Assembly (NCBI GenBank): GCA_963402885.1
Contig: OY727097.1
Location: 4,898,001 to 4,962,000, forward strand
Direction of reading: 5' to 3'
Origin: Antedon bifida
Taxonomy: Eukaryota > Echinodermata > Crinoidea > Comatulida > Antedonidae
DNA length: 64,000 bases
Position 1 is the stretch's first letter, and every line of letters starts with the position of its first letter. Position numbers and translations under genes: made by a program. Positions 1 to 64,000 of this stretch are shown piece by piece. Under the pieces are notes generated by a model that was not told where the DNA came from, did no database searches, and saw only the letters and a list, made by a program, of their open reading frames with translations.

Positions 1-88
1 CTGTGTCTGTCTATGTGGATGAAAATTGAAAGGTTTGGGCCTGCCTATCTTTACAAAATATAGTTAAAAACTATAACTAAAGACTAAC

Positions 89-125
89 CTTGGTCACGAA
101 GGAACTCAATTTCACCATCTACCAT
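89..125 (-). CDS. Probable first coding exon of a gene leaving the window
   Basis: Read on the minus strand, an ATG at 125 in a favourable context (A at -3, G at +4) opens 12 codons (MVDGEIEFLRDQ) followed by a good donor, CAAG/GTTAGT, at 88. A GC-rich segment with promoter-like motifs lies about 150 bases upstream at 270-300. The rest of the gene would lie beyond position 1, so the product cannot be identified. The call rests only on the start context, the donor and the promoter position, and it could be a chance open stretch. Confidence 0.35.
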
Positions 126-269
126 TGTACATGAAATATCTCGGTATTATGCTCTTAAAAAATGCCTTGTAACTTTAAAATGTGAACAATTAAGGCATAC
201 TGTCTGCAAACGAACCAATGGAATTTCATACCAACCGCGCCGCCAGTTTATTTGTTTGTTATTTATTTA

Positions 270-310
270 CGGTGTTACGTCATATCACGGGGGGCGGGGA
301 AAGAACCGGG
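270..310 (-). promoter_or_regulatory. GC-rich promoter-like segment
   Basis: In otherwise AT-rich DNA this short stretch carries a CRE-like TTACGTCA (275-282) and a GC-box-like run GGGGGCGGGG (about 289-299). It lies upstream of the candidate first exon at 89-125. Motif matches are by eye only. Confidence 0.35.
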
Positions 311-781
311 GAGATACTAGAATAGAATTAATCATTACAATTATCATCTGTGATATAAGTATTAATTCATTGATTTTAACAATCCATTATTATAATTCAT
401 TTCTATTAATTGTACTGATACAGGAATTATAACCATTTTCATTGGTGGCATGTGATGATGTTACTAAATTGATTGAAAGACAGAAACTAGATGTTCACAG
501 TTACCCTACTCGCCATCGGATCAATTCATCAATAAGTCATACTGATGTGGCTGGTGATTTACTCGCTAATATTCAACATTACAAAAAAAAAGGCATAACA
601 AGCAACATTTAAAAAAATAGGACAATCTTTATTGTTGTCTGTAAATAATATATTTCTTCATAATCTGTTTTGTCTTCGTAGTCGATGAACATGATGAATC
701 TGATAACTAAATGATCCTTGTGTGATCTTCTTAAGACACCCGCCTAGTCTGTGACATCTTCCCCGCTACCACTCGTCCACC

Positions 782-2589
782 TCAAAGTGAACCTCTAACC
801 GACCTCTCCTTCTTTCTTTGTCGGTTTTCCCACATCCTTAACTTATACTGGATGTCTTGTTCTCGCCTCATGGCCAGTCTATGAAGGCGTCTTTTATTCT
901 GCTTTTCTTCCTCTTCTAGTTTGTACTATATAAAAAAGAAGCTTAAATTAGAGGGATTTTTGTTATAAAAAAATAAGTCACCTGCCACGTTGACATTCCC
1001 CTCTCTCCTTTTCACCCCACCAACCCTAGCTTATTTCTGTTTTTAATAAGTGTATGTGGTATTTAATTATTTAGGCGTACCTGGTGGAATTGATTAGCAT
1101 GTTTAATTCCTTCCATTAGCGGATTGTTATGATGACGAGAAGAATGATTATTTTTAACAACACTAGAGAAGATTGATGGTAGCTCTCTGTCCATACCAGG
1201 ACCAAACGATAATTTAAGCTCATTCATGAGTCCGTATCGTGTCGGTGGTCGGTGACGTCGTTGAAGCTGACTGTCTACTGACATTTCCGATGCAATGCTG
1301 AAAAAAGAAAAATATGACGATGATAACAATGATGATCATCATGATCATGATAATAATGATAATGATGATGATGTTGATGATGATAATAATGATGATGAGA
1401 TGATTTATTTGTGATTATTACGGGTGATTTATACCTTTTAATCTGACCGGTTAGAATCTGTGCCTCGGCAATCCAATCATGGTCACCTTTTGAAAAAAAA
1501 GTACGTAATATACAAATAAGTTGTATTCATTTTTAGAAATGAAATATCTATAAATATTTTAGACCAAAATATACATATCTTAAATAAAAGGCACCACATA
1601 CCTTCTTGGACCATCTTCTCGTCGTCGTCCTCTACGTCCGACCCCAAATTGTTCCGGTCGTCAGAGTTATCCTCTGGGATAATGAGCTCATTGTCGTTAT
1701 CAGCAATCAGTTCAGCAATGGGCTGATCGTCGTTGTCAGCAATCAGTTCAGCAATGGGCTGATCGTCGTTGTCAGCAATCATTTCAGCAATGGGCTGATC
1801 GTCGTTGTCAGCAATCAATTCAGGAATGGGCTGATGATCTCTATTGAATTCAAAATTAAAGAAAGTTCAAATAATAATGGACCAAAATTCTAACATTCTG
1901 AAATATTTCTTTATTATTTAATTAATAATGTATGCATGTATTAAAGACAAGAGCATTTATCGAATAAAATTATTTATTAAATTAAATATACTCTACATGA
2001 GTATGCATACATTATTCAGAGTAGTATTAAAAACTGTAAAGTAATACTTAGGCTTACAGAACAATCGTTTCTATCATGTCTTCACATTCGAGCTCATCTA
2101 CCGCTATGACTTCTGCTTTAAGGTCCGTTTGAATACTGGAATAAAAGTAAATTAAAATATTGATTGCAAAATATTTTAATTTAAGAATCCAATACAGTAC
2201 ATCTAGACACTTATACTAAACAAATGCCATACATACCTTCCGTTGCCATTGACAGCTTCTGCTGTCACCACATCAACTTGTGGTTGTTTATCATCAATAG
2301 TATCTTTGATTGCTGCAGCATCGGTAGCATCATCATCAAGTCCGACTCTCTTGGACTTCTTCAGTGACAGTCGAAGTCTGGCCAAACGGGATTTAGACTT
2401 CTTTTTCTTGTCTTTCCCATCCTTATGCTTATCTGCTGTCGTGTTCTTAGATTCAGAACTTTCGATGGCCACTACCGGGATATTTGGAGGATCAACACTA
2501 CTTCCGTCTTGCGAATTAAATTCTTCGCGATTATCCGCAACGAATTCCTCAACTGAGTTGCGTTGACATAAGGTCAAAGGATTACCCAT
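782..2589 (-). CDS. Unrecognised 360-residue protein, six exons
   Basis: Minus-strand gene with coding exons 2589-2237, 2135-2058, 1840-1602, 1486-1435, 1297-1081 and 925-782. Every junction has GT-AG signals and phases join without a break (1083 bases, 360 residues). The product starts MGNPLTLC, a possible N-myristoylation and palmitoylation context. A lysine-rich segment follows at about residues 50-80 (KDKKKKSKSR). Exon 3 encodes four near-perfect 10-residue acidic repeats (IADNDDQPIAE type). The C-terminal part is basic and helix-prone (KLEEEEKQNKRRLHRL), probably a short coiled coil. I do not recognise the family. Weak point: the exon 2 donor is CT/GTAAGC, and read-through there hits a stop at once, so a shorter 143-residue isoform is possible. 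A CpG-rich promoter-like segment lies just upstream. Confidence 0.7.
1318..1402. repeat. Imperfect GAT/GATAAT microsatellite
   Basis: Run of GAT, GATAAT and CAT triplets inside the intron between exons 4 and 5 of the 360-residue gene. Confidence 0.85.
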
Positions 2590-2689
2590 TTGTAATTAAT
2601 ATAGAAACAATACGAGATATGAAAATAATACAACTTTCCGAAAAGGTTTCCAATAGTTTTCTGAGCGTTTCTGTTATGATTCGTTGATA

Positions 2690-2815
2690 TGACGATTGCG
2701 TTCTGTATCGTAGTAACATCGACGCGCGCACAAGGCGTTCATGCCAACAACGCGCAACCGCTACGTCTGACGATGCCGCCCGCTACGTGAGAGGGGTGGG
2801 GCGAGGGAGATTTCT
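2690..2815 (-). promoter_or_regulatory. CpG-rich putative promoter of the 360-residue gene
   Basis: About 120 bases dense in CpG (GACGCGCGC, AACGCGCAACCG, GCCGCCCGC) and a GGGGTGGGGCGAGGG block, beginning about 100 bases upstream of the ATG at 2589. Its composition contrasts sharply with the AT-rich surroundings. Confidence 0.5.
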
Positions 2816-2829
2816 GAGCTGTACATCTA

Positions 2830-3794
2830 TCGATTACACTAAACCGTCATATAATCAATACACTTTTTAACATTTATTTTACAAAATAACTAATAAATTT
2901 CATTTAGGAGATTTAGGGATTTTGTATGGAAAAAACAATTTTCAAAAACAATATTACTATGAAAATATATTGATTTTTAAATAATTATAATATATGTTTT
3001 CTGTATAATAATACAGAAAAAAGTTCTTACACAATTTAATTACATAAAACAAAAATCATTATTCTGTACTACAATCGTGATATTTTTTATATCTAACCTC
3101 AATTTGGTTTTACATTAAAAATAACGCACAGTACAATACACAGTACAGTACTGTATAAAGGAACTATTGAATTCAGATGTGATACTGTTTTAATTTGATT
3201 GGACAAAAGTATACAAAATCGTTATACAAATATTTAATATAAATTCGCAAACTATTTCTACACAATTAAAATTTGTAAAAGCATTTTTTTCTCAAATAAT
3301 TCAATTTTTAACTAAAAACCAATGAAGTTTAACAAATAATTTATTTAACTTATTAAATATATCTATTCTAAATTAATTCAGAAAAATTAATTATTTTTGT
3401 TTCATAATATGAATCAAAATCATATTGTACAAGGTTTAATTTACATACATTAACCAAGGCTATAAAACAACCCTTGCTCTAACATACATATTAAATAAAT
3501 AAAGGAATTGTATGTTAACAAAATAAATTATAAGACGCCATTTTGTTATAGACAAAAACATGATGACATGACAATACATTATAAAAGCAAGTGTCAAATA
3601 TAAAATGTTAAGAAACTATCTTTACAAATGTTGTGAAACTATATCTTGAAATCTAACAAATTATAAATAAGGAAAAATATATAAATCATCAAGGTAAAAG
3701 TGGAACGTAATTAAATACAGTATAACCATGGAGAAATAAACTTATTTCTCCATGGTATAACAAATGTTTTTTTTAAAGTTTGGCCATACTACAC

Positions 3795-3826
<32 letters not shown>

Positions 3827-4800
3827 TGTATGTATGGCAAGGTTTTATTTATTATACATTAATTCTCAAAAACAGATTATTAAAAACATAACTACAATAG
3901 AAATACAATAGAACCTTTCATTAGGGACACTCCTATTAATATCTATAAATAAATTAATGTAAATTAACATAATATATTACATAAATTAGCATACATTATG
4001 TAAATTTGTTCAGTTTTGTATAACTTAATACATACATTGAAATGAATTAATGAGAATTACTATTTGAAGAACTTTACAAAATATGTTATTAATTAATAGT
4101 AAACTTTATCCAGAATCGGTTTAGGATTCAAATTGAATTAATAATTTAAAATAACCTGATGGAAAAACATTTACTGAGGTAAATCATTCATCTACTGCAG
4201 TAACCCAGACATGAGGAATGCAATCTAATGAACACACACTAGAACCATTTTGAATCATGTATTGCAGTGATTCTGAAATATATTGCACTTGTAGTAAGTA
4301 CCCAAGAAATTGCACTCTTTTTGTTTTTAGATTTGAAATAATTAAGAATTCGTAGTATCAAGTAAAGTAATGGATGGATTTTGACTGGTGAAAAAAAAAA
4401 TTCTTCTAGTAAAAACTTTTCTGGGACCATGTTAGGAATGAATCACCTCTGCCTATCAAAATTTGGAAAGGTGAAAATAATGTTTTTTAGAATTTGTTTA
4501 CAGGAATCCACATTAGGTATTATAATTAGCCACCAGAAGGACTCCACCGGAAACAAGTCTAAGGACTTAGTGGGTTATCCTTGTGTGTAACACCAAAATA
4601 ACAACAAGGCAACTCCACCCTCACCCTTTTCAAACATGGTTGATTTGACCATGACTTGGTCTATTTTGTATTACTCATCACTGTAATTTATGTTAGGTCT
4701 AATCAATAAATGGAATAAAACATAATTAATCACTATCAGTACCACCACCATCACCACAAATGGTTACCAAAACCATCATTAATACCATTCCTACCACCAA
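2830..4800. other. Gene-free AT-rich spacer with small repeats
   Basis: No exon with splice signals or recognisable protein was found. It holds a perfect 14-bp hairpin (3726-3739 / 3742-3755, CCATGGAGAAATAA) and a (TATG)n microsatellite at about 3797-3837. Confidence 0.6.
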
Positions 4801-4806
4801 TGGTAT

Positions 4807-7800
4807 CTAAACAGTGTGTTCTTTAACTACAATCTCATACGGCCTTGAATTTGGACTCGGCATGTAAGACTCAACATTCACTACCGACAGTTTACTCTGA
4901 AATTCTTCCTCGTCCTCACCAAGATTCGGGAGATGTGGCCAGCGCTCGACGAACGAAGAGCAACTGGAACTTGCAGTTGACATCCCTCTACCAGAAGTTT
5001 GTACGCATACAGAGGCCCCACTTGGACCGTGTGATGGAAGAACTGGGGGAACACCTTGCATTATCTTAGCCATGTCGCTGCCATCGTCTAGCGGACAGTC
5101 TGCAGGTTTATTGATAGAGTGAAGTACAAGACGCATTGATTTTCTGGATTTCAATGTTACTGGAAGACCTTCAGGTGAAGCTTGTGGCTCGATTTCTTCT
5201 AATTGTTGTTCTATTGTTGCATCTACAAATAAAATATATTAAAATGATAGTTTAATTTCTTATAATTAACACAAAAAAAATAAATTAGAGGGCTCCTTAT
5301 AAGGAGCTTTCGATTTGCTACGACCGATGACCAACCTACGTCACGTTAATTCATTGTGCGCATGCAAAGATATTGGTACATGTTTGATGGTTTCTAGGTC
5401 CAGGCTGACGACCAACAACACATCAATTGACCTGACCTAGTTGGTCTTCACTCATTGCAAATCGAAAGGTCTTTATTAAAGGACACACGTAGAAGTGAAT
5501 TAAAAATAAAAATTACAGTTAGTAGTTAGTAATAAGTGGGACTATGTTGTTGCAAAGGTTTATATTTATAATAAACCGTATAAATTTTAGATCTGGAGTC
5601 GCCCTTTAAGATGACACGCAAGGAAGTGAAATGAAAAAAGTGAAAATAGTACTGTCTAATACCTTCCTCATCCTGGAAGAGTCTGTAGTCTGTGATTGGA
5701 CATGTTCTCACAATAAGATTACGAGACACAAAGTAAACAACTGCCGTGGCCAAGCACAGAATAGTGCAACACCAGAACAAAAAGCGCCCTCCATAATTAT
5801 AATAGATCACACCACCAATTATGGTGCCTACACCTCTCCCTGAAAACATAAATAAAAATAATGTTAGAAATTCAAGGATATTATGGAGTAGGGGCAGGTT
5901 GAAATTAAAGAGAGATATAACAGAAAAACAGAAACATCCACTAATTTATTGGTAGCTCTCAGCTGTTTAATTATACATTACTATCTAGCAATTTCAGTAG
6001 TAATCCTCCATGGAGACAACCCTATTCTGGGGACAACTTCCGACGCAACAAAATAGGGGAAAATGTAAGTTTTAACACTATGGCCAACCAACCCTACTCA
6101 GAAGATAATTTGTTCGGTCTTAAAGGTGTCCAATAATAGGGTTCTACTGTATTTTATGGAAATTTATGGAAATCGTTCATTTTCTTCGGCATCCGTTTCT
6201 CTATGGAATGCGTTGCCTATTGAAATCCGTCAGGCTACTTCCACCAGTGTCTTCAAATCTCTCCTCAAAACCCACCTTTTTAATTTGTAATTTTTCAAAA
6301 TTTTCTGTCTTTGTAAAGCGCATTGAGGCTTTCAGCATAATGCGCTATATCAAGTACCAGTTATTATTATTATTATTATTTTGTATGTCTATTGGGTTGC
6401 AAAAATCTTTCACTAATTGATTGGTAGTTCTGTTTAGTCATACATTATCATCTAGCGATTTCAGTCATAATCCTCTTTTGGGTTAACCCTATTCTAGGGA
6501 AAATTTCAAATGTAACAAAAAAGGGGAAATGCAAGTTTTAACACTATGGCCAACCAACCCTACTCAGAAGATAATTTGTTCTGTCTTAAAGGTGTCCATA
6601 CTTAATAGGGGTTCTACTGTATTTTGTATGTCTATTGGGTTGCAAAAATCTTTTGGGTGGCTTACCTATGCCCACATCAACGGTAGAAATAAACGACTGA
6701 AGAGTGGCTGCCATACCAGGCGGCGATATTATACTAGCATACATCCTCATCGCAGCCCAAAATGCACCAAAAGTTACACCATGTAACGGTTCAACGATCA
6801 GCACCAAGTACGGGTTTCTTACCAACGAGTATCCAAGAAAACGAAGACTGTAACACAACAACGTCAGATAAATCACATTTTGATGTCCTAAAAAGTCAAT
6901 CAATCGACCAGAAAAGTATAAAAACGGGATTTCCGATAAACAGGTAGTGACCAGAGTGAGTCCCATTAACGTATGGTCGCCATTTAAATCATTAATGTAA
7001 ACAAACAAAAATGTTGATGTAATTCCGAAACACATTCCCATCACTATGACTACAAGTAAAAATATTAGAATCTCTGCTTGACAAAGAACGTTGTATATAT
7101 TTTTAAAACAGGAATTTGGTCTACGATGAGGAGGGAATGTCATCTTTATCGCTGCTAATACGCTTCCAAAAACTAAAACAAAAAACGAAAGATGTGCTGG
7201 CAAGTATTTGGCTTTGGTTGAAGTGGCGTGGTTCTTATCGAGAATAAAACCCATTATGATTGCAAAAGAACCCCATCCCACTGCCCCCCATAGACGTTGC
7301 TTTCCATAGTCTCCACGATTGTCCTGCAAGAGTTCGACGACCGCCATGTCAACTAGCGGGAAATTATTGCACATAAAAATTTGTCCTGTCATTATCAAAC
7401 AAAACATGATTACAAATGTCAAAGTTGAACTGCCAAAGGTCAAAGTTGAAGTAGTATTCTGTTCAATGCAAATTGAATTTGTAAAATTCACTTTACAGCA
7501 GTAGTTTATGCATATGTCTGTAGAATTATTATTACACAATATCTTTTTGGTTAAACCCCTTGTATTAAAAACTGAATTATGCTGACGAGTTGGAAGCAAG
7601 TCCTCAAAAAAATCACAGTTACAATTTGAACTTGTTTTATTCAACGTACTACTACGAATATTAGTATCATTAGAGTATGCTGCATTTGATTCCTCGTTCA
7701 ATAACTGCTTGTAAAATTTCTCATTACAATCTTGAAATGATAGATTCCCTGTGGCCGTCACATTTGCATATAAGACGGGTACAGGTGGAACAAATATTGT

Positions 7801-8397
7801 TAGGAAGTAGAAAACAGCCGAGCCTGATAGTGCGATTAATAAGATAATCTTATGACAGCTGTATTTGTCAGAAAGTAGGCCACATAACGGGCTGACAAGT
7901 AACTGTACTGCTGGTTCTAGGCCTCGGATTAAGCCGATTTGAGATGTTGACAGGCCTAAAGCTATCATATACACAGGAAGATATGGATTCAGGCAGGCCA
8001 TACCTATAGTATAATAAAGAAAGATACATACATTAAATATACAGACAGACAGAAATAACTTATAGATATTAATGAAGATGTTTTTCCTAACCATGCCTTT
8101 TGCCAACTTCAATTAGTGTAACTTTAGAAAATTAACTTTTTTAAATTAATTTTTATTTGTATGCACTACAGTACATGAGATCCATCATTGTGTATCAGGG
8201 GGAGCCTGATTTTTTTTGTGCATTTTAAAATGTTTTTATTGAAATATAAAGGAGAGGGGGCATGCATCTGATGTGGCTTGTTTTAACTATAAATTATGTT
8301 AATCTATCTACACCAATTAACAAAATCATTTACCTGACAGATACAAGAAATACACAGCCTTTATGGGCAGAAATGTTCTATTAATTTCAACCTTCAT
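4807..8397 (-). CDS. MFSD6: MFSD6-like major facilitator superfamily transporter
   Basis: Coding exons 8397-8334, 8003-6666, 5839-5663 and 5222-4807, all with GT-AG joints and matching phase; 1995 bases, 664 residues. Joining exons 1 and 2 gives the family-typical first helix and loop, AVYFLYLSGMACLNPYLPVY, then GLSTSQIGLIRGLEPAVQ and LCGLLSDKY, the MFS helix 2-3 signature region. A large loop with many cysteines and N-glycosylation sites follows (about residues 115-220), as in MFSD6. Helices continue through GYSLVRNPYLVLIVEPLHG and, in exon 3, a final helix. The last exon encodes an acidic and serine-rich cytoplasmic tail. MFSD6 proteins are multi-pass membrane transporters of unclear substrate. 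An upstream in-frame TTG at 8112 is not the start, because exon 1 supplies an ATG. Which MFSD6/MFSD6L paralogue it is remains uncertain. Confidence 0.85.
5290..5480. mobile_element. MITE-like inverted-repeat element
   Basis: The ends are imperfect inverted repeats: CTTTCGATTTGC on the left (about 5308) is matched by GCAAATCGAAAG on the right (about 5457-5468), extending inward through GACCAAC / GTTGGTC. It lies in an intron of the MFSD6-like gene. Confidence 0.45.
5935..6660. repeat. Tandem-duplicated intron segment split by a LINE tail
   Basis: The segment at 5935-6160 recurs at 6405-6625, including AACACTATGGCCAACCAACC followed by TACTCAGAAGATAATTTG. The two copies are separated by a retrotransposon 3' end. 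A second short repeat, TTTTGTATGTCTATTGGG, flanks the downstream copy at both sides (about 6380 and 6621). Confidence 0.7.
6163..6385 (+). mobile_element. 3' end of an L2/CR1-type LINE
   Basis: The plus strand encodes the usual last residues of a LINE ORF2 (WNALP-type motif here as ALPIEIRQATSTSVFKSLLK, then THLFNL and stop). This is followed by a GTAAAGCGCATTGAG ... GCGCTATATCAAG tail and a (TTA)n run at 6360-6382, typical of L2-like 3' ends. Only the terminal fragment is present. Confidence 0.75.
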
Positions 8398-9598
8398 CTT
8401 CTCTTCTTCTTCTCTTCTGTATAATACTACTGTAGTAGAGAGGCAACCAATTGCCTTAACTACAAATGTCAAACGACCATTGTTTTAGTAACTGTATAAT
8501 TAAAAAAAACATGAAACATGTTTATAAAGTATAAACTATAATTATTAATAATTAATATAATATTCATATAAATAATTACTTGAAAGTTTGCTTCCAAATT
8601 CCCTTTATACAGCATGACAAAATATATAATATTAAGTCAGTGATACACACATAAAATAACATAACATAAACATGAAAAGATGGAGGCCTATATGAACATC
8701 ACATTCTCATTCAATGACAGGAACTGGGAGGAAATGACCAAGCTGGTCACCTCATCAGTGCAATTGTCCACTTCACGCTCTCACACAGATGAGATGATAC
8801 CTAACAAACCCAGCCTAGACTAGGCCTACTACTACTACTAGTACTACTGAGATGATGGGCTTGATTGATACACACACATAAATTGGATAAACAACGCAGT
8901 CGGTTAACACCAAATAGGTAAATAATTTACAGCTTATAATTATTCAACAGAAATTAATATTATTTTTCAAACATACAGGACATAAACAGGCAACATCTCT
9001 CGACAAAATTGATGTCAATTTTTTCTACACACATGAAATAAATAAAAGGGGGCGGGGCATGTTTATAATTTTTTTATTTTATTCTAGGCTAGGCCAATAC
9101 CATTATATTAAATGTAACAAACATGAAAACAAATAATTAAAAAAAATATTAAAATACATTTATTTAAATTATATTCATAATGCAACATATTATAAAGCAA
9201 AATAAAAATACTTTTGATTACTAATACTATTTACAAGTATTTAGTAAAATAAAGAAATAAGAAATTAATCCAACTTAATATGAAGGCTGCCATTTTGAAT
9301 GTTCAATTGATATTATAGGTAAACCTAAAACAAAATTATATTTACTACCTATCATATATAATTTAAATATAGGTTATTTAGATACAAACAAAATATAAAT
9401 AATTAAAATCATGAAATGTTTTAAAAATAAATCAAATGTAAAAATATTGATATATATTTTTTAGATAAATATTAATCAATTCAATTACCTATTATAAATA
9501 TGAACTATTCGATATTTTTTAGCTCGAGCGACGCAAGCGATGGTATCACGAGAAAATTAAAAAATTTAATACAATTATAAGCAAAATATAGTGTAAAA
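8398..9598. other. Divergent intergenic region, MFSD6-like / EMC7
   Basis: About 1.2 kb between two divergently transcribed genes, so both promoters should lie here. A small CpG-containing patch (CTCGAGCGACGCAAGCGATG, about 9522-9542) precedes the EMC7 ATG. No other gene was seen. Confidence 0.5.
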
Positions 9599-11567
9599 AT
9601 GAAGGAAATAAAGCTAATAGTTTTAGTTATTTGTTTGGGAGTATTTCAGGTTAAATGTGAAGATACTGATGAAGATAATAATAGTAACACATACTATACA
9701 ATAGAGGGTAAAGTAATTATATCTGGAGCTAAATTGTTGGAGTGGCTACCCGAAACAAGAATTCTAGTGGACGGAGGCGCTTACGTCGGCTTCATGAGGT
9801 AACTGCATCGTTCTAGTCTAGGGCCTAGGCCTAGAGCAACATTCATGCTTAGCAGTAGATATACCTGTGTTATTGTGATAATGATTTTACTACAGTAATA
9901 ACTATGCCTTCCAACTATTTATTTTTATTATTGTTATTTTAATATTTGTATTATTGTTGATATGGAATGGACGTTTTCAAAACAAAATAAATGGAATTAT
10001 TATTTTTTAACAAAATGTTTAATTTTTTTTTATTACTAATTAGGGCTGACGGAAGTTTTACAGTGAGTGGTGTCCCATCCGGATCTTATGTCGTTGAAGT
10101 TAGTAATCCAAAGTTCTTATTTGAACCAGCCCGTGTTGAAATCAACTCTAAAGGAAAAATGCGAGCTCGAAAAGTAAATCTTATTCAACCAAGTCAAATA
10201 TCTTTATTGTCATATCCTCTACGAATGAAATCTAAAACACCTAAAGAATATTTCCAAAAACGAGAAGAGTTCAGAGTTACAGATGCCTTAAAAAATCCTA
10301 TGGTAAGTAAGAATTGTATGTAACATGTAATACAGTAGTAATTCACATTTAATACCCCAACAAGAATAAAGATATTAATCAAATTTATGAAGATCTGGTA
10401 TGTAGACTATTTTGACCCATAATTATTTAAGACCGACAAAGAAATTCAATGGTTTCAACTCATATTATTAAATGTTAAATAATTCTTAGTTTATTCTATC
10501 ACAAAGTTAACATGTGTTACTGTTTTCTCTCATACACAGGTACTGATGATGGTGGTGCCCTTAATATGTATTGTTGTTTTACCAAAACTAATTAATTCTC
10601 AAGATCCTGAAGTTCAAAGGGTAAGATATTCAAATGAGGTGTATTCGACTGTTTTCTTATGAGCTCTTTAAGTTGCTTGGAAAAGATTTACTTGCACTGC
10701 TGCTATCTCTAATAGAAACAGAAAGATAGATATCCTCAAAACAGACCAGTCAAATAGTAGCAGTAGCTACCTGTAAAATGTATTTTTCATTATCTACATC
10801 ATACTGTATGTACCATACCAGCAGAGATAAACGATGCATGCCTTTTAATCAGTTATCAGTTTGTATTGTCCAATATTAAAGATGTATTGTCCTCCAAAAA
10901 CAATGAATATTAATTTTTTTTTAAAGACTTTGAATAGGCCATTTCGCAGTTTTAATAATGTTAATCATGTAGAAAAAACAATTACTTATAAAAAGACAAT
11001 TTTTTTTTAAAATCAACCAAAAACCCATTGACTTCCAGGCAATCTGACTATTTTCTGCTTTAAATTACAGTTTTTTTAGGTAAATCGATCCGATATTTGG
11101 TCAAAGTGAATAACTATTATGTGACATTAAAATGGCATATTTAACAAAACATTTTGAACAAAATTATTTTTTTAGGGGGACAATATATCTTTAAAAGATA
11201 ATTCTTAGTTGGGTTGTTGTTGTTTATTAGTTTTCCACAAATAATACATATACTGTAATGTTTTTAATAAATCACTAAATATTTATAAATGTCACAATAA
11301 AGCTAGACTTTAAGCAGAGGTTACCATTAAAACAAAAAAAAATGTCTTGTTTGTGAACTAACTTTGCTAGAAATAATAAGCAAATAATTATTTTTAGTTA
11401 TAAATTATGTTATAATTATTTATTTTTCTCTGTAGGAAATGCAACAATCAATGAGTTTTATGAACCAAAATCAAAATTTACCCGACCTATCTGAAATGAT
11501 GACAAATTGGTTAGGAGGAACACAACCAACAAAGAAAAGAGACAAAAGTAAAGTGAAGAAGAAATGA
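9599..11567 (+). CDS. EMC7: ER membrane protein complex subunit 7
   Basis: Four coding exons, 9599-9798, 10044-10302, 10540-10620 and 11436-11567, with GT-AG joints and continuous phase; 672 bases, 223 residues. EMC7 is a single-pass subunit of the ER membrane complex, which inserts tail-anchored and multi-pass proteins. Visible features: signal peptide (residues 1-20, ending QVKC); lumenal beta-sandwich with DGSFTVSGVPSGSYVVEV, SKGKMRARKVN and YPLRMKS, all strongly EMC7-like; one transmembrane helix near residues 154-172 (VLMMVVPLICIVVLPKLI); then a cytosolic tail with EMQQSMSFMNQNQNLPDLSE and a basic end KKRDKSKVKKK. Length agrees with the family. It is divergent from the MFSD6-like gene; nothing looks broken. 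Confidence 0.93.
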
Positions 11568-11715
11568 ACAATGAACATATTGTTTTAATTATGCTTTTTA
11601 TTTTTTATGGCGCCATCATTCGTGACGTTTGGGAGGAGTTTGAATCAATCGTGTTCTAGGTGTTTTTTAATTTGATGTGGTCTATTAATAATAATAATAA
11701 AGTTAATATTTTTGC

Positions 11716-11856
11716 TTAAGCTCTGTCTGCACTATCAAACTAGTTTGACAAAAAAAGTGTGATGTGCCCAAATATGGTAGTGATATGACATCAACATATC
11801 CATATATTGGAACATTTTGTTGTCACATAAAGTTTGATAGTGTAGACAGAGCTTTA
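11716..11856. mobile_element. MITE family A, copy 1
   Basis: Full-length foldback element. The ends are inverted repeats of AGCTCTGTCTACACTATCAA type, with a GTGATGTGCCCAAATATGG interior. It sits about 150 bases after the EMC7 stop. Confidence 0.85.
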
Positions 11857-13494
11857 CATTTTAAATCAGGAATAAAGTCATCGAACTAAGAGAAGAGGCA
11901 ACCCATACAATTTTTACATCACAGTGCAAGGGTGGTGTGATTTTTGGCGAATTGACCATACACATTGTATGATAACGATAATAACAGTCCACTCTCTCAA
12001 ATGCTAGTTAATCATTATGTGTAATAAATATACTCTCAACTCTCTCACCACTAGCCTAATATGTCAGGTTTCTAGAAATTCTGAATGGTAAACAAAAATA
12101 TGTTCTTTCTAAATAATAAGTGTCGTAATAATAAGTTTTCCGGTTTTTAGAAAGTCCGTTATTGGAAGTGAGAGTAAATAAATTCTACTAGTTACTGTAA
12201 ATTAAAAGGTTATAACATCATAATTTTGCTAACATATCAATTCTGAAAGAGGATATATTGTTTTATATTTTCAATTTCATAGGATTTTAAATATACAATC
12301 TCTTGACATGTAAGCCTTGAGAGACTGTATATTTAATTAAATGTGTAATAATTTTATACATTTGTTTATTATTAAATATATTATGTCTGTCATTTATAGT
12401 ACTCTACTGTCAACTTTGATGAAATGTTTTTATTTAAGTTTTACATTGATTATGTAATGTAAATATGATATGTAGGTGAATAAAATTACATATATACATC
12501 AGTGGCATTATTATTTTTTTATAGTTTCAAAAAAAATTACATAATTTAACTTTAAATCTAAAAACACAGTTGCTGTACACTAGTCCAGATAATGTATTTA
12601 ATTGTATATTTCTACCTACTGGATCTACCTGAATTTTGAGACTTAAAGCATTAATGCTTCTGTGCCCCTCTTGACCAGAACATATACTCCTTTGATTTAT
12701 ATGGGCTGTATTTTAACAGGTATAGACCAGTGCAGTTTTAAATTGGTTTAGATTTTGAGATTCAATCACATTTTTTTGCAAACAGTCCCAACAATTTATA
12801 GTTCTTAAAGAGAACATATCTCTTGCTTTCGATTTCACTTTTGGTTTCTGTATTTGTTTTATTATAATGGCTAACAATTCCATTTTGTTCAGTTCAATAA
12901 TAAACAAAAACTCCATTATTTTTTGTATTGCATTGCTTTACAATTAAAAATTGATTGAATTATGGATATTTGAACGGTCATTTCCGTGTAATTCTACGGA
13001 CCAATAGCTGACGAACGGCGACATTGTCTCACATGACTTTTCCTTTCCTTTCAACAATTTTGTTGATACATTTTCGGCTTTTGTTTTTTCTTTATAAAAC
13101 TGATTCAAGACAGCGGTAGGTTTTGGTTGGTAAGCAATCACCTGGTTAATTTATAAAATACAAATTCATCTTTAATTCAACTTATTAAATATGAGTTAGC
13201 TAGTCTTAATAATTATAGGAGGCTAGGCTCAGCAGACCGGTTTATCTAGCAAGTAGGGCTATCCACTCCAAACGGCACAGGCCTTGGCCCTACCTCCTAC
13301 ATAGCTGCTAGGCCTAGGTTTAGGATGAAACCCGGTTAGGATTTCCCTGACCACAGGATACATTTAGCAGCAGCATACCGTTAATACAATTATTAATTAA
13401 TACATATTACTTTTATACTTAGATATAGAAAGAAGACACTCTTTTTAATTTTTTTGCAAATAAGTTTTTTTTCTAAATCTTTATATAATTCCAG
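11857..13494. other. Spacer between EMC7 and RAB9
   Basis: No complete gene was seen. It contains a probable LINE relic near 12700-12870. It should also contain the RAB9 promoter and first, non-coding exon, whose limits I cannot place. Confidence 0.4.
12700..12870 (-). mobile_element. Relic of a LINE ORF2 C-terminus
   Basis: Minus-strand translation contains RDMFSLRTINCWDCLQKNV and then SQNLNQFKTAL. This fits the common end of LINE reverse transcriptase proteins (F..R..N.W..LP..V....S.N.FK..L). Short and decayed, so tentative. Confidence 0.4.
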
Positions 13495-13528
13495 GAATGC
13501 AAATTGTGGTTTTTCAACTTACACTAAA

Positions 13529-14155
13529 ATGCCACCAAACAAAAGTATACCAGTGTTAAAGGTCGTTCTACTTGGTGATGGGGGTGTCGGCAAAAGTTCC
13601 CTGATGAATAGGTTCATTAGCGACAAATTTGATAACCTTTCATTTCATACGATTGGCGTGGAATTCTTAAATAAAGACATTGACGTAGATGGCGAAAGCT
13701 ACACAATGCAGATATGGGACACTGCCGGACAGGAAAGATTCAAAAGCCTTCGCACACCGTTTTACCGCGGCTCCGATTGCTGTTTATTAACTTTTAGCGT
13801 GGACGATTTAAACAGTTTTAAGAACCTTGCAATGTGGAAAAAAGAATTTTTATTTTACGCCGACGTACAGAACCCCGATACATTCCCGTTTGTAGTATTA
13901 GGGAATAAAGTCGATGTCAGTGAGGATGATCGAAAAGTTTTTGAACCGATGGTTAAAACGTGGTGCGAAGAGAATAACAATACGCCGTATTACGAAACAA
14001 GTGCAAAGACTGCGGTAAATGTAAAGGAAGCATTTACTGCGTCGGTTCAACGTATCTTAGATCTAGACCATAAATTTGGAATTGCGGAAGGAAATGAACA
14101 TGCGATTAATTTGAAGAACAAACCAAGCAATAAGCAATCATCATCATGTTGTTAA
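13529..14155 (+). CDS. RAB9: Rab9 small GTPase
   Basis: Single coding exon, 208 residues; vertebrate Rab9A is close to 201. Rab9 drives late endosome to trans-Golgi transport, including recycling of mannose-6-phosphate receptors. Visible motifs: P-loop GDGGVGKS (residues 16-23), switch I HTIGVEF (about 40-46), switch II WDTAGQE (63-69), NKVD base-recognition motif, ETSAK, and a C-terminal pair of cysteines for geranylgeranylation. The Rab9-type segments DCCLLTFSVDDLNSF and KEFLFYADVQNP support Rab9 over Rab7. The reading frame is open back to 13454, but a splice acceptor (TTCCAG) ends at 13494, so the start is taken as the ATG at 13529, after a 5' UTR intron. A or B type cannot be decided. 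Confidence 0.93.
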   Translation: MPPNKSIPVLKVVLLGDGGVGKSSLMNRFISDKFDNLSFHTIGVEFLNKDIDVDGESYTMQIWDTAGQERFKSLRTPFYRGSDCCLLTFSVDDLNSFKNLAMWKKEFLFYADVQNPDTFPFVVLGNKVDVSEDDRKVFEPMVKTWCEENNNTPYYETSAKTAVNVKEAFTASVQRILDLDHKFGIAEGNEHAINLKNKPSNKQSSSCC

Positions 14156-14449
14156 GTGTGGACACAACCTAGACATTTTATGTACTGTATCAAATGTATC
14201 AATTTTATGAAAACTATTAAAATTACTAAAACAAATGTATTATACACATACGTACTCATCATGGTGTAAAATTGGATTAATTTTAATCATAATTTGGATA
14301 TACAGTAGTGTATTACAACTGAAGTTGGGGTCCACACAACATTTTGTCATCGGTAAAGTAAGCCCATACCATACTGTAAAATACTGTCTATGGGGCAGGA
14401 ATATATCCGTGATACATTTTTTAGTGGGAAGGGTTTCAACGGCAAACCC

Positions 14450-14588
14450 TTAAGCTATGTCTACACTATCGAACTTTAACAGACAATATGTGCCCATATA
14501 ATGGACATAATGATGCCATATCACTACCATATTTGGGCACATCACACTTTTTTTTGTCAAACTAGTTTGATAGTGTAGACTGAGTTTA
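14450..14588. mobile_element. MITE family A, copy 2
   Basis: Inverted-repeat ends (TAAGCTATGTCTACACTATC / GATAGTGTAGACTGAG) and the family interior; it lies about 300 bases after the RAB9 stop. Confidence 0.85.
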
Positions 14589-15132
14589 AAAAAGTGAATA
14601 TAGCAGAAACTTCCTATGACGTGCTGTACATGTAGTCTGAAAACCCAGTTGGATTCTCGTACACACAATCCACACCCCACCCCCTCCCTCAACCATAATA
14701 CAGTAACAAAAATTTCCTCTCTCTTTTTAAATGTTACAATATGCGCAAATTTGTCTTGTATTGGATGGTTGAATATTCACTGTAGTGTAAAACTAAATAA
14801 TTCTTATTGTAATAATGCATGTTATTCAGGTATGTTGTATCTAATTATTGTAACATTGGATGTAAAGTACAGTATAAATGACTTGATAATTTAAGCGCTG
14901 AAAAATCACAAAAGAAGTTATAAAAGAGCAAAAGTTTAATGATGAGAAAGTGCAAATTAAAAAGGTGGCATTTGATGTTTGTATCCACTCCTCGTGCACA
15001 TAGCCGACCTTTTCGTAAAATTATGCCAAAATTGTACAACGTTATGGTGTCGGCTAGTCAGTAATAAAAGCGCAACACACAAGATGTAACGCTGTCATGT
15101 TGCAATATTTACAATGCATGTTGCAGATAAAA

Positions 15133-15275
15133 CATAACGCAAGGACGTAAACGCAATGCAAGCGTCGTGTTGACCAATGACAAGCGACAGTTTGAATAAT
15201 TCATCGCTTGTGATTCGGTCAACTAACTTACATTGCATAACATCCTTGTGTTGTGTCTATAGTGGGAACCAAGCA
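15133..15275. mobile_element. MITE family B, copy 1 (left end missing)
   Basis: It has the family interior (ACGCAAGGACGTAAACGCAA, GACCAATGACAAGCGACAG) and the right end AGTGGGAACCAAGC. The matching left GCTTGGTTCCCACT is absent. Confidence 0.7.
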
Positions 15276-16377
15276 TTACAGTGGTCCCAGTACACTACCT
15301 GCATATACCGTACCTGTATTATATTCACACCTAGTATGTGAATATTACTTTGTCTCGACTCTAGTGGTTAAATGTTTTATGCAAACATCTTTTTTTTATT
15401 CTTTATAGCAATCACAAATGGCAATTTACAATATATATTCCAAAATATACTTTATATTATATTAGATGAAATTAAATGTACTAATGTATTTTCTTTTTTT
15501 TTAAAATTTACTATTCAGTAAATACTGTGAATAATTTTTTTAAGTGTATGCTTATGGTCAAATGAGAACTTTCAGTCACTGTGCGATACTTTTTTTTTAA
15601 CCAATTCAAACAGCATTAATTTTCCTAAATGTATATTTATATAAATACAGTAGTTAATAGTGAATGATCACCCTCAAAATAAGAGATCTTATTGACTGAC
15701 TGATGGTAGTACAGTATGTTATTTTTTATGTTGAAATAAGGTTTTTTTTAATTCAGTTTGTGTAAATGAAATTTCAACAATTAATATAATTTTTGTTACC
15801 TTGAAAATGAATTTGAAATATATTTTTTTTACGAGTCAAAATTGATAAATAAATGCTTAATTCGTATAAATTTTTAAAGGTATAGTATAATAAATATAAA
15901 TGTGCCTTCAATGATTTTGCCTGTATAATTAGGCAGAATTTAAAGGAAAGCTTTTGGTGTACTGTATCTATAATTTTTAGGTAAATGCTGTGATACACTG
16001 TAGCATATATCATAAACCTATTTGATGGGTTGTTCAGTAAATTGTAATTGAAAATTGTGAATTTCAGATTTGGTTGAAAATAATGTAAAGTAATCAGGTT
16101 TTTTTTTTTGGATGTACTGTATATATTGATTTTATTTTATTTAGCAAAGCAATTTTATCACAATAAACGAACACAAACACTGATATTTTAGTAGTTTACT
16201 TTAACTGTACATTATATTGTTTAACTGTTATTAAATTGTTCCCTTTTTTACGACCACTGCCACTTTTCTACTACACTTCCATTTGGTCGTAACACTAACA
16301 GTGTTAAACTATACAAGTATGCTGTATGAACTTTACATTCGAAGATTGAACTCAAGATTTATAACTTGCTCAAAATT

Positions 16378-16600
16378 GTAGTGGAGATGTAGCTTGATGG
16401 TTATCATGCTTGCCTTCCAATCCCATGGTCCGGGGTTCAATAGTGCCAGGGTTGTAACTCACGACTCTTTCAACTCCACTCCCTAAGCCTCAATGAGACT
16501 TAGTTTATAAGCATGATCAATTATAAAATAAAATAGTTTATCCATTCTGTATTGGCGAGTTACTCACTGTTGGAGGCATATGAAAAAAAACAAACAAAAA
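16378..16600 (+). mobile_element. tRNA-derived SINE
   Basis: A tRNA-like head has an A-box-like TAGCTTGATGG and a B-box GGGTTCAATAG about 45 bases later, followed by an unrelated body with AAAATAAAATA. The A box has one mismatch to the consensus. The same head type appears inverted at 29756-29838. Confidence 0.55.
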
Positions 16601-17221
16601 AACAGAGCAAAGACAAGTATAATTATTATTCTTTAATAATTACTGTATTTGGCAACATTACAAAGTACTTTCAACAATTTAATGATCTTAATATAAAATC
16701 CCAATAAAAAATCAATTTTATACATTTAGCACCAATATTAATATTTACTAAAATAATAACTTAGCTTTTTAAATGTACAATAATTGATTGCATATTTGTA
16801 AAATAAAATAAAATGTAGCATCGTGTATCAAATCAATTGCACACAAATTAGGAGTTTAAATAGCATAATCACCAATAACACTTATATTAATTGACATGTA
16901 CTGTATTTCCTTTACATACAACGTACTTCACTCTAAGATTTCCCATTCAAAGTGGTAATAAGAGAGTTTTTACATTTTAATGGTGTTTCCCTAAAGCTTG
17001 AAGTGTGAATGGTGAATAAAAAAGGCTACAGTGGAGTTTTAAAATGTCAAGAAATACACATTCAGCAGCTTGGGTTCCTCTTTCACAGCATCTTCTAGTT
17101 TTCTGGTTTGATACCTTCCAGTCTTGTCAAAGAATGGCTTTGTAGTGGCCAAATGTTTAGTTGTTAAAAAACGAGATACTTTCTTTTCTTTCCCTATAGA
17201 ATTTTATTTTCTGGTTTTGCA

Positions 17222-18345
17222 TTCTCCAGGATGTTCACACGGAGAAGAACAAGATTCTCTTTCTTTCATGGCACCTTTCTCTGGTTCTGAATCCTCCAGA
17301 ATATATGGTCACACAGAGAATAACAAGATTCTCTTTCTTTATGGCACCTTTCTCTGGTTTTGCATATTCTAGGATGTTCACACATAGAATAACAAGATTC
17401 TCTTTCTTTTATGGCACCTTTCTCTGGTTTTGAATCCTCCAGAATATATGGTCACACAGAGAATAACAAGATTCTCTTTCTTTATGGCACCTTTCTCTGG
17501 TTTTGCATCCTCTAGGATGTTCACACAGAGAATAACAAGATTCTCTTTCTTTAATGGCACCTTTCTCTGGTTTTGAATCCTCCAGGATATATGGTCCAGG
17601 TCACAGAGAATAACAAGATTTTCTTTCTTTATGGCACCTTTCTCTGGTTTGAATCCTCCAGGATATATGGTCCAGGTCACAGAGAATAACAAGATTCTCT
17701 TTCTTTTATGGCACCTTTCTCTGGTTTTGAATCCTCCAGAATATATGGTCACACAGAGAATAACAAGATTCTCTTTCTTTATGGCACCTTTCTCTGGTTT
17801 TGCATCCTCTAGGATGTTCACACAGAGAATAACAAGATTCTCTTTCTTTTATGGCACCTTTCTCTGGTTTTCAATCCTCCAGGATATATGGTCCAGGTCA
17901 CAGAGAATAACAAGATTCTCTTTCTTTTATGGCACCTTTCTCTGGTTTTGCATCCTCTAGGATGTCCACACAGAGAATAACAAGATTCTCTTTCTTTTAT
18001 GGCACCTTTCTCTGGTTTTGAATCCTCCAGGATATATGGTCCAGGTCACAGAGAATAACAAGATTCTCTTTATTTTATGGCACCTTTCTCTGGTTTTGAA
18101 TCCTCCAGAATATATGGTCACACAGAGAATAACAAGATTCTCTTTCTTTATGGCACCTTTCTCTGGTTTTGCATCCTCTAGGATGTTCACACAGAGAATA
18201 ACAAGATTTTTTTTATAGTACCTTTCTCTGGTTTTGAATCCTCTAGGATATATGGACACTCAGAGAAGAACAAAATTCTCTTTCTTTATGGCACCTTTCT
18301 CTGGTTTTGAATCCTCCAGGATAGAGAAGAACAAGGATCTCTTTC
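17222..18345. repeat. 69-78 bp minisatellite downstream of ADCK2
   Basis: About 16 tandem units built on GAGAATAACAAGATTCTCTT and GGCACCTTTCTCTGGTTTTG. Unit length alternates (69, 74, 69, 78, 76 bases measured for the first intervals) because a longer variant carries GATATATGGTCCAGG. It lies about 125 bases beyond the ADCK2 stop codon, so it is likely in or next to the 3' UTR. Long open frames across it are a by-product of periodicity. Confidence 0.95.
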
Positions 18346-18469
18346 ATAGCATCTTGTTTTTACTAGAGCCTTGATAGCTTATACAGTAGGCTTTTTAAGG
18401 TAGGTAGGTATATTTTTGCAGCATCCATCACTCAGATTCTCTTTCTTTTACAGCATCTGTTTTGATAGC

Positions 18470-21400
18470 TTACAGGGTTTTCAACAGGTATGGTTTTGCA
18501 GCATCCAGTATGTCCAAATCAGGATCCAATGACCGTCCTAGTCCTTCTAGAACCATAATAGCAAGAACTATGCAGGCAAAGTTACTTTCTAATTTTACCT
18601 ATTAAAACAGAATATATAGTGACAAATTATTGATGGCATGATTATAAATTTCACAACACAGTTCTCAAATTTAACATATAAAGTACTGAATAAACTTTTT
18701 GAAACAAATACTAATATAATATGCTAATTATCAATATTAATATTATAATACTGTATAATATACTTGGATTAGGTATTATAAATTTGATACTAAAACCAAC
18801 AAAATGCTCATGCTCATCATGACCTACATGTAATTTGGCTAAACTCAAAGAATTGTAATTTTTTTACAAACCTGATGACGAATGAGTATTTTAAATAGAC
18901 TGCTCAACACATTACTAACTTTCACCTGAAAATATAAAAGAACAGATAATAAGGAAAATGTTCCAAATTGACAATAATGATTTTCACTCAAATATGTGTT
19001 ACTCTTTGTTTTGCTTACTTTCCCAAGCGCCAGCGTCTGTTCATGAGCGGACGCCACAAGTGATTCCATATCGTCTTTAAATCCCTGGACATCTTTGCAA
19101 TTATTTTCTGATGCATGTTGAAGAAAAAGTTCAGCTACCCTATCTCCCTGAAAAAAACAAACAACAACAATTATTATCTTATTTATTCATTCTGTCTTTA
19201 TACTGAATGACACTTTCAGTGCCTAAATCATTGATTTCCAAAGTGGTTCAGTAGAGAACTGTTACATTAACAATATATAATAATAATAATAATTCAACTA
19301 AAACAGTAATTTACACTAGTACACACACATTTACATGTAACTGTAACATGTAACTATCTAAAATACATACAGTATATATAAATAATGTAAGAAATTCAAG
19401 GTAAAAGATACTAGATACTTAATAATATTTTGGATTGAATTTTTAAAAGTTGAAAGTGTCATAAATTTATAGTTTGTTTTTGAAATGAATACAATAAATA
19501 TAGCAATGAGAAGTACACTTAATTATCCTGGTACTGGTCAAAATGTTTTAAGCACTGTCAGCACAAAACTATTATAATACAGTCATTCATAATACTTACT
19601 CTTCCTAGTATTATTTCCCTGAAAACAGCCTTAAAATTCTCCATGTCTTTTCCACAAAGATGCGACGTCAAACCAACGTCTAAAAAGACAAGCTTTAAAG
19701 GGCATTCTACAGCCTTTCTGTTGACTACCACTGTGTCACACAGGTCAACTAACATCAATTGCTCTTTCTCTTGGCAGTAACCAGTTGATCCTTGCACCAG
19801 GATATTGCCGGGGTGAAGATCACCGTGGACAAAGTTGTCTACAAAAACCTGAACACAAAACACAGATAAAGATTAATGAATATTATACATCTCACATTAC
19901 CATCAATTGAAAACTAGGTCAGTTGACCAATATTAGTGACACTAACATTTGTTGTACAATAGACCAACTCCTTCACACCCATGCAAACAACATTGCAATA
20001 GCAGTGCAAAAACATCTTGCCTAATGTTTAAAGTGTACTAATTTACATTATACAGATATTGCCTAGTTAGAGGTTAAATATAAGATTTGACATCTACGAG
20101 GGAATGATATTTAATATCATTCCCGATGGGGTGTCAAATCTTATATTTCACCGATATAAAAGGCGATATCTGTTATATTATATAGCCAACAACAAGTTGA
20201 ATATCTACTGGGTTGGGTAGCTAGCCCTCCTTTATGTAATAAGCCTGCCTAGTTCGGCGTTGCATTCACCTTACCTTGCAAAGAATAATATACAGATAAT
20301 TACTAATGAATGATTCCTGGGCAATAAAATATATACTTAGGCCTAGGTCGTTTAAATTAACAAAAGAATTTCCATCAATAAGCCTACATTAATAATAATA
20401 TAATATTATTATCAGGTAGGCCGAATAAATAAATAATAATTCGTCTTCTTCAAGCTGAATCACCGGATGTTCAGCACGCCGTACTCCTCGTACTCGAGGA
20501 AATATACAATTTACGATCCTCGCAGCAGTAGTCATGTGATGCATTTTCAACCAATCACATTGGTTATGTAATATAAAGCCTATTTTCTTTTATATATTAA
20601 TCAATTGTTTATACTAACCATTTTTAATAGTGACTGAATTCCCAGTCCTGCTAAGTGTTCCTTTAGGCCTTCTGGTGCATCCGCTGAGGTCACAAACTTT
20701 GAAATAACCTCTCCTTCCTGCAAATATAAAAATCAAACTGTACTCCTAAAGTGTTTTAAAATATAATTATTAGCATGTTCTGTGTCACATGTTAACAACA
20801 TTTTTTAATCAACATTTTCCTAAGCACTTCTAGCAAGATCTAACAATAGCACTTCAATTGGTTAAATCATTTAGTTAAACTCACTTCGTATGTCATTATC
20901 ATCACATCTCTTCGTACGTAAGGCCGGATTGGATGCGGAAACTTCACACAGGAAACATCACTGAAGTTTTCACAAAAACGTTCAAGATTTCTAGCTTCAA
21001 TGCGTAAATCAATCTGAAAAAAAGAGTGACATAACTTTTGAAAAGTTAACATAATGTCATATTATAGCATTCATGTACAGGATCAAACTTTATGTGACAA
21101 AAAAATTGTGATATGGCCAAATATGGTAGTGATATGACATCATCATCATCATCATGTCTTTATAATGGCACATCAAATTTTGTTGTCACATAAAGTTTGA
21201 TAGTGTAGACAGAGCTTTATGGGCATACTGTGACCAGAATTTCACCAGTCAATTAAAAAAGGTCATGTGACCCTACCTGTTGCTTCATTAACTGTTCAAA
21301 CTCTTGGACGCATTCAGGCAGACTAAGCCATTTCAAACCAGGAACGAAAGAACATATCCACGCTGCATTATGTAATAACCTCAGATCTCTGGACACTCTT

Positions 21401-23522
21401 CTATACACACGAGGGTGTAAGACCTAAAGGAGGAAAAAGAGAATATGTTTTATGATGGATAAAAGCAATGAACCAAGAACTTGGTTCAAATGGATTGATA
21501 AAAGATTAATTAATTAATAATCATTGAAAGTATACTGTAAAACCTCGTTTCGAGAGAAGCCCACACAAGAGTCCTAAAAAAATCAAGGTTTTACAGTATA
21601 TTGAAAAGGATTGATGGAGAAGTGGATGAAAAGAAAGTAAACTGTACGACAGATGGATGAAATAGATAAAAAGAATGAATAAAGATAAAATAAAATTTTA
21701 TAAAGAATTAATTATTGCACCTTTATAGCGACCGGCACCAGGCCCTCCAGGTCATCCTCTGATTCATCAAATTTTGGCAGCGCCGTTGATGATTCTCCAT
21801 CTAGAAGAAATCAAAATGAGTAGAGATAATTATCAACTTTCACTGAAGGTTAATCATAAAATTATCTAGCTTTTTATCAATACTGGAACACATTATGTTA
21901 AATGTTAATATTAATCAAAATGTTGTTTCAAATGCGATATAGGTTCATTCACTAATTCGATATACCATACTAACTCAGTTTTACTTATAGTAATCACATT
22001 TTTTTGTCACATAAAGTTTGATAGTGTAGATAAGGCTTAAATTTAGAGTAATTTGTTCAGTTGGATACAAGCCAACAACAGTAAAATTCATGATAGGAAC
22101 TACATTGAAGCTGATGTAGAGGGTCTGTAATCCAAATTTCCTCAATTTTAGGATGAATATTTATCATAAAAATGATGATTTACTTTCTATTTGTTCTTTC
22201 TTCCAGGCCGATTGTCTTCTTTCTACTCGTTCTTTCTCTGCTTTATCCAACTCTTTATCTTTGGTCCCCACAAGTTCTCCAAATCCGAGTATTTCTAATC
22301 CTATAATTTAACACAATTTATAAATATAATAATTATATTTAGATTATTATCATTATTACTATTATAATTCTTGATTACAAATTGTATTACCTAATTGTAT
22401 GACCCATTATACAACCCCCGGGAGAGGTGTGTCATTTGTCCAATGTGCATCATACCTTATGAATACCATGATGCACCTGTGCGTAAAAAACATGACTTAT
22501 TTTAGGTGACCGTGGCGCACTGCGACCATGTTGTTTATGATATGGTGGGTGGTAAAGTGACGGACATTGACACACCATTGTTCATTGATGTGACGTACCA
22601 TTTGGGTTTTTTGACGCACCTCTGCTTCAATAATTATTTTTAATTGACTTACCCAAGACGCACCTCTCCCGGGGGTTGTAATGTTATAAGTGCATAATAT
22701 TTGAGTTAATATACAGTATAATAAATAATATTAAAATAGACCTTCAAAATAATCCATTTGTTCGGTGTCATCAAGCTCGTCTAATATTTCATCCCTTAGA
22801 GAGCAGTCTTGAATGGCTTCTGGTTTAATGTACGCCTGATACACCTGTCCAATGCACCCCGAAAACACAGCCTGTCGTCGATTGTCAATCTTGACAATAA
22901 CATCACGCCAATTCTTCCCAAATGCAAGAGCAAGTTTTTTCTGTGTGTAGTACCACGAATGTGGCATAACATTGAGATGCAACTGTGAGAACATATCGCA
23001 GAATTCCGCAGGGAATAAGTCTCTACGTGTGCTGGCCCATTGGCCAAATTTAATCAATGTTGGGCCTAGATTTTCAACGGCATAATATAATATTTTCAAC
23101 CACAGCATCCACGTGTTATTAGAGAGGTAGGTCAAAGGGTAAGCGCAGCATATTGGAGTAAAAATACAAATCAAATTCAGCAATCGGAAGAACAACTTTA
23201 CATGGAATAAAATACTTCGGAAAAATCTTTCAATAATGTCTCTTTTTTGTTTCAAATCTTCCTTCGTTGGTGAAATTGCCTTTGCACATTGCACTTCGTT
23301 TATCGGATGAATGCATTTCAGGATTGCACACGTTGAACCGAGAGTAAAACATCGTTTTAAAGTTATGCACCTGGGACGTGGTTTTGGAACCAACAAACGA
23401 ATACATCTTACTGCCGATTTCAAGTTTGTTAGATGGTGTTTATTTAATGTACGAATTACATTCTGCTGAAATTCAAATCGAATTGATGTTCGAATAAGTG
23501 TTCCATGAATAGTGCTAAGCAT
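18470..23522 (-). CDS. ADCK2: ADCK2, aarF-domain (UbiB/COQ8 family) kinase-like protein
   Basis: Ten coding exons: 23522-22742, 22300-22184, 21800-21721, 21423-21277, 21013-20885, 20717-20619, 19848-19600, 19147-19019, 18925-18872, 18598-18470. Phases agree at every joint; 1914 bases, 637 residues (human ADCK2 is about 626). ADCK2 is a mitochondrial UbiB-family atypical kinase linked to lipid and coenzyme Q metabolism. Visible: basic N-terminus suited to mitochondrial import; KxGQ motif in TLIKFGQWASTRRDLFP; SGCIGQVY nucleotide loop; VAIK with the ATP lysine at the exon 3 end; catalytic loop HGDLHPGNILVQ; FLDVGLT in place of DFG; and the C-terminal LEGLGRSLDPDLDIL. The ATG at 23522 follows an acceptor at 23578, so a non-coding 5' exon (donor at 24096) is inferred. 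The exon 1 donor, GTCTAT, is weak. Confidence 0.92.
20051..20175. mobile_element. Long palindromic foldback element
   Basis: Nearly the whole segment folds on itself: ACAGATATTGCC / GGCGATATCTGT at the ends, ATATAAGATTTGACA / TGTCAAATCTTATAT inside, and GGGAATGATATT / AATATCATTCCC at the centre. It lies in the ADCK2 intron between exons 6 and 7. Confidence 0.7.
21081..21219. mobile_element. MITE family A, copy 3
   Basis: The right end AGTTTGATAGTGTAGACAGA is intact and the left end is decayed (only ATCAAACTTTATGTGAC remains). It lies in an ADCK2 intron. Confidence 0.8.
21994..22040. mobile_element. MITE family A, copy 4 (right end only)
   Basis: Only TTTGTCACATAAAGTTTGAT and AGTGTAGATAAGGCTTA remain. 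It lies in an ADCK2 intron. Confidence 0.7.
22410..22680. mobile_element. Non-autonomous DNA element with perfect terminal inverted repeats
   Basis: The ends are TACAACCCCCGGGAGAGGTG and its exact inverse. The 271-bp element is in the first coding intron of ADCK2, with no coding capacity. The GC-rich ends contrast with the intron. Confidence 0.75.
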
Positions 23523-23579
23523 TTTATCACCTCTTCTTTTTACCACATATTTTATATATATATTATATATCCTAGACCT

Positions 23580-24863
23580 GAAAATGAAAACATATGATTC
23601 TGAAAAAAATAATAAATTAATATTTTTAAATGCAATACGAAAAAAATACAATTAAAACAACTTTTTTTTAAATACAAATGGTTTGTTTATACTACTAATT
23701 AAATAGTCTAGGCCTAGGCTTATTTATAAATGTAAAAGCTAGTATGGTAATTAAATAGTATTTCCTATTTTTACAGTAGAGGTAGTAGACTGTGTGCACT
23801 AGGCCTAGTAACTTCTGTTTTAAGATTAACTAAGGGCTAGGCCAATATAGAGGGCGCAAGTCCAAAACAGAACCACAAGACTTCACACTCCGCTCGGTGC
23901 CCGAAGTTTACGTAAATCCGGTGTAGGATGTCTTTTTTGGGCCTAGCCTAGATTCAAATGATCAGCTCAAAATAACTAATTTTCAGGGCATGCCTAGAAT
24001 TACAGTTTAGGCCTACGACACTTAATTATTATTCCACTAGTGATTATGAAATTAAAAATCAAATGAACATCCTAACATAGGCATAAATATCTTACCGTCT
24101 TTTTAATGATGGAAATCAAAAATTACCGGGACGAAAATAATGTTTTCTCTTTTTCCACAAATGTCGTATGATGCGCGAAAAGGGCAAAATACAAGTGTGA
24201 TGCGTGACATGACACAGAACAACATTCATAAGTTTTAATAGATAATCGATACTGTATACTTCTGCTCATTCATTCCAAGCAACTTGTTTTGTCATTCTTT
24301 ACTACAGCGTTCTGTCTAATTCAAACGTTTGTTGCACAGTAGGCAGGCTTATGTTGTCAATAATTTATCAATGTACGACGTATATGTTATCTGTATCATA
24401 CTATCGATAAGTAGCCTTAGACTTTGTTCAAACATGAACCCAAACATAAGGGAGATAAGACCACACGTAGGCATAATAAGGCAAAAGATAACATTAATTA
24501 TCAATGTGTAACACAAACAGAAACAAGATTGTTTTTCAATGAATAAATACATCACTGACATTTTAAAATAAGTCTTGTGTGTTGATTATGGGGGTAATAT
24601 GTAATAATAAATGGAATTCCCTACTCAATTTAAGTTGTGATATATCCATATTGATATATATTATTATTAAATGTGCCATTTCGGACATTTGTAAACATTT
24701 TTTTTTATTGTCGCTCTATATGGTCTCATGTTTATTTTTGATGCAATCGAAAGATAAAGAGCTACTTAACCGTGTTTCAGTTTATGTTTAGTAGTGTGTC
24801 GACGACCAATATAACGTGACATACTTGGGAAAATCACTCACTCTTCCCTCGTAAATTAAAATT
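23580..24863. other. ADCK2 5' region and divergent spacer
   Basis: It contains the ADCK2 5' UTR intron (donor GACG/GTAAGA at 24095, acceptor at 23578) and then the shared upstream region of ADCK2 (minus) and the stefin gene (plus). No other exon was recognised. Confidence 0.5.
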
Positions 24864-26227
24864 ATGACAGAATTTTTCGGAGGTTGGTCGAAGGTCGCGG
24901 TGGCGACCGACCAAATACAGGCTTTGATTGATAAGGTAAGACAAATTAGATGAGGTAAAGGTGTTGGTATGGGGAAACCCCTTCCTCTTACCGTGCACAC
25001 TCTAAACCTTTCGGATCATCGCCCTCCTAAGTCAATCCTGTGGTTGTTGTTACTGATTTTGTATTGTTTCCAACACCTATATTGAAGTATAGCTTGTTTA
25101 TACATATTAATGTTTTTGATATACCATGTTATTATTATCTTTTTACCACTTTTTATTAGAGAATTTTGTTGGGTTGTTTTTGGTGTTGTTGTAATGTTGG
25201 TCCTAATTTTTCTATGTAATTTTTACTGCTTTATTTTTCTATATGATATACTGTATATTCCAGCTTTCAAAACAACTGTTTCTAAATGGATGGCCGAAAC
25301 TAAAAAAACGAGGCCTATGATTATGATGAGTATCACATGTTGAATATTCACAGATACGCGAGGACGCTGAGAGTGCGGCAGGTAGATCATTTGAAATCTA
25401 TGAGGCTAAATCGTATATAATACAGGTCGTCGCTGGACGTAACTATATAGTACAGGTACAGTAGTCGAGTCAAATATGGTAGAAATTTACTTCACCTTCC
25501 TCAGTATCCAATCAACCTATTGCCATTGCCTTTTCTGATATTGTATCTGTATGTTGTGCGGGTATACTAATCTTCGCCCGGTAGGACCCAGTATCGGCGC
25601 CTGGTAGGGTTTATGATAGGCCTATAAAATGATTTCAAGTACATTTTATTAACATACTTTAGTAGTAAATATGTTTTTCCTTCTCAGATAAAATAATTAT
25701 TGTTAAACTTTTCATTCGCGTCAACAACAAAACTTATCACAGAGGGCGGTATTTAGTTTTTCAATAAACATATCAGTATTTTGACAGTTTTTTACATTAA
25801 AAATTTATAAAACGTACAATTAAATGTCACAATAAGATTAAATACAATATGTTAGCATGTACTTTATCAGGCGATACCGGGCCTTACTGAGCCCAGCCTA
25901 CCGGGCGTAGATTAGTATGATCGGTTTGTGCGGAATCAATTCGGGATATACAGTAGTAGTATAAGCAGGGTTATAAGTCTTCTGAAGAGATTATATGGAA
26001 TAGTATTTTCTGATACATATATACTTTTCGGAGCCGCATCCAAATTAAAATCAACTTATTTCCAAAAACATAACATAGTTCATAAAAACAATTTATTTTA
26101 TTTTTTGCAGGTTGATACTGGTTCGTGTTATGTTCATTTACGTGTATACTGTGACCTCAAAGGAGAAGTAAAGTTCACTTCTTTCCTGGAGAATAAATCG
26201 GAATCGGACCAAATAAAACCATTTTAA
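24864..26227 (+). CDS. Stefin / cystatin B-like cysteine protease inhibitor
   Basis: Three small exons, 24864-24935, 25354-25455 and 26111-26227, with GT-AG joints and all junctions in phase 0; 96 residues, close to the 98 usual for stefins. Stefins (cystatin family 1, MEROPS I25) are cytosolic tight-binding inhibitors of papain-type proteases such as cathepsins. All three contact elements are visible: the N-terminal glycine context FGGWSKVAVATDQIQ, the first hairpin loop QVVAG within IIQVVAGRNYIVQ (exon 2), and the C-terminal VHLRVYCDLKGEVKFTSF (exon 3), equivalent to the HVHLRVF-type strand of cystatin B. There is no signal peptide and the N-terminal part lacks disulphide pairs, as expected. 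A terminal-inverted-repeat element sits in intron 2. The individual exons are short, so the gene is easy to overlook. Confidence 0.9.
25564..25918. mobile_element. Non-autonomous DNA element with terminal inverted repeats
   Basis: The ends ATACTAATCTTCGCCCGGTA and the inverse of ATACTAATCTACGCCCGGTA match with one difference. A further inner inverted match involves CAGTATCGGC / GATACCGGGCC. It measures 355 bp, lies in stefin intron 2 and has no coding content. Confidence 0.75.
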
Positions 26228-26573
26228 TTAATGATTTTAATATATTTGTATACAGGTTACAGTATTTATAATAAGAACAATTATTTTCATTACCGGAATA
26301 TAGCGCCACCATAATTTTAATTTTTATTTCCGATCAGTATATGATTCAATGAATATATGATTCCTAAATAAATAAATATTTTCAATCTAGCTTTTACTCT
26401 GAGTAATCTTGTTTTTTTTTAAATATTGAACGCTTTATAAATAAAATTATCCTGCCTGTGTGTAGCCGACTAGACTAGTATAGTACATGATGCACCATGA
26501 ATTGTAGAGAAATAGACAATACTAGTAGAACAATTATGACACGGTCGGCGCTTCATATGGAGGTACCTGGATG

Positions 26574-26606
26574 GTCAGCTGACAAACAACATGACAAGTC
26601 ACATGA
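26574..26606. promoter_or_regulatory. Candidate E-box / CLEAR-like sites upstream of the GH27 gene
   Basis: GTCAGCTGAC (26574-26583) and GTCACATGA (26598-26606) are E-box variants. The second is one base from the core of the CLEAR element (GTCACGTGAC), which controls lysosomal genes through TFEB in vertebrates. The role here is inference. Confidence 0.25.
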
Positions 26607-26953
26607 GTAAACCAAACAAACCACGAATTCAATCGAAGAGGAGGTATATTCAGTAAAACTATTAGTAATTAGTGAGTATTTATTTATTTTTAATTATATT
26701 TATGAACTATTGATTGTCTTTAGATAACTACCGGCTAGATATACCACCGGCATTCATTCAATAAAGTATATATAGTTATACTGCAGCATTAGACCTACTT
26801 ACTTAGTTAGACGGATTAGACTAGTCTAGGCCTACAGTAGTAGTAGTAGTAGTAGTACTTAACTAGTAGATAGAGGTTCACACCCAACTACCGTCCCTAC
26901 CACCATTAGTACTAGCTAGTTCCGATGTCTATGGGGCAGCTGCAGTAAGTGCA

Positions 26954-26984
26954 GTCCTATCCCTCTTGCCAAGAGGGATAGGAC
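26954..26984. repeat. Perfect 14-bp hairpin
   Basis: GTCCTATCCCTCTT, loop GCC, then the exact inverse. It lies about 165 bases upstream of the GH27 ATG and would be in the 5' UTR or its intron. Confidence 0.8.
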
Positions 26985-27147
26985 AAGAGTCTTGGACTAG
27001 ACTAGTAAGTATGACAATTATAACCACACTTATTTCAGTAATAATTAATTGCAAACATTTTTATATATATTATCATTTTCATGTTGATATATATTATGTA
27101 TATATCAAGTTAAATACAAATGTTGTTTTATTGGATTCTAATTTAGA

Positions 27148-30100
27148 ATGGTTAAAATGCTTCGGTGCATTGTGGTGTTAACTGCTTTGGTTGTTAGTGC
27201 ACATGGTCTGGACAACGGTCTTGCACTTACGCCACCTATGGGTTGGATGTCATGGGAACGATTCAGATGTAATATAGACTGCAAAAACCAACCAAATGAC
27301 TGCATAGGGTAAGAGCAACCCACCTTTCCTCATGGAACTTTTTATCTCTGCTTACTTCCTGCTTCCTATCCAGTCATGCAGCCACGTTGCCCACTCCTAA
27401 TATCTCATGATCTCTTCCCATCTGCAGCTACCCTCCATCTCCATATCTCCTTTGGCCTTTGGAGCCCTTCTCCACATCTGCAGCCCCCTCTCCACATTTG
27501 CAACCACATCCCCACATCTGCAGCCCCTCCCCAAATCTGCAGCCCTCCCACTTATCTGTAGCTACCCTCGCATCTGCATCCCCTCTCCACCTCCATACTG
27601 TATCTCCTCTGCAGCTCCTCTCCACATCTTCAGCTCTTCCCCTATCTGCATCCCCTCTCCACCTCCATATCTCCTCTACAGCTCCTCTCCACATCTGCAG
27701 CCCCTCTTCACATCTGCAGCCCCTCTTCACATCTGCAGCCCCTTCACCTATCTGCATCTCCTCTCCACCTCCACATTTTCATTGCCTCCTCTCTCAAAAT
27801 ATGCAGCCCCTCTTCTCCACTGTCCAATAACATGTTCTGCTTTATTAATTCAGTGAGAAGCTATTTATGGATATGGCTGATAGAATGGTTGAAGATGGCT
27901 TTAAAGACGCTGGCTACGAGTATGTCAACATTGATGACTGTTGGGATTTAAAAGAACGAGATAGTGCTGGAAAATTACAAGCAGATCCTGACCGCTTTCC
28001 ATCAGGAATCAAGAAGCTGGCAGACTATGTAAGCAAACAAGAGTATTATAATTAAGATATAACTAATATATTTGCAATAAGCTCACATTTTATCAATTTA
28101 GTTAAACCTTATAATTGCCAAATGTATGCCTCTACAGTAGTTCAAAGTCCAATTTATTCGCCCTTTCAAGTGTGTGCAGAGCATACAAAATAGCAATAGT
28201 TTGGTTTTATGGCAATTCAAAAATGTTCATAAGATATAACAATGAAAGGCAATATACCAATTGTTTTCTGACTATATTGTTCACGTTCAACTACAATTAC
28301 TATTATTCTGCTTCGCTTATAGCAGACAAAACTATTTATAATAACAGTACTATATTGTTTTCAAAATTAATCTACCATGGAAACTGAAATGGTCACAAAA
28401 ATATTGATTAATCACGATAGATTAACAGTATTTGTGAAACAAAAAACAGATTGGCCACAGCTGTATAGGAATAACCTGTATGTTAAAAAAAAATCCATTT
28501 TCTATTCAATTTGAATAAAAACGCATCATGGCTGTTTGCTCAGTACAATGGTTTTTATCATGGCAAAATATGATTACATTTTTTTTATGAAAACATGTAC
28601 TGTATTGTCCTCCTGAAAAAAAACCCTGTAATATAAAACAGTCACATTGACTGGAATTCAGTGGGTTTCTGGTTAAATTTAACTGTTTTTTTTATCTTCT
28701 TATAGGGAAATAATTTTTTTCTATGGAAGTGAATAACTTAATTAAAACTGCAAAATGGGCTAATAAAATTTGATTTTATAAATCTTTATTTTTCATGATT
28801 TTGTGGGAGAACATCTTTAAATGAGAACATTACATACTTATTCGTTCTTATATATTCGTTTTTCGAATTCGTTTATATGTTCAAGGTACATTCAAGAGGG
28901 CTTAAACTTGGTATTTACAATGATTTTGGCACCAAAACATGTGGTGGCTACCCTGGTAGTTTAGGCCATCTTGAAGTCGATGCTAAAACATTTGCTGAAT
29001 GGGGTGTGGACATGCTTAAGATGGATGGATGCTATGCTGATGTTAAGACAATGCCACAAGGTAATGCATTCATATAATACTGTCATGTTTAAGGCCACAC
29101 CAATAGCCTACTATTAAGGCCACACCCATAGCCTAGGATTAAGGCAACACCCATAGCTTACTATTACGGCCACACCCATAGCCTACTATTAAGGCCACAC
29201 TGTATCCTAGGTAAGGCCATAGCCTAGGTAAGCCCATGGCCTATGATTAAGGTCACACCCATAGCCTAGGATTAAGGCCACGGCTATAGCCTACTATTAA
29301 GGCCACATCTATACAATTTGTCAACATTACCATCTTAAATGTGTCTTATTTCTTGATTTATCCAATATGCAAGACTTGAGAAAGTACCATTTGACTGGAT
29401 TATCCAAGTGCAAAATAAAGTCCTCATCATATTATTAAGCTTTACTTTGAATAAACGTAAACATGACTGATGCTGTGTAATACAGTTGTTTTTTTCCCCT
29501 AGGCTACTCTAACATGACCAAGGCTTTGAATGCAACAGGCAGACCAATCCTATTCTCATGTAGTTGGCCTGACTATGAACGAGCCAGTAAAATACAGGTA
29601 GTTAAATTGGGTTAAATTACAGCACTAAATGTTAAAATTTGAAGTTTTTTATGTTTTTAAAAATGATTCTATATTTCTATAACATATATTCCTTAACAAT
29701 GACAGGATGAGAAATAAAAAATACTTATAAACTTTTGTGATACTTTGTTTTCGGTGATAAAGATTGAACCAGGAATTGAAACCAGGATCCTGAAATTGAT
29801 AGGCAAACATGTTAACCACCACGCTACTGTCACTACATATAATTTAAGCGTAAATATAAATTTGATTTTATTCGCAGCCTGATTACAAACTAATTGCAAA
29901 GAACTGCAATATCTGGAGGAACTACATTGACATCCAGGATTCATGGGATAGCGTTCTGAAAATAATAGATTACTACGCCCAAGAACAAGACACCCTAGCT
30001 GCTGTGTCAGCACCTGGAAGCTTCAATGACCCTGACATGGTATGTTCCAACACTCTTAAGCCCTGTTTACATTATCAAACTTTATGTGACAAAAAAGTGT

Positions 30101-30740
30101 GGTGTGCCCAAATATGGTAGTGATATGGCCACATATGGTAGTGATATGACATCATCATGTCCATATATGGGCACATCACTTTTTTTTGTTACATAAAGTT
30201 TGATAGTGTAGACAGAGCTTTAAAAATGGTTAAAATATCTATTAGGATTATCGTACTTGTTGAGAATATTTTTACAGTATAATCAAATAATACAAAATGA
30301 TCCATTAATTCAACCTATGACATTAAAAAAATGATTGATTAAAAAATGTTGACCAATGTTTTATCTGCACTGTGAGTATTGGTCTAACCTTTTTAAGGGT
30401 TCATTTACAACAAAACTGGAAGTTCAAAGACTTCATTAACTTCATTCTGCTGGATTTTAGGGTAAACAAAGGTCCTAGTGCTTCCAGGTGCTTAAAAATG
30501 TTATAAACACCGATTACAATTCTCATAATTCTTGTCTTTTAGTTGATAATTGGAGATTTTTCATTAAGTGTGGAACAAGCTAAAGCCCAGATGGCGATGT
30601 GGTCTATATTAGCTGCCCCAATGCTCATGTCAAACGACCTTCGAACTATCTCTCCTGAATTCCGAGAGATTCTTCTAAATAAGGAAGTGATTAAAATCAA
30701 TCAAGATCCCTCGGGAAAAATGGGAAAGCGAGTTATGCAG
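27148..30740 (+). CDS. GH27 alpha-galactosidase / alpha-N-acetylgalactosaminidase, constitutive exons 1-6
   Basis: Exons 27148-27308, 27854-28028, 28886-29060, 29503-29597, 29878-30039 and 30543-30740 give 322 residues that end in phase 0 before a choice of five terminal exons. Lysosomal GH27 enzymes remove terminal alpha-galactose or alpha-GalNAc. Visible: signal peptide 1-20 ([20 protein letters not shown]), [14 protein letters not shown] start of the barrel, NIDDCW, nucleophile Asp159 in LKMDGCYAD, acid/base Asp220 in [11 protein letters not shown], and [11 protein letters not shown] / INQDPSGK at the end. The specificity loop reads SCSWPDY: Ser191 is as in alpha-GalNAcase (galactosidase has Glu), while Asp194 replaces the usual Ala or Leu. 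The exon 6 boundary (MQ / xxxVEVW) matches the last intron of human GLA as I recall it. Substrate is undecided. Confidence 0.93.
27420..27830. repeat. CT-rich minisatellite in GH27 intron 1
   Basis: Imperfect tandem units of CTCTCCACATCTGCAGCCCC and variants, about 20-30 bases each. Several overlapping open frames here are caused by the low complexity and are not genes. Confidence 0.85.
29087..29315. repeat. 25-26 bp minisatellite in GH27 intron 3
   Basis: About nine units based on AAGGCCACACCCATAGCCTA. The array begins with CTGTCATGTTTAAGGCCAC, which is identical to the 3' end of terminal exon 7a. Confidence 0.9.
29756..29838 (-). mobile_element. tRNA-derived SINE head
   Basis: On the minus strand: TAGCGTGGTGGTTAACATG (A-box region) and GGTTTCAATTCC (B box), the same architecture as the SINE at 16378. 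It lies in GH27 intron 4. Confidence 0.5.
30056..30223. mobile_element. MITE family A, copy 5
   Basis: Full-length, with a small internal duplication of the CAAATATGGTAGTGATATG motif. GH27 intron 5. Confidence 0.85.
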
Positions 30741-31861
30741 GTAACATACTTATTTTTATTATGAATTGTTTCTAGTTTGAATATATTTAAATCTTTGGAT
30801 TCAGAGTTCAGATTTTTGCCGCAATAGAGTAGTTAAAGCGCACTCTACAGGCAAGTATTGCTTTGCGCAATATTCAAGTCTACCGTGTTGCAAAAAGCTG
30901 TAATCATTGAAATGGGAGAAAATAATGCATGGTATGTGATATGAAATCAACCAATCAAATGATAGATTTAGGTGTGTTATAGTCATCATCTGATGAAAGT
31001 ACTTGAGGTAGTGAGCAAATGATAAAAACAAGTTTTATTAACAATGTTCTGTGTTTAATAAGCATGTGTTTAAAGAACACAGTGCATTATGCCAAAAATA
31101 TTATATCGTCTATGGCAGTCTGCCAAATTTATCATGAAACCGACTCCACTGAAGTGAAGGCTACTAGACTGGTCTACTAGACTTTTGTGGGCTACCCTTT
31201 GTGAACCATTGAGGCTATTCCACTGACGACCGCACTCTGCAAATGTTTGAAAATGTTTAACAGTTGTCCAGCGCTGTGAGCTTGCACTGGATGGAGTATT
31301 TCTCCTTCAATTTTATAAATTTCTAATGCGTATGAAATTTTTAAAACAGCTGTATTCACCACTGTTTTTATTGTGGCGCAGATATTATTATTATTCTTTA
31401 TTGACAACTAGGGATAACAGTGTCCAACATATACTGTACATGCATGCTCACTATGGGATTGTCTGCATTTCTTTACTACTTAACCATTAACAGTTATTTT
31501 TCTGTTGTTGTATTGTATTACTCACCTTTAACATAACCTATTACCATAATTCACTATTGACTGGTGTTGGATTTTTGGACTATTCTTGTGGTTTTCTACT
31601 TTATTTTCAACATTTCTTGCCTTTACAATAATATGTTAGTTCCTGCTCCAGTGATTTCTTATTTAAGTAAACACTGAGTAATCTTTTGATAGTACTCTAG
31701 AATCACTGAAATCAAGCCAAAGTTCTTTTTTATTGCCTATTGTCTATTAGCATAAAAGTTCCAATGTAAGTAGATATTCTTAACATAAACATGGCTTTAT
31801 TTCCTTTAAAACAGATTTAATTATATCAGAAATTATTTCCTTATGTTGTTAAAGTTAAGAT

Positions 31862-31953
31862 TTAAGCTCTGACTACAATGTTAAAAAAGTGTGATGTGCC
31901 CAAATATGATTTTTGTTTGTCACAAGAAGTTTGATAGTTTAGACGGAGCTTAA
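31862..31953. mobile_element. MITE family A, copy 6 (internally deleted)
   Basis: Both ends are present (TTTAAGCTCTGACTAC / GATAGTTTAGACGGAGCTTA) but most of the middle is missing. Confidence 0.75.
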
Positions 31954-32229
31954 TGGAAGTTTCATCACAGATTATGATTTAGATTTTTAAACTAATGCAT
32001 CCATGCGCACTGTGATCATAGCCTTTGTTTAAAATGTGTGAGAAGAACACTTTACTAACCTTTAATAGCGCTATATATAACTATATTTTTTAGGAACCGT
32101 TTTGGTATTTGGCATAGTCCTCTATTGTCTGTAAATAAAGCAAAACAGATCACATATGCTTTCAAGATATATATCAATAAAATAATTATTAAGTACATAC
32201 ATTAAATGATTTCTGTAAACAAAGTTGTT

Positions 32230-32460
32230 AGGACCAAACAAAGTGTCCCCTTAATAGGGGTATCACCTGAATAAGGGGTGTCCCCTGAATAAGGGGTGGC
32301 CTGATGTTAAAACCTATATTGCACCTCCCAGGAAAGGGTTCCCTTAATATGGGTGTGTCCCCTGAACAAGGAGTGGCCTGATGTTAAAACATATATTGCC
32401 CCTCCCAGGAAAGTGTTCCCTTAACATGGGTGTGTCCTCAGAATAGGGATGTCCCAGATG
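32230..32460. repeat. Tandem repeat of GGGTGTCCCCTGAATAAGG type
   Basis: About 2.5 units of roughly 85 bases containing GGCCTGATGTTAAAAC and CTCCCAGGAAAG. Related GGACAC(C/T)CCTATTAAGGG motifs occur at about 36495 and 36675. Confidence 0.8.
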
Positions 32461-32750
32461 AGGAAGAGTCTGCAGTGATTTGAAATATGTTGAAAAAATT
32501 CAGTTGAATATAGCTGCATTTAAACAGGACGCATTCAAGACATTTATTGTTATTTTAACCCTGACTTTCAAATCCAATCAACCTATTTTAAAATTTGCAA
32601 TTTTTAACTTATTCAATACTTGGTGTTGGGCTTCACTATTTTATATCATTTATTTATTCAATTAAAGAAAATAATTTTGTTTTTTTCGTATATATCCAAT
32701 GTGATATTGTTATCATTTATTTAAAAACTCCATTTCGCCTCACTCCACAG

Positions 32751-33011
32751 ACCCAATCACACATGGAGGTTTGGACTCGGGAACTATCATCAAACGCTTT
32801 GGCCGCTGTGATATTTAGCCGCAGCCAGAGCGCTCCGGCCATTTTTGAAACGACCTTAGAGAATCTGAAGTTTCCGACGACATCAAAGGGTTATAGTGTA
32901 TTTGATGTTACTGATAATAAACCTTTGGGGAATTACGCTTTAAATGAAACATTGTCTTTTATAGTCAACCCTAGTGGTGCTGTCATGTTTAAGGCCACGC
33001 CCATAGCCTAG
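32751..33011 (+). CDS. GH27 alternative terminal exon 7a
   Basis: Acceptor CACTCCACAG precedes a phase-0 exon of 86 codons plus stop. It encodes the C-terminal beta-sandwich: SHMEVWTRELSSNALAAVIF at the start, VFDVTDNKPLG in the middle and NPSGAVMF near the end, the strongest match to the alpha-GalNAcase C-terminal domain (VxxINPSGxxM). Joined to exons 1-6 the protein is 408 residues. The last residues KATPIA and the stop codon are supplied by the AAGGCCACGCCCATAGCCTAG minisatellite unit, which replaces the normal domain end. It is the first of five tandem alternatives. The AATAAA hexamer at 33984 is a possible polyadenylation site. Confidence 0.85.
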   Translation, partial: TQSHMEVWTRELSSNALAAVIFSRSQSAPAIFETTLENLKFPTTSKGYSVFDVTDNKPLGNYALNETLSFIVNPSGAVMFKATPIA

Positions 33012-33170
33012 GATTAAGGCAACACCCATAACCTAGGATTAAGGCCACACCCATAGCCTAGGATTATAATCATATACGTCAGTACTTCTCGATTCTCTAT
33101 TATCTTTTATAATACACCCTAGTGGAACTGTCATGTTTAAGGCCACGCCCATAGCCTAGGATTTTAATCA
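32985..33170. repeat. Minisatellite overlapping the end of exon 7a, with a duplicated exon tail
   Basis: Units of the same 25-bp repeat as in intron 3 begin inside exon 7a and continue past its stop. At 33100-33165 a second copy of the exon tail appears (CTTTTATAATACACCCTAGT, then CTGTCATGTTTAAGGCCAC). Confidence 0.85.
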
Positions 33171-33171
33171 T

Positions 33172-34262
33172 TATACAAGTTCAGGGCAAATAATCTTTTA
33201 ATTTTAAAAGGTGCTTGTTGAGAGCCCAAAACTCATAATTATTTATGCAAAGAAACAAACAAAACACATATTTAACTTTTAATTTATCAATATTGATTTA
33301 ATTTCTATTTCATTTACTTTAATTTTATGTTTTATTAGCTATTTTTATGACAAAGAATTGGTATTACTTTGGACAATTTTCAGTTAATTAATTTGTTTTG
33401 CAGTTCAGTGTTCTATTTCATTAGAATACATGTTTGTTATAGTTTGTTTGAGCCATTCGTATGACAACGAATCGGTAATATATATTGGACAATCTTGACA
33501 GTCAATTTCAGTTGTAAAGTATTTAATTATTACGTTTTTGATTTAGTTTTTATTCAAACATTTATGATTCAATATTTACATATATTTATGATCTTATTTT
33601 ACTCGTAATTAACATGATAGATAGATTGAATGAATTGAAGTTATTGCCTTTTAAGTGATTTGCACATTGTATGATTTCTCAACAATTTATTTTGAAATGA
33701 AGGAAGTGAAAGTCTAATTATTACAAAACTTGACTGAAACATTTTATTTGTTTGGTTCTAAGAATCAAGAGCGTGAAGTAGACATATATCTAGTAATAAT
33801 AATAATTTGAGAAAAAAAACCGATTTTTATCAGTACTACATCTTCATATAATGAAGTATAATTTAAATCAACTTGCTGGTATAATAGTATATGTTTATGA
33901 AAAGTTTTCTTATTTTGCTTACTTAAGGCAGACCTTACTTAAATTTCATTCCGTCGAATCTTCTATTGTTAAAATCTCTCGGCAATAAACTGAATATTGT
34001 ATACGTTTTACTATTGTTTTTGTAACGTATTGGTCACGGAATACCGGACTTTAAAAAAACAGGGACAATGGGTGGGGATAACAATAACCCCATGCGATTA
34101 ATGTACTCAGTTGATCATGTTTTATTACAGTATTTACAAACTGTTCAGACGGGAGTCCATCTGTGGCAGTATACTAATATTATTAATGCTACTCCGAATG
34201 CGTTTGAACGATTCCCTTCCATTTTTCCCACTCGAAATTGTCCTCGATTTTTCCATTTTCAG
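33172..34262. other. Intron between 7a and 7b
   Basis: AT-rich, with no further exon or recognised element. It ends in the pyrimidine tract TTTTTCCATTTTCAG of exon 7b. Confidence 0.55.
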
Positions 34263-34535
34263 AGTGGTAATGTTGAAGTGTGGTCACGTGAACTCGGTTT
34301 TTTAGACGAGTATGCCTTAGCGTTTCTGAATCGTGGTACCGAAGGAACACCTCTGAACTTTACTGTACAACTTAAAGATCTTGGCTTACGGCCTGGAATA
34401 TATTTCCTTATAGAAATCTTTGAGGATAAAGATATTGCTGATTTTGACACGGATAGTTACTTCAGTACGATCATTACTCCAAATGGGGTGTCATTTATCC
34501 ATGCATATCCGAGCCAATTTTACAACTCAGTTTGA
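34263..34535 (+). CDS. GH27 alternative terminal exon 7b
   Basis: A strong acceptor (TTTTTCCATTTTCAG) and a phase-0 start, SGNVEVWSRELGFLDEYALA, then FLNRGTEGTPLNFTVQLKDL, TPNGVSFIHAYPSQ and stop: 90 residues, giving a 412-residue enzyme. It follows the same domain plan as 7a but the sequence is widely diverged, so it is an old duplicate kept open. A family A MITE begins 20 bases after its stop. Confidence 0.85.
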   Translation, partial: SGNVEVWSRELGFLDEYALAFLNRGTEGTPLNFTVQLKDLGLRPGIYFLIEIFEDKDIADFDTDSYFSTIITPNGVSFIHAYPSQFYNSV

Positions 34536-34555
34536 TAAAATTATATGCACATCCC

Positions 34556-34717
34556 TTAAGCTCTGTCTACACTATCAAACTAGTTCGTCAAAAAAAGTGT
34601 GATGTGCCCAAATATGGTAGTGATATTCCCATGGTAGTGATGACATCATCATGTCCATATATGGGCACATCACATATTATTTGTCACATCAAGTTTGATA
34701 GTGTAGACAAGGCTTAA
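34556..34717. mobile_element. MITE family A, copy 7
   Basis: Full-length; CTGTCTACACTATCAAACTA at one end and GATAGTGTAGACAAGGCTTA at the other. It starts 20 bases after the 7b stop codon. Confidence 0.88.
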
Positions 34718-34757
34718 TCGAAATAATTTCAAACCTTGGTTAAGACAAATATATATA

Positions 34758-34920
34758 AAGCTTGGTTCCCACTGTGACGCAACGCAATGACGTAGTTACA
34801 CAACGTAGGTGAGTTGACCAATGAAAAGCAACAGTTTGAAAAATCCATCCCTGATGATTGGTAAAATCACATGCGTTCCACTTACGTGCTTGCGTTGCGT
34901 TCTAGTGGGAACCCAGCTTA
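34758..34920. mobile_element. MITE family B, copy 2
   Basis: Ends GCTTGGTTCCCACT / AGTGGGAACCCAGC; interior GACGCAACGCAATGACG and TTGACCAATGAAAAGCAAC. Confidence 0.88.
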
Positions 34921-35193
34921 AAATCCGACTCTAAATCGTCTGTGACGCTACCAGTTAGATTATCACTATAGTATACAATGTATTGGTTCATAATACATAT
35001 GAGAAGAAGGTCTGATAAAACTACTAAATACAATTTTTCAAATATATAAATATATAGAATTGGAGATAGATTTTTATTCTAGTTGTACTTTCTATTACTA
35101 GTGTTTAGTTTCTTTCCATTTATGTATTATTTGCATGATACGAGACTAGTTTTAAAACGCATGTGATTGCATGAATCTCATTTCATTGTTGCT

Positions 35194-35362
35194 AAAGCTC
35201 TGACTACATTATCAAACTAGTATGACAAAAAAATGTGTGACGTTTCCAAATATGGTAGTGATATGACGTCATCGTTTCCATATATGGGCACATCACATCT
35301 TTTGTCACATAAAGTTTAATAGTGTAGACCAATACAATCTAACAAGATTAGACAGAGCTTTA
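35194..35362. mobile_element. MITE family A, copy 8
   Basis: Full-length apart from about 20 extra bases (CAATACAATCTAACAAGAT) inserted within the right end. Confidence 0.82.
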
Positions 35363-35500
35363 GGCTTGGTTACCACTACGACGCAACGCAAGGACGTAAA
35401 CGCAACACATATGACTTGACCAATCACTACAGCGATATTTCAGATGATCAAATTACGTTGATTATTGCGTTGCGTCCAATTGCTGCAATCCGGACCTAAA
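35363..35500. mobile_element. MITE family B, copy 3 (right end decayed)
   Basis: It starts GGCTTGGTTACCACTACGAC directly against copy 8 of family A. The right end is not recognisable. Confidence 0.7.
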
Positions 35501-35856
35501 ACCTCTAACAATTTTCTTTATACTAATAAAAATAACAAAACTTTGTGAAGAAAATGTATTGTATTTCTTTGTCGGGTTTTGCTTAAAATTTTTTTTAGCA
35601 TGTTTGTTATTAATTTACGCAAAATGAAGTTGTTTTATTGTTTTGACTAACTACAATGTCTAAAACTTAAATGACGTCATCGTAAAGAACACAATCCCAG
35701 CCTAGCATGAACATATTCCATTTCAATTACCATTCCAACTGCCTTTTGGTCTATGTACCGAATATCGAATGTATTCTTTTCGTCTCCAAATTGACACATT
35801 ATTGATTAACTATTTCATTATCTATTTCATTATTCCATTATCATCCATTTCACTAG

Positions 35857-36123
35857 GAAACCGGTATAGAGGTTTGGTCGAAAAGCACTGCCGACAATAA
35901 GCTAGCCATAGTGTTTCTGAGCAGACGAACTGACGGAATCCCAACTAATTATTCGATCATTCTGCAAGACGCCGGAGCAACATCCGACGGCACCTATGAA
36001 TTCGTTGATCTTTTTACGTGGAAAAGCTTAGGAAAGTTCGGCAAACGTGACACAATGGAAGTAGCGATCAACCCGAACGGTGTTCGGATGTTGCTCGGAA
36101 CACCAGCTAAAACAGCAGCCTGA
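35857..36123 (+). CDS. GH27 alternative terminal exon 7c
   Basis: Acceptor TTTCACTAG, phase-0 start ETGIEVWSKSTADNKLAIVF, then LSRRTDGIPTNYSIILQDAG, YEFVDLFTWKSLG, NPNGVRMLLGTP and stop: 88 residues, 410 in the joined enzyme. SRRTDxxPxxY resembles the alpha-GalNAcase C-terminal domain. AATAAA at 36402 is a possible polyadenylation site. Confidence 0.85.
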   Translation, partial: ETGIEVWSKSTADNKLAIVFLSRRTDGIPTNYSIILQDAGATSDGTYEFVDLFTWKSLGKFGKRDTMEVAINPNGVRMLLGTPAKTAA

Positions 36124-36233
36124 GATATTGCCATATAAGAATATTACTGTTTTGTTATCGATGGATCATCAGTACCGTCCGGGTAGCAACTATTTATCAG
36201 ATGTTTATGGGATACAGAGCCTGGGCACTTGCA

Positions 36234-36396
36234 CTAAAGCCTTGTCTACATTATCAAACTTTATGTGAATGTGATGTGCCCATAATTATATGGATATGAT
36301 GATGTCATACCACTACCATATTTAGGAATATCACTACCATATTTGGGCACATCACTCTTTTTTTTGTGATAGATTGATAGTGTAGACAGAGCTTAA
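36234..36396. mobile_element. MITE family A, copy 9
   Basis: Ends CTAAAGCCTTGTCTACATTA / GATAGTGTAGACAGAGCTTA, with a duplicated CACTACCATATTT(A/G)GG interior motif. It lies about 110 bases after the 7c stop. Confidence 0.85.
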
Positions 36397-37455
36397 ACTT
36401 AAATAAATATTTTGCGATACTGCGTGATTGACGCTCATAGACCAGCAGGAGAAACCCCATTCTCATTGACCGACGGGCAATACTTTTTAAAGGACACCCC
36501 TATTAAGGGCCGGGGACCAGGAGAAGTTTAGGCCCTTTAATAAAGTTTCAAAATCCATGTCTACAATATCAAACTTTATGTGACAAAAAAATGTGATGTG
36601 CCCATACCACTACCATATTTGGGAATATCACTACCATATTTGGACACATTCTCATTGAACGACGTATGTTTTAAGGGACACTCCTATTAAGGGGACCAGG
36701 GGAAGTTTAGGTCATTAAGGTTCTTAAATATTGTACATTGATTGATTAGTATGGTGTAGAATAGAGTGATCGTGGTCGTACTCTACAACTTTCCAAAGTA
36801 GTCATAAAAATTGGACATTACACATTTTTACGCTGGCATTTTTATAACGCAAATATGGACGTATTTTTAGTAGAGTTGGGTGAGAAGGAGGAGGAGGGTC
36901 TTTAAATATGACGAGTAGGCTTATAGAAATATGTTCTATTCTTTTTTTCTTTTGATATTTTTATATAACTTATAGCTGCAGACAAAATCTGATTTGGGGA
37001 TTTTTTTTATGATTTAGGCCTATGCTTTTAAAGTATAAATTCTAATAAAAGATACTATAATTATTATATTGTTTTACCTCGTATTTGACATTTACAATGT
37101 GCAATTATATGTACTGGTATAGTAACAGGGTATAAATTGGGACATTTTTTCTCGTTCCATTATTACACATCGTCCTCCTGCTAGACTCGTATTTCATTTC
37201 ATTAATTTATTTGACCAAAAAATAGCAATAAAAACAGGCCACTATGATGTATGAGTCAGTAATTCCTTTATACAATAAAAAAAAAAATATATCAATTTTG
37301 GTAATTTGAAAAACAATATTTACAATAAAATCCAATTACAGTATGTACAAATTTAAGATTTCAGGATAAAAATATAACATTTAAAAACAATACTTTTGTT
37401 TGAACCATCATCCATTCCGGTTTTTTTTATTTTAAAAACGATTGTTTTATGATAG
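36397..37455. other. Intron between 7c and 7d
   Basis: It contains a local duplication (about 36455-36545 and 36648-36720, sharing GGGGACCAGG and GAAGTTTAGG) around a half MITE. The rest is AT-rich with no exon. Confidence 0.5.
36545..36655. mobile_element. MITE family A, copy 10 (left half)
   Basis: CATGTCTACAATATCAAACT, then GTGACAAAAAAATGTGATG and two CACTACCATATTTGG units. The right inverted end is missing. Confidence 0.75.
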
Positions 37456-37710
37456 GATGGTGATGTAGAGGTGTGGACAAAATCTCTTGACCTCTGGGAA
37501 GAACATGCAGTTACTTATCTCAACCGAGGGGATTCGAACCAAAGGGTCTCTCTCCAGCTCAAGAACATCGGCTTCGACTATATCCTAGGCTATGAAGTTC
37601 GGGATATATTGAATCATATTGAGATAGGGCACCGGGAGCGAGAAGGGAATTTCACCGTCACTGTCCCGGCTAAGGGGGCTTACATGATATATGCGTACCC
37701 CAGTGAATAG
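37456..37710 (+). CDS. GH27 alternative terminal exon 7d
   Basis: Acceptor TTATGATAG, phase-0 start DGDVEVWTKSLDLWEEHAVT, then YLNRGDSNQRVSLQLKNIGF, a central GYEVRDILNHIEIGH, and a YMIYAYPSE end: 84 residues, giving a 406-residue enzyme. It is closely similar to 7e, so these two are the youngest pair. The usual NPxGV near the end is PAKGAYM. AATAAA at 38236 follows. Confidence 0.87.
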   Translation, partial: DGDVEVWTKSLDLWEEHAVTYLNRGDSNQRVSLQLKNIGFDYILGYEVRDILNHIEIGHREREGNFTVTVPAKGAYMIYAYPSE

Positions 37711-37882
37711 AGTGGCTTTTAAAAAAAAAATATTAAGATTTTAGATTTATAACACATAATTAATGGGAGTTGCCAAGTTCCGAGGCCTATGTTTTAGAAT
37801 CTATTCAACTATTAACTCCTCTCAACACTAACGTCTTCTTCAAGTGGTTTTAAATCCGACTAAGATTGAGATTTTGTTGAGG

Positions 37883-38096
37883 CAAGGCAATCTAACAAGA
37901 TGATGCTGAGAAATCAAAGGTTTTATATGTGGCTGCGACACGATCAGTTCCACGCCCTTTAATGGACAGCGCGTGCCTCGGAGAATAATGTACATATTAC
38001 TCGGGTATTTGTCGCAGGCAGACATAAGATCAAAGGACTGTTACGAGTTCCTATCTTTGCAAGGCAAGCTCAGTGTCCTGATGTTAGATTGCCTTG
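37883..38096. mobile_element. Small inverted-repeat element
   Basis: CAAGGCAATCTAACA at 37883-37897 is exactly inverted at 38082-38096, a 214-bp span without coding potential, just after exon 7d. Confidence 0.5.
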
Positions 38097-38605
38097 GCTG
38101 AGGGTAATACTGGCTCTTAGCCATGGAGATTTAGTTTAGTGTTTCCTGCCACTGTTGTTTGTGTGGGTGTGTGTTCACTCTTCCCTGGTGTTTTATCAGA
38201 TATTTATATGGCAATAATGAATAAGAATAAGCTGCAATAAATAGAAAATAGATAGACATTCTACTTTGCCGTATTACCATAGTATATATATATATATATT
38301 AGTTATTGGTATTTAGTTGAATTGTGTTTATTTTACATTAATGTAATTTGATCATGAAAGCGATATATAAATAAAAAAATAAATTTGAAATAATATTGAA
38401 TCGTACTCACAGAATCTTGGTCATGTAGGCCTACCATTATCTGTTACCGTATCTCGAATCACTGACTAAACTTCTTGTTAATAAACCGTTTACTAAAAAG
38501 TAAAGATCGGAATGTTTTTTTTGTTGTCGTCAAAAAAAAGGTGCGATCTTAATAAATTTTAAAAGGTGCACATGCACTAATTTGAAAGCGAAAAAAAAAT
38601 TGGAC

Positions 38606-38677
38606 TGACCCCGACGTGATTTGAACACGCAACCTTCTGATCTGGAGTCAGACGCGCTACCGTTGCGCCACGGAGTC
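38606..38677 (-). tRNA. tRNA-Trp(CCA), copy 1
   Basis: 72 bases folding as a standard tRNA: acceptor GACTCCG / CGGGGTC, D stem GCGC / GCGC with AACGGTA loop, anticodon loop CTCCAGA (anticodon CCA), T arm GTGTTCAAATCAC. A T-run terminator follows on the minus strand. It lies antisense in the GH27 intron between 7d and 7e. Confidence 0.95.
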
Positions 38678-38869
38678 AGATATTTCAATATCATACGGTA
38701 GACTTGTTTGACCTAGCCATTTGTGTGAGTCGTATTTGTCACAATTCAATAAAATGCGCGATTTTAAAAATCAGTTTAGTCGGCACTATGTTGATTATAA
38801 AAGGTACACTGATTTGAAATAGATCCTTTCTGGTCATCCGGTATAACAATAAATAAATAAAAAGTAGAC

Positions 38870-38941
38870 TGACCCCGACGTGATTTGAACACGCAACCTT
38901 CTGATCTGGAGTCAGATGCGCTACCGTTGCGCCACGGAGTC
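38870..38941 (-). tRNA. tRNA-Trp(CCA), copy 2
   Basis: Same as copy 1 except for one change, G to A at the base between the D and anticodon stems (position 26), which does not disturb the fold. A T5 terminator follows. Confidence 0.94.
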
Positions 38942-39302
38942 AGATGTTGATGATATACAGTAGACTTGTTCATTTGCCTTTAGTTTATATAAAGTTATTT
39001 ATTTATTTCTATGGCTATTGAATTCTGTTCACAGAAATTTGGAGTGTACGCGAAAAAAAAAATCGAAATCGATTTTATAGAAGTGGACACATTTGACAAA
39101 ACGACGTAGTGTAGGCCTACCTTATAAGTCCTAGCCTATAGGTTGACGTACATTTGTATTAATTTTATTTGTCACAATTCAATAAAAAGTTCGCTCTTTT
39201 TTAATCAGTTTAGTCGGCAATATATTGGTTGTAAGAGGTGCATGGATTTGAAAGCGATCAATTCTGGTCACCCGGTATAACAAAATAATATAAAAAAACG
39301 GC

Positions 39303-39374
39303 TGACCCCGACGTGATTTGAACACGCAACCTTCTGATCTGGAGTCAGACGCGCTACTGTTGCGGCACGGAGTC
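39303..39374 (-). tRNA. tRNA-Trp(CCA)-like, copy 3, probably a decayed gene
   Basis: The anticodon loop and T arm are intact. Two changes damage the D arm: the first stem base is C (breaking a D-stem pair) and the loop reads AACAGTA, losing one of the invariant GG pair, which also lies in the A-box promoter. Likely non-functional. Confidence 0.7.
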
Positions 39375-39643
39375 AGATATCAGTTCCATATAGTAGACTT
39401 GTTAATGTACCTTAATAGAAATTTAATAATTATTTATTTCTAGGTCGTTGAAATAATGGTCACAAACATTTGCGGCGTACGCGAAAAAATCGGGATCGAT
39501 TTTATAGAACTGGACAACCAAAAAACGACGTTTTTTCTTAATATTTATTTGTCAATCAAAAAAATGCGATCGGGATAACAACAAATAATTGAATGATTTG
39601 AAAGCGATCCCTCCTGGTCATTCAAGGTAAAAAAAAAATAAAC

Positions 39644-39715
39644 TGACCCCGACGTGATTTGAACACGCAACCTTCTGATCTGGAGTCAGACGCGCTACCG
39701 TTGCGCCACGGAGTC
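39644..39715 (-). tRNA. tRNA-Trp(CCA), copy 4
   Basis: Identical to copy 1 over the 72 bases. A long T run follows on the minus strand. Confidence 0.95.
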
Positions 39716-40033
39716 AGATGTTAGTACCGTACAGTATACTTGTTCATTTGCCTTTAGTTTATATAAAGTTATTTTCTTAAAGTTTATTTCTATGACTATT
39801 GACATTTGGGGCGTACGCGAAAAAAAATCGGAATCTATTTTATAGAAATGGACACACTTGACAAAACAACGTAGTGTAGGCCTACTTTACCTAAGACCTA
39901 GCCTATATATTGACGTAATTTTATTTGTCACAATTCAATAAAAAGTTCGCTCTTTTTAATCAGTTTAGTCGGCAATATATTGGTTTTACAATTCTGTTCA
40001 CCCAGTATAACAAAATATAAATAAAAAATGGAC

Positions 40034-40105
40034 TGACCCCGACGTGATTTGAACACGCAACCTTCTGATCTGGAGTCAGACGCGCTACCGTTGCGCCACG
40101 GAGTC
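40034..40105 (-). tRNA. tRNA-Trp(CCA), copy 5
   Basis: Identical to copy 1. The flanks repeat around each copy (GTACGCGAAAAAAATCG, TTTTATAGAA, GATTTGAAAGCGAT), so the array grew by tandem duplication of a 260-430 bp unit. Confidence 0.95.
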
Positions 40106-40525
40106 AGATGTAAGTGCTATACAGTAAACCTGTTCATTTGCTTGTAGTTGATAGAAAGTTAATAATTATCTATTGTTACCCGCATAATAGTCAACAATGC
40201 CAACGTTGTCTATGCTTTATAATAGGGAGCTTCATTAATAGGAATTATGACTTATGACGTCATGTGGAGGTACCGTACTAGTTGGTTTTTAAATGTTTGT
40301 CAAGTCAGCTGACACACTTTCGCAAATCTATAGCTCATTGAATTCTGTTCACATATATTTTGGTTGTACGCGAAAAATTTGAATCGATTTTATAGAACTG
40401 GACGATGACTTGAGAAATAACGTGTCTATAATTTATTTCGGCTTTGACTCTATCTCGTCGCGAATCGAACGCATCTGAATTACCAATGTACTTTGCAGTA
40501 GATGTATGTAGCAACCATTACTAGT

Positions 40526-40662
40526 AAAGATTGGTTCCCACTATTGGACGCAACGCGAGGACGTAACGCAACCTTTGACCAATCACAAGCGATGGATTAC
40601 TCAAATAGTCGCTTGTCATTGGTCCAATCGCTTGCGTTACGTCTCTAGTGGGAACAAAGCTT
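40526..40662. mobile_element. MITE family B, copy 4
   Basis: TTGGTTCCCACTATTGGACG at the left and CTAGTGGGAACAAAGC at the right; the centre ACAAGCGATGGATTACTC / AGTCGCTTGTCATTGG is also an inverted repeat. Confidence 0.88.
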
Positions 40663-40748
40663 TATACAGTAGTAACCATTTTTTATAATTCAAGAACATT
40701 TCATAACTAGCTTAAGTTGTATTCAACTGTGTGAATTTTTACTTTTCT

Positions 40749-40902
40749 TAATCCTTGGTTCCCACTAGAGACGCAACACAAGGACGTAACGCAACGTAAG
40801 TGAATTGACCAATCACAAGCGATGGATTATTCGAACTGTCGCTTGTCATTGGTCAACTCGCTTGCGTTTACGTTCTTGCGTTATTAGTGGGAACCAAGCC
40901 TA
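40749..40902. mobile_element. MITE family B, copy 5, abutting the 7e acceptor
   Basis: CTTGGTTCCCACTAGAGACG at the left and TAGTGGGAACCAAGCC at the right. The element ends about 19 bases before exon 7e begins. Confidence 0.9.
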
Positions 40903-40921
40903 AATGAATGCGATTTTGTAG

Positions 40922-41173
40922 GTTGGTCTTGTGGAAATATGGGATAGACACCTGATGTACGACTCTCACGCCGTGATGTATCTTAATCGAGGAAGTGTGC
41001 CGCAGAATGTCACCATCAAACTGGAGAACATCGGCTTCGAGTATGGTCTAGGCTATGAATTGCGGGAAATATTGAATCACGTCGAACTTGGCCACTACGA
41101 CCGAACCGACAACTTCTCCGCCGTGGTACCTGTCTCAGGGGCATATATGATTTATGCATATCCCAGTGAATAA
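40922..41173 (+). CDS. GH27 alternative terminal exon 7e
   Basis: Acceptor GATTTTGTAG, phase-0 start VGLVEIWDRHLMYDSHAVMY, then LNRGSVPQNVTIKLENIGFE, GYELREILNHVELGH and a YMIYAYPSE end: 83 residues, 405 in the joined enzyme. It pairs with 7d. A MITE of family B ends just before the acceptor and one of family A starts about 20 bases after the stop, so the exon is boxed between elements. AATAAA at 41853 follows. Confidence 0.87.
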   Translation, partial: VGLVEIWDRHLMYDSHAVMYLNRGSVPQNVTIKLENIGFEYGLGYELREILNHVELGHYDRTDNFSAVVPVSGAYMIYAYPSE

Positions 41174-41193
41174 CACTGATGATATGCAACAAC

Positions 41194-41337
41194 TAAAGCT
41201 CTGTCGACACTATCAAACGTTGTGACAAAAAAAAAACGTGATGTGCACATAAATGAACATGATGATGTTATCACTACCATATTTGGGCACATCACACTTT
41301 TTTGTCTAACTAGTTTGATAGTGTAGACAGAGCTTTA
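41194..41337. mobile_element. MITE family A, copy 11
   Basis: AAAGCTCTGTCGACACTATC / GATAGTGTAGACAGAGCTTT. It starts about 20 bases after the 7e stop. Confidence 0.88.
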
Positions 41338-42478
41338 GATTTAATTACACAACCGATAAACAAAATATAAGAATTCTTTCTAATTTAATTTAGTAATGTG
41401 ACTATTAACAATTAAGACTATGATACAAATATCCTCCGTAAATTAAGCAATCTATATCAAATATAATAATAAATTAAAAGCTAGAGATACTATGTTCAAT
41501 AGAACATGAACCCAGTCAGATGAATCTTATGACCTTTGAACCTAAGCTTTAAACACGTCATTTATTATTGACCAAGTTTGATTGAAATCAGATTTGCATT
41601 TCCAGACTATAGTAATTTGGATTTTGACGTAATTAGTCCTAACATTTTTTTATTTTTTTTATATTACCAGCTTCTTAACTTTTTCCTGTTGTTGAAATGA
41701 ATACATAGGCGATTGAATAATTATATAGTAATAAACTATTTATAAAATGTTTCCTTATTTATTTATTAAATCTTTGATTTCAGGGTTCATCGAATGTTAC
41801 AGTTCATCGAATTCCCGTACTTTATATTCCAAATCATGCAGTATAATAAGTAAATAAAACACCCAAAACAATAATTAAATAATTATTATATATATATATA
41901 TATATAATAATGCTTTACAATTATTCATATATTTACTACATACTACAAAACATAGACAAACAATGTACATTGGATTTTGTAGTTAAAACACTTGGCCTAC
42001 AACAAACATTTTAATGTTTTGCATTTCCTGTTCATTTATGAGGTAAATGTAATCCCATAATCTTATCCTATTCTTGTATCTTTGTTTGGAATAGTTCCGT
42101 CAGATTATGCTTGTGCACAAAAAAAAACACAACAAAATGAACCGACATACTGTTTTTAATTGAAAGAAATACAGTATTATTATGAGCTAAATGTGGCACA
42201 AAACTGACATTACCAGAAACAAGTTTCACTTTAAATATAAGTATAGAACTGTACAGGTCTAGTATAAAGATCTGTCTACACTATCAAACTTTATGTGACA
42301 ACAAATGTGATGTGCCCATATATGTACATGATGATGTCATATCACTACCATATTTGAGTATATCACTATCATATTTGGGCACATGACACATTTTTTGTCA
42401 GACTAGTTTGATAGTGTAGACAGAGCTTAAGAGTCAACTTCTGTATTTAACACACAAAAAGAACTCCAACTACGTCTT
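41338..42478. other. 3' flank of otopetrin-like gene A, with MITE
   Basis: Gene-free. Blocks here recur 3' of the other cluster genes: TTCTTTCTAATTTAATTTAG at 41375 (also near 45880 and 56250) and CAGATGAATCTTATGACC at 41517 (also near 46035 and 51242). It also has a TA microsatellite at about 41885-41905. Confidence 0.65.
42266..42430. mobile_element. MITE family A, copy 12
   Basis: AAGATCTGTCTACACTATCA / GATAGTGTAGACAGAGCTTA. It lies about 50 bases beyond the stop codon of gene A. Confidence 0.88.
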
Positions 42479-44443
42479 TTAGAGCGGTTTGCTGGCTTGG
42501 TACAGCAAATCAATGGAAGTGAATCGATAATATGCAGCAAGGGGAAGGAATATAATATTGATGATTACAATAGTGTTTCCGAACGTTAAGTCATTTGTAG
42601 CAGTAGAATACTTTTCATTATCCGGAGAAACGAGTAAAAGTATGAACCACTGAGTTGCGTTTGTAATCATCAAATAAATTAAAGAACGACGAATGATCGC
42701 GTTACCTCCTTCATCTACACCTCTAGATCTCCGAGATTTTAGGATGAGCATTGTTTGCAGAGTTGATTGTACCAAGTTTATAACGGTCAATACAATTAGA
42801 CCCGTCTGTATCACTATGCTATAGTTAATTTCCGATGTATCGACGTCAACTAGTGTTTCTGTAAGGTTATGGAAATCTGCGATTAAATTACCGGTTGCCG
42901 ATATACCGTCACAGCAGCTCAACACAAATACACCGATTAAGCAAATCAGAAGAAGTATTTCGCTTCTGTTTAGCGACTTGTACAATTTCAGTCGGTTCTT
43001 ATCTAGGTACTTTTTAGCAAGTATTATTGCAATGATCATTGTAGATTTGTAAATGATGAGACTGAATATTAGGATGATACTGACGCTATCGTGCTGGTGG
43101 AGAGTATAAAACTCTGTCATGCTTATCACAAATATAGACATTAGTAGAAGCACCACAAATATCATTAATACTTTCCATGAACAGCGTCTGTTTGTAGATG
43201 GTATGCTAAAATCCATGCTATCGTCGGTACTTATCTGTTGTGTTCTGTTGGTTAGTGATCGACACTGTCTGCTTACGCAATCCTCTGTGTCACTTACACT
43301 TCCAATGTTTTCACTTCTGTCATCGTTCGAATGCAAACTTGTCCAGTAGTGAAGAAGAATACTCACAGCTAAAATATTGTACTCTTGTGAAAACGGTTGG
43401 AAAACACTTAGGAACTTCTGTATAGGAATTTGTACCAGCAGTGCATTCACACTATAGCACCAGACGACCTCATCATAGCTATTTGACGTAATGTTTGCTG
43501 GCTGTAAGTGAATCAAGGGCCAAGTCAGCTCCTGATATTCGACTTTTATTCCGAGTACAAGAATGCTTTCCTTTGCGATATTTTCCATCCAACTGAGAAC
43601 ATTCGCAGACATGGTTAAGATGAACACATATTGGAAAAAAGAGCAGTTCTTGAAGGAGGCACCTCTGAAACTTCGGAAGAACGCCACCTGAGCGATTGTA
43701 AAAAACACTTTAAAACAGTTGTATGCTACAAAGACAGATTCGCGATACTTCTCTTTTCGTCTGCTTAGTAACGGAACACACTTTCCAATAACTACAATGT
43801 TTGTCAAGGCTAGCACAATGTTGCAAATACCAAAGATATAAACACCGACAAGATGTTCAGAGTAGTTTTGAGAGTGAATGTTTCCCGGAGAAGAGCCCTC
43901 CAAAAGGAGTGGTTGACGTTCATCATTAGGAAGCAACTGAGGACATCTGATAAGGTCTAACCTTTTCCATGATTTTTTTCTTCGAAGAATTAATATGAGT
44001 ACCGTAACGGAAACTGTATCAAAAATAATACAACTCCAATCTAACGTGTCCCCGTGTACAGGATGACGTCCGCTACCGTAGAACGCAAACAGAAAAGCAA
44101 TATAAAATGACGTTATAAGGAAAAATACAATCATGGACAATACACGACCGTCTTCGACATAACTTTGCCGTGTTTTCACTAAGATGTCTCTGTCTTGATT
44201 CTCCAAAGCTGACATGTACTCACCAGTTGTCATACTCATAGCGTCTGTTGTTGTTGCTGCTGCTGCTCTGTCAACTGAATACATGTCTTGTAGCTCTAGT
44301 TGTTCCTCACCAGACCAGTCGTTGTCTGTTGCTGGTCCATTCTCAGAAAACCAATTAGAAGATTCTAGTTCTCTTCCCAAACCACACACAAATTCAACTA
44401 TGTTTCCATTTTCCGTTTCCCTTCCATTAGTAAATGAAGACAT
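42479..44443 (-). CDS. Otopetrin-like proton channel, copy A
   Basis: Uninterrupted 654-codon frame. Otopetrins are 12-TM proton channels with two homologous six-helix halves. Visible: cytosolic N-terminus (1-97); TM1 at about 102-121; TM2 138-153; loop with NDERQPLLLE (173-182); TM3 about 200-220 (GVYIFGICNIVLALTNIVVI); TM4 with FKVFFTIAQVAFF; TM5 with LTMSANVLSWM, equivalent to otopetrin L(M)xTxATNLxxWM; TM6 with QPFSQEYNILAVSILLHYW, equivalent to YPFNIEYSLxxxxxLYxxW; TM7-TM9 including LLLICLIGVFVLSCCDGISA; TM10 with QSTLQTMLIL; TM11 RRSLIYLMITNATQWF; TM12 FLPLAAYYRFTS. The last motif is PLxxFYRFHS in typical otopetrins; here His is Thr. The family call is mine from motif order, not a search. 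It stands at one end of the cluster with a non-repeated N-terminus. Confidence 0.82.
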   Translation of the reverse strand: MSSFTNGRETENGNIVEFVCGLGRELESSNWFSENGPATDNDWSGEEQLELQDMYSVDRAAAATTTDAMSMTTGEYMSALENQDRDILVKTRQSYVEDGRVLSMIVFFLITSFYIAFLFAFYGSGRHPVHGDTLDWSCIIFDTVSVTVLILILRRKKSWKRLDLIRCPQLLPNDERQPLLLEGSSPGNIHSQNYSEHLVGVYIFGICNIVLALTNIVVIGKCVPLLSRRKEKYRESVFVAYNCFKVFFTIAQVAFFRSFRGASFKNCSFFQYVFILTMSANVLSWMENIAKESILVLGIKVEYQELTWPLIHLQPANITSNSYDEVVWCYSVNALLVQIPIQKFLSVFQPFSQEYNILAVSILLHYWTSLHSNDDRSENIGSVSDTEDCVSRQCRSLTNRTQQISTDDSMDFSIPSTNRRCSWKVLMIFVVLLLMSIFVISMTEFYTLHQHDSVSIILIFSLIIYKSTMIIAIILAKKYLDKNRLKLYKSLNRSEILLLICLIGVFVLSCCDGISATGNLIADFHNLTETLVDVDTSEINYSIVIQTGLIVLTVINLVQSTLQTMLILKSRRSRGVDEGGNAIIRRSLIYLMITNATQWFILLLVSPDNEKYSTATNDLTFGNTIVIINIIFLPLAAYYRFTSIDLLYQASKPL

Positions 44444-46532
44444 ATTTGTTTCTATGTCTACACTATACGAAAACTTATTTCCTCATGTACAAAACGATTC
44501 AACGAACGAATTCATTGTACATGACTTGCATATATAAGAGTGAAATACAATCCGTCTCGGTAATATCTTGGTAATTTCCTTGTGTTATTCTTAGCCTCAT
44601 TGGCTGTACAGTAATCCCAACATTCATGAAGTGTATTGTGTACTTCTTCCTGGTTGTCGGTACTCACATAGACTTTCCCCAAGTAGTTATATTGTCTTTT
44701 TCATAATATTATTCGTATTACACCAGCAGCAGTTCATCATGTTTGATTTTTTGTCGATTCCAGCTCAATAAGTATACGTATGACACGCCATATGTGCCAA
44801 CAAATGCACCACCAAAATCTTGGCCAAACTACTCAAAATATATGCTATGAGTGCTTGATTTAAAACAAGCACAAACAGTAAAACTTATATCGACCATCAC
44901 CGAATTATTACTTGTTTCACGTCTTATTATTATTTAATTACACGAAGATACTTTTCTATTTGCACATTGTTATGGCATTCTCAAGATATATATTTATATA
45001 TTTTTAAACCAAACCATTATTAATATTCGCTAATAATTGGATGCAATCATGGAATAAGCGAGTTTTCCGCGTAATAATTAACTACATAGTAAAAAGTGCC
45101 AATTTCTTCTAATTATGTAGATTTTTACTTTTGATTGAACTAACATAAAGTACTTCAAATACCTTTAGTACGTGGCGCTTCATCGACAGTCTGTCGACTT
45201 CTTCAAGTGTTTGGATTGGTCTGTAATGTATGACGCTGTAATAATATGACAATAGTAGATTTTGGTTTCACTTCCTATAACATTCATGATTAAGTTTGAT
45301 TTTATTTATGCTATCGCATTTATTCGCTATTAGTTTATTGTAATTGACTTTTACACTTCTATAATTTCTCTTAAACATTTAAAATTAACAAATTATTATG
45401 ATTAATGTCAATAAATAAATAAATGATTATAATTATGTATCAATTATGTACAATAATGGTATATACATGATATTATTGAATGAAATTGAATAAAAGTGGT
45501 GCATGCCACAAAAAGAAAAAAAAATATTGTAATCGACTATCGCAAGTCATCTAGATACCATTATGTGTGTATTAAGTAGGCTGTCACTAGGTTCATATGT
45601 AGTGCATTGGGTATAGTTTTAGATTATGAATACACTTACATTATACAAACCTAAGTAGGGTAAATGCAACACCTTTCGTTTACTCTTAGTGTAAAATAAA
45701 TTAACTCCATTAGAAAAAAAAATCAATTCAATGGAAATGATCTAAATGACGTCACAAATTAATTGTAAATTTATTCGTCAAAATATCTTAACAAATCAAG
45801 AAATACTAACATTTCATTTATATATACCGACAAATTCTGTCACATCGACTAATAAATTGATTACAAAAGATAATAATGCTTTCTAATTTAATTTAGCAAT
45901 GTGACTATTAACAATTAAGACTATGATACAATTAGTCATGGGGTTCTCCGTGATTATTCCGAGAGCTGGCTTAACTAAAACAATCTACCAAATATCATAA
46001 TGAATAAAAACTAGAGATACTCAATAGAAGCCAGTCAGATGAATCTTATGACCTTTGAACCTAAGCTTTAAACACTCCATTTATCATTGACCAAGTTTGA
46101 TTGAAATCAAATTTGTAAGACTAACCTACTATCCATAATTATGTAAAATACAAATTTACATAATTACGTTATTATTACATTAATATTACATATTACGTAA
46201 GAGCTACACAAACACATAGTACAAGTCGTAAAACCTCTTCACCACGAGATCACGTGTACAATGACCATCAGTAGCCTACCTTTAGTTATACCAGTAATAA
46301 ACATCTAACATAAACAATAAAACATTTATTAGTGTAATACAGTAGTAGGATTTTTATTTTACATTAGTTACATTTTTTGTAATTGTATATAGTAGTTTGA
46401 TTTAGTATAGTTTTAGTATACTTTGTCATTTTAAAAGGACCCTAATATATCAGCTGTCATGCAGATCCTAAATAAAATAAAATTTTTGTTAAACCTAACA
46501 TTTTAACAACTTCATCTATTTACTCTGGAGTA
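44444..46532. other. Spacer between copies A and B
   Basis: It contains the 5' region of A and the 3' flank of B. Segments are paralogous to other spacers: 45155-45300 (AGTGTTTGGATTGGT region) matches 55640-55760, and the 45945-46150 block matches 50620-50656 plus 51219-51360. No gene was seen. Confidence 0.6.
44599..44682 (-). promoter_or_regulatory. Conserved upstream block of copy A
   Basis: On the minus strand a CCAAT box (44603-44599, CAGCCAATGAGG) lies about 155 bases before the ATG. Further upstream is TTGGGGAAAGTCTATGTGAG, shared by A, B, D and E. The GTGAGT inside the latter could be the donor of a non-coding 5' exon. Confidence 0.45.
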
Positions 46533-48932
46533 CTACTTCAAAAGCTTGTAGCTTTGGTAAAGCAAACCTACACTAATAAATCGAATGTATGCAGCAAGCG
46601 GGTAAACAAAAATGTTAATAACAAAAATAGACTTTCCAAAAATGACATCATTTTGGTCAGATGAGTAAATTTCAGAACCTGGAGAAAAGTATGCATTGCC
46701 CAACCAGTGAGCTGCATTAGCTATCATTAAATAAATCAAACAACGACGAATGATAACTTTAGAATGATCGTCCATGCTCCTAGCCCTTCGAGATTTCAGG
46801 ATGAGTATTGTCTGGCGACTTAGTTGAACTATATTAACAACTGCCATTACAAACAGACCGATCCCTCTAGTTAGATTGTAATCAACTTCCGATGTATCCA
46901 TGTGGGTAAATGTCTCTGTAAGAATCTGGACATCTATTATTACATTACTGGTTGCAGCTATACCATCACAGCAACTTATCACAAATATGCCGATTAGACA
47001 GAAGAGAAGTAGTCGTTCGCTTCTGTTTAGCGACTTGCATAGTTTAATTGGAGTTTTATTATAGTGCTTTTTGCCAACTTCTGTTGCTATAAGCATGGAG
47101 AATTTGTAAATTAACAAACCAAATATTTCTATTGTACTGACACTATGACTATGTGGGCTTAGATTAAACAACTCTGACATACCTATCGTTGCTACGCATA
47201 GTAATATTATTCCTATGATTACAACACAGTGAATACATTTAATATTGCCTCTTGTCAATTCCGTGGACTGTCCATGGTCTATGTATTCGGTGTTAATAGC
47301 GGTTATGTATTGTGTTCTATTACGTAATTGTGACCAGCTAACGCGATCTCTTTGAACTTCTACTATGTCTCTAGCGTTTTCGTTTATAGGCCTACTATCT
47401 AGTATGTTTCCACTCCTGTCGTTCGAATGCAAATTCGTCCAGTAGTGTAGCAGAATGCTTACAGCCAAAATGTTATACTCTTTGGAAAACGATTGACAAA
47501 TTCTCAACACCGTCTGCATCGGAGAAGAATCTACCATTAACTGACTGTAACACCAAGCAACAACATCTTTGCTATCTGTTGTATTTGCTAGCTGTACATT
47601 TATCAATGGCCAAGTCATTTCATGGTATTCATCTTTTATTTCCTCTGCCATACTTGACATCAAACAAAGAATATTCGCAGATATTGTTAAAGTGAACGCA
47701 TATTGGAACAAAGAAGAGTTTCTGAAGGAGGCACTTTTGAAACATTGGAAGAATGCTATCTGGATACAGGTGAAAAACACTTGTAAACAGTTGGATATTA
47801 TATAAATAACTTCTTGATATTTATCTATGTCTCTAGTTACAGATTCGCACATTCCAATCAATGTAATGTATATAAGTGATTGAAAAATGTTGCAAATACC
47901 AAACAAATAAACACCCGCAATAGGTTCAGAAGAAGTTTCGCTGCTTATATCTTGTGCGGGATGCTGACCTGACAAGAGCAGTGGTCTACGTTCATCATTA
48001 CAGAACAAATGTCCTTCAGGATTTCGGATAATTTCTACCTTTTTTCGCAGAATATATATCATCATTGTCATTGAAATAGAGTAATTAGTAATACTAATCC
48101 AATCCAAAATGTGCCTATGTTCAGCATATTGTCCGTTGCTATAAAGAGCAAACAGAAAAGCAATGTAAAATGAAACAATGCAGAAAAATACAATCAACGA
48201 TGAAACCTGACCATCTTCAACAAAACTGATATCACTTGTGATGGTAGTTACTTCATAATTTCTTTCCAAATCAGTTAAAATGTTTCCATTTTCTGTTGCA
48301 GTTCCATTTGGAGATTGGTCTTCCCTTCTGTCTTCTGCTGTTCCATCGGAAGAAGACGACACATTTTCCAGGTCAGACCAGCAATCAGTTAAACTGTTTC
48401 CATTTTCTGTTGCAGTTCCATTTGGAGATTGGTTTTCAATTCTGTCTTTTGCTGTTCCATTGGAAGAAGACGACATATTTTCCAGGTCAGGCCAGCAATC
48501 AGTTAAAATGTTTCCATTTTCTGTTGCAGTTCCATTTGGAGATTGGTTTTCAATTCTGTCTTTTGCTGTTCCATTGGAAGAAGACGACACATTTTCCAGG
48601 TCAGTCAAGCAATCAGTCAAAATGTTTCCATTTTCTGTTGCAGTTCCATTTGGAGATTGGTTTTCACTTCTGTCTTTTGCTGTTCCATTGGAAGAAGACG
48701 ACATATTTTCCAGGTCAGGCCAGCAATCAGTTAAAATGTTTCCATTTTCTGTTGAAGTTCCATTTGGAGGTTGGTCTTTCCTTCTGTCTTCTGCTGTTCC
48801 ATCGGAAGAAGACGACATATTTTCCAGGTCAGGCCAGCAATCAGTTAAAATGTTTCCATTTTCTGTTGAAGTTCCATTTGGAGGTTGGTCTTTCCTTCTG
48901 TCTTCTGCTGTTCCATTGGTAGAAGAAAACAT
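46533..48932 (-). CDS. Otopetrin-like proton channel, copy B, with six N-terminal repeats
   Basis: Uninterrupted 799-codon frame. Residues 1 to about 225 are six tandem 38-residue units of the type SSSNGTAKDRSENQSPNG / ATENGNILTDCWPDLENM, hydrophilic and probably disordered. The channel part then follows the 12-TM otopetrin plan: FVEDGQVSSLIVFFCIVSFY, CNDERRPLLLSGQ in the TM2-TM3 loop, GVYLFGICNIFQSLIYITLI, QVFFTCIQIAFF, LTISANILCLM, QSFSKEYNILAVSILLHYW, LLLFCLIGIFVISCCDGIAA, RRCLIYLMIANAAHWL, YPLAAYIRFISVGLLYQ. NGT sequons in the repeats should not be glycosylated if the N-terminus is cytosolic as in known otopetrins. It is very close to D and E, so the duplication is recent. The His of the usual YRFHS motif is Ile here. 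Confidence 0.82.
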   Translation of the reverse strand: MFSSTNGTAEDRRKDQPPNGTSTENGNILTDCWPDLENMSSSSDGTAEDRRKDQPPNGTSTENGNILTDCWPDLENMSSSSNGTAKDRSENQSPNGTATENGNILTDCLTDLENVSSSSNGTAKDRIENQSPNGTATENGNILTDCWPDLENMSSSSNGTAKDRIENQSPNGTATENGNSLTDCWSDLENVSSSSDGTAEDRREDQSPNGTATENGNILTDLERNYEVTTITSDISFVEDGQVSSLIVFFCIVSFYIAFLFALYSNGQYAEHRHILDWISITNYSISMTMMIYILRKKVEIIRNPEGHLFCNDERRPLLLSGQHPAQDISSETSSEPIAGVYLFGICNIFQSLIYITLIGMCESVTRDIDKYQEVIYIISNCLQVFFTCIQIAFFQCFKSASFRNSSLFQYAFTLTISANILCLMSSMAEEIKDEYHEMTWPLINVQLANTTDSKDVVAWCYSQLMVDSSPMQTVLRICQSFSKEYNILAVSILLHYWTNLHSNDRSGNILDSRPINENARDIVEVQRDRVSWSQLRNRTQYITAINTEYIDHGQSTELTRGNIKCIHCVVIIGIILLCVATIGMSELFNLSPHSHSVSTIEIFGLLIYKFSMLIATEVGKKHYNKTPIKLCKSLNRSERLLLFCLIGIFVISCCDGIAATSNVIIDVQILTETFTHMDTSEVDYNLTRGIGLFVMAVVNIVQLSRQTILILKSRRARSMDDHSKVIIRRCLIYLMIANAAHWLGNAYFSPGSEIYSSDQNDVIFGKSIFVINIFVYPLAAYIRFISVGLLYQSYKLLK

Positions 48933-48960
48933 ATTTTCCAGGTCAGACCAGAATTCAGTT
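48240..48960 (-). repeat. 114-bp coding repeats in the 5' end of copy B
   Basis: Six units in frame. The match extends past the ATG into the 5' UTR: TGGTCTGACCTGGAAAATATG directly before and at the start reads as WSDLEN-M, the same as the unit junction. The repeat therefore includes the initiator codon. D has three units and E has four. Confidence 0.9.
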
Positions 48961-49027
48961 CAGGTTGAAATAAAATCCGTCTCGGTATGTAATATCTCGA
49001 TAATGTTCTTGTGTTATTCTTAGTCTC

Positions 49028-49171
49028 ATTGGCTGTACAGTAAAATCAATCATAAATTCATGCATTGTTTCTTCCTCATTGATTTACAGTTGACCACATT
49101 TCAATGTTATTTCAATCATTAAGTATTATTTCCTATTTCTTCCTATCGGTACTCACATAGACTTTCCCCAA
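49028..49171 (-). promoter_or_regulatory. Conserved upstream block of copy B
   Basis: CCAAT box on the minus strand at 49032-49028 (CAGCCAATGAGA) and the shared TTGGGGAAAGTCTATGTGAG block at 49171-49146. The block ends at a junction with copy F-type sequence at about 49175. Confidence 0.45.
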
Positions 49172-49184
49172 GTTTTTCTTTTAT

Positions 49185-49600
49185 TTTCAAGACCCGTCAT
49201 TATCTGTTGAGTGTCCATTCCCAAGAGACATGTTAGATTATCGCTTCTTTTCCACATTAGACAGGTGTTCACTTATATTTCCATTTTATGTTGCCTTTCC
49301 ATTTCCAAGTAAAGACATTATTATTCTTAGCTTCTTCTTCTTCTCAATCTACCCCATACAACTGACACTGCAATTATTTCCTGTAGTTTGAAACTAGTAC
49401 AGTATTGTACATTATTTGTATAGAATACAATCCGTCCCAATATTATGTGTTTTTAATGTATACAGTGTAGGTATGCCCCGGAGAATAGGTATACTAAGGT
49501 TATTTCCCAATTTCGTCATTAGATCTATCATTGATTGATTGAATTTTACGGTTGATTGAAATATCGTAGTTTTCGTTTCCAATCATACAATAGGCTTACA
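49185..49600 (-). pseudogene. Orphan 5' end of an F-type otopetrin-like gene
   Basis: 49318-49185 matches the N-terminal coding start of copy F (ATGTCTTTACTTGGAAATGG, then a stretch equivalent to ..DNDGSG..). 49320-49600 matches the F 5' flank (CAACTGACACTGCAATTATT, CAGTGTAGGTAT, AACCTTAGTATAC). No channel sequence follows the fragment on the minus strand; it runs instead into the upstream block of B. It is a dead remnant of a duplication. Confidence 0.7.
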
Positions 49601-49803
49601 GTTATTTTGTGTACTCTAAAAAGTTGAAAAACATAATAAGACGTCTACTTTAAATAGCATTAGGGTTAAAAGATCATTCGAAAATTCTACTGCTGTATAA
49701 ACAAATAACCATTTCTATAAGGCATGAACAATGAATGTTCAAAAACAACGTATAACAATGTAGGCTACGTGCCTTTAGATATAATGCTGGTGTGTCTATA
49801 TGG

Positions 49804-50620
49804 TTAACCAAATGTATCATATTGGATAAAGGTATAGAATTCTGTCATACCTATAATAAATACAGATGGTAGTAAAATAAATACTGCCAATGTTATATCA
49901 TATTGACAGCAGTTATAGTTAGTATTGCTTGCTGTGCGTTCTTCTGCCATAGCGGTGCTCGTGCGAACTGTTCTGCAGCGCCTTCCAACGTGATTTCTGT
50001 TTTCGTAGTTGGTGGTTGTAGTTCCGTACGTAGGCCTACTTTCTACCATCCTTGTGCGTGTTGCTTTACTGTCGTTGGGATGCAAACTCATCCAAAAGTG
50101 CAGCAGAATACTCGCACCCATAAAATTATACGCTTTCAAAAATGGTTGAAGACTGCTCAAGAATGTACGTAGAGGAGTTTGAATCGTTGCACAGTAAGAC
50201 CTTATCGTTCATATTTGACATATTATTTGGTGGCCAATCCAGTACCTGATATTCCGCTGGTATTCCACTTACAGCATAACTTTCTTTTCCGACACTATCT
50301 ATCCAGCTGATAATATTCGAAGACCTCGTAAAGATGAGTGCATATTGGAGAAAAGTACAGTTTTTGAAAGAGGTGCCTTTGAAACATCTGAAGAACGCCA
50401 TTGTGAAAAACACTTCTCGATATTTATCTATATCTCTAGATAGTAAAGGGACACACATTCCAGTAAGTACAATATGCGTCACTGATAGAATGATGTTCAA
50501 GGTACCAAATATATAAACGCCGACAAGAGGTTCAGAGACGTTTTCGGACTTAATCTCCTCTGGTGGCGGACAATCTTCTAAGAGGAGTGGTTGACGTTCA
50601 TCACTAGGTAGCGACTGGTT
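49804..50620 (-). pseudogene. Otopetrin-like copy C, truncated and frameshifted
   Basis: The readable part starts at SLPSDERQPLLLED, continues through GVYIFGTLNIILSVTHIVL, and resumes in another frame with SSLQPFLKAYNFMGASILLH and VFILLPSVFIIGMTEFYTFI. Defects: no N-terminus, a deletion of about 13 residues in TM4 (REVFFTMAFFRCF, where F has a longer stretch), a frameshift near 50160-50190, and no sequence after TM8. It is closest to copies F and H. At its upstream edge (about 50615) it is fused to sequence normally found 3' of copy B (ATTCCGATAGCTGGCTTAAC). Confidence 0.85.
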
Positions 50621-50656
50621 ATTCCGATAGCTGGCTTAACTAAAACAACCTACCAA

Positions 50657-51217
50657 CTAGAGGGTACTCCGAGAGTACAAACCTCCGCCTACTGTAAAAT
50701 TCTCCTACATAAAATGTCGTCGGAAAATATATATATTTTTTTTTTTACATTTTTTTTTATTAGTTCTAAGTGTAGGCCTAAATAGGCTAAATGCAAACTA
50801 CAAAGTTGTGGATGAGAGTTTGGTGTAATGGTTATGTATCCAGCCTCTCATAGTTGAGATCGCTGGTTCAAGTCACGCTGAGTTTTTTTTTTATTTCTTT
50901 TTTTTTGTGGACCTTGATCTTTGACCCTGACCCTTCAAAATTTAACCACAATTATATGATGAGTCATTGATCATTGTGGCTAGGTTTGGTGAGAATCGGA
51001 TAAAAACTGTGGTCTTTAGCAGTAAAATAGTTTTTTGTTAGTTGTGACCTTGACCTATGACCTATGACCTTCAAAATCGAACTCGTCCGAGCTTTTGGGG
51101 CATAGATCATTGTGGCCAAATTTGGTGAGAATCGGATAAAAACTGTGGCCTCCAGGCTGTTCACAGACAGACACACAAACATACAGGGGTGAAAATATAA
51201 CCTCCTTGGCGGAGGTA
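50657..51217 (+). mobile_element. tRNA-derived SINE with long central body
   Basis: A perfect A box TGGTGTAATGG and a near-consensus B box GGTTCAAGTCA lie about 40 bases apart at 50821-50874. The body has GACCTTGACCTATGACC and a repeated TTTGGTGAGAATCGGATAAA motif, ending CAGACAGACACACAAACATA then AACCTCCTTGGCGGAGGTAA. The boundaries come from comparison with the uninterrupted paralogous flank at about 45988 (CTACCAAATATCATAA). The first 140 bases may be a separate, nested element. Confidence 0.8.
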
Positions 51218-51738
51218 AATATCATAATAAATAAAAACTAGTCAGATGAATCTTATGACCTTTGAAGCTAAGCTTTAAACACTCCATTTATTATTGACCA
51301 AGTTTGATTGAAATCAAATTTCCATTTGTAAGACTAACCTACTATCCATAGTTATGTAAAATACAAATTTACATAATTACGTTATTATTACATTAATATT
51401 AAATCACGAGCTACACAAACACATAGTACAAGTCGTAAAACCTCTTCACCACGAGATCACGTGACCATCAGTAGCCTACATTTAGTTATACCAGGGAGTT
51501 GAACTCCTTGGTTATACAATTCCAATGTTTTGGCATTCCTTTTTAATTGAGTATAACATTTATTAGTGTAATACAGTAGTAGGCTTTTTATTTTACATTT
51601 TTTTAAATGGTATATAGTAGTTTGATTTAGTATAGTTTTAGTATACTTTGTCAAAAAGGACCCTAATATATCAGCTGTCATGCAGATCGTAAATAAAGTT
51701 AATTTTTGTTTAAAACTTCATCTATTCACTCTGTAGTA

Positions 51739-53792
51739 CTACTTCAAAAGCTTGTAGCTTTGGTAAAGCAAACCTACACTAATAAATCGAATGTATGCAG
51801 CAAGCGGGTAAAGAAATATGTTAATAACGAAAATAGACTTTCCAAAAACTACATCATTTTGGTCAGATGAATAAATTTCAGAACCTGGAGAAAAGTATGC
51901 ATTGCCCAACCAGTGAGCGACATTAGCTATCATTAAAAAAATTAAACAACGACGAATGATAACTTTAGAATGATCGTCCATGCTCCTAGCCCTTCGAGAT
52001 TTCAGGATGAGTATTGTCTGGCGGCTTACTTGAACTATGTTAACAACTGACATTACAAACAGACCGATCCCTCTAGTTAGATTGTAATTAACTTCCGATG
52101 TATCCATTTCAAATGTCTCTGTAAGATTCTGGACATCTATTATTACATTACTAGTTGCAGCTATACCATCACAGCAACTTATCACAAATATGCCGATTAG
52201 ACAGAAGAGAAGTAGTCGTTCGCTTCTATTTAGCGACTTGCATAGTTTTATTGGAGTTTTATTATAGTGCTTTTTGCCAATTTCTGTTGCTATAAGCATG
52301 GTGAATTTGTAAATTAACAAACCAAATATTTCTATTGTACTGACACTATGACTATGTGGGCTTAGATTAAATAACTCTGACATACCTATCGTTGCTACGC
52401 ATAGTAATATTATTCCTATAATCGCAACACGGTGAAGACATTTAATATTGCCTCTTGTCAATTCCGTGGACTGTCATGGTCTATGTTTTCAGTGTTAATA
52501 GCGGTTATGTATTGTGTTCTATTACGTAATTGTGACCAGCTAACGCGATCTCTTTGAACTTCTACTATGTCTCTAGCGTTTTCGTTTATAGGCCTACTAC
52601 CTAGTATGTTTCCACTCCTGTCGTTCGAATGCAAATTCGTCCAGTAGTGTAGCAGAATGCTTACAGCCAAAATGTTATACTCTTTGGAAAACGATTGACA
52701 AATTCTCAACACCGTCTGCATCGGAGAAGAATCTACTATTAACTGACTGTAACACCAAGCAACAACATCTTTGCTATCTGTTGTATTTGCTGGCTGTACA
52801 TTTATCAATGGCCAAGTCATTTCATGGTATTCGTCTTTTAATTCCTCTGCCATACTTGACATCAAACAAAGAATATTCGCAGACATTGTTAAAGTGAACG
52901 CATATTGGAACAAAGAAGAGTTTCTGAAGGAGGCACTTTTGAAACATCGGAAGAATGCTATCTGGATACAGGTGAAAAACACTTGGAAACAGTTGGATAT
53001 TATATAAATAACTTCTTGATATTTATCTATGTCTCTAGTTACAGATTCGCACATTCCAATCAATGTAATGTATATAAGTGATTGAAAAATGTTGCAAATA
53101 CCAAACAAATAAACACCCGCAATAGGTTCAGAAGAAGTTTCGCTGCTTATATCTTGTGCGGGATGCTGACCTGACAAGAGCAGTGGTCTACGTTCATCAT
53201 TACAGAACACATGTCCTTCAGGATTTCGGATAATTTCTACCTTTTTTCGCAGAATATATATCATCATTGTCATTGCAATAGAGTAATTAGTAATACTAAT
53301 CCAATCCAAAATGTGCCTATGTACAGCATATCGTCCGTTACTATAAAGAGCAAACAGAAAAGCAATGTAAAATGAAATAATGCAGAAAAATACAATCAAC
53401 GATGAAACCTGACCATCTTCAACAAAACTGATATCACTTGTGATGGTAGTTACTTCATAATTTCTTTCCAAATCAGTTAAAATGTTTCCATTTTCTGTTG
53501 CAGTTCCATTTGGAGATTGGTCTTCCCTTCTGTCTTCTGCTGTTCCATCGGAAGAAGACGACACATTTTCCAGGTCAGGCCAGCAATCAGTTAAACTGTT
53601 TCCATTTTCTGTTGCAGTTCCATTTGGAGATTGGTTTTCAATTCTGTCTTTTGCTGTTCCATTGGAAGAAGACGACATATTTTCCAGGTCAGGCCAGCAA
53701 TCAGTTAAAATGTTTCCATTTTCTGTTGCAGTTCCATTTGGAGACTGTTTTTCACTTCTGTCTTTTGCTGTTCCATTGGTAGAAGACAACAT
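51739..53792 (-). pseudogene. Otopetrin-like copy D, split by a one-base frameshift
   Basis: 53792-52458 gives 444 residues (three 38-residue repeats through TM6), then the frame breaks. 52461-51739 continues with 240 residues (TM7 to TM12). Compared with B and E, one G is missing where they read GACCATGGACAG, at about 52473 (D has GACCATGACAG). Everything else is intact and almost identical to B and E, including CNDERRPLLLSGQ and the CCDGIAA segment. Either a very young pseudogene, an allele, or a sequencing or assembly error; the upstream block and CCAAT box are intact. Confidence 0.85.
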
Positions 53793-53885
53793 ATTTTCTA
53801 GGTCAGACCAGAATTCAGTTCAGAGTGAAATAAATATCTGTCTCGGTAATATCTCTATAATTTTCTAGTGTTATTCTGCGGCCTC

Positions 53886-53993
53886 ATTGGCTGTACAGTA
53901 ATCCCAAAATTCATGCAGTGTTTCTTCCTCATTGATTTACAATATTAGTATTTCCTATTTCTTTCTATCGGTACTCACATAGACTTTCCCCAT
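53886..53993 (-). promoter_or_regulatory. Conserved upstream block of copy D
   Basis: CCAAT box on the minus strand (53890-53886) and the shared GGGGAAAGTCTATGTGAGTA block at about 53993-53968, as in A and B. Confidence 0.45.
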
Positions 53994-53999
53994 TTTTTT

Positions 54000-54457
54000 T
54001 TCGATTCCAGCTCAATAAGTATATTGTACCTATGACACGCAATGTATACAAAACAACCTATGACACGCCATATTAAGGCAAATCACCGTCTCTAATACCC
54101 AAAATATGCTATGTGTGCTTGATTTAAAACAGGCCTAAACAGTGACACTTGTTTTCTCTTAATTAAAGCCTCTATTTTTTATAATAGAGAATTAAATACT
54201 GTTCATAGAAACAGAATAACACAATCTATATAAGGTATACTTGAATTTCTATTTGCACATTGTTGTCATTCCATTGTCAAGATACATTATTTGTATCTTT
54301 TTAAATCATACCATTAAATATTCTCTAAAATACTATCATGGAATAGAGTTGTTCGTAGGCCTACTAAACGTACCTATTTATAGTAAAATGTGACGTAACG
54401 ATGTTTCACTTTCTTTACTTAGGCCTAGATTTATTTTATTAAACAAAAATAAGGTAC
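54000..54457. other. 5' flank of copy D
   Basis: Gene-free; CCTATGACACGC and ACACGCCATATTA-type segments are shared with the 5' flanks of A (44775) and E (58965). Confidence 0.55.
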
Positions 54458-54492
54458 TTCAAATATCTTCTTTTTTTTTCTTTTATTACAGA

Positions 54493-54905
54493 TACCCCTT
54501 TCACACCAACCTAGCAACACCGGGGTTTATAAAATGAAATTGTAAATGTCGCCCTCTATTTTGTTTGTTTACATAGCGACGATCATTAGAATCATTTCAA
54601 TTAACAATATTTTAAATTTAATAATTACTTTCAAAAGTCTCAGAAGTAATATAATGTTTTATTGATACTACTTATTATTTTTCATACCCGTTATATATTT
54701 TGTACAAATATTTATGTCGGTATGATGTCGGTACCTTTCACACCAAAACACCGGGGTGTCCCCGCAGTTCGTTCTCCGGAGAATGTTCACCTGTTCAACC
54801 CCGCAGTTTTAAACTCCGGAGTTGCTTATTTTACCTTTCACACCAAACAGCGGGGCGTCAACTCCGGAGTGTCTCCGGAGTTTTGCTTTTGGTTTGAAAG
54901 GGGTA
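54493..54905. mobile_element. GC-rich non-autonomous DNA element
   Basis: Ends TACCCCTTTCACACCAA and the inverse TTTGGTTTGAAAGGGGTA. Inside are repeated CCTTTCACACCAAA(A/C) units and CTCCGGAG palindromes. No coding capacity was seen. Confidence 0.75.
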
Positions 54906-54929
54906 TAAAATATATTCATTTTTTCGTAA

Positions 54930-55630
54930 TGACATTTCATAATATTCATAACTTAAGATATTCATTTCTTAAAATGTTAATTTCTTAACACATTCTCTTC
55001 TTAGCGTATTCATTTCTTAGCGTATTCATTTTCTTAAACATATTCATTTCTTAACATAAACATTTTAGCATATACATTTCTTAACACAATTTATATTTTA
55101 GCATATTTATTTCTTAACATAATTATATCTTAGCATATTCATTTTTTAGCATATTCATTTTTTAACGGAATTATATCTTAGCATATTCATTTTTTAGCAC
55201 ATTCATTTCTTAACATAATTATATCTTAGCATATTCATATTTTACCATATTCATTTTTAACATAATTATATCTTAGCATATTCATTTTCAACATAATTAT
55301 ATCTTAGCATATTCATTTTTAGCATATATTTCTTAACATAATTATATCTTAGCATATTCATTTTTTAGCATATTTATTTCTTAACATAAATATATCTTAG
55401 CATATTCATTTTTAGCACATTCATTTCTTAGCATAATTATATCTTAGCATATTCATTTTTAACATAATTATATCTTAGCATATTCATTTTTTAGCATATT
55501 CATTTCTTAACAGAATTATATCTTAGCATATTCATTTTTTAGCATATTCATTTTTTAGCATATTCATTTTTTAGCATTTTCATTTTAGCATATTCATTTC
55601 TTAACATAATTATTTCCTTGGCATATTCAT
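54930..55630. repeat. AT-rich minisatellite
   Basis: Irregular tandem units of TTAACATAATTATATCTTAG + CATATTCATTTTT, about 33-36 bases, with shorter TTAGCATATTCA variants; roughly 20 units. Confidence 0.92.
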
Positions 55631-55646
55631 TTCTTTCAAATATCTT

Positions 55647-56539
55647 TAGTGACGTTTCATCTACAGCCTGACGACTTTTCAAACTGATGTTTGGATTGGT
55701 TTACCTTAGAGACGCTGCGACAATGTATGTATATTTGGTTTCACTTCTATAAAAATCATGACTATATGTTTAATTTTTTTTGTTCGTTCACTATTTAGTA
55801 ACTGACTATTGGCAATCATCTATATAAAATCAGTCCTACATAGTGACCGCTGCAGAATATCGTGAGAGATTACAGAGGAACTAGAATTACGTCTCTATTG
55901 TTGTTTTGATTGTTTGATCAGGGAAGAGTTAACTTACTCTTCCCTGGTTTGATCGATTGAACGTGATCATTTTATGTTTAAAGACGCTTTGGTTGTTATT
56001 AGACATAGCGAAACTTAAATCATAACAATAGGTCTATCAAAACATCCGCCGACGATTGGGATAATTTTACTTCTACAAACTGTTTTTGTTAAAACGTCAA
56101 AACTTTAAAATTGCAAATTTAGGCCTATTCGTCAAAAAATCAAGAAATATTAACATTTTATTAATATACACCGACAAATTCTGTCTGACAACTGTCTGTT
56201 GACTAATAAATTTTATTACACAAGCACTAAAAAACAAAGATAAGAATTCTTTCTAATTTAATATAGCAATGTGACTCAATGACCATCAATACCCTTATAC
56301 CAGGGAGTTGACCTTTCCAATGTTTTGGCATTCCTTTTTAATTGCGTATAGCATGTATTAGTGCAATACAGTAGTAGACTTTATATTTTACATTATTTAC
56401 ATTTTTTGCAATGCTATATAGTGGTTTGATTTAGTATAGTTTTAGTATACTATGTCATTTTTAAAATGGCTCAATATATCAGGCAGTCATGCAGATCGTA
56501 AATAAAGTTAATTTGTTTTCAAAAACCTACATTTATTCT
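55647..56539. other. Spacer between copies D and E
   Basis: Gene-free. It carries the cluster-typical 5' flank of D (matching 45165-45300) and the 3' flank of E (TTCTTTCTAATTTAATATAG at about 56247). A local hairpin, GGGAAGAGTTAA / TTACTCTTCCC, is near 55921-55945. Confidence 0.55.
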
Positions 56540-58711
56540 TTATTCACTCTGTAGCTTGTAGCTTTGGTAAAGCAAACTTGCACTAACAAATCGAACATAT
56601 GCAGCAAGTGGGAAAATAAAAATGTTAATAACGAAAATAGACTTCCCAAAAACTGCATCATTTTGGTTAGATGAGTAAATTTCTGAACCTGGAGAAAAGC
56701 ATGCATTTCCCACCCAGTGAGAGCCATTAGCTAGCATTAAATAAATTAAACAACGGCGAATGATAACTTTAGAATGATCGTCCATGCTGCTAGCCCTTCG
56801 AGATTTCAGAATGAGTATTGTCTGACGGCTTAGTTGAACTATGTTAACAACTGCCATTGCAAACAGACCGATCCCTCTAGTTAGATTGTAATCAACTTTC
56901 GATGTATCCATTTCAAATGTCTCTGTAAGATTCTGGACATCTATTATTACATTACTAGTTGCAGCTATACCATCACAGCAACTTATCACAAATATGCCGA
57001 TTAGACAGAAGAGAAGTAGTCGTTCGCTTCTATTTAGCGACTTGCATAGTTTTATTGGAGTTTTATTATAGTGCTTTTTGCCAACTTCTGTTGCTATAAG
57101 CATGGTGAATTTGTAAATTAACAAACCAAATATTTCTATTGTACTGACACTATGACTATGTGGGCTTAGATTAAATAAGTCTGACATACCTATCGTTGCT
57201 ACGCATAGTAATATTATTCCTATAATCGCAACACGGTGAAGACATTTAGTATTGCCTCTTGTCAATTCCGTGGACTGTCCATGGTCTATGTTTTCGGTGT
57301 TAATAGCGGTTATGTATTGTGTTCTATTACGTAATTGTGACCAGCTAACGCGATCTCTTTGAACTTCTACTATGTCTCTAGCGTTTTCGTTTATAGGCCT
57401 ACTACCTAGTATGTTTCCACTCCTGTCGTTCGAATGCAAATTCGTCCAGTAGTGTAGCAGAATGCTTACAGCCAAAATGTTATACTCTTTGGAAAACGAT
57501 TGACAAATTCTCAACACCGTCTGCATCGGAGAAGAATCTACCATTAACTGACTGTAACACCAAGCAACAACATCTTTGCTATCTGTTGTATTTGCTGGCT
57601 GTACATTTATCAATGGCCAAGTCATTTCATGGTATTCATCTTTTATTTCCTCTGCCATACTTGACATCAAACAAAGAATATTCGCAGACATTGTTAAAGT
57701 GAACGCATATTGGAACAAAGAAGAGTTTCTGAAGGAGGCACTTTTGAAACATCGGAAGAATGCTATCTGGATACAGGTAAAAAACACTTGAAAACAGTTG
57801 GATATTATATAAATAACTTCTTGATATTTATCTATGTCTCTAGTTACAGATTCGCACATTCCAATCAATGTAATGTATATAAGTGATTGAAAAATATTGC
57901 AAATACCAAACAAATAAACACCCGCAATAGGTTCAGAAGAAGTTTCGCTGCTTATATCTTGTGCTGGATGCTGACCTGACAAGAGCAGTGGTCTACGTTC
58001 ATCATTACAGAACAAATGTCCTTCAGGATTTCGGATAATTTCTACCTTTTTTCGCAGAATATATATCATCATTGTCATTGCAATAGAGTAATTAGTAATA
58101 CTAATCCAATCAAAAATGTGCCTATGTACAGCATATCGTCCGTTACTATAAAGAGCAAACAGAAAAGCAATGTAAAATGAAACAATGCAGAAAAATACAA
58201 TCAACGATGAAACCTGACCATCTTCAACAAAATTGATATCACTTGTGATGGTAGTTACTTCATAATTACTTTCCAAATCAGTTAAAATGTTTACATTTTC
58301 TGTTGCAGTTCCATTTGAAGATTGATTTTCACTTCTGTGTTCTGCTGTTCCATTGGAAAAGGACGACATATTTTCTAGGTCAGACCAGCAATCAGTTAAA
58401 ATGTTTTCATTTTCTGTTGCAGTTCCATTTGAAGACTGTTTTTCACTTCTGTCTTCTGCTGTTCCATTGGAAGAAGACGACATATTTTCCAGGTCAGACC
58501 AGCAATCGGGTAAAATGTTTCTATTTTCTGTTGCAGTTCCATTTGGAGATTGGTTTTCACTTCTGTCTTCTGCTGTTCCATTGGAAGAAGACGACATATT
58601 TTCCAGGTCAGGCCAGCAATCAGTTAAAATGTTTCCATTTTCTGTTGCAGTTCCATTTGGAGATTGGTTTTCACTTCTGTCTTTTGCTGTTTCATTGGAA
58701 GAAGACGACAT
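56540..58711 (-). CDS. Otopetrin-like proton channel, copy E, with four N-terminal repeats
   Basis: Uninterrupted 723-codon frame. Four 38-residue N-terminal units (residues 1 to about 150) precede the 12-TM channel part, which differs from B and D by scattered substitutions only. Landmarks: CNDERRPLLLSGQ, QVFFTCIQIAFF, LTMSANILCLMSSMAEE, QSFSKEYNILAVSILLHYW, CLIGIFVISCCDGIAAT, RRCLIYLMLANGSHWVG and FPLAAYVRFVSASLLYQ. The C-terminus differs from B and D (LQSE in place of LLK). The shared GGGGAAAGTC block is upstream, but the segment with the CCAAT box found in A, B and D is deleted, so its expression may differ. Confidence 0.82.
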   Translation of the reverse strand: MSSSSNETAKDRSENQSPNGTATENGNILTDCWPDLENMSSSSNGTAEDRSENQSPNGTATENRNILPDCWSDLENMSSSSNGTAEDRSEKQSSNGTATENENILTDCWSDLENMSSFSNGTAEHRSENQSSNGTATENVNILTDLESNYEVTTITSDINFVEDGQVSSLIVFFCIVSFYIAFLFALYSNGRYAVHRHIFDWISITNYSIAMTMMIYILRKKVEIIRNPEGHLFCNDERRPLLLSGQHPAQDISSETSSEPIAGVYLFGICNIFQSLIYITLIGMCESVTRDIDKYQEVIYIISNCFQVFFTCIQIAFFRCFKSASFRNSSLFQYAFTLTMSANILCLMSSMAEEIKDEYHEMTWPLINVQPANTTDSKDVVAWCYSQLMVDSSPMQTVLRICQSFSKEYNILAVSILLHYWTNLHSNDRSGNILGSRPINENARDIVEVQRDRVSWSQLRNRTQYITAINTENIDHGQSTELTRGNTKCLHRVAIIGIILLCVATIGMSDLFNLSPHSHSVSTIEIFGLLIYKFTMLIATEVGKKHYNKTPIKLCKSLNRSERLLLFCLIGIFVISCCDGIAATSNVIIDVQNLTETFEMDTSKVDYNLTRGIGLFAMAVVNIVQLSRQTILILKSRRASSMDDHSKVIIRRCLIYLMLANGSHWVGNACFSPGSEIYSSNQNDAVFGKSIFVINIFIFPLAAYVRFVSASLLYQSYKLQSE

Positions 58712-59174
58712 ATTTTCCAGGTCAGGCCAGAATTCAGTTCAGAGTGAAATAAATATCCGTCTCGGTAATATCTCGATAATTTTCTTAGTCTTATTGATTC
58801 ATGCAGTGTTTCTTCCTCATTGATTTACAGTTGACCAAATTTCAATATTATTCAGTATTATTTTCTATTTCTTCCTATCGGTACTCACATAGACTTTCCC
58901 CAATTTTTTGTTTTATATTATTTTGTCGATTTCATCTCAATAAATATAAATATTGTACCTATGACACGCAATGTATACACACAAAAACCTATGACACGCC
59001 ATATTAGGGCAAATCACCGTCTCTAATACTGCAGAATCTCGTGAAATATTCCAGATTACAGAGTAACTAGAATTACGTCTCTATTGTTGTTTTGATTGCT
59101 TGATCGATTGAATGTGATACGTTTTGAATTGTTTTGCTTGTTATTAGACATAGCGAAACTTAAATAAGTATTAT
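58712..59174. other. 5' flank of copy E
   Basis: Gene-free; paralogous to the 5' flanks of B and D but lacking the CCAAT segment. It shares TAGAATTACGTCTCTATTGT with 55884. Confidence 0.55.
58878..58903 (-). promoter_or_regulatory. Conserved upstream block of copy E
   Basis: The same TTGGGGAAAGTCTATGTGAG block as in A, B and D. No CCAAT box lies between it and the ATG. Confidence 0.4.
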
Positions 59175-60000
59175 AATTATTCTTTATTTGGTCCAATATA
59201 AAAAAATACATCAGAAATTCCTCTTATATACACTGCAGAGATAGTAACAAATATACATACAAAATACAAATCAATATAAAATCAAATATAAAATATCAAA
59301 AAGTCTACGATCCAAGAGTTAGCGTTGGACAAATTTGTTATAGGTGACAATAGACTGTGGGGCAAATGATTTATTATAGCGTTTAGTACGGCTTCGAGGC
59401 AGACGGATACGAATATTAGATGGAAGAAAAATGTATTTCTTATGGAGGGGTGGTCTGTTTGGGAGAGTATACGTTTTACCAAGGAGAGAACACCTGCATC
59501 ACCCGCCCGGGGAATAATTTCTTATCTTTTTCATATAAACAAGCCTCCCAGATAATTCTACAAAAAGATATAACACTAAGTATGCTTGACTGGTACAAGT
59601 TGTAGGGACAACTTTAATTACCTCATTTCCTATATTAAGGGGCTCGTGAACTGACCTATTTTTTGTCCTAAAATCAACTATCAATTCACATGTTTTGTTT
59701 AAATTAATTTTAAGGGAATGGTCTCAATTAGTGAAATGGTTTACAACATTATAGCAATTGTTAACAGATTGGTTATTATTTATAAGACTAACAAGGACAG
59801 TGTCATCAGCGTTTTTGATTGCCATGCAGTTATACAAGGCGCGGCAACCGTCAGGGTAGAGAATGTACAGCAGGGGAGAAAGACCACCCTGTGGAGAACA
59901 ACTATTAAAGATGATAGGAGAAGGTGTTTTATTTACTATAACCTGTTGAAATCTAAGGTAAAGAAAATTACGGATCCAAAGAATAAGATATGGGTTAATA
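59175..60000 (-). mobile_element. LINE fragment with reverse transcriptase remains (CR1/Jockey-like)
   Basis: Minus-strand translation shows successive RT blocks: the Q-V-V-N stretch ending SPQGGLSPLLYILYP, the catalytic region with NADDTVLVSLI (usual FADDT), then ELIVDFRTKNRS. After frameshifts come the terminal FLPSNIRIRLPRSRTKRYNK-type residues and an AATAAAG tail. The 5' half of the element is missing, and stops and frameshifts make it inactive. It begins about 15 bases beyond the stop codon of copy F, in its 3' UTR. Confidence 0.8.
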
Positions 60001-60014
60001 CCAAGTCATTAAAT

Positions 60015-62012
60015 TTAATTATTCAAATATTTACTGGCTTGATAAAGCAAACCAACCGAAAGAAATCGATAATATGCAGTAAGAGGGCGGAAAATGATGT
60101 TAACTATCTCCATAGTTTTTCCGAACAAAAAATCATTTGTATCGGAAAAACACGTTTTAGAGTCTGGATTCACAACTATATCACCCAACCAGAGAGTGGC
60201 ATTAGCTATCATTAAATACTTCAAACAACGACGAATGATACCTTTAGTGTCATCATCGATGTAACACACAATTCGTGGAATTTGTAGGATGAGCACTGTT
60301 TGTAAACTTAATCCTGCTAAGTTTATAATAGTCAATAAAATTAGACCGACCTGTTTCACAATGCTTTGAATAATTTCAGATTCATTCATTTCCACCGTTT
60401 CTATGAGATTCTGAAAATCTGCTATTAATTTGCCAGTTGCAGATATACCATCGCAGCAGCTCAACACAAATACACCGATTAGGCAGAAGAGAAGAAGTGA
60501 TTCGCCTCTGTTTAAGGATTTACGTAGAGTTGTATTAACATACTTTTTAGCAAATACTATAGCAATAATCATGGTAGATTTGTAAATCAACAGAGCAAAT
60601 ACTTGTATGGTACCAAATATTTCATATTGTATAAGTGTATAGAATTCTGTCATACCTATAATAAAAACAGATGGTAGTAAGATAAATACTGCCAATGCTA
60701 TCCATTGACAGCAGTTATAGTTAGTCTTGCTTGCTGTGTGTTGGCTTATTCTGTCGTGTGGAATAGCGGACATTATGCGTGTCCTGCAGCGCCTTCTAAC
60801 GTGATCTCTGTTGCCGTAATTGGTGGTTGTAGTTCCGTAGGTACTTCTTACCATCCTTGTGCGTGTGGCTGTATTTCTGTCTTCGGGATACAAACTCATC
60901 CAATAGTGCAGCAGAATACTCGCACCCACAATATTATACTCTTTTGAAAATGGTTGAAGACTGCTCAAGAATGTACGTAAAGGAGTTTGAATTTGATCGT
61001 AGCACCACATGGACTTATTATTTGACATATTTGCTGACTGCAAATCAATCATTTGCGAATCAACTGGCATACTGCTTACAGCAAGACTTTCCTTTCCAAC
61101 ACTATCCATCCAGCTTAGAATATTCGAAGACATCGTAAAGATAAATGCATATTGGAAAAAGGAACAGTTTTTGAAAGAGGCGTCTTTAAAACATCTGAAA
61201 AACGCAATTTGAACGCAAATGAAAAATACTTGGAAACAGTTATGCATTATAACCACACTCTGTCGATATTTATCTATACCTCTAGATAGTAAAGGGACAC
61301 ACATTCCCACAAGTATAATGTACGTTACTGATAGAATGATGTTCAAAGTACCAAAGACATAAACGCCAACTAGAGGCTCAGAGACATTTTGTGATTTTAT
61401 CTCTCCCTCTTCTTCTAAAAGGAGTGGTTGACGTTCATCACTAGGTAGCGACTGTCTTTGAGGATATCTAATAAGGTCAAGCTCTTGCCATGATCTCTTC
61501 TTTCGCAGAATGTACATCATTATTATCATGGAAATCGAATGGATAATGATAACAATCCAATTCAAAATGTCATCATGTACTGCATAGGGTCCGCTACTGT
61601 AGAAGGCAAACAGAAAAGCAATGTAAAATGAAAATAGGCAGAAAAAAGCAATCAGTGATGATATGCGGCCATCCTGGACAAAACTGCTTGTATCACTAGA
61701 CATTCTCAGATCGTTCAATTTGTCTGTACCATCCGCACACGAAGACAAAATATTTTCTTGTTGTTCACTTTCATTCCCACACGAAGACATATTTTGAGGT
61801 TCTTCATCTATTTCCGCAATTTTTATCATTTCTTCTTCAGAAGAAGAGGACATATTATCTTTTTCTAGCTGTCTTTCCACACCAGACCCGTCATTATCTG
61901 TTAAGTGCCCATCCTCAAAACACATGTTAGATTGTCGCTTCTTTTCCACATCAGGCAAGTGTTCACTTATCTTTCCATCTTCTGTTGCCTTTCCATTTCC
62001 AAGTGAAGACAT
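60015..62012 (-). CDS. Otopetrin-like proton channel, copy F
   Basis: Uninterrupted 665-codon frame of a second subtype (closest to C, G and H). The N-terminal 130 residues are acidic and serine-rich (MSSSSEEEMIKIAEIDEE) without regular 38-residue units. The channel part follows: DGRISSLIAFFCLFSFYIAF (TM1), SDERQPLLLEEE, GVYVFGTLNIILSVTYIILV, QVFFICVQIAFFRCF, FTMSSNILSWMDSVGKES, LSSLQPFSKEYNIVGASILL, LLLFCLIGVFVLSCCDGISA, RRCLKYLMIANATLWLG, RPLTAYYRFLSVGLLYQ. The Leu in YRFLS again replaces the family His. A LINE fragment directly follows the stop. Confidence 0.82.
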   Translation of the reverse strand: MSSLGNGKATEDGKISEHLPDVEKKRQSNMCFEDGHLTDNDGSGVERQLEKDNMSSSSEEEMIKIAEIDEEPQNMSSCGNESEQQENILSSCADGTDKLNDLRMSSDTSSFVQDGRISSLIAFFCLFSFYIAFLFAFYSSGPYAVHDDILNWIVIIIHSISMIIMMYILRKKRSWQELDLIRYPQRQSLPSDERQPLLLEEEGEIKSQNVSEPLVGVYVFGTLNIILSVTYIILVGMCVPLLSRGIDKYRQSVVIMHNCFQVFFICVQIAFFRCFKDASFKNCSFFQYAFIFTMSSNILSWMDSVGKESLAVSSMPVDSQMIDLQSANMSNNKSMWCYDQIQTPLRTFLSSLQPFSKEYNIVGASILLHYWMSLYPEDRNTATRTRMVRSTYGTTTTNYGNRDHVRRRCRTRIMSAIPHDRISQHTASKTNYNCCQWIALAVFILLPSVFIIGMTEFYTLIQYEIFGTIQVFALLIYKSTMIIAIVFAKKYVNTTLRKSLNRGESLLLFCLIGVFVLSCCDGISATGKLIADFQNLIETVEMNESEIIQSIVKQVGLILLTIINLAGLSLQTVLILQIPRIVCYIDDDTKGIIRRCLKYLMIANATLWLGDIVVNPDSKTCFSDTNDFLFGKTMEIVNIIFRPLTAYYRFLSVGLLYQASKYLNN

Positions 62013-62263
62013 TATGAGTTTTAGCTCTCAATCTACAACTGACACTGCAATTATTTCCTGTAGTTTGAAACTAGTACAGTATTGTACATTATTTGTATAA
62101 AGGTATGAATACGATCCGTCCCAATACTATGTGTTTTAGTGTATACAGTGTAGGTATTCCCCGAAGAATGGGTATACTAAGGTTATTTCCCAATTTCATT
62201 CATTATATCTTTCATTGATTGATTTAATGTTACGGTTGATTGAATTTTCGAGTTTTCGTTTCC

Positions 62264-62582
62264 AATCATTACAGTAAGACCTTATCGTTTTTAGTTGACA
62301 CATTTACTGGATGCAAGTCAATCTGTGGCCCTCCAGTTCCTGATATTAATCTGGTATTCCACTTACAGCGAGACTTTCCTTCCCAACACTATCCATCCAG
62401 CTCAGAATATTCGAAGACATCGTAAAGATAAATGCATATTGGAGAAAAGTACAGTTTTTGAAGGAGGCGCCTATGAAACATATGAAAAACGCCATTTGAA
62501 CGCAAGTGAAACATACTTGGAAACGGTTGTGCACTATATACACGCTCTGTCGATATTTATCTATAAATTTTATTATAATCAT
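62264..62582 (-). pseudogene. Otopetrin-like copy G, short relic
   Basis: Only the TM4-TM5 region remains: KYRQSVYIVHNRFQVCFTCV, FKNCTFLQYAFIFTMSSNIL and SWMDSVGKESLAVSGIP, then a frameshift. It lies in the 5' flank of F, the same arrangement as copy C next to the orphan F-type 5' end at 49.2-50.6 kb. Confidence 0.85.
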
Positions 62583-62589
62583 TCTTATC

Positions 62590-63030
62590 TAGCATTGTTA
62601 ACAACAGAAACTTAGGTCTACAGTGAGCATGGTAGCTAATCTTCAAGTGTCAGGACAGAATTGACCAATTAAAAACGTTATGCCTTTATATCAACATAAA
62701 TATTTAGGCTACTGTACTTTTAACATTCAGTTTCAGTTTCCATCTACACTAGAATAAAAAGTTAATCAGATTTTAATTGATTTTATTAGAAATATTTCAA
62801 CATTGACGAATTATATAGAATAGTATATGTTCATAAGTAATTTGAATGTTTAACAGGAAAATTAACGACGGATTCATGTTTGTACAATTGTCGCCTTCTC
62901 CGAATTCACAAAGTTTAGAAGTTGCGTTCTAATTGGTCAGTTAAAATGCGTAAATATTTACAATGAGCTGAAAATATGAATATATTTAAGTTAAATACGT
63001 GTTATTCAATCAGTCTTACATGTAGGTTAG
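62590..63030. other. 3' flank of copy H
   Basis: AT-rich, with no recognisable feature. Confidence 0.5.
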
Positions 63031-64000
63031 TCAATTCTTCAAAGATGTACTGACTTGATACAGCAAATTTACTGAAGTGAATCGATAATATGCAGCAAGC
63101 GGATAGAATAATATGTTAACAATAGCCATAGTATCTCCAAACACAAAATAATTTGTATCCGAAAAAAACGTTTTAGAGTCCGGATTCACAACTATAGTAC
63201 TCAGCCAGATAGTGGCATTGGTTATCATTAAATAATTCAAAAAACGCCGAATGACTTTAAAGTCCTTATCGATACTCCTAGTTCGTCGAAGTTTTAGGAT
63301 GAATATCGTTTGCAGACTTGATTGTACAAAGTTTGCAACTGTCAATAAAATTAGACCGACTTGTCTTGCTATGCTTTGATTAATTTTATATTCATTGATT
63401 TCCACCTTTTCCGCTGTTAGATTTTGGAAATTTACTATCAATTTGCCAGTTGCAGATATACCATCACAGCAACTTAACACAAATACACCGATTAGGCAGA
63501 AGAGAAGAAGACTTTCGTTTCTGTTTAGACAGTTTCGGAATTGTCGATTGTTAAGGTACTTTTTGCAAAATATTATAGCAATTATCATTGAAGATTTGTA
63601 AATTAAAAGAGTAAATATCTGAATGGTACCAAATATTTCATATTGGATAAAGGTATACAATTCTGTCATACCTATAATAAAAACAGATGGTAGTAAAATA
63701 AATACTGCCAGTGCTATCCATTGACAGCAGTTATAGTTAGTATGCCTATTGCTTGATGTGCGTTCTTCTGGCATAGCGGTGCTAGTGTTTCTCCAGCGCC
63801 TTCTAACGTGATCTCTGTTGTCGTAATTGGTGGTTGTAGTTCCATATGTACTTCTTACCATCCTTGTGCGTGTGGGATGCAAACTCATCCAATAGTGCAG
63901 CAGAATACTCGCACCCACAATATTATACTCTTTCGAAAATGGTTGAAGACTGCTCAAGAATGTACGTAGAGGAGTTTGAATTTGATCGTAGCACAGTAAG
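63031..64000 (-). CDS. Otopetrin-like proton channel, copy H, 3' part (runs off the window)
   Basis: Open from the window edge (LLCYDQIQTPLRTFLSSLQP in frame at 64000) to a stop at 63031, about 322 residues covering TM6 to TM12: PFSKEYNIVGASILLHYWMS, ALAVFILLPSVFIIGMTELY, LLLFCLIGVFVLSCCDGISA, NFVQSSLQTIFIL, RRFLNYLMITNATIWLS, YPLAAYYRFTSVNLLYQ. F subtype; it has YRFTS like copy A. No break is visible in this part; the 5' half is outside the window. Confidence 0.8.
   Translation of the reverse strand, partial: LLCYDQIQTPLRTFLSSLQPFSKEYNIVGASILLHYWMSLHPTRTRMVRSTYGTTTTNYDNRDHVRRRWRNTSTAMPEERTSSNRHTNYNCCQWIALAVFILLPSVFIIGMTELYTFIQYEIFGTIQIFTLLIYKSSMIIAIIFCKKYLNNRQFRNCLNRNESLLLFCLIGVFVLSCCDGISATGKLIVNFQNLTAEKVEINEYKINQSIARQVGLILLTVANFVQSSLQTIFILKLRRTRSIDKDFKVIRRFLNYLMITNATIWLSTIVVNPDSKTFFSDTNYFVFGDTMAIVNILFYPLAAYYRFTSVNLLYQVSTSLKN

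Follow-up and report, generated by a model that had tools for sequence, protein, structure and literature searches.

Does this locus of Antedon bifida hold one glycosidase gene with five alternative ends, a row of separate genes, or one gene followed by the relics of former last exons? The GH27 enzymes of people are GLA and NAGA, which attract study because their loss leads to Fabry and Schindler disease. For the locus considered here, an earlier note had proposed one GH27 gene with five tandem alternative exons for the C-terminal domain; below, "the window" is the whole 64-kb stretch of DNA that was analysed, and positions are given within it.

Shared exons, terminal exons and the paralog

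The shared part of the gene comprises six exons:

27148..27308, + strand: exon 1, with the start codon, a signal-peptide-like N-terminus (by eye) and the beginning of the GH27 barrel (PF16499 and PDB match)
27854..28028, + strand: exon 2, catalytic barrel (PF16499 genome scan and joined frame)
28886..29060, + strand: exon 3, catalytic barrel (PF16499 genome scan and joined frame)
29503..29597, + strand: exon 4, catalytic barrel, with the specificity loop S-C-S-W-P-D-Y
29878..30039, + strand: exon 5, catalytic barrel (PF16499 genome scan and joined frame)
30543..30740, + strand: exon 6, the last shared exon, with phase 0 exit and donor GTAACA

When joined, exons 1–6 (27148–30740) yield 322 amino acids without a stop, and the last of them leaves in phase 0 at position 30740. 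They contain the complete Melibiase_2 barrel (PF16499, E 1.9e-147, profile positions 1–284 of 284), whose greatest likeness is to chicken alpha-N-acetylgalactosaminidase; with 7c as the tail, the match to PDB 1ktb has E 1.1e-148. D140 and D201 are presumably the catalytic pair. The active-site residues listed for chicken NAGA are identical at 12 out of 13 positions, the exception being position 175, with Asp and not Ala (PMC5445309). In the specificity loop (chicken numbering), Ser172 is kept, and Ala175 is replaced by Asp here and by Phe in the second GH27 gene of this genome, below called the paralog.

Downstream of exon 6 lie five terminal exons:

32751..33011, + strand: 7a, C-terminal beta-sandwich, 86 aa, own stop (PF17450, E 3.7e-11)
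34263..34535, + strand: 7b, C-terminal beta-sandwich, 90 aa, own stop (PF17801, E 3.4e-6)
35857..36123, + strand: 7c, C-terminal beta-sandwich, 88 aa, own stop (PF17450, E 2.4e-11)
37456..37710, + strand: 7d, C-terminal beta-sandwich, 84 aa, own stop (PF17801, E 1.1e-8)
40922..41173, + strand: 7e, C-terminal beta-sandwich, 83 aa, own stop (PF17450, E 3.8e-6)

Re-reading of the sequence confirmed the coordinates, acceptors, entry phase and stops previously assigned to these exons: all five start directly behind an AG, enter in phase 0 and are open to their own stop. Each lies above the curated Pfam cut-off of the Melibiase_2_C and/or Melibiase_C sequence profile, and hence the match is not due to chance. 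Tandem arrangement, homology, equal phase, similar length and individual stops, all observed here, are among the features by which genes with alternative terminal exons are recognized; the Pfam matches and the phases agree with the proposal of one GH27 gene with five homologous same-phase terminal exons. In human GLA, the final intron is located at the point matching the exon 6/7 boundary, and in the PDB match the segments align at this boundary. The sequence motifs proposed for the exon ends hold in part: the start x-x-x-(V/M)-E-(V/I)-W is exact in 7b, 7d, and 7e, but 7c has I-E-V-W and 7a one residue more, and P-x-G near the end occurs in three exons out of five, whereas 7d and 7e have P-x-x-G.

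The tail domains differ in the calculated net charge at pH 7 (from -0.2 to -8.4) and in the placement of N-glycosylation sequons, found at residues 31–32 (7c, 7b), 65 (7a, 7d), and 29 and 64 (7e). A profile scan of open frames of at least 20 codons, covering the window and 50 kb around the paralog, recovered the five exons and the exon of the paralog; the single additional match with E below 1, near 33088–33156, is a partial copy of the end of 7a (see below).

In the 315.6-Mb genome, whose mitochondrial COX1 reads best with code table 9, as would suit an echinoderm, one second GH27 gene was found, 18.8 Mb away. Among the best candidates, PF16499 has 12 genome-wide matches, i.e., six exons of this gene and six exons of the paralog; no further copy of exons 1–6 was found among them except in the paralog, and a search of these 12 for a processed copy (retrocopy) recording a splice junction yielded none. 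Likewise, PF17450, PF17801, and the 7d protein detected no C-terminal domain in the genome outside the two GH27 genes. The last intron of the paralog has the same position and phase as that of the present gene, yet a single terminal exon follows it, with no additional terminal exon match in the next 26 kb.

Age and selective constraint of the terminal exons

Judging by their sequences, the five terminal exons are old and have long been held open under protein-level constraint. At third codon positions the exons are close to saturation; the first two positions are conserved and, in all ten pairs of exons, more so than the third. The earlier claim that the frames have long been kept open is thereby borne out. 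Protein identity is 23–38% in nine out of ten pairs and 59% for 7d and 7e. The view of 7d and 7e as a young pair turned out to be wrong, given this 59% identity, a third-position identity of 0.43, and about 4.6 neutral substitutions per codon according to the codon model; when 600-nt flanks were compared, nucleotide similarity was confined to the exon and 20 nt of the acceptor, and the flanks no longer align. A neutral exon of this size is expected to stay open with probability 0.28–0.33 at 0.1 substitutions per site, and with probability below 0.01 at 0.77.

For the five terminal branches jointly, omega is about 0.16 (2dL 33.9–36.4 against omega = 1). The dN/dS comparison suggested in the earlier note came out against neutrality for 7a (2dL 8.9–9.7), 7b (5.0–5.2), and 7c (7.6–8.0) singly and for 7d and 7e jointly (about 22), but not for 7d (1.2–1.3) or 7e (0.01–0.04) singly; the only exon 7 of the paralog likewise fails the single-branch test (2dL 0.40). 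With omega left free, the fits of 7a, 7b, and 7c end at the branch-length bound, where omega is not to be taken literally, and likelihood differences were used. Pairwise codon fits are finite only for 7a–7b, 7b–7d, and 7d–7e, and run to unlimited divergence for 7a–7d, 7a–7e, 7b–7e, 7c–7d, and 7c–7e. In the exon tree, 7d + 7e and 7b + 7d + 7e have support 0.93–0.98, and the deep nodes are weak (0.41–0.52 for 7a with the paralog exon P7).

Splicing, 3'-end and repeat elements

The acceptors of 7a–7e fall into the 66th–81st percentile of local AGs (44th–100th for the constitutive ones), with a matrix that was built from 11 acceptors and has little power; by eye, the pyrimidine tracts of 7d and 7e are weak. 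Poly(A) hexamers occur behind all five exons, the observed counts and shuffle means being 1 and 3.6 for 7a, 1 and 3.2 for 7b, 6 and 3.4 for 7c, 13 and 6.2 for 7d, and 6 and 5.9 for 7e. The hexamer counts, like the acceptor ranks, are uninformative and lend no support to real poly(A) sites at 7a, 7b, and 7e. The GC content is 0.44–0.48 in four exons out of five (flanks 0.30–0.34) and 0.39 in 7b (flanks 0.36); since the value for the terminal exon of the paralog is as low as 0.34 and 27 out of 181 noncoding windows reach 0.40, it is weak evidence.

Exon choice by RNA docking, as in PGRP-LC and pip, was considered and dropped, as a simple comparison, in windows of 40 nt, of intron 6 (30741–32450) with the 300 nt that precede each exon revealed no shared docking sequence: the best common window, at -17.8 kcal/mol, is weaker than all six shuffles (-19.4 to -22.3). 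Hairpins are present behind 7b (z -12.0) and 7e (z -9.3), with a further one behind 7c; those behind 7b and 7e resembled regulatory elements but were rejected as such, being members of a dispersed inverted-repeat family (40 of its 2607 first-look candidates were scored). An in-frame T-G-V-H-L-W suggested an extra exon ahead of 7b; this exon was also discarded, profile support being absent.

Two further local elements share sequence with 7a:

29080..29324, + strand: 25-bp minisatellite in intron 4, containing 7a tail sequence, found in this gene only
~33088..33159, + strand: partial copy of 7a (last codons and stop), downstream of 7a (profile scan and sequence comparison)

The end of 7a itself lies within minisatellite sequence.

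Explanations, precedents and implications

Taking the sequence data as a whole, we regard the locus as very probably a single GH27 gene that can end in any one of five alternative terminal exons, each with a 3' end of its own. One promoter would produce one pre-mRNA of a lysosomal-type GH27 glycosidase, exon 6 would be spliced to one among 7a–7e, and cleavage and polyadenylation would occur behind whichever exon was chosen. The predicted products have identical signal peptides and barrels and differ in their C-terminal beta-sandwich domains; the choice of the tail may tune dimer contacts, stability or the pH range, and glycan-dependent sorting (to the lysosome or to secretion), rather than active-site chemistry.

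It is fairly improbable that only one or two terminal exons are still used and the rest are silenced relics yet to gain a stop. The constraint on 7d and 7e, not demonstrable for each singly, their weak pyrimidine tracts, and the 7a end within the minisatellite would fit such relics, but all five exons are open and in phase, omega = 1 is rejected singly for three of them, and neutral sequence of this size quickly loses its frame; moreover, of the broken copies that birth-and-death might leave, the 7a tail piece was the only one found nearby. Far less likely still, 7b–7e would be separate transcription units with their own upstream coding exons, or products of trans-splicing. The frames are open for 53 (7a) and 79 (7b) codons upstream of the acceptor, which leaves room there for longer exons or for first exons of their own, but these extensions have no domain-profile match, and all five exons enter in the exit phase of exon 6. 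As no second set of exons 1–6 was found nearby or among the best candidates genome-wide, the distant paralog excepted, separate gene copies were rejected, and the alternative of separate upstream exons, raised in the earlier note, is disfavoured. An assembly artefact, with haplotype copies or misjoined paralogs appearing as an array, is scarcely credible: nothing was found in its favour, the array sits within a 32.5-Mb contig and the protein identities (23–38%, and 59% for 7d/7e) are far beyond allelic difference.

If the single-gene reading holds, a more tentative, rather unlikely extension is a combinatorial locus, in which the isoforms would mix as dimers, with tail-specific targeting (via glycan position), pH range or partners, and regulation according to tissue or life stage. 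The GH27 enzymes of vertebrates form homodimers, and hence five isoforms could mix into up to 15 dimers; starfish GalNAcase II has been reported as a monomer (PMC5445309).

The tandem terminal exon architecture has precedents. According to the respective papers, Drosophila pip, a sulfotransferase, and PGRP-LC have tandem clusters of homologous mutually exclusive terminal exons, pip being classed among UTR duplications, with choice by competing RNA structures reported (PMC9013439); human capping protein beta falls into category B, in which 3'-terminal exons are homologous and there are multiple poly(A) sites (PMC3228551); three tandem duplicated 3' exons yield homologous C-termini in the tropomyosins TPM1, lev-11, and Tm1 (PMC9741552); and one enzyme gene, Anopheles gambiae GSTD1, produces several isoenzymes by splicing (PMC1761136). 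The GH27 gene resembles pip and PGRP-LC in having homologous terminal exons in tandem behind shared exons, with pip also a carbohydrate-modifying enzyme, and differs in the negative docking test; it shares with category B the similar length, same frame, homology, own stops and presumed own poly(A) sites, but has five copies, each a whole domain; and like GSTD1 it is one enzyme gene with multiple predicted isoenzymes. In pip, catalytic parts also lie in the variable exons, the C-terminal exons of tropomyosins encode coiled-coil ends, and the GSTD1 isoenzymes arise via alternative last exons, their variable part forming the substrate site. In the GH27 gene, by contrast, the catalytic domain is constant, the tails are a globular enzyme domain, and the substrate site is not the variable part.

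Among GH27 enzymes, the combination of barrel and C-terminal domain is shared with vertebrate NAGA and GLA. Starfish enzymes I and II have different N-termini, unlike the products of shared exons 1–6, and thus cannot derive from one such set. Alternative C-termini are not described for vertebrate or starfish GH27 enzymes in the literature compared, and for C. elegans gana-1, another animal GH27 gene, RT-PCR is reported to have found no alternative splicing, similarly to the human and mouse genes (PMC548690). In line with the earlier note, our non-exhaustive literature search found no GH27 gene of this type; the general architecture is, however, known.

In GH27 enzymes, the contributions of the C-terminal domain and of the barrel are difficult to disentangle, and one barrel with five tails kept over long evolution offers ready-made chimeras for testing what that domain does. 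If the proposed model is true, up to five enzymes would share a common active site and carry different tail domains, and the gene would be an unusual case of a whole metabolic-enzyme domain swapped by the choice of the last exon.

Shared catalytic exons and candidate terminal exons

27148-30740, + strand: exons 1-6 of the GH27 glycosidase gene, joined frame of 322 residues without a stop

The N-terminus encoded by exons 1-6, judged by eye, resembles a signal peptide, the GH27 barrel covers the full profile (PF16499, E 1.9e-147), and joining of the exons places the end of exon 6 in phase 0. Among solved structures, the protein carrying tail 7c best matches that of chicken alpha-N-acetylgalactosaminidase (1ktb, E 1.1e-148), with those of human NAGA and human GLA ranking lower. 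At specificity-loop position 175, the gene has Asp (29503-29597) and its only GH27 paralog found in the genome has Phe (C10:23709326-23709420), vs. Ala in NAGA, and hence we make no substrate call; Leu of human GLA does not match either gene, nor does the Ala of NAGA.

The five exons proposed in the earlier note, starting at 32751, 34263, 35857, 37456, and 40922 (7a-7e, respectively), are all borne out by the sequence: each comprises 83-90 codons, starts directly after AG in phase 0, and has its own stop. All five score above the curated cut-off of Melibiase_2_C (PF17450), Melibiase_C (PF17801), or both, with protein identity of 23-38% in nine out of ten pairs and 59% for 7d/7e. The frame is also open upstream of 7b (79 codons, 34026-34262) and 7a (53 codons; zero for 7c-7e), and these extensions have no domain match.

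Acceptor-matrix scoring is too weak to decide on the 7a-7e acceptors. Poly(A) hexamers are present behind all five exons, their numbers being below the shuffle mean for 7a and 7b, equal to it for 7e, and about twofold for 7c and 7d. GC content separates four out of five exons from their flanks, many noncoding windows being equally high. Intron 6 yielded no shared docking sequence of the kind reported for terminal exon choice by competing RNA structures.

Distribution in the genome and neighboring elements

C10:23.706-23.712 Mb: paralogous GH27 gene, six PF16499-matching exons

The 315.6-Mb assembly (27 contigs, the window lying on contig C10) was searched by scoring the best candidates only, and absence holds at that sensitivity. 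PF16499 yielded 12 matches, six exons of the window gene and six of the paralog. Matches to the C-terminal domain likewise came from these two genes alone: in addition to the paralog exon, PF17450 retrieved four out of five terminal exons (7d was missed), PF17801 retrieved 7a, 7c, and 7d, and the 7d protein retrieved 7d, 7e, and 7b. The last intron of the paralog is identical in position and phase, and the array appears specific to the window gene, as the paralog has one terminal exon and the following 26 kb yielded no further match. For the alternative of separate upstream exons for each terminal exon, considered in the earlier note, the same best-candidate search found no second set of exons 1-6 able to serve 7a-7e.

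29080-29324 (intron 4) and 32980-33160 (behind 7a): 25-bp minisatellite including the last codons and stop of 7a

Copies of the final 7a codons lie 148 nt further downstream and 3.9 kb upstream, the latter at the head of the intron 4 minisatellite. The 27-base tail sequence has three genome sites at up to two mismatches, and a 29-base minisatellite stretch has seven at up to three, all in the window gene; thus, parts of this terminal exon were apparently duplicated inside the gene.

Other elements lie around the array:

38605-40106, - strand: five tandem tRNA-Trp (CCA) genes between 7d and 7e, the third (39300-39375) scoring lowest
34555-34716, 36234-36394, 41193-41338: inverted repeats of about 150 nt, starting 20, 111, and 20 nt after the 7b, 7c, and 7e stops, respectively
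30055-30220 and about 42264-42427: inverted repeats of the same kind
42479-62027, - strand: intronless membrane-protein-like frames in a tandem array, of which four are long and intact (667-808 aa) and at least two, lying between these, are split

Strong hairpins are predicted for the repeats behind 7b and 7e, and the family is dispersed (2607 first-look candidates, 40 of them scored). None of the four intact membrane-protein-like frames matched Pfam at E 0.001; one, compared with PDB, shows faint similarity to OTOP3 (6o84, E 0.0047).

Age and constraint of the terminal exons

Third-position identity is 0.22-0.34 in nine pairs of terminal exons and 0.43 in 7d/7e, and first and second codon positions exceed the third in all ten. 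Even 7d and 7e are separated by about 4.6 neutral substitutions per codon in the codon model (omega 0.24, 2dL 19.0 against omega=1), and their DNA similarity extends from 20 nt before the exon through the stop codon, being absent from the rest of the 600-nt flanks.

The dN/dS check suggested in the earlier note, performed on the exon tree under two topologies, rejected neutrality singly for 7a (2dL 8.9-9.7), 7b (5.0-5.2), and 7c (7.6-8.0), and jointly for 7d with 7e (21.9-22.1) and for all five (33.9-36.4). It did not do so for 7d alone or 7e alone; omega=1 is likewise not rejected for the only terminal exon of the paralog, and hence these single-branch failures show low power. For a neutral exon of such size, the chance of keeping an open frame, before counting indels, is 0.28-0.33 at 0.1 substitutions per site and falls below 0.01 at 0.77. 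One or another terminal exon may have died very recently.

Proposed mechanism and known counterparts

The same phase, the individual stops, and the lack of alternative upstream exons among those found make the choice of alternative terminal exons, coupled to cleavage and polyadenylation, the plain reading of the sequence. Exon 6 would be joined to one of 7a-7e, cleavage and polyadenylation following the terminal exon chosen, and all predicted isoforms would retain the catalytic domain and exchange the C-terminal one.

Drosophila pip varies its catalytic part. As predicted here, the window gene differs from known cases in swapping a whole accessory domain while keeping the whole catalytic domain constant. 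The architecture itself is of an already known kind, precedents being a class of homologous 3'-terminal exons that use more than one poly(A) site (PMC3228551), eight tandem terminal exon clusters in pip, classed among UTR duplications, with PGRP-LC as a further precedent (PMC9013439), and tropomyosins, 77 out of 236 human tandem-exon substitution events being at the C-terminus (PMC9741552). Among the matches listed from a large literature, we found no GH27 gene with alternative terminal exons. The gene gana-1 is reported to be without alternative splicing, as in human and mouse (PMC548690), and starfish enzymes I and II are described as differing in their N-termini, and thus derive from different coding exons (PMC5445309).

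The calculated net charge of the tails spans -0.2 to -8.4 at pH 7, and each tail has at least one N-glycosylation sequon, at varying positions. These differences point to sorting, stability, and dimer contacts as the properties that tail choice is likely to affect.
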